Assembly (NCBI GenBank): GCA_003251535.1
Contig: QKFD01000117.1
Coordinates: forward strand, 1 to 38,283
DNA: 38,283 nucleotides
Direction of reading: 5' to 3'
Origin: Chromatiales bacterium
Lineage (GTDB): Bacteria; Pseudomonadota; Gammaproteobacteria; Thiohalomonadales; Thiohalomonadaceae
The translations under genes and the position numbers were made by a program. The number at the start of each line of letters is the position of its first letter. Positions within the stretch are counted from its first letter, which is position 1. Shown piece after piece: positions 1 to 38,283 of this stretch. The notes under the pieces were generated by a model. That model made no database searches and had not been told where the DNA came from. It saw only the letters and a list, made by a program, of their open reading frames with translations.

Positions 1-9
1 CCGACCTAC
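1..9 (-). repeat. partial copy of the palindromic repeat, cut by window edge
   Basis: The first nine bases are identical to the last nine bases of the repeat copy at 188-219, in the same orientation. The rest of this copy would lie outside the window. Nine bases alone is weak evidence, but the nearby full copies make it plausible. Confidence 0.4.
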
Positions 10-52
10 TTTGGTTGGGCTCGGTTTTGCTGTCTCGCTGCGCGGCCAGTTG

Positions 53-83
53 GTAGGTCGGGTTAGCGCAGCGTAACCCGACA
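53..83 (+). repeat. REP-like palindromic repeat, copy A
   Basis: This 31-base unit is itself an imperfect palindrome: GTCGGGTTA on the left faces TAACCCGAC on the right around a GCGCAGC-type centre, so it can fold into a hairpin. A near-identical copy lies inverted at 188-219. Units of this kind (GTCGGGTTAGCGCAGCGTAA core) are widespread intergenic repeats in proteobacteria and resemble REP sequences mobilised by RAYT transposases. No RAYT gene is visible here. Confidence 0.7.
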
Positions 84-187
84 ATCCACACCCCGGCAGA
101 CACCGCCACAAACGCGGCAGTGGAACAACCGCATCGAGCAGTACTAACTCAGCGCCAGTGGAGTGCGGTTGCGCTCCTGCGGAGGGT

Positions 188-219
188 GGTCGGGTTACGC
201 TGCGCTAACGCCGACCTAC
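188..219 (-). repeat. REP-like palindromic repeat, copy B (inverted), overlapping a gene end
   Basis: This is the reverse complement of the unit at 53-83 with one substitution (position 188) and one extra G in the right arm. It covers the last codons and the stop codon of the GNAT gene at 205-645, so the repeat supplies the final residues NVGRR and the TAG stop. Copies A and B together form a larger inverted repeat with about 104 bases between them. Confidence 0.7.
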
Positions 220-645
220 GTTGAGGCGGTAGACGTTGGTCTCCCGTGGGCGGAAGCCGAGTTTCTGATAGAGGCGGTTGGCGGCCAATCGGGCGGGACG
301 CGAGGTGAGGTCAATGCTGACGGCCCCCAGCGCCATGGCCTGATCAATCGCCGCCTGACAGAGGCGTTCGCCGATACCGAGCCCGCGGCTCTGCGCGGAG
401 ACCACCACATCTTCGATCCAGGCGCGCTGCCCTGTGGGGATGCGAAATGAGACCAGGGTGAGGGTCCCCACCAGGGTACCTGCCCAACGGGCGATGAAGA
501 GTGTGGTACAGGGCGCCTCCACCACCTCCCGCAACCCCTGCTCGCTCAACGGCGGTGCAGAGGTCGATAGTTCGGGGAGTAAGGCGTTGATCTCGGCGAC
601 GAGTTGCGGGGTTATCGCGCTGACCTGCTCGATCACTAGCTGCAT
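205..645 (-). CDS. GNAT family N-acetyltransferase
   Basis: A 146-residue single-domain GNAT protein that should transfer an acyl group from acyl-CoA to an amine; the substrate cannot be told. The acetyl-CoA binding motif A is visible as VVVSAQSRGLGIGERL (R/QxxGxG type), preceded by the beta strand AWIEDVVV. The C-terminal ANRLYQKLGF is the usual GNAT motif B. I place the start at the ATG at 645, which has AGCAGG five bases upstream; a GTG two codons earlier is possible. The gene follows the 118-residue unknown gene by 28 bases on the same strand. Its extreme C-terminus and stop codon lie inside a palindromic repeat, so the original end of the gene may have been replaced. Confidence 0.85.
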   Translation of the reverse strand: MQLVIEQVSAITPQLVAEINALLPELSTSAPPLSEQGLREVVEAPCTTLFIARWAGTLVGTLTLVSFRIPTGQRAWIEDVVVSAQSRGLGIGERLCQAAIDQAMALGAVSIDLTSRPARLAANRLYQKLGFRPRETNVYRLNVGRR

Positions 646-673
646 GGGCACCTGCTACTAACTGATGGATACG

Positions 674-1030
674 CTAAGCCTGCCGGAGGCCATCGATCCA
701 CGCCAAATAGGCCTGTGCATCGCGCTCTTGCAGCGCCTTGTACGCCGCCGGCTGCTGTCTCTGTAGCCGCCACTGGCGGGAGGATTGCGGATACTCGGCG
801 GCGCAGAGCAGGTCTCGATAGTCGGTACAGGCGAGTTGGAGATAGGACTCCAATTTGTCCGGCGCCTGCGCTGTCAGATACAACACCCCCAGCCGCACCC
901 TGGCCGGTTCCCGCTGGGAGGGTTCCGCGCCATACTGCTGGAGCCGCTGCGCCACCCTCTCCCTCTCTGAGGCATCGGGGTAGAGCGCCCGTAGGGCCGC
1001 CGGCAAGAGGGCGGCGTAGTCAATTGCCAT
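674..1030 (-). CDS. hypothetical protein, 118 aa
   Basis: I do not recognise this family. From the ATG at 1030 (GGGGA about nine bases upstream) it encodes 118 soluble, helix-rich residues with many Gln, Arg, Leu and Ala and no signal peptide or membrane segment. It has a Trp/Tyr-rich C-terminal half (SSRQWRLQRQ, QAYLAWIDGL) and two cysteines in the middle (LACTDY, LLCAAEY). A longer frame opening at 1147 would run through the katG terminator hairpin and is Pro/Gly/Cys-rich junk, so it is rejected. The gene lies between katG and the GNAT gene, all on the minus strand, and is probably transcribed towards the GNAT gene. Confidence 0.65.
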   Translation of the reverse strand: MAIDYAALLPAALRALYPDASERERVAQRLQQYGAEPSQREPARVRLGVLYLTAQAPDKLESYLQLACTDYRDLLCAAEYPQSSRQWRLQRQQPAAYKALQERDAQAYLAWIDGLRQA

Positions 1031-1104
1031 GGCACCAATCCCCAAGCGCGGGCCGAGATCCGCGCCATAGACTGCCGGGCACGGCCGCCCTTTACAAGCC
1101 TCAC

Positions 1105-1143
1105 CCCGCCCCCCACAGCGCCATCCGGGCGGTGGGGGGCGGG
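1105..1143 (-). terminator. strong hairpin just after katG
   Basis: A perfect 12-bp stem (1105-1116 with 1132-1143) around a 15-base loop starts six bases beyond the katG stop codon. It is almost all G-C. There is no clear T tract after it on the minus strand, so it may act as a 3' stabiliser or a Rho-assisted terminator rather than a classical intrinsic terminator. Confidence 0.65.
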
Positions 1144-1148
1144 ACACC

Positions 1149-3473
<2,325 letters not shown>

Positions 3474-3539
3474 TCATGCTAGGGCCTTTATTGGTCGTTA
3501 TTGAGGCAGCGGCCCACGCCACGCCGGCCCCTTGCGCTC

Positions 3540-5564
3540 TCAAGTCTGGAAGTGGCCCACCAAGCCCCGCAGCTGCTCGGCCAACTGCCCGAGGCGGCGG
3601 CTGGCGCTCCCCAGTTCACGCGCCCCCTCGGCGCTCTGTAGGGCCACCTGGGTGATGTTGGCGAGGTTGCGGTCGATCTCCTCGGCCACCTCCCCCTGCT
3701 GCTGGGCGGCGTGGGCAATCTGGTGGTTCATATCGGTGATGCTGGCCACGGCCCGGGTGATCGCCTCCAGCGCCACCCCGGCCTGGGCCGCCTGATCGAC
3801 GCTGGTCTGGGCCTGGCTCTGCCCGTCGCGCATCGCCGTCACCGCCTCGCGGGCCCCCCCTTGGAGCCGCTCGATCATGCCGCGGATCTCTTGGGTCGCC
3901 TGTTGGGAACGGGAGGCCAAGGTGCGCACCTCGTCGGCCACCACGGCAAAGCCGCGCCCCTGCTCACCGGCCCGCGCCGCCTCAATGGCGGCGTTGAGGG
4001 CCAGCAGATTGGTCTGCTCGGCGATACCGCGGATCACCTCCAGCACACTGCCGATCTGCTCACTGTCCGCCTCCAGCCGACCGATCACCTGCGCCGCCCG
4101 CTCCACCGCCCCGGCCAGGTTGCGGATGGTGTCAACGGTTTGGGTAACCACCTGGCGGCCACCGCTCGCCTCACGGCCGGCCTGCTGGGCGTTCTCCTCG
4201 GCCTGGCGGGCGGAGTCGGCCATCGCCTGGGCGGTGGTGCTCATGCGGCTCATGGCGGCGGCGACCTGTTCGGTCTGCTCCCGCTGCTGCGCCACCCCGC
4301 TGGCGGTGGCGTCGGTCACGGCCGCCATGTGGCGGGCGGCGTCGGCCAGCTCTTCGGTAGAGCGCTGCACTGGTGAAACGATGTCGCGGATGGTGGTGAC
4401 AAAGCGGTTGAAGCCCTGGCAGAGCTGGCCCAACTCGTCGCGGCTGCGCAGGTGGAGGTTGCAGCTGAGGTTGCCGCCCCCCTGGGCGATGTCGCCCATG
4501 GCGGTGACGGCGTAGTGGATGGGACGCACAATGGCACTGCTCAATAGCCACGCCCCCACCACCCCCAGGCCGATGCCGAGCAGCAGCAGCCCCCCGACCC
4601 AGAGCCGCGCCCGCGCCATCTCCTCCAGCAGTTGCTGGCCGCGGATCTGGCTGGTGCGTTGCAGTTCACCCAGCAGGGTCTCCACCGTCTGCTTGGCCTG
4701 GGCCAGTAGCGGCCCCACCTCGGTGCGGATGAGGTGGGCATCCTGGCGCCACTGCTCACCGCCCTGGATCTCCCGCAGCTTGGCCAAGTTGTTCAGGAAC
4801 TGCCCCTTCAGCTCGATGATCCGATCCAGGGCATCCTCCTGTTCAAAGGCCAGCAGTGGGCGCTCCTCCTCCAGCGCCGCCAGACCGGAGTTGACGCTGC
4901 CCAGATAGAGTTCCACCTCGTCCAGCGCCGGTTGGTTGCGAAACGCCAGGTAGGCGCGGATCCCGTTCATGACGTTGGCGAAGGCGTAGCGGAGATCGGT
5001 GATGTGGGTATACAGCAGTCGCCGCTCGGTGCTGACCGGCTGATCCTGCTCGGCGAGGGCCATCTGGCTCATGAGCTGGAGCAGCTGTTGGGAGAGCGGG
5101 TTGATCTCGCGGGCGGCGTAGGCGATGGCGGGGAAGTTCTTGCGGTCGTCGGCCGCCAGCCGCCCCATCGCCTCACCCAAGCTATCCAGCAGCTCCACCT
5201 GTTGGCGGAGTTGGGCCACCGCCTGGGTGGCGGTGCCATCGGCCGCCACTAGCCGCTGGCCCTGCAACTGATCCAGCAACGTCTTTGCCTGGCTGATGCT
5301 GGTATGGAACGCCTCTTGGTGGATCGCCTCTTTGCTCAGCAGGTGGAAACCGAGTTCCGCCGAGGCGGTCTCCAGCTCCACCGAGAGCGCCAGCCCCTCC
5401 TGGAGCAACGGCTGTACGTCGTGGATCAGGGCGTCCATCTCCCGCTGACCGTCACTGAGGGTGCGCAGATTGATGGCGGCCACCAGGGCGAGGATGCAGA
5501 GCAGCAGGCCGAAACCAAGGAACAGCTTGGCGCGAATGGAGAGGTTGGCAAGCAGTGTGGACAT
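3540..5564 (-). CDS. methyl-accepting chemotaxis protein
   Basis: A 674-residue membrane chemoreceptor. TM1 is at about residues 14-33 ([17 protein letters not shown]) and TM2 at about 321-342 ([18 protein letters not shown]). Between them lies a helical periplasmic ligand region of about 285 residues. A HAMP domain follows (about 343-395), then a long coiled-coil signalling domain whose hairpin tip carries the invariant [19 protein letters not shown] (about 516-535). No C-terminal CheR/CheB-tethering pentapeptide is present; the protein ends LVGHFQT. The start is the ATG at 5564, directly before the first membrane helix; the frame extends 16 residues further upstream without a better start. 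No che genes are nearby, so it should work with a chemotaxis or Pil-Chp array encoded elsewhere. The ligand is unknown. Confidence 0.93.
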
Positions 5565-5863
5565 GGGCGCAGGACCTTTGTGACCCGTGGCAGTCCGGCC
5601 CCGCTGGCGCATGGCCGGCCCGCCGTTGAGCTTGCAATATAGGACGTCGCCAGGCCCCGGCAGCGGACCTCCCCGCCAGCGCTACGACCCGCCCGCCCCT
5701 GGCACCCTGCCTGGCAGGCGGGCCGACGCAGTGGGTGGGTGGCGTTGACCATAGCAGCCCCCCAGCGCGGGCAATACTAGGGATCCCCCTAACCCCGGCG
5801 GTGGTGCCCCCGTTGCCGGCGGCGGCGGGTTAAACTGCACCGACCCGTGAGGACCCCCACCCT
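5565..5863. other. intergenic region between divergent MCP and radical SAM genes
   Basis: About 300 bases between two divergent genes. It holds an inverted repeat GCCCGCC (5691-5697) with GGCGGGC (5717-5723), and a small palindrome TAGGGATCCCCCTA at 5778-5791 that could be an operator. A TTGACC at 5745 has no correctly spaced -10 partner, so I do not call a promoter. A GTGAGGA ten bases upstream of 5864 is the ribosome-binding site of the radical SAM gene. No small gene was recognised. Confidence 0.5.
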
Positions 5864-7195
5864 ATGCAGATCGCGCTCATCTCCCCCAAAGGCCCCCTCT
5901 ACCGCCACCGTGGCGGGATCTTCAAGCGCTCGCTGCGCTACGCCCCGCTCACCCTCACCACCCTGGCGGCGCTGGTGCCAGCGGAGCTGGGGGCGACGGT
6001 ACGGCTCTATGACGAGGGGGTGGAGGAGCTGCCGGCCGATCTTGAGGCCGATCTGGTGGGGTTGACGGTCATCACCGGCACCGCCCCGCGCAGCTACGAG
6101 CTGGCGGATCAGTTCCGCCGCCGCGGCATCCCGGTGGTGCTGGGGGGGCCCCATGTCACCCTCCTGCCGGAGGAGGCGGCGGCCCACGCCGATGCGGTGG
6201 TCACCGGCTATGCCGAGCAGAGTTGGCCACAGCTGCTGCGCGACTTCGCCCGCGGCCAGCTGGCGCCGCGCTACCGCCAGGGGGCCGATTTCCGCCTCGA
6301 TAGCCCGGTCTTCCCCGCCCGCCAGCTGCTGGATAGGCGCCACTTTCTCACCATGGATGTGTTCGAGGCGACCCGCTCCTGCAACCACGACTGCGACTTC
6401 TGCGTCGCCCCCACCGCCTGGGGCCGCAAGCCCTATCAGAAGCCGGTGGAGCATGTGGTGGAGGATATCCGCCGCCAGGGGGCGAAGCGGGCCATCTTCA
6501 TTGATCTCAACCTGATCGCCGATCGCGCCTACGCCAGCCGCCTGTTCCGCGCCCTGATCCCCCTCGGGATCCGCTGGTTTGGCCTCTCCACCCTGCTCAT
6601 CGCCCACGACCCGGAGCTGCTGGGCCTGATGGCCCAGAGCGGCTGCCGCGGTCTGCTCATCGGCTTTGAGACCATCTCCAGCGCCAACCTCGCCTCCGCC
6701 CACAAACGGTTCAACGACCCAGCGGCCTACCAAGCGGTGGTGGCCGAACTCCACCGCCACGGCATCAGCGTCATGGGCTGCTTTGTCTTTGGCCTGGATG
6801 AGGATACCGAGGAGGTGTTTGAGCGCACCGCCCGCTTCGTGGTAGAGGCGGCCATCGACCTGCCCCGCTTCGCCATCGCCACCCCCTTCCCCGGCACGCC
6901 GTTCTATCAACGGCTGGAGGCGGAGGGGCGCATCCTCAGCCGCGACTGGGAGCTGTATGACGGCCAGCATGTGGTGTTCCGCCCGGCGCGGATGTCGGTG
7001 GCGGCGCTGGCCGCCGGCCACGAGTGGGCCTGGCGCTACGCCTACCGCTACCGCTCCATCGCCCGCCGCCTGCTGCGCTCGCGGGTGCAGCTGCCCATCG
7101 CCATCTCCTCCAACCTGGGCTACCGCTTCTACGCCCACCACCTGCACTGCTTCTACAACTGCGACTGGTACACCGGCCAGCGCGCCGCCGTCTGA
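5864..7195 (+). CDS. B12-binding domain radical SAM protein (first of a pair)
   Basis: A 443-residue cytoplasmic protein. Residues 1-140 form a Rossmann-like cobalamin-binding fold (ADLVGLTVITGTAPRSYEL, VVLGGPHVTLLPEE). The radical SAM core follows from about 160, with the cluster cysteines Cys173, Cys177 and Cys180 in RSCNHDCDFC. Later core landmarks are GCRGLLIGFE and FPGTPFYQRLEAEGR. Enzymes of this family methylate unactivated carbons or rearrange substrates in lipid, hopanoid, antibiotic and tetrapyrrole pathways; the reaction here cannot be told from sequence. The stop codon overlaps the next gene's start (TGATG), so the pair is translationally coupled. Base composition is markedly G+C rich. 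Confidence 0.92.
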   Translation: MQIALISPKGPLYRHRGGIFKRSLRYAPLTLTTLAALVPAELGATVRLYDEGVEELPADLEADLVGLTVITGTAPRSYELADQFRRRGIPVVLGGPHVTLLPEEAAAHADAVVTGYAEQSWPQLLRDFARGQLAPRYRQGADFRLDSPVFPARQLLDRRHFLTMDVFEATRSCNHDCDFCVAPTAWGRKPYQKPVEHVVEDIRRQGAKRAIFIDLNLIADRAYASRLFRALIPLGIRWFGLSTLLIAHDPELLGLMAQSGCRGLLIGFETISSANLASAHKRFNDPAAYQAVVAELHRHGISVMGCFVFGLDEDTEEVFERTARFVVEAAIDLPRFAIATPFPGTPFYQRLEAEGRILSRDWELYDGQHVVFRPARMSVAALAAGHEWAWRYAYRYRSIARRLLRSRVQLPIAISSNLGYRFYAHHLHCFYNCDWYTGQRAAV

Positions 7196-8544
7196 TGCGC
7201 CTCACCCTCATCCATCCCGCCATGGGCCGCCGCGTCGGCCAACGCTATCTGCGCAGCTGGCAGATGGAGTCACTGCCGGCGGCGCTGCTGGCCGGGCTCA
7301 CCCCGCCGGGGGTGGAGGTGCGTTTCTATGACGACCGCATGGAGGCGATCCCCTTCGACGAGCCGACCGATCTCGTCGCCCTCTCCGTGGAGACCTACAC
7401 CGCCCGCCGCGCCTACCAGATCGCCTCCGACTACCGCGCCCGCGGCGTGCCGGTGGTGATGGGGGGGTTCCACGCCACCCTCTGCCCGGAGGAGGTGGGG
7501 CGCTACGCCGAGGCGGTGGTGGTGGGGGAGGCAGAGGGGATCTGGCCGGAGCTGATCGACGACTTCCGCCACGGCCGCTTGCAGCCGCGCTACCAAGGCG
7601 CCCCCCGCCCTGGCCTGCTGGAGCTACCGTTTGACCGCTCCCTCTTTGCCGGCAAGCACTACCTCCCCATCGCCCTGGTGGAGGCGGGACGCGGCTGCCG
7701 CTTCCGCTGCGACTTCTGCGCGGTGCAGGGCTTCTTTGGCGGGCGCCACCAGCAGCGGCCGGTGGAGGATGTGGTGCGGGAGCTGCGGACCCTCGGCCAC
7801 GCCCGGCTCATCTTCTTTGTCGATGACAACTTCGGTGCCGATCGCCCGGCGGCGCTCGAACTGCTCCGCGCCATCGCCCCCTTGCGGCTGCGCTGGGTGA
7901 CCCAGATCGCCATCGACGCCGCCCACGACGAGGCGTTTGTGGCCGCCCTGGCCGAGGCCGGCTGCCGCGGTGTGCTCATCGGCCTGGAGAGCCTCGATGC
8001 CGACGCCCTGCGCCAGATGAACAAGGGCTTCAACACCATGCGCGGCGGCTTCGGTCCGGCCCTGGCCCAGCTGCGCCGCCACCGCATCCCGGTCTACGCC
8101 ACCTTCGTCTTCGGCTACGACGGCGACACCGCCGCCAGCTTCGACAACGCCCTCGCCTTCGCCATCGAGCAGCGCTTCTACATCGCCGCCTTCAACCATC
8201 TGGTCCCCTTCCCCGGCACACCGCTCTACCAGCGGCTGCAACAGGAGCAGCGGCTGCTGTTTGACCAGTGGTGGCTGGATCCCCACTACCGCTACAACCT
8301 CGCTCCCTTTCAGCCGCGCCAGCTCACCCCGGAGGCGCTGCGCACCCACTGCGTCGCCACCCGCCGCCGCTTCTACTCCGCCGGCAGCATCCTGCGCCGC
8401 GGCCTGGCCGCCAGCAACCGCCCCGATCTCTTCATGCTGCGCAACTTCCTCCCCATCAACCTGATGCACCGGCTGGAGATCGGCCAGCGCGACCACCACC
8501 CGCTGGGCGATGCCGGCTGGCGCGGGGAGCTGCTGCCGGTGTGA
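7195..8544 (+). CDS. B12-binding domain radical SAM protein (second of a pair)
   Basis: A 449-residue paralogue of the preceding protein. The N-terminal cobalamin-binding domain shows VRFYDDRMEAIP and VVMGGFHATLCPEE. The radical SAM core carries Cys168, Cys172 and Cys175 in GRGCRFRCDFCAV, followed by FFVDDNFGADR, GCRGVLIGLESLD and FPGTPLYQRLQQE. The ATG at 7195 is shared with the TGA of the upstream gene; a longer open frame starting at 7024 overlaps that gene heavily and is rejected. The two proteins share the same architecture but are clearly divergent, which suggests sequential steps or a heteromeric pair acting on one substrate. The stop overlaps the GTG of the GNAT-like gene. Confidence 0.92.
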   Translation: MRLTLIHPAMGRRVGQRYLRSWQMESLPAALLAGLTPPGVEVRFYDDRMEAIPFDEPTDLVALSVETYTARRAYQIASDYRARGVPVVMGGFHATLCPEEVGRYAEAVVVGEAEGIWPELIDDFRHGRLQPRYQGAPRPGLLELPFDRSLFAGKHYLPIALVEAGRGCRFRCDFCAVQGFFGGRHQQRPVEDVVRELRTLGHARLIFFVDDNFGADRPAALELLRAIAPLRLRWVTQIAIDAAHDEAFVAALAEAGCRGVLIGLESLDADALRQMNKGFNTMRGGFGPALAQLRRHRIPVYATFVFGYDGDTAASFDNALAFAIEQRFYIAAFNHLVPFPGTPLYQRLQQEQRLLFDQWWLDPHYRYNLAPFQPRQLTPEALRTHCVATRRRFYSAGSILRRGLAASNRPDLFMLRNFLPINLMHRLEIGQRDHHPLGDAGWRGELLPV

Positions 8545-9647
8545 GCGGGGCACAGGAGATAGTCCGGGCCGGCCTCTGCTACCGCCTGGCGGGGGCCGCC
8601 GATGAGGCGGAGCTGCGCGCCCTGCTGCAACCTCCGCTGCCGGGCTGGGTGGCCCTCAGCTTTGAGCGCGAACCCCACTACTTCGCCGCCGCGGCCAGTG
8701 AGGGGGAGCGCCACGCGGTACTGCTGGCGCGGGAGCTAAAATCGGGCCGGCTGGCGGGCTACTACAGCCGGGCGGTGCGCCCCGCCTATATCAATGGTGA
8801 GCGGCAGTGGCTCGGCTATCTCGGCCAGCTGCGGGTCGCCCCCGCCTTCCGCGGCGGCTACCACTACATCCGCCACGGCTTTGCCGCCGGCCGCGCCCTC
8901 TTGCGCCGCCCCGACGAGCTGCCGTTTGATCTCACCAGCATCCTCGGTGACAACCACCCCGCCCGCCGCCTACTCACCGCCGATCTGCCAGGGATGCCGC
9001 GCTACAGCCCGCTCTCGCCCTTGCTGACGTGGGTGTTCCGCAGCCGGCGCGGGGCGCTGCCGAGCGGCCTAGTCAGCGGCGGCGAGGTGGGGCTGGCGGC
9101 CATCGCCGACTGCCTGCAACGCAATCTGCGGCGGGCCCAGTGCGCCCCCTACTGGGACCCCGCCCGCCTGACCCAGGCCGGCCTCAGCGCCGACGACTTT
9201 CTGGTGATCCAGGGCGGGGGGCAGGTGACGGCCTGCGCCGCGGTGTGGGACCTGCGGGCGGTGAAGCAGGCGGTGGTGCGCGGCTACCGCCCCCCCATCC
9301 AGCAGCTGCGCCTGCTGCTCAACGGCATCGCCCCCCTGCTCGGCCTGCCGCGGCTGCCGCCCTTAGGGAGCGTCCTGCGCCAGGGCTACCTCTCCCACCT
9401 CGCCTGCGATGCCGACGACGGCAGCGCGGCGGCACTGCTGCTGCGCGGCGCCCGCGCCCAGGCCGCCCGGCGCGGCCTCGATAGCCTGCTACTCGGCACC
9501 ACCCCCAGCCACCCCCTGGCGCCCCCCCTCGCCCGCCAAGGGCGCCACCTGGAGTACCGCAGCCAGCTCTATCTGGTCCACTGGCCAGAGCTGCCACCGC
9601 CCCTACTCGACCAGCGCCCGCTACAGGTAGAGCTGGCCACCCTCTAA
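8541..9647 (+). CDS. GNAT-like acyltransferase, 368 aa
   Basis: A protein about twice the length of a simple GNAT domain. The N-terminal half shows the GNAT core GYLGQLRVAPAFRGG, a degenerate form of motif A (RxxGxG/A normally). The C-terminal half contains a second GNAT-like fold by eye (YLSHLACDADDGSAAALLLR, then ARRGLDSLLLG). I start it at the GTG at 8541, which overlaps the previous stop by four bases and has GGGGAG upstream. No ATG start fits, and upstream extension would run into the radical SAM gene. As the third gene of a coupled operon it probably acylates the product of the radical SAM enzymes, but that is inference. It ends four bases from the convergent AurF-like gene. Confidence 0.75.
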   Translation: MSGAQEIVRAGLCYRLAGAADEAELRALLQPPLPGWVALSFEREPHYFAAAASEGERHAVLLARELKSGRLAGYYSRAVRPAYINGERQWLGYLGQLRVAPAFRGGYHYIRHGFAAGRALLRRPDELPFDLTSILGDNHPARRLLTADLPGMPRYSPLSPLLTWVFRSRRGALPSGLVSGGEVGLAAIADCLQRNLRRAQCAPYWDPARLTQAGLSADDFLVIQGGGQVTACAAVWDLRAVKQAVVRGYRPPIQQLRLLLNGIAPLLGLPRLPPLGSVLRQGYLSHLACDADDGSAAALLLRGARAQAARRGLDSLLLGTTPSHPLAPPLARQGRHLEYRSQLYLVHWPELPPPLLDQRPLQVELATL

Positions 9648-9651
9648 CGGC

Positions 9652-10563
9652 TCAGCGCCAGTGGAAGGCGGGATAGCGCTGGAGCAGGGCGTGGGTCAAC
9701 GGCAGTGCCTGGGGGGAGTCAATGAGTTCGGCCAGCCCCGGATCGCGCCCCAACGCCCGCACCGCCGCCACCATCTGCGGCAGCGCCGGGCGCAGCGCGG
9801 GGAACTCGGCGACCAGGTGGTGCAGCACCCGGATCCCGGAGCGTTTGGGGGCCAGCAGTTCCGCCAATAAATAGCGGAACAGCCGGCCGTTCAGGGCGTT
9901 CGCCCAGGGCCGCAGCTCGGCCGATAGCAGCTCGATGAGGCTGGCGTCGAGCTGTACATGGCGCGCCTCGTCCAGCAGGTGGAGGCGGTGCAGCTCCACA
10001 TAGCTCGGCGCCAGCCCCGGCTCCGCCAACAGCTGGCGGGAGAAGGCGGTGGAGAACTCCTCCAGCAGCAAGATCAGCCACACCAGCAGCGGCCAGCGCC
10101 CCGGTATGGCGCCCACCAGCGCCAGCAGCCCTTGCGCCAACTGGCCCGGGCGGGCGAAGTAACCGCCCGCATCGCCATAGGCGGCCGGCAGCAGGGCGCG
10201 GTTGAAGGCGAGGAAGAGGGCGTGGTGGCGCCCCTCCTCCAACAGCATCAGCCGCAGGCAGTCGGCCAGTAGCGGCTGCCGCTGCTGGAGCCGGCGCTGG
10301 AGCCGCGCCACCACCCGCTGCGTGAAGCCGGCCTCAAACAGCATGAATAGCTCATTGGCCCGCAGCCCGGAGAGCTGGTTGTAGCGCAGCTGTTGGGCGC
10401 TGCTCAGCCGCTCCCACCAGGGGGTGTGCCAGAGCTGGGTGAAGCGATCCGCCACCAGCGGTTGGCAGAGCGGCAGTGAGGGGGGCGGTGGTGCCCGGTA
10501 GTGCCCCTGCGCCGCCTCGCTCGCCTGCTGGAGCGCCGTCAACTGCTCAAGGTCCAGGCTCAT
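9652..10563 (-). CDS. AurF-like ferritin-fold diiron oxygenase
   Basis: A 303-residue helical protein with the metal-ligand pattern of the p-aminobenzoate N-oxygenase (AurF) family. The pattern comprises a first-helix Glu in ANELFMLFEAGF (Glu71 or Glu77), Glu110-x-x-His113 in LLEEGRHH, Glu168/169 in LLEEFSTAF, and His195-x3-Glu199-x2-His202 in HLLDEARH. That last spacing, HxxxExxH, is the AurF signature with the additional histidine ligand. The family uses O2 at a diiron site to oxidise amines to nitro groups or to do related oxidations; the substrate here is unknown. The ATG overlaps the stop of the upstream desaturase (ATGA), so the two are translationally coupled. Confidence 0.85.
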   Translation of the reverse strand: MSLDLEQLTALQQASEAAQGHYRAPPPPSLPLCQPLVADRFTQLWHTPWWERLSSAQQLRYNQLSGLRANELFMLFEAGFTQRVVARLQRRLQQRQPLLADCLRLMLLEEGRHHALFLAFNRALLPAAYGDAGGYFARPGQLAQGLLALVGAIPGRWPLLVWLILLLEEFSTAFSRQLLAEPGLAPSYVELHRLHLLDEARHVQLDASLIELLSAELRPWANALNGRLFRYLLAELLAPKRSGIRVLHHLVAEFPALRPALPQMVAAVRALGRDPGLAELIDSPQALPLTHALLQRYPAFHWR

Positions 10564-11489
10564 GCGAGGTCCTGGTAGGCGGCAGCGCTCAGAGGCTCCG
10601 GTCCCGGCTGGGTGCAGGGGCGCGGCCCGCGCCAGAGCCGCCCATAGTGGCGCCAGTAGCCGGTGTCATACCCCTCCCCTCCCGCCTGCTGCGGTAGGTG
10701 GATCCAGGGGCAGCGGGGGTGCTGATGGTGGACCCGGTCCCAGTGGCCGTTGAGTAGCAGCCACTGCTCCGGCCGACTCAGCGCCAGGTTGAGGGCGCCG
10801 TCGCGCACCTCGCGGGGGGTGAAGGCGTGGGTGAGGTATTGGCGGGTTGACCAGTTGTAACCAAACAGGGCGTAGCAGAGCAGCACCGCCCCGGCGTCGA
10901 GGGCCAGCAGCTGGCCCACCCCCCACCAGGCCAGCAACCCGAGCAGCGTCTCCAGCCGCAGCCGCTTCACCGCCTGCGGCCCGAAGTCGTCAAACAGCAC
11001 CCGCGTCGAGCGGGCGCGGCGGAACGGCGCACTCTGCAACAGCCGCGGAGTGAACGCCAACAGCAGATTGCCGAGGGGGATCAGCCACCACCAGATCCCG
11101 AGCAGCAGGCCATACCACTGGACCCGCTTCAGCCAGCGGCTATCTCCCGGGTAGTAGCAGTCGAACATCTCGTAGTCGGTGCGGTTACAGCGGTGGTGGA
11201 CCGCGTGGGTGGTAGTAATGAGGGTGAAGGAGATGGGGAACAGCCAGCCCAACAGGGTGCCGAGCAGAGAGTTGAGACGCGGATCTGGATGGAGGATGCC
11301 GTGGGTCGCCTCATGCAGTAGGGCGTAGGCGGTGAGCAGCAGATGGGCGTAGAGCAGGCCAACGGCCAACCGCCCCGGCCAACCCAACTGCGAGGCCCAC
11401 CAGAGCAGCCCCAGCGCCGCGGCCACCACCCCGCCACTGAGCAGCAGATTGAGGCGGGTGGGGATGGGATAGGGCTGGGCTGAAGGCAT
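10560..11489 (-). CDS. membrane fatty acid desaturase family protein
   Basis: A 309-residue integral membrane diiron protein of the fatty acid desaturase/hydroxylase family. The three histidine boxes are HEATH (residues 59-63), HAVHH (95-99) and HHQHP (254-258, after HWDRV). Hydrophobic segments lie around 14-33, 43-58, 75-92, 127-145 and 183-210. The start is the ATG at 11489 with GGAGGAG four bases upstream; the frame's longer N-terminus crosses the divergent intergenic region. It would desaturate or hydroxylate an acyl chain or a lipid-linked substrate at the inner membrane. Coupling to the AurF-like gene suggests two successive O2-dependent diiron steps in one pathway. Confidence 0.9.
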   Translation of the reverse strand: MPSAQPYPIPTRLNLLLSGGVVAAALGLLWWASQLGWPGRLAVGLLYAHLLLTAYALLHEATHGILHPDPRLNSLLGTLLGWLFPISFTLITTTHAVHHRCNRTDYEMFDCYYPGDSRWLKRVQWYGLLLGIWWWLIPLGNLLLAFTPRLLQSAPFRRARSTRVLFDDFGPQAVKRLRLETLLGLLAWWGVGQLLALDAGAVLLCYALFGYNWSTRQYLTHAFTPREVRDGALNLALSRPEQWLLLNGHWDRVHHQHPRCPWIHLPQQAGGEGYDTGYWRHYGRLWRGPRPCTQPGPEPLSAAAYQDLA

Positions 11490-11581
11490 GGTGCTCCTCC
11501 GAGGTCGTAAGAGGCTGGCGCATCGATAGCAGAGATCGCGGGCGGCGTATACTCCCCCCACCCCTTGGATCACCCTCGGCC
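11490..11581. promoter_or_regulatory. divergent promoter region (desaturase / membrane protein)
   Basis: This 92-base gap must hold promoters for both divergent genes. On the plus strand a TATACT hexamer at 11548-11553 is a good -10 match about 30 bases before the ATG at 11582, but no convincing -35 lies 16-18 bases upstream. The exact promoters are therefore not resolved. Confidence 0.3.
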
Positions 11582-12235
11582 ATGGCACCCTCCCCCACCC
11601 CACCCCCCAGTCGTTTCATGCTGGCCCTGCTCTATCTGCCGCTACTGCTGCTGGTGGCCGGCGCGCTGCTGGCCGCCCAGCTGCCCAGCTGGGGCAGTGC
11701 CCTCGGCCTCTTTCTCGGTTGGCTCTACCTGCTGCCGCCGCTGCTCTGTCGGCTGCTGCTGTGGCGCTACGGCCCGCCCCTGACCCGCGGGGCCGATCCG
11801 CAGGAGCGCCCCTTCCGCCTCTGGTGGCTGCTCACCCAGCTCCAGATGCCGTTCAACCGTATCGGGTTACTGGAGGAGCTGCTGAAGCTGCTGCCGGGCC
11901 TCTATCCCCTCTGGCTCAACCTCTGGGGGGCGCGGGTGAGTCTGTTCAGCTTCTGGGGGCGGGAGGTGATGGTGACCGAGCGCTACCTGCTGGAGGTGGG
12001 GCGCGGGGCGGTGCTGGCCAGCTATAGCGGACTGGTGGGCCACCTGCTGGTGCAGACCGCGGCGGGGCAGCGGCAGCTCATCGTGGCGCCGGTGGTGGTG
12101 GAGGCGGGGGCGCTGGTGGGGATCCGTGCCGGGCTCGGCCCCGGCTGCCGCCTGTTCCAGCAAGAGCAGCTGCCGGCCGGCCGCCTGCTCCCCCCCTTCA
12201 CCGGTTGGCGCGCGGGGCACAAGGTGGCGCTATGA
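11582..12235 (+). CDS. membrane-anchored protein with hexapeptide-like (left-handed beta helix) C-terminus
   Basis: A 217-residue protein. Two strongly hydrophobic segments (about residues 13-33 and 42-61) are followed by a cytoplasmic loop and a C-terminal part (about 120-200) rich in short Ile/Val/Leu-G-x repeats, such as VAPVVVEAGALVGIRAGLG. That pattern resembles left-handed beta-helix acyltransferases (LpxA/carrier-acyltransferase type). The assignment is by pattern only, and no catalytic residue can be named. The start may be the ATG at 11582 or Met13 at 11618; neither has a strong ribosome-binding site. It diverges from the desaturase gene and could belong to the same locus. Confidence 0.6.
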   Translation: MAPSPTPPPSRFMLALLYLPLLLLVAGALLAAQLPSWGSALGLFLGWLYLLPPLLCRLLLWRYGPPLTRGADPQERPFRLWWLLTQLQMPFNRIGLLEELLKLLPGLYPLWLNLWGARVSLFSFWGREVMVTERYLLEVGRGAVLASYSGLVGHLLVQTAAGQRQLIVAPVVVEAGALVGIRAGLGPGCRLFQQEQLPAGRLLPPFTGWRAGHKVAL

Positions 12236-12252
12236 GAGGTAGGGCGCCACCT
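12222..12252 (+). terminator. hairpin over the stop codon of the 217-aa gene
   Basis: A perfect 9-bp inverted repeat AGGTGGCGC (12222-12230) and GCGCCACCT (12244-12252) with a 13-base loop that includes the TGA stop. There is no T tract. A direct copy of GGCGCCAC follows at about 12260-12272. Confidence 0.45.
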
Positions 12253-12574
12253 GGCGGGGCGCCACTCCATGTGCCAGCCTGTGGGTGGGCAGCTCGGCTA
12301 TAGATCGACCCACACCGTCAAATAGGCCCGCCCCCCGACGGGAGGTGGGGAGGTGACCCCAAGCGCCCCTGGCCAACCAGTACGGCCTGGAGTGTAATTG
12401 ACGCATCGGCCACATTAGGGGAGGCTTACCCATATCCAGCCAACCCCCAGTGGCGGGCATCGATTGACCACAGGCCCCCGCCCAGGGCCCGGTTCTACCC
12501 ACCACCCGCCCAGTGCGGTGGGTTTGAATCCGTCCCAAACTACCGCGCATGGAAGCTAACACAGGAGTTCGGTC
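12236..12574 (+). other. 339-base leader/intergenic region upstream of the GGDEF-EAL gene
   Basis: No gene is supported here. The stretch contains GGCGCC-rich repeats at its start, and an isolated TTGACG at 12398-12403 without a good -10. A 7-bp hairpin ACCCACC/GGTGGGT (12497-12503 with 12517-12523) sits about 50 bases before the start codon and could be a leader structure. The ribosome-binding site AGGAG lies seven to ten bases before the ATG at 12575. I saw no match to the c-di-GMP riboswitch core by eye. Confidence 0.5.
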
Positions 12575-15500
12575 ATGAAGCTCTCCCTACCGGAGCCTGA
12601 GGCCCGGGAGGTGTTGGTTGCGCTCGATGCCTATCGGGCCATCCTCGACGGCATCACCGATCCGATCTTCCAACACGACAGCCAGTTTCGGGTCGTGTAC
12701 GCCAATCGTGCCTACCTGCAAGCCGCCGGCCTCAGCGCAGAGGAGGTGCTGGGCCGCCCCTACTGGACCCTGTTTCCCAAGCTCGACCAACCCCTGGCCG
12801 GCTGCCAACGCGCCGTTGAAGAGGGGACCACCACCTTCTTTGAGGAGGAGTTCACCCAGGGGGATCGCGTCTACGTCTCCCGCACCCACCCCCTGCCGGC
12901 CAGCCCGGGCGGGAGCGCCACCGGCATCCACATCCTGGTGGATGTCACGCAAACCCGGCACGCCACTAAGGCCCAGGCCGAGCTGGCCGCCGCCCTGGAG
13001 CAGGAGCACCGGCGGCTGACCAAACGGGTCAAGGAGCTGCACTGCCTCCACACCATCTCGGCGTTGGCGGCCAGCCCGGGGCTTCAGCTGGAGCAGCTGC
13101 TGGCCCGCCTCCCGCCGCTGATAGTGGCCGCCTACCGCTACGCCGAGGTCGCCGTCGCCCTGGTGGAGATAGATCAACAGCGCTACGCCTCCGAGGGCTA
13201 CCGGGAGACCGAGTGGACCCAACAGGTGCCCATCCTCGTGGAGGGCCAGCCGGTGGGTCGGGTGGCGGTGGCCTATCTGGAGGAGCGTCCCGCCGCCGTC
13301 GAGGGGCCCTTTCTCACGGAAGAGCGGCAGCTGCTGGACACCATCGCCTGGCGCCTCGCCACCCTGCGCCATGAGCAGCTGACCCAGGCGGCCCTGCGGG
13401 AGAGCGAGACCCGCTACCGCACCCTCTACGAGATGATGGAGCAGGGGGTGATCTATCAGGACTGTAGCGGACGCATTATCGACGCCAACCTGGCGGCCCA
13501 GCGCATCCTCGGCCGCCCCCTCGACCAGCTGCGCGGCCGTAGCGTCAACCGGATCCGCTGGCAGGCGGTACGGGAGGATGGCAGCCCGCTACCGGTGGAG
13601 GAGCACCCCTCGGTCCTGGCGCTGCGGGAGAACCTGCCGGTCACCGGTATCCTAGGCATCCCCCATGCCCAGGATAGGCGCCTACGCTGGATCCTGGTCA
13701 GCGCCATCCCGGTCCGCCAGGCGGGCTCCGATCGACTGCAACATGTCTTCACCACCTATAGCGACATCACCGAGCTACGCAGCGCCACCGACGCCCTCAC
13801 CGTGCGCAACCGCGCCATCGAGGCGAGCCGCAACGGCATCGCCATCATCGACGCCCAGCTGCACAACCACCCCATCGTCTATGCCAATCCGGCGTTGAGC
13901 GACATCGTTGGCCGGCCGCTCCCGCAGCTGGTGCAGCGGCCGGCCCACACCCTCTGGGCGGGCTGCGAGGCGGGCGAGTGTGAACGCATCCTCGCCGCCA
14001 TCGACCACTACCACTCGGTGGATGCGGTGCTGGAGAGCCGGCGCCCCGATGGCCACCGCTACTGGGCGGAGATCCAGATCTCTCCGGTACGGGATAGTGG
14101 CGGCGGCGTCACCCATTTTGTGGCGGTGGTGAATGACATCTCGGAGCGGCGCCGCTATGAGGAGCAGCTGGAGTTCCAAGCCCAACACGACGCCCTCACC
14201 AGCCTGCCCAACCGCAACCTGCTCCAAGACCGCCTGCGCCAGGCCATCGCCTACGCCAAACGCCACAGCTCCCTGGTGGGGGTGCTGTTCCTCGATGTGG
14301 ATCACTTCAAGCTGATCAACGACGCCCTCGGCCACGATACCGGCGACCGGCTGCTGCTGGCCCTGGCCCAGCGCCTGCGCGAGGTGTGCCGCGAGGAGGA
14401 CACCATCTCCCGCTACGGCGGCGACGAGTTTGTGCTGCTGCTGCCGGAGCTGGGGACGGAAGAGGAGCTGACCCACATGGCCAGCCGCCTGTTCACGGCG
14501 ATGGACCTGCCGTTCCAACTCGATGAGCGGGAGATGCACATCACCCTGAGCATCGGCGCCAGCATCTACCCAAAAGACGGCACCGATGCCGCCGTGCTGC
14601 TGCGCAACGCCGATACGGCGATGTACCGCGCCAAGGAGGCGGGCCGCGACAACCTCCAGTTCTACACCGAGCGGCTCAACGCCAACATCATGGAGCGGCT
14701 GCTGCTCGGCAGTCAGCTACGCAACGCCCTGGCCCAGGGCGAGCTACTGCTCCACTACCAGCCACAGTTCGATCTGCGGAGCGGCCGCATCTGCGGTGCC
14801 GAGGCGCTGCTGCGCTGGCACCACCCCGAGCAGGGGATGATCCCGCCCAGCAAGTTCATCCCGGTGGCGGAGGAGACCGGCCTCATCCTACCCATCGGCG
14901 AGTGGGTGTTAGAGCAGGCGTGTACCCAAGCGGCGGCCTGGCGCAAGGGCTCGATTCCCCCCATCACCATCGCGGTCAACCTCTCGGTGCGCCAGCTGGA
15001 GCAGGCGGACCTGGTGGCCAGCGTGGCGGCCATCCTGCAACGGACGGGGCTCGACCCGGCGGCGCTGGATCTGGAGATCACCGAGAGCGCCGTCATGCGC
15101 CAGCCAGAGGAGACGGCGGAGCAGCTGCTGGCGCTCAAACGGCTGGGGCTGATGTTGTCGCTGGATGACTTCGGCACCGGCTATTCGAGCCTCGCCTATC
15201 TGCGCCGCTTCGCCTTCCACCGCCTCAAGATCGACCACAGCTTCATCCGCGACATCATCACCGAGCCCAACGCCGCCCGCATCGCCCTCACCATCATCGC
15301 CATGTCCCAGAGCCTCGGGATGCGGGTCCTCGCCGAGGGGGTGGAGACCGACGCCCAGGCCAAGTTCCTGCACCGCCACGCCTGTGATGAGGTGCAGGGT
15401 TACCTGATGAGCAAGCCGCTGCCGGCAGCGGAGTTTGAGGCCTTTGCCCAGAGTGATTTTGTGCTCGATGTGGGCGATCCCGAGGGGCAGCGGCAGACCC

Positions 15501-15892
15501 TGCTGCTAGTGGATGACGAGGCCAATATCACCCGGGCGCTGACCCGCTCCCTCCGTCGGGATGGCTACCACATCCTGGTGGCCAACACCCCACACGACGC
15601 CCTGGAGCTGCTGGCCTGTCATCCGGTGCAGGTGATCGTCTCGGACCAGCGGATGCCGGAGATGACCGGCACCGAGCTGCTGGCGCGGGTCAAGGAGATC
15701 TATCCCGACATCATCCGCATCGTCCTCTCGGGCTATACCGAGTTGAAGACCATCACCGATTCGGTGAACCGCGGGGCGATCTACAAATTCCTCACCAAAC
15801 CGTGGGAGGAGCAGCAACTGCGCAACGAGGTGGCCGAGGCGTTCCGCCACTACGCCCGGCGCCGCAGCCGACAGAACGGCAGCGCCACCTGA
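12575..15892 (+). CDS. PAS-GAF-PAS-PAS-GGDEF-EAL protein with C-terminal REC domain
   Basis: An 1105-residue soluble c-di-GMP enzyme. Order: PAS (about 15-125), GAF (about 150-265), PAS (275-400), PAS (405-525), GGDEF (530-700), EAL (705-960), REC (973-1095). The cyclase motif GGDEF (615-619) is intact and is preceded by an inhibitory I-site REED (606-609). The phosphodiesterase keeps EAL (743-745), EITESA, LDDFGTGYSS and KIDHSF. The receiver has Asp1024 in VSDQRMPEM and Lys1075 in LTKPWEE. All catalytic motifs look functional, so it may switch between synthesis and breakdown of c-di-GMP. A REC at the C-terminus is unusual for this class. Its KPWE-type receiver is of the same type as those in the next genes, which suggests one signalling set. 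Confidence 0.93.
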   Translation: MKLSLPEPEAREVLVALDAYRAILDGITDPIFQHDSQFRVVYANRAYLQAAGLSAEEVLGRPYWTLFPKLDQPLAGCQRAVEEGTTTFFEEEFTQGDRVYVSRTHPLPASPGGSATGIHILVDVTQTRHATKAQAELAAALEQEHRRLTKRVKELHCLHTISALAASPGLQLEQLLARLPPLIVAAYRYAEVAVALVEIDQQRYASEGYRETEWTQQVPILVEGQPVGRVAVAYLEERPAAVEGPFLTEERQLLDTIAWRLATLRHEQLTQAALRESETRYRTLYEMMEQGVIYQDCSGRIIDANLAAQRILGRPLDQLRGRSVNRIRWQAVREDGSPLPVEEHPSVLALRENLPVTGILGIPHAQDRRLRWILVSAIPVRQAGSDRLQHVFTTYSDITELRSATDALTVRNRAIEASRNGIAIIDAQLHNHPIVYANPALSDIVGRPLPQLVQRPAHTLWAGCEAGECERILAAIDHYHSVDAVLESRRPDGHRYWAEIQISPVRDSGGGVTHFVAVVNDISERRRYEEQLEFQAQHDALTSLPNRNLLQDRLRQAIAYAKRHSSLVGVLFLDVDHFKLINDALGHDTGDRLLLALAQRLREVCREEDTISRYGGDEFVLLLPELGTEEELTHMASRLFTAMDLPFQLDEREMHITLSIGASIYPKDGTDAAVLLRNADTAMYRAKEAGRDNLQFYTERLNANIMERLLLGSQLRNALAQGELLLHYQPQFDLRSGRICGAEALLRWHHPEQGMIPPSKFIPVAEETGLILPIGEWVLEQACTQAAAWRKGSIPPITIAVNLSVRQLEQADLVASVAAILQRTGLDPAALDLEITESAVMRQPEETAEQLLALKRLGLMLSLDDFGTGYSSLAYLRRFAFHRLKIDHSFIRDIITEPNAARIALTIIAMSQSLGMRVLAEGVETDAQAKFLHRHACDEVQGYLMSKPLPAAEFEAFAQSDFVLDVGDPEGQRQTLLLVDDEANITRALTRSLRRDGYHILVANTPHDALELLACHPVQVIVSDQRMPEMTGTELLARVKEIYPDIIRIVLSGYTELKTITDSVNRGAIYKFLTKPWEEQQLRNEVAEAFRHYARRRSRQNGSAT

Positions 15893-16031
15893 GAGAGGCA
15901 ACACAGGATTAAGGCAGTAGCGGGTGGCACAGACCACAATGCAGTGAGGGTCGCGGCAGAAGGTGGGCGGCAGATCCCACATAGGGCCAGGCAGGGGGAG
16001 CCAAGTGGAGCAAGGGGAGAGCGGAAAGGCG

Positions 16032-17390
16032 ATGAACAACCCAGTCGATACGCTGCAAGAGCAGCCGCGCGCCAAGCTCCTCATCGTCGATGATGAGGCC
16101 AACATCCTCTCGGCGCTGCGCCGGGCGCTGCGCAGCCTGGGCCACGAACTACTGACCGCCGAGAGCGGTGAGGCGGGCCTGGCGCTGCTGGAGACGCAGA
16201 CGGTGGATCTCATCATCACCGATATGCGGATGCCCGGCATGAGCGGTGCCGTCTTTCTGGAGCAGGTGGCAGAGCGCTGGCCCGACACCATGCGGGTGCT
16301 GCTCACCGGCCACGCCGATCTCACCTCCACCATCGCCGCCATCAACCGCGGCCACATCTATCGCTACCTCAGCAAGCCGTGGGAGGACAGCGACCTGCGG
16401 GTCACCGTCGAGCAGGCGCTGGAGCAGCGCTTCATCCGCCGCGAGCGCGACCGGCTCCTGGCCCTCACCCACCGCCAGAACCAGCAGCTCAAGGAGTGGA
16501 ATGCCGACCTAGAGAACAAGGTGCGGGCCCGCACCGAGGAGATCCGCCAGACGGCGGATATGCTCGACCTCGCCTATCAGGAGCTGAAACGCAGCTATCA
16601 AGACGCCATCCCGGTCTTCGCCAACCTGATCGAGATGCGCGACGGCGAGGGGGGTGGCCACGGTCGCCGGGTGGCGGAGCAGAGCCGCGCCATGGCCATC
16701 GAGCTGGGGCTCGAAGAGGAGGTGGTGCAGAACATCTACTTTGCCGGATTGCTGCACGACATCGGCAAGCTCGGCCTGTCCGACCGACTGCTCACCACCC
16801 CCTTTGTCACCCTCAATCCCGCCGAGCGGCGCCAGGTGTTGAAACACCCGGTGATGGGCCAGGCGGCACTGCTGGCCCTGGAGTCGCTACAGGAGGCCTC
16901 GCTCCTCATCCGCCACCACCACGAGCGGTTCGATGGCAAGGGCTATCCAGACCGCCTCGCCGGCGAGGCGATCCCGCTGGGGGCGCGCATCCTGGCAGTG
17001 GTCAACGAGTATGACGCCCTCCAGCTCGGCACCCTGCTGGAGGGGCAGCTCTCCCCCGATGAGGCGCGCCGCTTCATCGAACAGGGGCGGGGCAGCCGCT
17101 ATGACCCCCGCATCGCCACCAGTTTCCTGGAGTGGCTGACCCGTCAGCCCGCCCAGCGCGTCACCCGCGACCTGCGCCTCGCCTCCACTGATCTGCGGGT
17201 GGGGATGGAGCTATCGCGCGATCTCACCAATGAAGATGGGCTGCTATTGCTGGCCAAAGGCCACCGCCTGGATGCGCGCCTCATTGAGCGCATCCTCGGG
17301 TTTGAGCGGGAGGAGAACCGCGGCTTTACCATCTATGTCAGCCTGCCAGAGGAGAATGACCATGCATCGAATCATGGTAGTGGACGATGA
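16032..17390 (+). CDS. response regulator with HD-GYP c-di-GMP phosphodiesterase domain (RpfG-like)
   Basis: A 452-residue protein. The REC domain (12-130) has phospho-acceptor Asp64 in IITDMRMPGM and Lys114 in LSKPWED. A coiled coil (about 135-185) leads to an HD-GYP domain (190-370) with LLHDIGKLGL (His242-Asp243), the HHHER motif and GKGYPDRL (GYP at 304-306), so it should hydrolyse c-di-GMP. A C-terminal beta-rich segment (about 390-452) with LRVGMELSRDLTNEDG is common behind such domains. The start is uncertain: the ATG at 16032 has GGAGAG about ten bases upstream, while a GTG at 16005 also has GGGGAG close by. The 3' end overlaps the next gene by 29 bases. Confidence 0.9.
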   Translation: MNNPVDTLQEQPRAKLLIVDDEANILSALRRALRSLGHELLTAESGEAGLALLETQTVDLIITDMRMPGMSGAVFLEQVAERWPDTMRVLLTGHADLTSTIAAINRGHIYRYLSKPWEDSDLRVTVEQALEQRFIRRERDRLLALTHRQNQQLKEWNADLENKVRARTEEIRQTADMLDLAYQELKRSYQDAIPVFANLIEMRDGEGGGHGRRVAEQSRAMAIELGLEEEVVQNIYFAGLLHDIGKLGLSDRLLTTPFVTLNPAERRQVLKHPVMGQAALLALESLQEASLLIRHHHERFDGKGYPDRLAGEAIPLGARILAVVNEYDALQLGTLLEGQLSPDEARRFIEQGRGSRYDPRIATSFLEWLTRQPAQRVTRDLRLASTDLRVGMELSRDLTNEDGLLLLAKGHRLDARLIERILGFEREENRGFTIYVSLPEENDHASNHGSGR

Positions 17391-17874
17391 CAAAAACATC
17401 GTTCGCGCCCTCAGCCGCAGCCTCACCGGCCCCGAACGGACGGTGGATGGCTTCACCGATCCGCTGGAGGCGCTGCGCCACGCCCGCGTCACCCCACTCG
17501 ATCTCATCCTGGTGGACTACCGGATGCCGGAGATGGATGGCCTCGCCTTTCTCACCGAGGTGCGGACCCTGCAACCCGAGGCGCTCCGCATCCTGGTGAG
17601 CGCCTTTGCCGATCTCCATTTGCTGATGGGGGCCATCAATGACGCCGAGGTCTACCGCTTCATCGCCAAGCCGTGGGAGGAGTATGACCTGCGCGCCACG
17701 GTGCGCAGCGCCCTGTTGGAGCGGGACCTGCGCAGCGAGAACCGGCGTCTGGCCAATGAGCTGCGGCGCCAGCGCGGTATCTTGGAGCGCATCGAGCAGA
17801 TCCATCCTGGTTTGACCCAAGTGGAGTGGGCGCCGGATGGGAGCATCCTCATCGATGAGGAGACGATGGAGTGA
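17362..17874 (+). CDS. stand-alone response regulator (REC plus short coiled-coil tail)
   Basis: A 170-residue protein. The receiver (1-118) has Asp8-Asp9-Asp10 in the acidic pocket, phospho-acceptor Asp52 in LVDYRMPEM and Lys103 in IAKPWEE. The tail (about 120-170) is a short charged helix ending in an acidic strand, with no DNA-binding or enzymatic domain. It resembles the RpfG/HupR-type receivers of its neighbours and may act by protein-protein contact, like CheY. I choose the ATG at 17362, seven bases after GAGGAGA; the ATG at 17356 is too close to that site. It overlaps the HD-GYP gene and is followed four bases later by the GTPase gene. Confidence 0.85.
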   Translation: MHRIMVVDDDKNIVRALSRSLTGPERTVDGFTDPLEALRHARVTPLDLILVDYRMPEMDGLAFLTEVRTLQPEALRILVSAFADLHLLMGAINDAEVYRFIAKPWEEYDLRATVRSALLERDLRSENRRLANELRRQRGILERIEQIHPGLTQVEWAPDGSILIDEETME

Positions 17875-17878
17875 ACCC

Positions 17879-18538
17879 ATGGCGGAGTACGACACGGAGG
17901 CAGGACGGCTACTCCTCAAGTTGGTCTACTACGGTCCAGCCCAGTCGGGGAAGACCACCAACCTGATGCGTCTGCACGACCTGCTGCGCCCCGATCTGAA
18001 GGGCTCCATCATGACCCTGGAGACCCAGAACGACCGGACCCTATTCTTTGATCTGCTCCCCTTTGGCATCCACTGCCCATCCGGTCTGCTGATCAAGTTC
18101 AAGCTCTTCACCGTCCCGGGCCAGGTGGCCCACGACAGCACCCGCAAGGCGGTGCTCTCGCGGGCCGACGGGGTGGTCTTTGTGGCCGACTCCCAACTCA
18201 ACCAGCAGGTGAACAACGGCGAGTCGTTCGACAACCTGGCGGAGAACGCCGGCCGGGTCGGCCTCGACTTCTCCCGCCTGCCACTGGTGGTGCAGTTCAA
18301 CAAGCGCGACCTGCCCCATATCGTGCCGGAGGCGGAGGTGCGTGCCCGCTGGTCCGCCACCCCGTGGCCGCTCACCCTCGCCAGCGCCCTCACCGGCCTC
18401 GGCGTGGCCCACACCTTCAGATTGCTGCTGGGCGCGGTCTACGACCGGGCCGATGGCGACTACCAGCTCGCCGCCCAACACGGCCTTAGCCGTGCGGCGC
18501 TCTTGGCGGCGGTGGCCGAGGAGAACCTGGATGAGTGA
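17879..18538 (+). CDS. MglA-like small Ras-family GTPase
   Basis: A 219-residue cytoplasmic GTPase. The P-loop is GPAQSGKT (19-26), G3 is TVPGQ (78-82, the MglA form in place of DxxG) and G4 is NKRDL (141-145). The following TRK and DGVVFVADSQ stretches are typical of the MglA group. MglA sets cell polarity and directs gliding or type IV pilus motors in Myxococcus and related systems. No MglB/Roadblock GAP gene is adjacent, which is unusual. The ATG at 17879 has GGAG at seven bases. The gene is packed between a response regulator and a histidine kinase, overlapping the latter by eight bases, so it is probably the switch of a phosphorylation-controlled pathway. Confidence 0.9.
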   Translation: MAEYDTEAGRLLLKLVYYGPAQSGKTTNLMRLHDLLRPDLKGSIMTLETQNDRTLFFDLLPFGIHCPSGLLIKFKLFTVPGQVAHDSTRKAVLSRADGVVFVADSQLNQQVNNGESFDNLAENAGRVGLDFSRLPLVVQFNKRDLPHIVPEAEVRARWSATPWPLTLASALTGLGVAHTFRLLLGAVYDRADGDYQLAAQHGLSRAALLAAVAEENLDE

Positions 18539-19679
18539 TCCGGTACTACCGCTCGATGGCTGCTTCGACCGCGACCTAAGTGCCGAGGAGCTGCTACCCC
18601 CAACGGTGCGGACCGCGGCGCTACAGGCATTGACGAGCCTGCTCGGCGACTGCCAACTGCTGACGCAGGCCCGCCCCGGGGCGGTGCCGGTACGCCACGA
18701 GATCGAGACCCTATTCTGGCTCTGGGCCACCGCGCCGACCGAGCAGCTGACCGCCGCCGCCGCCTTGTTGGAGCTGCTGATGCGGGCCGAGGCGCGCTAC
18801 CGGATGGCCTCCACCCTCCACCTGGAGGCGCTACGCCACGACTTCGATGAACTGACCCGCCGCAACGAGGCGCTGGTGGCCTCGGAGGCGCGCTACCGCG
18901 ACCTCGCCAGCCACTTGGAGCAGCGGGTCGCCGCCCAGGTGCAGCAGATCGAACAGACCCAACGCCAGCTCTTCCACGCCGAGAAGATGGTCTCCCTCGG
19001 TCAGCTGGCCGCCGGTGTCGCCCACGAGATCAACAACCCCCTCGGCTTCATCCGCAGCAATCTCAACAGCGCCCGCGGCTACCTGGAGGAGCTGGCGGCA
19101 CCGCTGCAAGGCCGCGGCCAGGATGAGCTACTGGAGGATTTCGCCGCCCTGCTGAGGGAGTCCATCGAGGGGGCCGACCGCGTGGCCCACATCGTCGCCA
19201 GCCTCAAGGACTTCTCCGGGGTCGATGGCGAGGCGCTGGTGGTGGCCGATCTCAACCAGGTCATTGAACAGGTGCTGGAGGTCTCCCACAGCCGCCTTGC
19301 CGGCATCACCCTCCAGCGCAACCTCCAACCGCTACCCAAGCTGCGCTGCCACGCCGCCAACCTCGGACAGGTGGTACTCCAGCTGCTACTCAACGCCGTG
19401 GACGCGGTGGCCCCGGGCGGGGTGATCCGCATCACCAGCGCGCTGCGCGATGGCCAGATCACCCTCGCGGTGCTGGACAACGGTGCCGGGATCGCCCCTG
19501 AGCACCTCTCGCGCATCTTCGATCCCTTCTTCACCACCAAGCCCGTGGGCAGTGGGGCGGGGCTCGGTCTCACCGTCAGCAACGATATCGTCCACGCCCA
19601 TGGCGGCCACATCGCGGTAGAGAGTCGGCTCGGCGCCGGGACCCAGGTCCGCGTCACCCTGCCGCTGGAGGGGAGCTGA
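18531..19679 (+). CDS. soluble sensor histidine kinase
   Basis: A 382-residue kinase with no membrane segment. An N-terminal helical region of about 90 residues with no recognised sensor fold leads into a coiled coil (about 95-150). HisKA carries His165 in [10 protein letters not shown]. HATPase has the N-box LLLNAVDAV (Asn288), G1 [14 protein letters not shown] and GAGLGL. All motifs for autophosphorylation are present. With no membrane or PAS sensor it may be controlled by a partner, perhaps the GTPase encoded just before it, with which it overlaps by eight bases. The stop shares TGATG with the next gene. Confidence 0.9.
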   Translation: MSDPVLPLDGCFDRDLSAEELLPPTVRTAALQALTSLLGDCQLLTQARPGAVPVRHEIETLFWLWATAPTEQLTAAAALLELLMRAEARYRMASTLHLEALRHDFDELTRRNEALVASEARYRDLASHLEQRVAAQVQQIEQTQRQLFHAEKMVSLGQLAAGVAHEINNPLGFIRSNLNSARGYLEELAAPLQGRGQDELLEDFAALLRESIEGADRVAHIVASLKDFSGVDGEALVVADLNQVIEQVLEVSHSRLAGITLQRNLQPLPKLRCHAANLGQVVLQLLLNAVDAVAPGGVIRITSALRDGQITLAVLDNGAGIAPEHLSRIFDPFFTTKPVGSGAGLGLTVSNDIVHAHGGHIAVESRLGAGTQVRVTLPLEGS

Positions 19680-21952
19680 TGGCCGGCTACGCCTCCCTCT
19701 TCACCGGCGGCAGCGAGGTACCGCGGGAGCGTGAGGCCCCGCCGCCGCCACCGCTCTACCGCATCCTCTTGGTGGATGACGAGCGCAACGTATTGAGCGC
19801 CCTAAAGCGGGTCTTCCGCCAAGAGAACTACCAGGTGGAGACCGCCGCCTCCGGCGAGGAGGCGCTCACCCTGCTAAACCAGGATGAGTTCCAGGTGATC
19901 ATCTCCGACTACAAGATGCCGAGCATGACGGGCGCCGAGCTACTGCGCACCGTCAAGGCGCAGCACCCCGAGGTGATCCGCATCATGCTCACCGGCCACG
20001 CCGACTCGGGGGCGGTGATGGGGGCGATCCAAGAGGGGGCGGTCTACAAATTCATCCTCAAACCGTGGAACGACGACGACCTGCGGGTCACCGTGGGGCT
20101 GGCGCTGGAGCAGTATGACCTCATCCGCCGCAACCGCGCGCTGCAACGGGAGAACCGCCAGAAGAGCAAGGAGATCCAGGCGCTCTCGCGGATGGCGGTC
20201 ACCCACCGCAGTCGGCTGGGGGTGCTGCTGCACAAAAAGGGGCTACTCAATGAGCAGCAGCTCCAGCAGCTCTACAAGCTCCAGCAGTCCGGTAAAGAGT
20301 CCACCATCAAACTGCTGCTGGATAAGGGGTGGGTGGGGGAGAAGGAGATCCGCCAGCTGCTGCGCAAGGAGCTGCTCATCGAGGAGGTGTCGCTGCCGGA
20401 GTTTCAGGTGGAGCCGGCGGTGACCGAGCTACTCCCCCACTCCTTCTGCAAACGGCAGCTGGTGGTACCGCTAAAACTGGTGGGGCGCCGGCTGATGTTG
20501 GCGGTGGCCGATCCGCTGGACGAGGGGATGTTGGAGGAGCTGCGCTTTGTCACCGGCCTGGAGATCCAGGCGGTGATGGCTGGCACCGCCGCCATCCGCG
20601 CCAAACTGGAGGCGCTCTACGGCAGCGACGGGGCGACCCCCACCATCGAGGAGTTGGAGAGCCTGGTCAGCAGCAGCGACCCCTTCGAGTCGGTGGAGGT
20701 GGTCATCGAGCAGGATGAGGACACCTCCCTGGAGGAGCTGTTACAGAGCACCGAAGAGCCGCCCGCCATCCGCCTGGTCAACGCCATCATCCTGGAGGCG
20801 GTACGGCTCGGGGTCAGCGATATCCACATCCAACCGCGCACCAAGAGCGTGGTGGTGCGCTACCGCATCGACGGCGTACTACTGGATAAGATCCACATCC
20901 CCCACGCCCTCTTTCCGCCACTGGTCTCCCGCATCAAGGTGATGGCGGAGATGGATATCGCCGAGCGGCGCCGGCCGCAGGATGGCCGCATCACCGTCAA
21001 GACCCCCATGCGCATCGTTGACCTGCGCATCTCCTCACTCCCCACCATCACCGGCGAGAAGGTGGTGATGCGTATCCTCGACCGCAACGCCTCCGTGCGC
21101 AGCCTCGACGACCTCAGCTTCTCCAGCGACGACCGCGACAAGGTGGCCCACCTCATCGCCAAGCCCCAAGGGATTGTGCTGGCCACCGGCCCCACCGGCA
21201 GCGGCAAGACCACCACCCTCTACTCCCTGCTCCAGCACAACGCCAACCCCACCCGCAACTACGTCACCATCGAAGACCCGGTGGAGTTCTTCCTCGACAT
21301 GGCGGGGCAGGTCCATGTGCGCGAGAAGGTGGGGCTCGACTTCCCCACCGCCCTGCGGGCCATCCTGCGGCAGGACCCGGATGTCATCCTGCTAGGGGAG
21401 ATCCGCGACTTCGAGACCGCCGAGGTGGCCTTCCACGCCGCCCTCACCGGCCACCAGGTCTTCTCCACCCTCCACACCAACTCCGCCGTCGCCACCATCG
21501 CCCGCCTGCTCGACCTGGGGCTCAAACCCTATGTCATCGCCTCCGCCTTAGAGGGGATCATCGCCCAGCGCCTGGTGCGGCGGGTGTGCGACGCCTGTGG
21601 CGAACCGGTGGCGGCCGACAGCGCCCAGCTACTCCACCTCGGCGCGCCGTTTGCCGGCAACATCGATCACGTGCGCCAAGGGCACGGCTGTGCCCGCTGC
21701 AACTACTCCGGATACAAAGGACGACTGGGGCTCTATGAGGTAGTGGCGGTGGATGACGAACTACGCGACCTCATCTCCGCCCGTGCGACCATGCGCGAGC
21801 TGAACCGCCACGTCGCCAGCCGATCGGCCTCGCTACGCGAAGACGCCTATGCCAAAGTGGTCGCCGGATTGACCACCCCCGAAGAGATCATCCGCGTGCT
21901 CGGCACCGCGCCGGGGGGTGGCACTGAACAGATTGGGAGAGAGCCAACATGA
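19679..21952 (+). CDS. REC - PilB/GspE-type secretion ATPase fusion
   Basis: A 757-residue fusion. An N-terminal receiver (about 27-145) has Asp77 in IISDYKMPSM and Lys128 in ILKPWND. A GspE/MshE N-terminal domain follows (about 170-315), including LLHKKGLLNEQQL. The C-terminal secretion ATPase (about 355-730) has Walker A GPTGSGKT (504-511), the Asp box TIEDPVEF, Walker B ILLGEIRDFETAE, the His box GHQVFSTLHTNSA and two CxxC pairs (Cys637/640, Cys671/674) of the zinc motif typical of GspE/PilB. It should power assembly of a type IV pilus or type II secretion pseudopilus, or signal to one. The receiver is extra to usual PilB and GspE. No other pilus gene is in the window. The start is coupled to the upstream kinase by TGATG. 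Confidence 0.93.
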   Translation: MAGYASLFTGGSEVPREREAPPPPPLYRILLVDDERNVLSALKRVFRQENYQVETAASGEEALTLLNQDEFQVIISDYKMPSMTGAELLRTVKAQHPEVIRIMLTGHADSGAVMGAIQEGAVYKFILKPWNDDDLRVTVGLALEQYDLIRRNRALQRENRQKSKEIQALSRMAVTHRSRLGVLLHKKGLLNEQQLQQLYKLQQSGKESTIKLLLDKGWVGEKEIRQLLRKELLIEEVSLPEFQVEPAVTELLPHSFCKRQLVVPLKLVGRRLMLAVADPLDEGMLEELRFVTGLEIQAVMAGTAAIRAKLEALYGSDGATPTIEELESLVSSSDPFESVEVVIEQDEDTSLEELLQSTEEPPAIRLVNAIILEAVRLGVSDIHIQPRTKSVVVRYRIDGVLLDKIHIPHALFPPLVSRIKVMAEMDIAERRRPQDGRITVKTPMRIVDLRISSLPTITGEKVVMRILDRNASVRSLDDLSFSSDDRDKVAHLIAKPQGIVLATGPTGSGKTTTLYSLLQHNANPTRNYVTIEDPVEFFLDMAGQVHVREKVGLDFPTALRAILRQDPDVILLGEIRDFETAEVAFHAALTGHQVFSTLHTNSAVATIARLLDLGLKPYVIASALEGIIAQRLVRRVCDACGEPVAADSAQLLHLGAPFAGNIDHVRQGHGCARCNYSGYKGRLGLYEVVAVDDELRDLISARATMRELNRHVASRSASLREDAYAKVVAGLTTPEEIIRVLGTAPGGGTEQIGREPT

Positions 21953-23787
21953 CCGTTTTCACCTGGGACGCCAGCTACCTGATCGGCATCGAGAGTGTCG
22001 ATCAACAGCACCAGGGGTTAGTGAACCTCATCAACGAGCTGGACGACGCCATCGCCTCCGGCCAGAGCGAACCGCAGGTGGAGTTGCTATTTGAACGCCT
22101 CATCGCCTACGCCACGGAGCACTTTGCCGATGAGGAGCGGCTGATGGCCGAGGCGGGTCCGGAGCTGGCCCAGCACCTCCAACGCCACAAGGTGCAGCAT
22201 GAGAACTTCAGCGCCACGGTCAGCATGTTCAGCAAACAGCTGGCGTGCAGCCACTCCACCCTGGGCGCCGCCCTGCTCGATTACCTGGTGAAGTGGCTCG
22301 CCTTCCACATCCTGCGGGAAGACAAGGAGATGGGGCGGCTGCTCGGCAGCGGTGCGGCCGAGACCACGGCGGAGAGCAGCTGCCTCGACCGCTATCGCCT
22401 GCTCGATAGCGCCGTGGCCGAGCGCAATCTACTCGGCGCCCTGCACGAGAGTGAGCTGCGCTTCCGCCACCTCGCCAACAGCGTGCCGCTGCTCATCTGG
22501 ATGGCGGAGCCGAACCGCAGCCGCAACTTCTTTAACGAGCGCTGGAGCGAGTTCACCGGCCTCACCATCGACGCCCTCAAGGCCGACGGCTGGCAGCAGA
22601 CCATGCACCCCGAGGACCTGCCGCAGTTCCAAGCCACCCTAGGCGCCGCCGAGGCAGAGGGGCGCCCCTTCCGGCTGGAGTACCGGCTGCGCGACCACCA
22701 GGGGGAGTACCACTGGTTCCTCGACACCGCCGTGCCGCGGCAGCAGGGGGAGCGCTTTGCCGGCTACATCGGCTCCTGTGTTGACATCTCCGATCACAAA
22801 GAGGCGGAGCTGCTGCTGACCGACGCCCGCGACCGCCTGGGGCAGCAGGTGCAGGAGCGCACCGAGGAGTTGATGGCCTCCAACCACCGGCTAGAGCAGG
22901 AGCAGGTGGCCCAGGCGGAACTCATCAGCCAGTTGAAGGAGGCCCACAGCCAGCTGCTCCAGTCGGAGAAGATGGCCTCCATCGGTCAACTCGCCGCCGG
23001 CGTCGCCCACGAGATCAACAACCCGGTGGGCTACATCATCTCCAACATGGGGGCCCTGGAGGAGTATGTCGGCGGGCTGCTGCGGCTGGTGGACCACTGT
23101 GGCCAGGAGGCGGTCACCCTCCAGCAGGCGGGGGTCGAGATCCCCGGCCTTGAGAAGCTGAAAAAGGAGATCGACTACGACTACATCCGGGGTGACATCG
23201 AGAACCTCCTCGCCGAGACCCGCGAGGGGGCCCATCGGGTCAAACAGATCGTCAAGGACCTCAAAGACTTCTCCCATGTTGACGATGCCGAGTGGCAGCT
23301 GGCCGACATCAACCGCGGCCTGGAGAGCACCCTCAACCTGGTCTGGAACGAGCTTAAATATAAGGCCGAGGTGACCCGCGATCTGGCGCCGTTGCCCCCC
23401 ATCGAGTGCCTACCGAGCCAGCTCAACCAGGTGTTCGTCAATCTGCTGGTCAACGCCGCCCAGGCCATCCCCGAGCGTGGCACCATCGGCGTGCGCAGCT
23501 TTGAGCAGGAGGGGTGGGTGGTGGTGGAGATCAGCGACTCCGGCTGCGGCATCCCCGCCGAGATCCGCAGCCGCATCTTTGATCCCTTCTTCACCACCAA
23601 GGCGGTAGGCAAGGGGACCGGCCTCGGCCTCTCCATCGTCTACGGCATCGTCCAGCGCCACCAGGGGCGTATCGAGGTGGAGAGCGAGAGCGGCGTCGGC
23701 ACCACCTTCCGCATCCTGTTGCCGATGGAGCGGGGCGAGCTGGAGAAGGGGGATGGGACGACGCCGGTGGTCAAGCCGGTCGCGTAG
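21949..23787 (+). CDS. hemerythrin - PAS - histidine kinase
   Basis: A 612-residue soluble kinase. The N-terminal bacteriohemerythrin domain (1-135) has a full set of diiron ligands: His21 in VDQQHQGL, His58 and Glu62 in EHFADEE, His80 and His84 in RHKVQHENF, and His120 and Asp125 in [13 protein letters not shown] domain follows (about 165-285), then a coiled coil, HisKA with His354 in GVAHEINNP, and HATPase with [24 protein letters not shown] and GTGLGLS. It probably senses O2, NO or redox state through the diiron site. It starts by a four-base overlap with the ATPase gene and closes the operon. Confidence 0.93.
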
Positions 23788-23878
23788 CGAGTTCACCTTT
23801 CTGTGAAACATCGTTAGCATAGGGCGCCGCTGCCACCCCGGAGGGCAGCCCCAAGGATGAGAGGAGGCCGGCCGCCCG
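23788..23878 (+). other. short intergenic gap with two small hairpins
   Basis: Contains TTCAC/GTGAA (23792-23796 with 23803-23807, loop CTTTCT) and GCTGCC/GGCAGC (23829-23834 with 23844-23849). Neither has a T tract. It separates the signalling operon from the TIR gene. Confidence 0.4.
23792..23820 (+). promoter_or_regulatory. possible sigma-70-type promoter of the TIR gene
   Basis: TTCACC (23792-23797) and TAGCAT (23815-23820) are separated by 17 bases, each matching four of six consensus positions. The start codon follows about 59 bases later. The -35 is embedded in the small hairpin after the kinase gene. Support is by eye only. Confidence 0.3.
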
Positions 23879-25459
23879 ATGGTGACACCGCTCAAGATCT
23901 TCATTAGCTACGCCCACATCGACGAATCATTCAAGGAGCGGCTCCTCTCCCATCTGGCGATCCTGCGCCGCCGCAAACTGGTGAAGCTCTGGCAAGACCG
24001 CTGCATCGACGCCGGCAGCGACTGGCGCCACGCCATCGATCAGGCGATGGCCGACTGCACCCTGGCGCTGCTGCTGGTGAGCGACGCCTTCCTCAACTCC
24101 GAGTTCATCGACTCCCGCGAACTCCAGGTGCTACTGGAGCGCCGCCAACGCGAAGGGCTGCGGGTGGTGCCGCTCATCCTCCGCCCCTGCGCCTGGACCC
24201 TCTCCGATCTGGAGTCGCTCCAGGCACTACCGCGGGACGGCAAACCCATCGTCACCTTTCCGCTGGAGAACGGCGCCCGCGATCAGGCCTGGACCGACAT
24301 CACCTACGCCATCGCCGACTGGGCCCAGCAGGAGAGTCCCGAGCCCAACGTCGATCTACCCCTCTTCACCCCCCCCGCCGATCAGGAGCAGCGCGCCCAG
24401 GACTACCAACCCCTCTTCAGCCCACCAGGGGGGGGGCGCGCAGTTGAACCGCGCCTCCTCCACTGGCTAGGTAAGTTCTACGCCCCGCCGCCCCAGCGCA
24501 GCGCCCCAACCCGCCCCCCGCTCCACCTCGACCCGCCCCCCGCCGGCCACGTCAACCCCTTCAACCCCTGGGAGCCGGCCCATCCGCCTCACTTCTACGG
24601 CCGTGAGGAGCTGCTGCGCCGACTACGCCTGGCGCTGGACGAGGGGCGCAGCCTCTCCCTGGTGGGGGATAGGCGCATCGGCAAGAGTTCACTCCTCGCC
24701 GCCTGGCGGGCGGAGGCGGCGCGGCGCGGGCGGGTGGTGCGCTGGGTAGATGGCGACGGCCCCGACGGTGCCAGCTGCGCCGCCTTGGTGGCGGCCATCA
24801 CCGGCCAACCGGCGGCCGAGCTGCCGGAGGAGCCCGACGCCGCCGCCGACCAGCTCGCCGCCTGGGTCGCCGACCACAGCCACCCCGGCCTGCCGCCGCT
24901 GCTGCTGCTGGATGAGATGGACCACACCCTGCTCCGCCTCCCGCCCCGCTTCCTGGAGCGGCTGCGCGGGCTGCTGGATCGCCTCTGCCTGGTGCTCGCC
25001 ACCCGCCAGGAGGTGGACACCCTCTACCAGATGGCGGGCCTCACCTCCCCCTTCACCAATCGGCTGGAGCACCACCGCCTCGGCCTGCTGGAGCCGACCG
25101 CCGCCCAGGCCCTCATCGCCAGCGGCGACGACCTACTGACGCCGCAAGATCGCACCCTCATCGACCAGTGGGCCGGCCGCCACCCCTACTTCATCGCCCT
25201 GCTCGGCCGCCACCTGTGGGACGCCCGCAGCCGCAACCAGGGGAGCCAAGAGGCGCTGGCCCTGTTTAGCGACGAGGCCTTCACCCGGTTACAAGAGCTG
25301 TGGCGGGGGCTGGATGAGCGCTCCCGCACCGACCTCAGCCCCCTCGCCAGCGGCCAACCCGCCCGCCCATCGCGGCTCCTAGAGCGGCGCGGACTCCTGC
25401 TGGAGGGGGCACCATTCGGCCTGGTGCTACGCCGCTGGCTGGAGGAGGAGCAGAGGTGA
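23879..25459 (+). CDS. TIR domain - STAND-type NTPase
   Basis: A 526-residue soluble protein. The N-terminal TIR domain (about 5-150) begins KIFISYAHIDE and has ALLLVSDAFLNSEF followed by Glu81, which aligns with the catalytic Glu of NAD-cleaving TIR domains, although the usual Trp next to it is absent. A Pro-rich linker (150-230) leads to a STAND/AAA NTPase: FYGREELL, Walker A GDRRIGKS (263-270), Walker B LLLLDEMD (about 340-347), and a C-terminal winged-helix-like end (LERRGLLLEG). There are no C-terminal repeat sensors. TIR-STAND proteins often act in phage defence by depleting NAD, but some have other roles. The ATG at 23879 has AGGAGG about 12 bases upstream, a long spacing. Confidence 0.88.
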   Translation: MVTPLKIFISYAHIDESFKERLLSHLAILRRRKLVKLWQDRCIDAGSDWRHAIDQAMADCTLALLLVSDAFLNSEFIDSRELQVLLERRQREGLRVVPLILRPCAWTLSDLESLQALPRDGKPIVTFPLENGARDQAWTDITYAIADWAQQESPEPNVDLPLFTPPADQEQRAQDYQPLFSPPGGGRAVEPRLLHWLGKFYAPPPQRSAPTRPPLHLDPPPAGHVNPFNPWEPAHPPHFYGREELLRRLRLALDEGRSLSLVGDRRIGKSSLLAAWRAEAARRGRVVRWVDGDGPDGASCAALVAAITGQPAAELPEEPDAAADQLAAWVADHSHPGLPPLLLLDEMDHTLLRLPPRFLERLRGLLDRLCLVLATRQEVDTLYQMAGLTSPFTNRLEHHRLGLLEPTAAQALIASGDDLLTPQDRTLIDQWAGRHPYFIALLGRHLWDARSRNQGSQEALALFSDEAFTRLQELWRGLDERSRTDLSPLASGQPARPSRLLERRGLLLEGAPFGLVLRRWLEEEQR

Positions 25460-25643
25460 TGCCTCCCTTCTGCCCCCCTACCACCGCCCTGCGCGACCAG
25501 GCCAGCACGGCCACGAGTCGGACATCTGCCAGATAGCGCTGCTGCTGGCCCGCCAACGGCGCCGCCTGCTCATCAATGAGCAGGGGCAGCTGCTCATCCC
25601 CGCCCTCGGTCGCTGGCTGCTGGAGGAGGCCCCCCTCTGTTAA
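25455..25643 (+). pseudogene. out-of-frame remnant resembling a second STAND C-terminus
   Basis: Just past the TIR gene stop, another frame stays open to a TAA at 25641. Its last 35 or so residues (ALLLARQRRRLLINEQG, then GRWLLEEA) resemble the end of the TIR protein itself (RLLERRGLLLEG, then LRRWLEEEQ). It has no start codon or ribosome-binding site in this frame. The simplest reading is the tail of a deleted paralogue or a frameshifted duplicated end. It is short, so chance cannot be excluded. Confidence 0.4.
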
Positions 25644-25653
25644 GGTTGGTGGC

Positions 25654-25682
25654 TGGCCATAACCGCCACCGCCTCCTACAAT
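25654..25682 (+). promoter_or_regulatory. possible promoter of the FIST-GGDEF operon
   Basis: TACAAT (25677-25682, five of six -10 positions) lies 17 bases after TGGCCA (25654-25659, four of six -35 positions). Transcription would start near 25689, about 30 bases before the ATG at 25720. No ribosome-binding site is evident before that ATG. Confidence 0.35.
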
Positions 25683-25719
25683 CGAACTCCTCACCGCCAC
25701 CCCCAACGCCACCCGCTCC

Positions 25720-26943
25720 ATGGCAACGCCCCCCCTGCGCGCCGGTATCGGCTATAGCGAACTGTTCGACTCCGCCCAAGCCGCCGCCGCGGCCACCCGC
25801 GCCGCCCTGGCGGACGGCCAGCTCGATGGCTGCGATCTCCTGCTACTCTTCGCCACCGCCGAACACACCGCCGCCGCCCTGCTGGCCGGGGCGCGGGGGG
25901 TGGTAGGGGAGAGGGTACCGGTGGTGGGCGGCGGCGCAGTGGGGGCGGTGACCCATCAGCAGCTCGGCTACGGCGGCTCCCAGGTGGCGGTGGCCGCCCT
26001 GCGCCTGACTGGGGTGAGCGCCCAGCTGCTGGCCGAGGGGGGGCTCGATAGCGACACCACTGCCACCGGCCAGCGGCTCGGCCAGCGGTTACGGGCGGCG
26101 GCGCTGCCCCCCGCCACGCCACTGCTGCTGCTCTACGACTCGGTGCGCAGCTTCCAGGGCCGGCCGGAGCTAAACATGGCCGCCCCGCTGCTGGCCGGCC
26201 TGGAGCAGGGCTATGGTGCCCCCCTCCCCCCACTGGCCGGGGTGGGGCTCATCGGGGATATCGCCGGCCGCCCCGCCGGCCAGTGGAACGGCGCCAGCAG
26301 CGTCCGCCAGCAGGCGGTAGTGCTGGCGCTGACCGGTGCCGGCCTGCACATGGAGAGCATCATCCTCCACGGCTGTGCCCCCGCCAGCGGCTACCACACC
26401 ATCACCCGCGCCGAAGGGCCCGTGGTGCTGGAGATCGACCAGCGGCCGGCCCTCGAACGGGTGATGGAGCTGCTGGGTAGTAGCGGCCTGAGCGCGGCGG
26501 ACCTCCCCTTTTTCCTCACCCTTGGCGTCAATGTGGGTGACCGTTGGGCGGCGTTTGACGAGGCCAACTACCAGAACCGCCTCTGCCTGGCGGTGGATCA
26601 GCAGCGCAACGGGCTGGTGATGTTTGAGCCAGACCTGATCGCCGGCAGCCAGGTGCAGCTGATGCACCGCCGCTTTGACCTCGACTACATCCCGCCGCGG
26701 GTGGCGGCCCTGCGCGCCGCCTGCGCCGATCGCCAGCCCCTCTTCGCCCTCTATATCAACTGTGCCGGCCGCGCCGCCGCCTACTCCGGCCTCGCCGCCG
26801 AGGATGCCGATGCGGTGCGTCGGGCGCTGGGGCCAGAGATCCCACTACTCGGCATCTACTCCGGCGTGGAGATCGCCCCCCTGCGAGGGCGGCCGCACCC
26901 CCTCGACTGGACCGGCGTGCTCTGCCTCTTCAGCGCCCCATGA
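25720..26943 (+). CDS. FIST domain sensory protein
   Basis: A 407-residue soluble protein matching the FIST_N plus FIST_C layout. The N-terminal part carries GIGYSELFDS, DLLLLFATAEH and VPVVGGGAVGAV; the middle carries VVLALTGAGLHM and HGCAP; the C-terminal part includes LFALYINCAGRAAAYSG and ending motif PLLGIYSGVEIAP. FIST domains are thought to bind small ligands such as amino acids and pass the signal to linked enzymes. The four-base ATGA overlap with the GGDEF gene suggests that the two proteins work as sensor and output. The ATG at 25720 has no clear Shine-Dalgarno sequence, so the start is less certain than the family. Confidence 0.88.
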   Translation: MATPPLRAGIGYSELFDSAQAAAAATRAALADGQLDGCDLLLLFATAEHTAAALLAGARGVVGERVPVVGGGAVGAVTHQQLGYGGSQVAVAALRLTGVSAQLLAEGGLDSDTTATGQRLGQRLRAAALPPATPLLLLYDSVRSFQGRPELNMAAPLLAGLEQGYGAPLPPLAGVGLIGDIAGRPAGQWNGASSVRQQAVVLALTGAGLHMESIILHGCAPASGYHTITRAEGPVVLEIDQRPALERVMELLGSSGLSAADLPFFLTLGVNVGDRWAAFDEANYQNRLCLAVDQQRNGLVMFEPDLIAGSQVQLMHRRFDLDYIPPRVAALRAACADRQPLFALYINCAGRAAAYSGLAAEDADAVRRALGPEIPLLGIYSGVEIAPLRGRPHPLDWTGVLCLFSAP

Positions 26944-28121
26944 CCCCCCCCGCCCCACCCCAGGACGAGCTGCTGGCCCGCCTGGCCGAGGCGGAGCGGC
27001 GCGCCGACTACTACGAACAGCGCAACGAGGCGCTCTCCGCCCAGGTGAGCCGTGCCGATGCCGCCGCCAGCGCGCTGCGCCATGAGCTGGAGCGCAACCG
27101 CCGCGGCTTCACCCTCCTGGCACGCCTTACCGGCTCCCTGGAGGGGGCCGACAACCTGCGTGATCTCTTCGCCCTCAGCTGCCGCCAACTCAACGGCATG
27201 TTGATGATGGAGCGCACCGTGCTGCTGGAGCCGGCCGGGGATGGCCGCCAGTTCCGCCCCACGGTCCTCCAGGGCTATGGCAGCGAGAGCGCGCTGATCG
27301 CCGGCAGCCTGGTCACCCCACCGGCCGCCCTGGCGGCCCCCGGCGGCGCCCTGCTGATCAACAGCGCCACCCCGCTCGACCCCACTATCCAGCAGTTTGC
27401 CGACGCCCTTCAGCTCCCCTACTTTGTCGCCGTGCCGGTGGTCCTGGAGGAGCGGGTGGAGGCGATCCTCATCACCGGCCGGACCCAGGAGCGGCTCATC
27501 TACACCCCGCGCCTAGAGGCGGGGGACCTAGAGACCATCCGCGCCGTCACCGGCTTCCTCGGCGCGGTGCTGGCCCGCCAAAACCTGCGTGAGGCGCGCC
27601 ACCGCGCCGCCACCGACTCCCTCACCGGCATCTACAACAAGCGCCACCTGATGGAGCATGGCGACCAGCTACTGGCCGGTGCGGGGGGGGAAGCGGCGCT
27701 GTTAGTGCTCGATATCGACCACTTCAAACAGGTCAACGACCGCTTCGGCCACCTGGCCGGTGACCGGGTGCTGGAGGCGCTGGGCCAACTGCTGCGGGAG
27801 CAGCTACCCGACCCCCAGCAGGCCCAGCTGTTCCGCTTCGGCGGCGAGGAGTTCATCGCCATCCTGCGCCACTGCAACGGCGAGCAGGCGTGGCAGGTGG
27901 CCGAGACCCTGCGCACCGAGACGGCCCGCCTCCAGCCATCGGGGATCCCATTCAGCGTCAGCATCGGCGTCGCCCTCTCCAGCGCCCCCCACCACCCCAG
28001 CCTGGCCCAACTCATCGCCCGCGCCGACAGCGCCCTCTACGCCGCCAAACGGGCCGGCCGCAACCGTGTGGTGGTGGCCCGCGCCGCCGCCACCGCAGAG
28101 ATCCCCTTCGATCCGCCCTAA
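26940..28121 (+). CDS. GAF-GGDEF diguanylate cyclase
   Basis: A 393-residue soluble protein. An N-terminal coiled coil (about 8-55) leads to a GAF-like domain (about 60-215) and a GGDEF domain (about 220-385) with DSLTGIYNKR, LDIDHFKQVNDRFGH and an intact GGEEF (301-305). No RxxD inhibitory site lies five residues before GGEEF, so product feedback may be absent. It should make c-di-GMP from two GTP. Translational coupling to the FIST gene suggests ligand control through the FIST protein. It ends 17 bases before the convergent guaD gene, with no terminator hairpin between. Confidence 0.9.
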   Translation: MTPPAPPQDELLARLAEAERRADYYEQRNEALSAQVSRADAAASALRHELERNRRGFTLLARLTGSLEGADNLRDLFALSCRQLNGMLMMERTVLLEPAGDGRQFRPTVLQGYGSESALIAGSLVTPPAALAAPGGALLINSATPLDPTIQQFADALQLPYFVAVPVVLEERVEAILITGRTQERLIYTPRLEAGDLETIRAVTGFLGAVLARQNLREARHRAATDSLTGIYNKRHLMEHGDQLLAGAGGEAALLVLDIDHFKQVNDRFGHLAGDRVLEALGQLLREQLPDPQQAQLFRFGGEEFIAILRHCNGEQAWQVAETLRTETARLQPSGIPFSVSIGVALSSAPHHPSLAQLIARADSALYAAKRAGRNRVVVARAAATAEIPFDPP

Positions 28122-28138
28122 CGGCGGCGAGCGCCCCC

Positions 28139-28612
28139 TCAATACTCCACCCGGTCCCCCTTCTGGCACCACAACACAAAGGGCGCCTGCGCCTCCTCCC
28201 ACAACAACTGCTGACTCGGCAGACGGCGCTCCCCCACCGCTAATCGCAGCTCTTGATAGATGGCTAGGTCATCAAAACCCGCCGCCGCCGCATCGGCGGC
28301 GCTGGCGCCGTACCACAGCCCATCGATTCGCGCCCAGAGCAGGGCAGAGAGACACATCGGGCAGGGTTCGCAACTCGCGTATAGCTCACAACCCCGGAGA
28401 TCGAAACTCCCCAACTGTTGGCAGGCAGCGCGGATCGCCACCACCTCGGCATGGGCGGTGGGGTCGTTATCAAGGGTTACCCGGTTCTGCCCCCTGCCGA
28501 TGACCTGCCCATCCCGCACCACCACCGCCCCAAACGGTCCACCGCCAGCGGCCACCGATTGCTGGGCCAGGGCGATGGCCTCTCGTAGGTACACCTCACG
28601 CTTTACATCCAA
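28139..28612 (-). CDS. guaD: guanine deaminase (cytidine deaminase-like fold)
   Basis: A 157-residue zinc hydrolase. The zinc site is His54-Ala-Glu56 in PTAHAEVVAIR and Cys84/Cys87 in CEPCPMCLSA. The NDPTAHAEV box and the FDDLAIYQE stretch near the C-terminus resemble small Bacillus-type guanine deaminases (GuaD) more than tRNA adenosine deaminases. It would convert guanine to xanthine and ammonia. The start appears to be the TTG at 28612 because an in-frame TAG lies six codons upstream and no ATG is available; a GTG at 28594 is the alternative. Purine-derived ammonia release would fit nitrogen salvage. Confidence 0.82.
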   Translation of the reverse strand: MDVKREVYLREAIALAQQSVAAGGGPFGAVVVRDGQVIGRGQNRVTLDNDPTAHAEVVAIRAACQQLGSFDLRGCELYASCEPCPMCLSALLWARIDGLWYGASAADAAAAGFDDLAIYQELRLAVGERRLPSQQLLWEEAQAPFVLWCQKGDRVEY

Positions 28613-28679
28613 ATCCTGGCCCCTCCCCTACAACCCGATAGAGATCCCCGCTCATCACCAATAAGCCTTTGAACAAATA

Positions 28680-28708
28680 ACTATTTTTCCCCTATTGAAG
28701 CCTGTCGA
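28680..28708 (-). promoter_or_regulatory. putative guaD promoter
   Basis: Read on the minus strand, TCGACA (28708-28703, five of six -35 positions) and AATAGT (28685-28680, four of six) are 17 bases apart in the A+T-rich patch. Transcription would start near 28673, about 60 bases before the guaD start. Confidence 0.4.
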
Positions 28709-28872
28709 GCGGCCCCTTTGAGATGACCCACTAAAGGCCATCCTGGGCGCAACCGTACACTAGCACCCTCTGTTATCTAGCGGTCCACAGGCCCGCGACA
28801 TGGCGACGCTATATGGCAAACGCCGCTGACGAGCCCACTCCACAACCCCAGCGCTCCCCCACACGCACCAAA

Positions 28873-28902
28873 TTGACGCACGCCCCCCTGGCGGGCTAAA
28901 AG
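28873..28902 (+). promoter_or_regulatory. putative trpB2 promoter
   Basis: TTGACG (28873-28878, five of six -35 positions) and TAAAAG (28897-28902, four of six) are 18 bases apart. The predicted start near 28909 would give a leader of about 80 bases before the GTG at 28988. Confidence 0.45.
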
Positions 28903-28987
28903 AGGGGAGCTGGACCGGCCACCGGATCCAGCCGTTGCCCACCACTGTCACCCTCTATCCAACAGCCAAAATAAGCGAGGAGCCAGC

Positions 28988-30340
28988 GTGCCCGAGACCA
29001 AGATCCTCCTGCCTGAAAGTGAGATCCCCACCCACTGGTACAACGTGGTGGCCGATATGCCCAATCCTCCGGCGCCAGTGCTGGGCCCCGATGGCAAGCC
29101 CATCGGCCCGGAGGCCCTGGCGGCCATCTTCCCCATGAACATCATCGAGCAGGAGGTGAGTAGCGAGCGCTGGATCCCGATCCCCGACGAGGTGCGGGAG
29201 ATCTACCGGCTCTGGCGCCCCTCGCCGCTGTTCCGCGCCCACCGCCTGGAGCAGATGCTCGGCACCCCGGCCAAGATTTACTACAAGTATGAGGGGGTGA
29301 GTCCCGCCGGTTCCCATAAGGTCAACACCGCGGTACCGCAGGCGTTCTATAACCGGGAGGCCGGTATCAAGCGCCTCACCACCGAGACCGGGGCGGGTCA
29401 GTGGGGCTCCTCTATTGCCCTCGCCGGACAGATGTTTGGGCTGGAGGTGCGGGTCTACATGGTGAAGGTGAGCTACGAGCAGAAGCCGTTCCGCCGCTCC
29501 ATGATGCACACCTGGGGCGCTGAGGTGCTGCCCAGCCCCAGCCCCCTCACCGAGGCGGGACGCCAGATCCTGGCGGCCCACCCCGACTCCCCCGGCTCCC
29601 TCGGCATCGCCATCTCCGAGGCGGTGGAGGAGGCGGCCACCCGCAGCGATACCAACTACTCCTTGGGTTCGGTGTTGAACCATGTCCTGCTCCACCAGAC
29701 CGTCATCGGGCTAGAGGCGAAAAAGCAGTTCGAGCTGGTGGGGGACTACCCCGATATGGTCTTTGCCCCCTGTGGCGGTGGCTCCAACTTTGGCGGTGTC
29801 GCCTTCCCCTTCCTGGCCGACAAGGCGAGCGGCAAGGCGGTACGCCTGGTGGCGGTGGAGCCCACCTCCTGCCCCACCCTCACCCGCGGCCACTACGCCT
29901 ATGATTTTGGCGACTCCGCCGGCCTCACGCCGCTGATGAAGATGTACACCCTGGGTCACGACTTTGTTCCTCCCGGGATCCACGCCGGTGGCCTGCGCTA
30001 CCACGGCGACTCCACCCTGGTCTCGCAGCTCTACCATGAGGGGCTGGTGGAGGCGCAGGCGGTTGCACAGCTGGCCACCTTTGAGGCGGGGCTCACCTTT
30101 GCCCGGGCGGAGGGGATCATCCCCGCGCCAGAGTCCAACCACGGCATCGCCGCCTGTATCGAAGAGGCGCTGCGCTGCAAGGAGAGCGGCGAGTCGAAGA
30201 CCCTCTTCTTTAACCTCTCCGGCCACGGCCACTTCGATATGGCCGCCTATGATCGCTACTTCGCCCATGAGCTGGAGGATTACGACTATCCCAGCGAGGC
30301 GATCGAGGAGGCCCTCCACCACCTGCCCAAGGTAGGGTAG
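28988..30340 (+). CDS. trpB: TrpB2-type tryptophan synthase beta chain
   Basis: A 450-residue PLP enzyme of the TrpB2 group, longer than the usual TrpB1 of about 400 residues. The PLP lysine is Lys111 in [11 protein letters not shown]. The family's AETGAGQWG-type loop appears as [11 protein letters not shown], the phosphate-binding loop as [10 protein letters not shown], and the end motif as [10 protein letters not shown]. TrpB2 makes tryptophan from indole and serine without tight TrpA control, acting in indole salvage or beside TrpB1. No trpA or other trp gene is adjacent. The start is a GTG at 28988 with GAGGAG upstream. A terminator follows the stop directly, so it is probably monocistronic. 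Confidence 0.93.
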
Positions 30341-30349
30341 AGTGCCCTG

Positions 30350-30371
30350 CCGCACCCCATGCGGGGTGCGG
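30350..30371 (+). terminator. terminator hairpin after trpB2
   Basis: A perfect 9-bp G-C stem (CCGCACCCC 30350-30358 with GGGGTGCGG 30363-30371) and a four-base loop ATGC lie ten bases after the stop. A short T/C-rich stretch follows (TCTCTCCTCCCTGTT). It ends 38 bases before the protease start. Confidence 0.7.
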
Positions 30372-30409
30372 TCTCTCCTCCCTGTTCGATCCAGCGCCGG
30401 AATAGCCCC

Positions 30410-32836
30410 ATGACACCACCCGCACCCCTCACCCCTGACCAGCTCTACACCCCTTGCGATGTGGCGCAGTTTGTCTTTGATACCACCTCTGAACTGGACG
30501 ACCTGACCGAGATCATCGGCCAGACCCGGGCCCTGGAGGCGGTGCGCTTTGGGGTCGGGATGCGACGCGAGGGGTACAACCTCTATGTGATGGGGCCACC
30601 GGGGATGGGCAAGCACTCCCTGGTGCGGCAATCGCTCGGCGAGAAGGCGGCCCAGCTCCCTACCCCGGATGACTGGTGCTATGTCCACAATTTTGAGCAG
30701 CCCCACCGCCCCAAGGCGCTGCGTCTCCCACCGGGTTGGGGGGCCCGGCTGCGGCTCGATATCTCCCACTTCATTGAGGAGTTGGCGGCGGCGCTGCCGG
30801 CCGCCTTTGATGGCGAGGAGTATCGCGCCGGTATCGAGGCGATGGAGGGCGCCCTCAAAGAGCGGGAGCAGCACGCCTTTGATGCCCTAGCGGCCGATGC
30901 CCTGGCCCATGACGTGAAGCTCTTTCGTACCCCCAGCGGCTTCGCCTTTGCCCCTTTACGTAACAACGAGGCGCTCAGTCCCGCGGAGTACGAGACCCTG
31001 CCGCAGGAGGAGCAGCAGCGGCTGGAGCGACTCATCGGCGGCTTTCAGGAGCGACTGCGGGAGGTGCTGGAGCATATCCCCCAGTGGCGCCGGGAGACCC
31101 GCGAAGAGGTGAAGCAGCTCAATCGCAAGACCGCCCGCGGGGTGGTGGACCAGCTGCTGGTGGATCTCAAACGGACCTACAACCCCTTCCCCGCCCTCCT
31201 CGCCCATCTGGAGGAGATCCGCGATGACGTGCTGGAGAACATCAAGGATTTCGTCAAGACCGAGGAGAGCGAGGGGGAGGTCCACCCCAGTACCCTCCAC
31301 CGCTACCAGGTCAACCTGCTGGTGGATAACAGCCAGACCCGCGGCGCGCCGGTCATCTATCTCGATCACCCCACCTTTATGAATCTAGTGGGGCGGGCGG
31401 AGCACCTGGCCCAGATGGGGACCCTCATCACCGACTTTACCCTGCTCAAGTCGGGCGCCCTGCACCAGGCCAACGGCGGCTATTTGATGGTGGATGCCCA
31501 TAAGCTGCTCACCCAACCCTTTGCCTGGGATGGTCTGAAACGGACCCTCTATGCCCACCAGGTGCGCATCGAGTCGCTGGAGAAGATGGTGAGCCTGGTG
31601 AGCACCGTCTCCCTGGAGCCGGAGCCGATCCCGCTCGATCTCAAGGTGGTGCTACTGGGGGATCGCTTCATCTACTACCTGCTGCATGAGTACGATCCCG
31701 ACTTTGCCGAGCTGTTCAAGGTGGCGGCCGACTTCGAGGAGGAGATCCCCCGCGCCCAGGAGTCGGCCCTCCTCTACGCCCGGCTCATCGCCACCCTCGC
31801 CCGTAAAGAGGGGCTCAAACCCTTCGACCGCCAGGCGGTGGCGCGGGTGGTGGAGCATGGCGCCCGCCTCGCCGAGGATGCCGATCGACTCACCACCCAC
31901 ATGCGCTCCATTGCCGATCTGGTACGGGAGGCGGACTACTGGGGTAGCGAGAGTGGCCACCCGATTATCCTAGCGGCGGATGTGCAGCGGGCCATCGATA
32001 AGCAGAGTTATCGCAACTCTCGGCTGCGCGAACACCTCCAGGAGGAGATAGAGCGCGGCGCCATCCTCATCGCCACCCAAGGGGGAGGGGTGGGGCAGAT
32101 CAACGCCCTCTCGGTGCTAGAGCTGGGGGGCTACCGCTTCGGCCACCCCACCCGTATCACCGCCACCGTCCACATTGGTGATGGCGATGTGGTGGATATC
32201 GAACGGGAGGTGGAGTTGGGGGGTCCGCTCCACTCCAAGGGGGTGCTGATCTTGAGCGGTTTCATCTCCTCCCGTTACGCCCGCCATCACCCCCTCTCCC
32301 TCTCCGCCCATCTGGTGTTTGAACAGTCCTACGGTGGGGTGGAGGGGGACTCCGCCTCCCTCGCCGAGTTGGTGGCACTGCTCTCTGCCATCGCCGAGCT
32401 GCCCATCCGCCAGGAGCTGGCCATCACCGGCTCGGTCAATCAGAAGGGGGAGGTGCAGCCCATCGGCGGGGTCAACGAGAAGGTGGAGGGGTTCTTTGAT
32501 CTCTGTGCCGCCCGCGGGTTAACGGGTCAACAGGGGGTCATCATCCCCTACGCCAATCTGCGCCATCTGATGTTGAAGGCGTCGGTGGTGGAGGCGGTGC
32601 GGGCGGGGCAGTTTGCCCTCTATGCGGTACAGCGGGTGGATGAGGCGCTGGCACTACTCCTGGCCATGGAGCCGGGGGAGCCGGATAGCGAAGGCCTCTG
32701 GCCGACGGAGAGTATCAATGGCCGCATCCAGCAACAGCTGACCGAGATGAGCCTCATCAAACAGCGTTTTGGTGAGCGGGATCACCGCGATGAGGAGCAG
32801 GAGGAGGGGTTAGCTGCGGAGGGCGAGAGGGGCTAA
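30410..32836 (+). CDS. LonB-type ATP-dependent protease
   Basis: An 808-residue AAA+ protease of the bacterial LonB-like group (AAA_32 with C-terminal Lon protease domain). Walker A is GPPGMGKH (62-69). A helical insertion occupies about 130-290, and GGYLMVDAHKLL marks the second part of the ATPase. The protease domain has Ser648 in VEGDSASLAEL and Lys691 in IGGVNEKVEG, 43 residues apart as in the Ser-Lys dyad of Lon. It should degrade misfolded or regulatory proteins in the cytoplasm. The ATG at 30410 has only a weak GGA upstream; the frame is open to 30359, but that stretch covers the trpB2 terminator. A hairpin ends the transcript. Confidence 0.92.
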   Translation: MTPPAPLTPDQLYTPCDVAQFVFDTTSELDDLTEIIGQTRALEAVRFGVGMRREGYNLYVMGPPGMGKHSLVRQSLGEKAAQLPTPDDWCYVHNFEQPHRPKALRLPPGWGARLRLDISHFIEELAAALPAAFDGEEYRAGIEAMEGALKEREQHAFDALAADALAHDVKLFRTPSGFAFAPLRNNEALSPAEYETLPQEEQQRLERLIGGFQERLREVLEHIPQWRRETREEVKQLNRKTARGVVDQLLVDLKRTYNPFPALLAHLEEIRDDVLENIKDFVKTEESEGEVHPSTLHRYQVNLLVDNSQTRGAPVIYLDHPTFMNLVGRAEHLAQMGTLITDFTLLKSGALHQANGGYLMVDAHKLLTQPFAWDGLKRTLYAHQVRIESLEKMVSLVSTVSLEPEPIPLDLKVVLLGDRFIYYLLHEYDPDFAELFKVAADFEEEIPRAQESALLYARLIATLARKEGLKPFDRQAVARVVEHGARLAEDADRLTTHMRSIADLVREADYWGSESGHPIILAADVQRAIDKQSYRNSRLREHLQEEIERGAILIATQGGGVGQINALSVLELGGYRFGHPTRITATVHIGDGDVVDIEREVELGGPLHSKGVLILSGFISSRYARHHPLSLSAHLVFEQSYGGVEGDSASLAELVALLSAIAELPIRQELAITGSVNQKGEVQPIGGVNEKVEGFFDLCAARGLTGQQGVIIPYANLRHLMLKASVVEAVRAGQFALYAVQRVDEALALLLAMEPGEPDSEGLWPTESINGRIQQQLTEMSLIKQRFGERDHRDEEQEEGLAAEGERG

Positions 32837-32843
32837 GGCGCTG

Positions 32844-32870
32844 CCCCGCAGCCGGGAGGCGGCTGCGGGG
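32844..32870. terminator. bidirectional hairpin between convergent protease gene and nif operon end
   Basis: A perfect 10-bp stem CCCCGCAGCC (32844-32853) with GGCTGCGGGG (32861-32870) and a seven-base loop, placed 7 bases after the protease stop and 11 bases beyond the end of the last nif-operon gene. It can serve both strands. No long T tract is present. Confidence 0.65.
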
Positions 32871-32881
32871 TGCCGGGGGGA

Positions 32882-33157
32882 TTACTCCTCCTCCGGCCCC
32901 AGCGTGGCGACCACCACCGCGGCGGCGCTGTCGTAGTCGTTGGTGAGGGACATGCAGTGGCCGCTACCACCGGCCAGGTAGATGCTAAACCCATCGCCCT
33001 GGTGGACCGGCTTGGCGCGAGGACTCACCTCATCGTCATTGCAAAAGGTGAAGCGGAGCGGCGCAAAGCGCTCCCGCACCGTCGCCTCGGCCGGATAGGG
33101 GCCGCCAGCCTGTTCGATACAGGCGGCGATCTCACCCACCACCTCGGGGGAGATCAC
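32882..33157 (-). CDS. small acidic nif-operon protein, 91 aa
   Basis: A 91-residue soluble protein with an acidic C-terminus (GPEEE) and two cysteines in the N-terminal and middle parts (AACIEQAGG, FTFCNDDE) plus one near the end (GSGHCMSL). I do not recognise a named function; small proteins of this kind occur next to nafY in gammaproteobacterial nif clusters. The start is a GTG at 33157 that overlaps the nafY stop by four bases, with GGAGGAGGAGG directly upstream, so it is translationally coupled to nafY and is the last gene of the operon. A role in nitrogenase maturation or electron supply is inference from position only. Confidence 0.7.
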   Translation of the reverse strand: MISPEVVGEIAACIEQAGGPYPAEATVRERFAPLRFTFCNDDEVSPRAKPVHQGDGFSIYLAGGSGHCMSLTNDYDSAAAVVVATLGPEEE

Positions 33158-33858
33158 GCCTCCTCCTCCGCACTCTCAAAGCGGTGCTCTATCCGCTTAC
33201 CCATCACCTTGGCCAGCCACGGCGGCGGCGTACCGGTCAGCACCTGCTGCAACTCTGCCAACTTCTCCCGTGCCTCCCCCGCCTCGGGGAATTTGATGGG
33301 GTGGACGTCGGCCTTCACCACCTTGGCCGCTGCCGGACCGCCGATGGACATCACATAGAGCAGATGGCAGTCGGCGATGAGATCGGCGCGATAGGCGTTT
33401 TTGTCGCCACTCGCCTCCGCCCCCTCCGTGCCGCGGATGGCAACAAGACGGCTCTCCGTAGGCGAGACCTGGTAGATGAGAAAACGGGCGCAGCTACCGA
33501 AGTGGCCATCCAACCGCTCCTTACCGTTGGAGGCAACCGCCACCCGGATGGAGCCGGGCATGTCGCCTTCGGCGTAGGCCTCCACCGGCGGCAGGTCGTC
33601 ATCCAGCTCCACGGTGGCCTTGCCCCAGAGGTAGTCGAGCGCCTGTTTGATGACCGGCAGCGGCATCTGCCCCAGATCGCCGTCGGCCGCCTCAGTGAGC
33701 TGGCGCACGGTGATGCGGGTCAGTTTATCTTCAGTAATGGGGAGGCCCAGGGCGTTGACCAGCACGCGCATCAGGCGGGCCGGTTCGGTGTCGGGCAGCA
33801 CGCGCGCGGCCAGGCCAATGCGCAGCGCCGCTTCACGGGTGAACTGTTCGTTGCTCAT
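33154..33858 (-). CDS. nafY: NafY-type nitrogenase accessory factor (FeMo-co binding)
   Basis: A 234-residue protein with two parts. Residues 1-90 form a helical domain like the NafY N-terminal domain that binds apo-dinitrogenase. Residues 100-215 form the NifX/NifB-C-type FeMo-co binding domain, with LDGHFGSCARF containing His119, the position of the cofactor-ligand His in Azotobacter NafY. It would hold FeMo-co and stabilise apo-NifDK before insertion. The ATG at 33858 has GGGAGGAG nearby; upstream extension to 33897 is unnecessary. Two hairpins separate it from the ferredoxin gene. Confidence 0.9.
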   Translation of the reverse strand: MSNEQFTREAALRIGLAARVLPDTEPARLMRVLVNALGLPITEDKLTRITVRQLTEAADGDLGQMPLPVIKQALDYLWGKATVELDDDLPPVEAYAEGDMPGSIRVAVASNGKERLDGHFGSCARFLIYQVSPTESRLVAIRGTEGAEASGDKNAYRADLIADCHLLYVMSIGGPAAAKVVKADVHPIKFPEAGEAREKLAELQQVLTGTPPPWLAKVMGKRIEHRFESAEEEA

Positions 33859-33880
33859 GGGGCTCTCCTCCCGTAATTCA

Positions 33881-33901
33881 TGGCGTGCAGCGCCCACGCC
33901 A
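33881..33901 (-). other. intergenic hairpin 1 between ferredoxin gene and nafY
   Basis: A 7-bp stem TGGCGTG (33881-33887) with CACGCCA (33895-33901) and a seven-base loop, directly before the nafY ribosome-binding region on the minus strand. It has no T tract and may act in RNA processing or translation control. Confidence 0.5.
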
Positions 33902-33911
33902 GTGTGGTGGA

Positions 33912-33937
33912 GGCGCAGGTCGAGGATGACCTGCGCC
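33912..33937 (-). terminator. intergenic hairpin 2 after the ferredoxin gene
   Basis: A perfect 10-bp stem GGCGCAGGTC (33912-33921) with GACCTGCGCC (33928-33937) and a six-base loop, nine bases after the ferredoxin stop. The lack of a T tract suggests partial termination or 3'-end protection. Confidence 0.6.
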
Positions 33938-33945
33938 GATCGCCG

Positions 33946-34143
33946 TCAGGCAGCTTCGACGATACAGTTAGGAACCGGGCACGCCTCGACGCACTGCGGC
34001 TCGTCGAACTCACCTTCGCACTCGGTGCAAACCTCGGCGTCGATGATGTAGGTCCCCTTCTTCTTCAGCACCGCCCCAGTCGGGCAGACCGGCTGGCAAT
34101 CGCCGCAGGAGGTGCATTCATCTTTGACAATCATCATAGCCAT
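33946..34143 (-). CDS. 2[4Fe-4S] ferredoxin of the nif operon
   Basis: A 65-residue ferredoxin. The first cluster motif is CTSCGDCQPVCP (Cys10, 13, 16, 20). The second has the wider spacing CTEC-x8-C-x3-CP (Cys39, 42, 51, 55), with one more cysteine at 60. This CxxC-x8-CxxxC arrangement is typical of FdxN-like ferredoxins in nif clusters and of Chromatium-type ferredoxins. It should carry low-potential electrons to NifH or to cofactor-assembly enzymes. The ATG at 34143 has GAGGAG about eight bases upstream. It lies 71 bases after nifT. Confidence 0.93.
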   Translation of the reverse strand: MAMMIVKDECTSCGDCQPVCPTGAVLKKKGTYIIDAEVCTECEGEFDEPQCVEACPVPNCIVEAA

Positions 34144-34214
34144 GAGCGTGTCTCCTCAAACTCGTCGTAGCAGGTACCGCAAGGCACAGAGAGAAGTGGC
34201 CAGGGCCACCACCA

Positions 34215-34424
34215 TTACATTTTCTTCGCCTTCACCGTGATGGGGAGCTTGGGCTCCGGCATCGGATCGACGTAAAACACAGAACCGTCCGCCAGCGTAA
34301 GTGCCCCGCCCCACTTCTCCGGGGTCTCAAACTCTACGGTCTCGACGATCTCTTCCAGATCCTTTTTAGCAACATAGAGGGAGAGCTTACCCCCTTCAGT
34401 GCGTCGTAGCATTACGCTTGGCAT
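34215..34424 (-). CDS. nifT: NifT/FixU family protein
   Basis: A 69-residue protein beginning MPSVMLRRTEGGKLSLYVA, the characteristic NifT start, and containing EKWGGALTLADGSVFYV. NifT always sits next to nifK in this group, and its function is poorly defined; mutants in Klebsiella and Azotobacter still fix nitrogen. The ATG at 34424 has AGAGG eight bases upstream. A longer frame from 34478 would cross the intergenic hairpin region and lacks family similarity. Confidence 0.93.
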   Translation of the reverse strand: MPSVMLRRTEGGKLSLYVAKKDLEEIVETVEFETPEKWGGALTLADGSVFYVDPMPEPKLPITVKAKKM

Positions 34425-34466
34425 TACAAAATCCTCTAGCAAAAAGGGCCTTTTACCACAGAAGAA

Positions 34467-34519
34467 GAGGGGAGACACAGGGGTGCCGCGGTGATCCGGG
34501 TCCTCTGCGTGCTCCCCTC
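34467..34519 (-). other. intergenic stem-loop between nifK and nifT
   Basis: An 8-bp inverted repeat GAGGGGAG (34467-34474) with CTCCCCTC (34512-34519). The 37-base interior can add short pairs (CAC with GTG next to the main stem). It starts about 28 bases after the nifK stop and may reduce read-through or protect the nifHDK message. Confidence 0.5.
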
Positions 34520-34546
34520 CTCTAACGGTGGTTCAGACCTTTTCGA

Positions 34547-36118
34547 TTACCGCACCAGATCGAAGTTGAAGTCGGTGGTGCCCATACCCATGGTCTCCTC
34601 GTCGAGACGCTCCAGCACTGCATTCACCAGGGTGGTGAGGATGTACATGGCACCCTCGTAACCCAGGGTGGTCATGCGATGCAGGTGGTGGCGGTCGAAG
34701 ATCGGGAAGCCCAGACGGATGAGCGGAACCTCGAACTCCTTGCCCTTGTACAGGGTGTCGCGCTGGATGAACTTGCCGTAGCTGTTGCCGATGAGGAAGT
34801 CCGGCTTGTTGGTGAAGCAGAGCGAACGCATGTGCCACAGGTCGGCACCCGGATGCACCTTGGTCTCCTTGCCGTAGGGGGAGGAGTCCAGCAGCTTCTT
34901 GATCGCCTTGGCCCAACGCTTGCTGCCGTTGTTGCAAACGATATCGGTCGGCTCAGCACCCATCTCCAGCAGGAACTGGGTCATGCCCATCAGGAAGTCG
35001 GGGTCACCGTACATGGCGAACTTCTTGCCGTGCAGCCAGGCGTAGCTGTCGGTCATCATGTCCACCAGGCGGCCGCGCTCCAGGGTGATGGAGGCCGGGA
35101 TCGGCTTGCCGGTCAGCTCAGATACCTTCATCAGGAACTGGTCGGTCCAGGCGAGACCCATGGGGATGTCGAGCTTGGGTACGTCGTGCTTCCAGGTGTT
35201 CTCAGCAAACTTCCTGGTCTTCTCCAGCTGGCTCGGCTGAAGCAGCAGGGTGGTGATGGCGTTGGGCGCATCCTTCACCTGGTCGATGGTGGTGCCACCG
35301 GCATACATGCGGTACTCGCCGTCAGCCGGGGTGTCGAGCACTTCGGTCGGATCGGAGAGCATGGTGAACGGCACGTTCATCTCGGTCAGCATCCGCTTGA
35401 TCACGCGGTAGTTACCGAGGTAGGTCTCAAAGCCCGGAACGATGTTCAGCTTACCGTTCTTGCCCGGCTCTTTGCCCTCCATGGAGTTGAGGGTGAAGTA
35501 GCGCAGGATACCCTCTTCCATGTTGTCCCAACCGGTCACGTGGGAGCCGACGAAGCTGGGGGTGTGGGCGAACGGGGTCGGGAACTCCTGGGGTACCCGG
35601 CCATCCTTCTTGGCGTTGCCAATGAAGGCGTTCAGGTCGTCACCGATGACCTCTGCCATGCAGGTGGTGGAGACCGCGATCATCTCCGGCTTGTAGAGGG
35701 CCTTGGCATTCTCCAGACCGGCAAACATGTTCTTCTGACCACCGAACACTGCTGCATCTTCCGTCATGGAGTCGGAGACGCAGGCCACCGGCTCTTTGAA
35801 GTGACGGTTGAAGTAGGTGCGGAAGTAAGCAACGCAACCCTGGGAGCCGTGGACGTAAGGCAGGGTCTTCTCGTAGCCGAGGGCGCAGAGCACAGCGCCG
35901 AGCGGCTGGCAGGCCTTGGCCGGATCGACGGTGAGGGCCTCACGCTTGAAGTTCAGCTCCTGGTACTCCATGGTGGTGGTCCAGTTGAAGACCTCATCGA
36001 TCTTCTCCTGAGGCACCACGTCCTCGTACAGCTCACGCTTCTTGGCCAGGGTCTCTTTGTACTCGGGCTCCCGGAACAGGGGGTAGCAGGGCAAAACCTT
36101 CTCGGCAGACTGGGTCAT
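34547..36118 (-). CDS. nifK: nitrogenase MoFe protein beta chain NifK
   Basis: Beta subunit of dinitrogenase, 523 residues, the same length as Azotobacter NifK. The P-cluster ligands are all present at the expected places: Cys70 in KACQPLG, Cys95 in GSQGCVAYF, Cys153 in STTCMAEV and Ser188. The start is the ATG at 36118 with AGGAGA about seven bases upstream; the open frame beyond it, up to 36310, runs over the nifD end and is spurious. It pairs with NifD in the heterotetramer and carries the P-cluster that passes electrons to FeMo-co. Confidence 0.98.
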   Translation of the reverse strand: MTQSAEKVLPCYPLFREPEYKETLAKKRELYEDVVPQEKIDEVFNWTTTMEYQELNFKREALTVDPAKACQPLGAVLCALGYEKTLPYVHGSQGCVAYFRTYFNRHFKEPVACVSDSMTEDAAVFGGQKNMFAGLENAKALYKPEMIAVSTTCMAEVIGDDLNAFIGNAKKDGRVPQEFPTPFAHTPSFVGSHVTGWDNMEEGILRYFTLNSMEGKEPGKNGKLNIVPGFETYLGNYRVIKRMLTEMNVPFTMLSDPTEVLDTPADGEYRMYAGGTTIDQVKDAPNAITTLLLQPSQLEKTRKFAENTWKHDVPKLDIPMGLAWTDQFLMKVSELTGKPIPASITLERGRLVDMMTDSYAWLHGKKFAMYGDPDFLMGMTQFLLEMGAEPTDIVCNNGSKRWAKAIKKLLDSSPYGKETKVHPGADLWHMRSLCFTNKPDFLIGNSYGKFIQRDTLYKGKEFEVPLIRLGFPIFDRHHLHRMTTLGYEGAMYILTTLVNAVLERLDEETMGMGTTDFNFDLVR

Positions 36119-36182
36119 CTCAATTCTCCTACCGCGCCACTCATGCGTGGACGCTGGCGTTGGGGGAGTACTTAGTTCCGCT

Positions 36183-36225
36183 GGGGGCGGGGTGGTTGTG
36201 GCGCCAGCCGCAGCGCCCCGCCCCC
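36183..36225 (-). other. intergenic stem-loop between nifD and nifK
   Basis: A perfect 10-bp G-C stem GGGGGCGGGG (36183-36192) with CCCCGCCCCC (36216-36225). The 23-base interior includes the palindrome GGCGCC. It begins about 15 bases after the nifD stop. It is strong enough to pause polymerase or block 3'-5' decay, but lacks a T tract, so nifK is presumably still read. Confidence 0.6.
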
Positions 36226-36240
36226 TTACGGTGTCTCGTC

Positions 36241-37713
36241 TTACTCGTTGACCGCCTTGGCAGCCGGAGCGTCCGAACCCTTGAGCCAGGGAGCGGTCAT
36301 GCCGGACCAAGTGGGGCTGTTGATAGCCATGTCCATATCACGGGCGAAGATGGCGAAGCCGTCGTAGCCGTGGTAAGGACCGGAGTAGTCCCAGCTGTGC
36401 ATCTGACGGAAGGGGATGCCCATCTTCTGGAAGATGTACTTCTCCTTGATGCCAGAACCGATGAGGTCAGGCTTGATCTTCTTCACGAACTCCTCCAGCT
36501 CATAGCCGGTGACGTCATCGTAAAGAAGGGTCGCGTTGCCCATCTCTTTCATGGTGCGGTCGTAGTCGTCGTTATGAGCGAACTCATAACCGGTGCCGAC
36601 CACTTCCATCCCGAGGTCTTCATAGGCGCCGATGACGTGACGGGGACGCAGGCCGCCCACATACAGCATCACCTTCTTGCCTTCCAGACGCGCCTTGTAC
36701 TTGTCGATCACCGCCTGCATCAGCGGCTGATACTTGGCAATCACCTTCTCGGCGTTGGCCTTGATCTCGTCGTCGAAGAAGCTGGCGATCTTACGCAGGC
36801 TCTCGGCGATCTTGGTGGGGCCGAAGAAGTTGTACTCGATCCAAGGAATCCCATACTTCTCTTCCATGAAACGAGAGATGTAGTTCATGGAGCGGTAGCA
36901 GTGCAGCAGGTTCAGCTTGACCTTGGGGCAGTTCTTCATCTCTGCCACGGTGCCGTCGCCGGACCACTGAGCCACCACGTTCAGGCCCATCTCCTCCAGC
37001 AGGATACGGGAGGACCAAGCGTCACCACCGATGTTGTAGTCACCGATGATGGAGACGTCGTACTTGCCCGGCTCCACCTTCTCCACGTCGGCCAGCATGT
37101 GGTCACGGATGGCATCGTTAGCGATGTGGTGGCCAAGAGACTGGGAGACACCGCGGAAACCTTCGCAGCGCACCGGCACAACAGGCTTGCCGAACTCGGC
37201 GGCGGCCTTCTTGGAGACTGCTTCGATGTCGTCACCGATGAGACCGATGGGGCACTCGGACTGCACAGAGATGCCCTTGTTCAGCGGGAACAGGGCCTCG
37301 ACCTCTTCGATCAGCTTGGAGAGCTTCTTGTCGCCGCCGAAGACGATGTCCTTCTCCTGGAAGTCGGAGGTGAAGTTCATCGTGCCGAAGGTGTTCACAC
37401 CCGTGGTGCCCACATAGTAGTTACGGCGCCCAGCGCGGGAGTACTGACCGCAGCCGACCGGACCGTGGGAGATGTGGATCATGTCCTTGATAGGACCCCA
37501 CACCACGCCCTTGGAACCGGCGTAAGCGCAACCGCGGATGGTCATTACACCCGGCAGTGACTTACGGTTGGAGGTGATGCACTTGCTGGACTTCTCTGCA
37601 CTCTGGTCATTAGAGGCCAGATGCTTAGCGCGATCTGCCTTGGCATCTTCGGGATAAACCTCAAGCACCTCTTGGATGAGGGCGTCGGTCTCTTCACGGG
37701 TCATCGTCGTCAT
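36241..37713 (-). CDS. nifD: nitrogenase MoFe protein alpha chain NifD
   Basis: Alpha subunit of Mo-dinitrogenase, 490 residues. P-cluster ligands are Cys62 (RGCAYAG), Cys88 (GPVGCGQ) and Cys154 (QSECPIG). FeMo-co is held by Cys272 (LLHCYRSMN) and His439 ([12 protein letters not shown]). Val70, Gln191 and His195, which shape substrate reduction, are also present, so this is a true Mo-type NifD and not VnfD or AnfD. The ATG at 37713 follows AAGGAG by seven bases. Codon choice here is more biased towards highly expressed codons than in the accessory genes of the window, as expected for an abundant enzyme. Confidence 0.98.
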
Positions 37714-37794
37714 TGCTCGTCTCCTTCGCCGCCCAATCCGGCGGACGAATCACTTGGAATAAGACGTTACAGCTCCAGAATCGAAACCCGGAGC

Positions 37795-37813
37795 GCGGGC
37801 GCAGTACGCCCGC
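37795..37813 (-). other. intergenic stem-loop between nifH and nifD
   Basis: A perfect 7-bp stem GCGGGCG (37795-37801) with CGCCCGC (37807-37813) and a five-base loop, about 27 bases after the nifH stop. Hairpins at this place in other diazotrophs stabilise a separate nifH message and raise NifH over NifDK; the same role is plausible here. Confidence 0.6.
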
Positions 37814-37840
37814 TACTCCACGGCACCGGGCGAAAAGTGC

Positions 37841-38283
<443 letters not shown>

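What the first reader, a model, noticed from the sequence alone, without database searches (positions are those of the whole stretch)
5864..12235. Candidate biosynthetic locus: paired B12 radical SAM enzymes, GNAT-like protein, AurF-like diiron oxygenase, desaturase and hexapeptide-like protein
Three coupled genes face two coupled genes with a four-base convergent gap, and a sixth diverges. The enzyme types (radical methylation or rearrangement, acylation, N- or C-oxidation, desaturation) fit a modified lipid or small metabolite. No PKS or NRPS is present, so common cluster finders may miss it.
Basis: inference. Interest (0 to 1): 0.6.

Follow-up and report, generated by a model that had tools for sequence, protein, structure and literature searches.

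The report
Orphan acyl-amide pathway, split across genome
These six genes look like the oxidising and methylating half of an uncharacterised bacterial pathway, probably for an acyl-amide lipid or small metabolite, whose likely partner genes sit elsewhere in the same genome.

Summary
In detail: six intact genes laid out as described: two B12-radical SAM proteins, a divergent acyltransferase-like protein, an AurF-family protein, a membrane desaturase and a hexapeptide-like protein. These families cluster, with recurring partners, in 13 lineages. All 13 have a GH3 amide ligase and an unnamed ~255-aa protein; SnoaL-like (10), PAP2 (7) and Rieske (7) proteins often join. In the window's genome GH3 and the 255-aa protein lie on contig C78, PAP2 and SnoaL on C102. 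In the stretches examined, the B12-rSAM pair (5 lineages) and a fused RnfD/FG-GAP/UnbV protein (5) do not occur together; AurF and hexapeptide share the same five. One version is on a mobilizable Citrobacter plasmid. The likeliest core chemistry is GH3-dependent acyl-amide formation with exchangeable redox modules. Product, substrates and activities are unproven. OlsH (GH3, ornithine lipid) is the nearest characterised ligase I found, but membership fails. Ten literature searches found no description of this cluster; a cyanobacterial orphan class (PMC8406957) resembles it in outline.

The parts
5864..7195 (+). g1, B12-binding radical SAM protein, rSAM1 orthology group; CxxxCxxC present
   Evidence: Pfam PF02310 + PF04055; 61-64% identical to proteins at the matching place in G318 C7, G172, G020 C126 and a Citrobacter plasmid; the three Cys are invariant in A8, 6 sequences; groups with G318, G172 and G020 rSAM1
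7195..8544 (+). g2, B12-binding radical SAM protein, rSAM2 orthology group
   Evidence: Pfam PF04055 + PF02310; 59-62% identical to the gene next to rSAM1 in G318 C7, G172 and the Citrobacter plasmid
8541..9647 (+). g3, divergent acyltransferase-like (GNAT-like) protein, 368 aa, follows rSAM2 directly
   Evidence: family found in 12 of 13 lineages; 2 of 5 aligned family members match Acetyltransf_9; no match for the window protein itself
9652..10563 (-). g4, AurF-family (PF11583) dimetal-carboxylate-type protein
   Evidence: Pfam 2.2e-12; E71, E110, H113, E169, H195, E199, H202 invariant in 5 aligned sequences, at spacings that fit the AurF ligands as recalled
10560..11489 (-). g5, membrane fatty-acid-desaturase-family protein
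   Evidence: Pfam PF00487 3.2e-23; HExxH and HxxHH in the 4 of 5 aligned sequences that cover them, later HH invariant in all 5; family in 11 of 13 lineages
11582..12235 (+). g6, hexapeptide-like (left-handed helix) protein with hydrophobic N-terminal part
   Evidence: 3 of 4 aligned family members match Hexapep; profile matches hexapeptide acetyltransferases in the PDB, best 3.8e-4; found in the same 5 of 13 lineages as AurF

Best explanation
The locus is the tailoring part of one pathway, split over three loci in this genome, that makes an acyl-amide lipid or lipid-like small metabolite. Proposed steps (all inferred): the GH3 enzyme (contig C78) adenylates a carboxylic acid, probably a fatty acid, and joins it to an amine or amino acid. 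The 255-aa protein and g3 transfer further acyl groups. The membrane desaturase g5 introduces a double bond or hydroxyl in the chain. The AurF-type dimetal enzyme g4 oxidises the amine nitrogen or a C-H bond. The B12-radical SAM pair g1/g2 methylates or rearranges unactivated carbons. g6 works with g4/g5, perhaps as an acyltransferase. PAP2 and the SnoaL-like protein (contig C102) act at or beyond the inner membrane. SHOWN by sequence: family-level identity, conserved motifs in g1, g2, g4, g5 and GH3, recurring clustering, the partner genes elsewhere in this genome, and exchange of modules between clusters. INFERRED: every substrate, reaction and their order, the joint function of the three loci, and the lipid nature of the product.
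For: Clustering in 13 lineages with GH3 and the 255-aa protein in 13, g3 in 12, desaturase in 11, SnoaL in 10, PAP2 in 7; GH3 was never the query that found a lineage. In the window's genome GH3 sits directly after the 255-aa protein on C78, and PAP2-SnoaL follow a LuxR-type gene on C102. In 274 genomes of the class 11 have a GH3 match, and the 8 above 300 bits are all genomes with g3 or the rSAM pair. The GH3 profile aligns over nearly its full length with plant acyl-acid amido synthetases, 2.7e-28; bacterial GH3 OlsH makes N-acyl ornithine from free fatty acids (PMC12493201: abstract, section 8 and passages seen). Desaturase and PAP2 families suggest lipid. In A. baumannii GH3, the 255-aa protein and g3 are interleaved with HlyD, MFS and outer-membrane efflux genes, which suggests export there.
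Against: No product, substrate or activity is known. GH3 enzymes also use benzoate, indole acetate and jasmonate-type acids (names), so 'fatty acid' is a guess. In the window's genome the partners are on separate contigs, so joint function rests on linkage in other lineages. The alpha/beta-hydrolase-like and Rieske partners were not sought in the whole window genome. AurF and hexapeptide are in only 5 of 13 lineages, and AurF homologues of G130 and G246 stand without the other families. Three genomes have a weaker GH3 match (130-148 bits) whose surroundings I did not examine. The G228 and A. baumannii versions lack a g5-type desaturase in the stretches examined and stand apart in the trees. 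None of 19 genomes of the window's own family has the AurF gene. Structure models of g3 and g4 were unusable (pLDDT 33 and 45).
Confidence: 0.5

Rival explanations
1. A small N-oxygenated metabolite (hydroxamate, nitro, azoxy or similar): AurF-type N-oxygenation with GNAT-type acylation and GH3 as the amide ligase, exported as a signal, metallophore or antibiotic.
For: AurF is the founding arylamine N-oxygenase of its Pfam family (recalled; PF11583 hit). In two examined genomes of another family (G130, G246) an AurF homologue stands beside a 219-229-aa protein that is GNAT-like by eye only; in G130 a ligase fragment weakly matches AMP-binding (23.8 bits, cut-off 29.9). Efflux genes stand in the A. 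baumannii relative.
Against: AurF is in only 5 of 13 clusters; desaturase and PAP2 are commoner and fit lipid chemistry better. The GNAT-like 229-aa protein has no Pfam match.
Confidence: 0.2
2. A relative of the orphan cyanobacterial 'Rieske-containing' clusters, in which the dimetal-carboxylate protein is a CylC-type halogenase or hydroxylase acting on free fatty-acid derivatives.
For: PMC8406957 (section 19 and passages seen): CylC homologues, distantly related to AurF, in clusters with 2-4 Rieske proteins, most with acyltransferases and desaturases, no carrier protein, no known product; in strains with the related PriA type the functions are dispersed over the genome. Three AurF-bearing clusters here (G054, G274, G763) have one or two Rieske proteins and a desaturase.
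Against: No CylC sequence could be compared; the section seen mentions neither GH3 nor radical SAM proteins; the window has no ORF matching the Rieske profile.
Confidence: 0.12
3. The six genes are neighbours with separate housekeeping or stress functions.
For: Three transcription units by layout; the flanking genes match none of the cluster profiles; the AurF gene is absent from the window's own family as sampled.
Against: The same families cluster in distant lineages with partly conserved order; GH3 co-occurrence.
Confidence: 0.04

Closest known systems
OlsH/OlsI GH3-dependent ornithine lipid pathway (Singulisphaera acidiphila, PMC12493201)
   Same: A bacterial GH3 enzyme as amide-forming ligase without PKS/NRPS; OlsI is an alpha/beta-hydrolase-fold protein, and a protein weakly matched to a carboxylesterase (E 0.004) occurs in 4 of 13 clusters here
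   Different: GH3 here scores 25.8 and 51.5 bits in two tested members against the OlsH cut-off of 620, and the A. baumannii one not at all; desaturase, AurF, B12-rSAM, PAP2 and UnbV-type modules were not seen in the parts of the paper I read
Cyanobacterial orphan Rieske-containing clusters with CylC homologues (PMC8406957)
   Same: Dimetal-carboxylate protein with acyltransferases, desaturases and Rieske proteins, no carrier protein, no known product
   Different: GH3 and B12-rSAM not mentioned in the section seen; sequence relation of g4 to CylC not tested
AurF/CmlI-type N-oxygenases (PF11583)
   Same: Pfam match above cut-off and candidate metal ligands conserved
   Different: Distant enough that no solved AurF-type structure is matched by sequence; no arylamine pathway genes recognised
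Enediyne cassette proteins UnbU/UnbV (recalled; PF07593 bears the name)
   Same: In 5 of 13 clusters one protein carries RnfD-type membrane, FG-GAP and ASPIC/UnbV domains (domains scanned in G054; family by profile)
   Different: Absent from the window; no comparison with enediyne proteins was made and enediyne PKS was not searched for
B12-radical SAM enzymes HpnJ, BchE, PhpK, HpnR
   Same: Domain layout and NCBIfam profile hits
   Different: Scores of 37.5-87 bits against cut-offs of 481-650, so none of these functions is assigned

Membership tests
AurF family (PF11583) | Profile match above the curated cut-off | tested here: met
   47.2 bits against 29.6
AurF family (PF11583) | Seven-ligand dimetal site (4 Glu, 3 His) | tested here: inconclusive
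   Candidate residues E71, E110, H113, E169, H195, E199, H202 invariant in 5 aligned sequences, but the AurF ligand positions are recalled and no AurF sequence or usable model was compared
AurF family (PF11583) | Arylamine N-oxygenase activity | not testable with these tools
   needs enzyme assay
CylC-type dimetal-carboxylate halogenase | Sequence clade with CylC | not tested
   no CylC sequence was at hand
B12-dependent radical SAM enzymes | B12-binding domain plus radical SAM domain with CxxxCxxC | tested here: met
HpnJ / BchE / PhpK / HpnR equivalogs | Score above the NCBIfam cut-off | tested here: not met
Fatty acid desaturase family (PF00487) | Profile match and His boxes | tested here: met
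OlsH lyso-ornithine lipid synthetase (NF052613) | Score above the NCBIfam cut-off (620) | tested here: not met
   51.5 bits for the G274 GH3, 25.8 bits for the window genome's GH3
GH3 acyl-acid amido synthetase superfamily | GH3 domain over cut-off and near full-length match to solved GH3 enzymes | tested here: met
   PF03321 over cut-off in the window's genome and in relatives; profile A9 to GH3.12 over columns 12-517 of 523
GNAT acyltransferases (g3) | GNAT profile match | tested here: inconclusive
   none for the window protein; 2 of 5 aligned members weakly match Acetyltransf_9
Hexapeptide-repeat transferases (g6) | Hexapep profile match | tested here: inconclusive
   none for the window protein; 3 of 4 aligned members match, best 4.5e-5; no catalytic residue identified

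The most novel reading that the evidence does not exclude
A scattered, undescribed GH3-centred class of PKS/NRPS-free biosynthetic clusters in Pseudomonadota, in which a B12-radical-SAM pair and an enediyne-cassette-like RnfD/UnbV electron-transfer module are interchangeable ways of doing one demanding step on the same acyl-amide scaffold. It can travel on mobilizable plasmids, and the window carries a hybrid of the two versions (rSAM module of one, AurF/desaturase/hexapeptide module of the other).
Probability: 0.3. Interest if true: 0.8.

Novelty: new variant of a known kind. Interest (0 to 1): 0.6.

Why it matters
It defines a concrete, testable cluster family around an amide ligase (GH3) rather than a PKS or NRPS, and names likely partner genes elsewhere in this genome, so a single deletion plus metabolomics could reveal a new compound class. 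The use of either a B12-radical SAM pair or a fused RnfD/FG-GAP/UnbV protein in otherwise similar clusters offers a handle on what UnbU/UnbV-type proteins do.

Tried and rejected
Considered and dropped: (a) 'unrelated neighbours', contradicted; (b) assignment of g1/g2 to hopanoid, bacteriochlorophyll or phosphinothricin enzymes, far below cut-offs; (c) OlsH membership of the GH3; (d) a plasmid or viral home of g4: no match in 72,556 plasmid records at E <= 1e-5 and none in viral contigs; g5 gave no plasmid match at E <= 1e-30, although g1 and the 255-aa protein have homologues on a Citrobacter plasmid; the UnbV-type fusion gave only partial plasmid matches, 4 records; (e) E. coli: the Citrobacter cluster DNA has no near match in 5,426 E. 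coli genomes.

Led nowhere: structure predictions of g3 and g4 were too poor, so no fold search was made; sequence searches of solved structures with g4, g3 (only weak N-acetyltransferase matches, best 0.15) and the 255-aa family; promoter and terminator scan (0 promoter-like; 3 terminator-like against 1.6 expected, none at the g3/g4 junction). In one tree the G228 GH3 row was in the wrong frame; it was replaced and the tree rebuilt. The idea that the window's GH3 comes from the UnbV-type clusters is not supported: either grouping is allowed (AU p 0.48 with the rSAM type, 0.42 with the UnbV type). g3 leans to the rSAM type without firm support (79/88; grouping with the UnbV type not rejected, p 0.20). 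g5 is placed with Sedimenticola (99/97), whose row was cut by a contig end.
Full report
OBSERVATION. The six genes are present and intact at the stated coordinates. Borders used: g1 5864-7195, g2 7195-8544, g3 8541-9647 (GTG start) on the plus strand, g4 9652-10563 and g5 10560-11489 on the minus strand, g6 11582-12235 on the plus strand. The three-gene and two-gene units overlap at their stop/start codons, they converge across four bases, and g6 diverges from g5 across 92 bases. Pfam supports B12-binding plus Radical_SAM for g1 and g2, AurF for g4 and FA_desaturase for g5. g3 and g6 match nothing on their own; aligned homologues give weak GNAT (2 of 5) and hexapeptide (3 of 4) matches.

HOW RARE. 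With the AurF profile, 7 of 369 genomes of the class sample match at E <= 1e-15: four above 240 bits (G000, G054, G274, G318) and three of one other family at 84-110 bits. Only the window's own genome matches in the 398 genomes of the phylum sample. In the first search 3 of 144 genomes matched, the window's own among them, and the 19 listed members of the same family had none. In the order of G318, 1 of 24 matched, G318 itself. The distribution is patchy, as for an accessory, horizontally moving pathway.

CONSERVED NEIGHBOURHOODS. I fetched hit regions, called ORFs and scored 937 ORFs of at least 100 aa from 25 loci with profiles of each family; 20 loci are cluster stretches and five are comparison stretches. 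Counts of 13, absence meaning absence in the fetched stretches, some of which end at contig ends: GH3 13, the ~255-aa protein 13, g3 family 12 (not G020), g5-type desaturase 11 (not G228, A. baumannii), SnoaL-like 10, PAP2 7, Rieske 7, B12-rSAM of the g1/g2 family 5, AurF 5, hexapeptide (g6) 5, fused RnfD/FG-GAP/UnbV protein 5, ~200-aa membrane protein 5, alpha/beta-hydrolase-like protein 4. Selection: five lineages were found with AurF, four with g3, one with rSAM, three with the 255-aa protein (Citrobacter also with g1), so those counts lean to their own query; GH3, desaturase, PAP2, SnoaL, Rieske and hexapeptide found no lineage. Examples of order: G172 has 255-aa protein, GH3, rSAM1, rSAM2, g3, Rieske, hydrolase-like, SnoaL, desaturase, PAP2, all in one direction; G318 C7 has GH3, rSAM1, rSAM2, g3; G318 C29 has 255-aa protein, rSAM, rSAM, AurF, hexapeptide, desaturase; G215 has Rieske, membrane protein, 255-aa protein, GH3, g3, UnbV-type fusion, second desaturase, hydrolase-like, SnoaL, desaturase.

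COMPARISON STRETCHES. The five were not random: G130 and G246 (distant AurF hits), G318 C2 (distant RnfD hit), G318 C4 (weak SnoaL hit) and a neighbouring stretch of G228. G130 and G246 show AurF only; G318 C2 an RnfD match (93 bits) and an rSAM match (136 bits); G318 C4 a SnoaL match only; the G228 stretch nothing. In the window no ORF outside 5864-12235 matches any profile.

THE LIKELY OTHER HALF. The window's genome has one GH3 match, on contig C78, directly preceded by and overlapping the 255-aa protein (C78:20966-23379 by conversion). A SnoaL-like gene on contig C102 is directly preceded by a PAP2 gene and, before it, a LuxR-type regulator. These places lie kilobases from contig ends, so the split is unlikely to be an assembly effect. 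In 274 genomes of the class, 11 match the GH3 profile; the eight above 300 bits (G000, G020, G054, G172, G185, G215, G228, G274) are all genomes with g3 or the rSAM pair; the other three score 130-148 bits and were not examined. For the rSAM profile, 20 of 369 genomes match at E <= 1e-50, but only G000, G318, G172 and G020 exceed 580 bits; the next is 339.

MODULES. The rSAM pair (G000, G318, G172, G020, Citrobacter) and the UnbV-type fusion with its ~200-aa membrane protein (G054, G274, G763, G215, G185) do not overlap in the stretches examined; two random sets of five of 13 would be disjoint about 4% of the time (56/1287, hand calculation, relatedness not corrected). Whole-genome checks agree where made: no close rSAM at E <= 1e-30 in G054, G274 and G763, and only partial matches to the fusion protein in G318 (RnfD part) and G000 (FG-GAP part). 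Against a strict rule, G215 and G185 hold a different radical SAM gene next to the cluster (73 and 60 bits). AurF and hexapeptide are in exactly the same five lineages. g1 falls in one orthology group with G318, G172 and G020, g2 in another with G318 and G172. g5 of the window is the sister of the Sedimenticola desaturase with firm support, and Sedimenticola has the UnbV-type version with AurF and hexapeptide. The window's locus may thus combine the rSAM module of one cluster type with the AurF/desaturase/hexapeptide module of the other; g3 leans to the rSAM type without firm support and GH3 is undecided.

MOBILITY. A 12-kb version (255-aa protein, GH3, rSAM1 63% and rSAM2 60% identical to g1 and g2, g3, two more rSAM, PAP2, SnoaL, a fifth rSAM, desaturase) lies on the 159-kb IncFIB/IncFII plasmid NZ_CP134684.1 of Citrobacter portucalensis, typed as mobilizable. 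It has a near match in 1 of 72,556 plasmid records, itself, and in none of 5,426 E. coli genomes.

WHAT IT PROBABLY DOES. The commonest parts are an amide ligase (GH3), two acyltransferase-like proteins and a membrane desaturase. GH3 enzymes adenylate an acid and pass it to an amine (established knowledge); the profile aligns nearly end to end with plant GH3 enzymes of known structure, and OlsH shows that a bacterial GH3 can make N-acyl ornithine from free fatty acids (PMC12493201; abstract, section 8 and passages seen). Most SnoaL-like members carry an N-terminal signal-like stretch and a C-terminal hydrophobic stretch (read by eye), and PAP2 proteins are membrane enzymes, so part of the work may take place at the periplasmic face. 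In A. baumannii GH3, the 255-aa protein and g3 are interleaved with HlyD, MFS and outer-membrane efflux genes. I therefore favour an acyl-amide lipid or lipid-like exported metabolite, oxidised by g4 and g5 and methylated or rearranged by g1 and g2. That the 255-aa protein is an acyltransferase is a guess by eye: the members tested match no family and the family no solved structure.

KNOWN WORK. Searches listed no paper that describes this cluster as far as titles and abstract starts show; only open-licence papers are held. PMC8406957 (section 19 and passages seen) describes orphan cyanobacterial clusters with CylC homologues, Rieske proteins, acyltransferases and desaturases, which resemble the Rieske-bearing versions here in outline; the sequence relation was not tested. 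Statements on AurF chemistry, AurF ligand spacing and the enediyne UnbU/UnbV proteins are recalled.

VERDICT. The finding is real and richer than stated: an orphan pathway that is modular, dispersed over three loci in this genome, and plasmid-borne in one relative. It is called a new variant of a known kind because GH3-dependent amide lipids and orphan dimetal/desaturase clusters are known kinds, and because no product is known.

Noticed in passing
L098 9099-16778 (NZ_CP064203.1, A. baumannii): HlyD and MFS genes, 255-aa protein, GH3, outer-membrane efflux protein and g3-like protein in one run: a minimal triad with its own export genes.
   Followed up: partly
L018 8099-12614 and L019 7330-11919 (G130, G246): A distant AurF homologue beside a glycosyltransferase-like gene (by eye) and a 219-229-aa GNAT-like protein (by eye, no Pfam match in G130); in G130 a ligase fragment weakly matches AMP-binding (L007). 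A different AurF cluster.
   Followed up: partly
L065 12304-15334 and L093 4491-7934: A distinct radical SAM protein next to a cytochrome P450 (Pfam-confirmed in L065; by eye in L093) at the edge of two UnbV-type clusters.
   Followed up: partly
L092 end, L004, L027 (G763): Three contigs of the Sedimenticola MAG overlap at their ends (97% over 393 bases, 93% over 424 bases), so its cluster is probably continuous with strain variation.
   Followed up: partly
window 36241-38281: Nitrogenase component 1 and NifH-family genes at the contig end: the organism may be a nitrogen fixer.
   Followed up: no
window 12575-28121: A long run of signalling-like genes (PAS/GGDEF/EAL and response-regulator-like, read by eye) downstream of the locus.
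   Followed up: no
G000 C102 (L091 7352-8452): LuxR-type regulator directly before PAP2-SnoaL, a candidate regulator of the dispersed pathway.
   Followed up: partly
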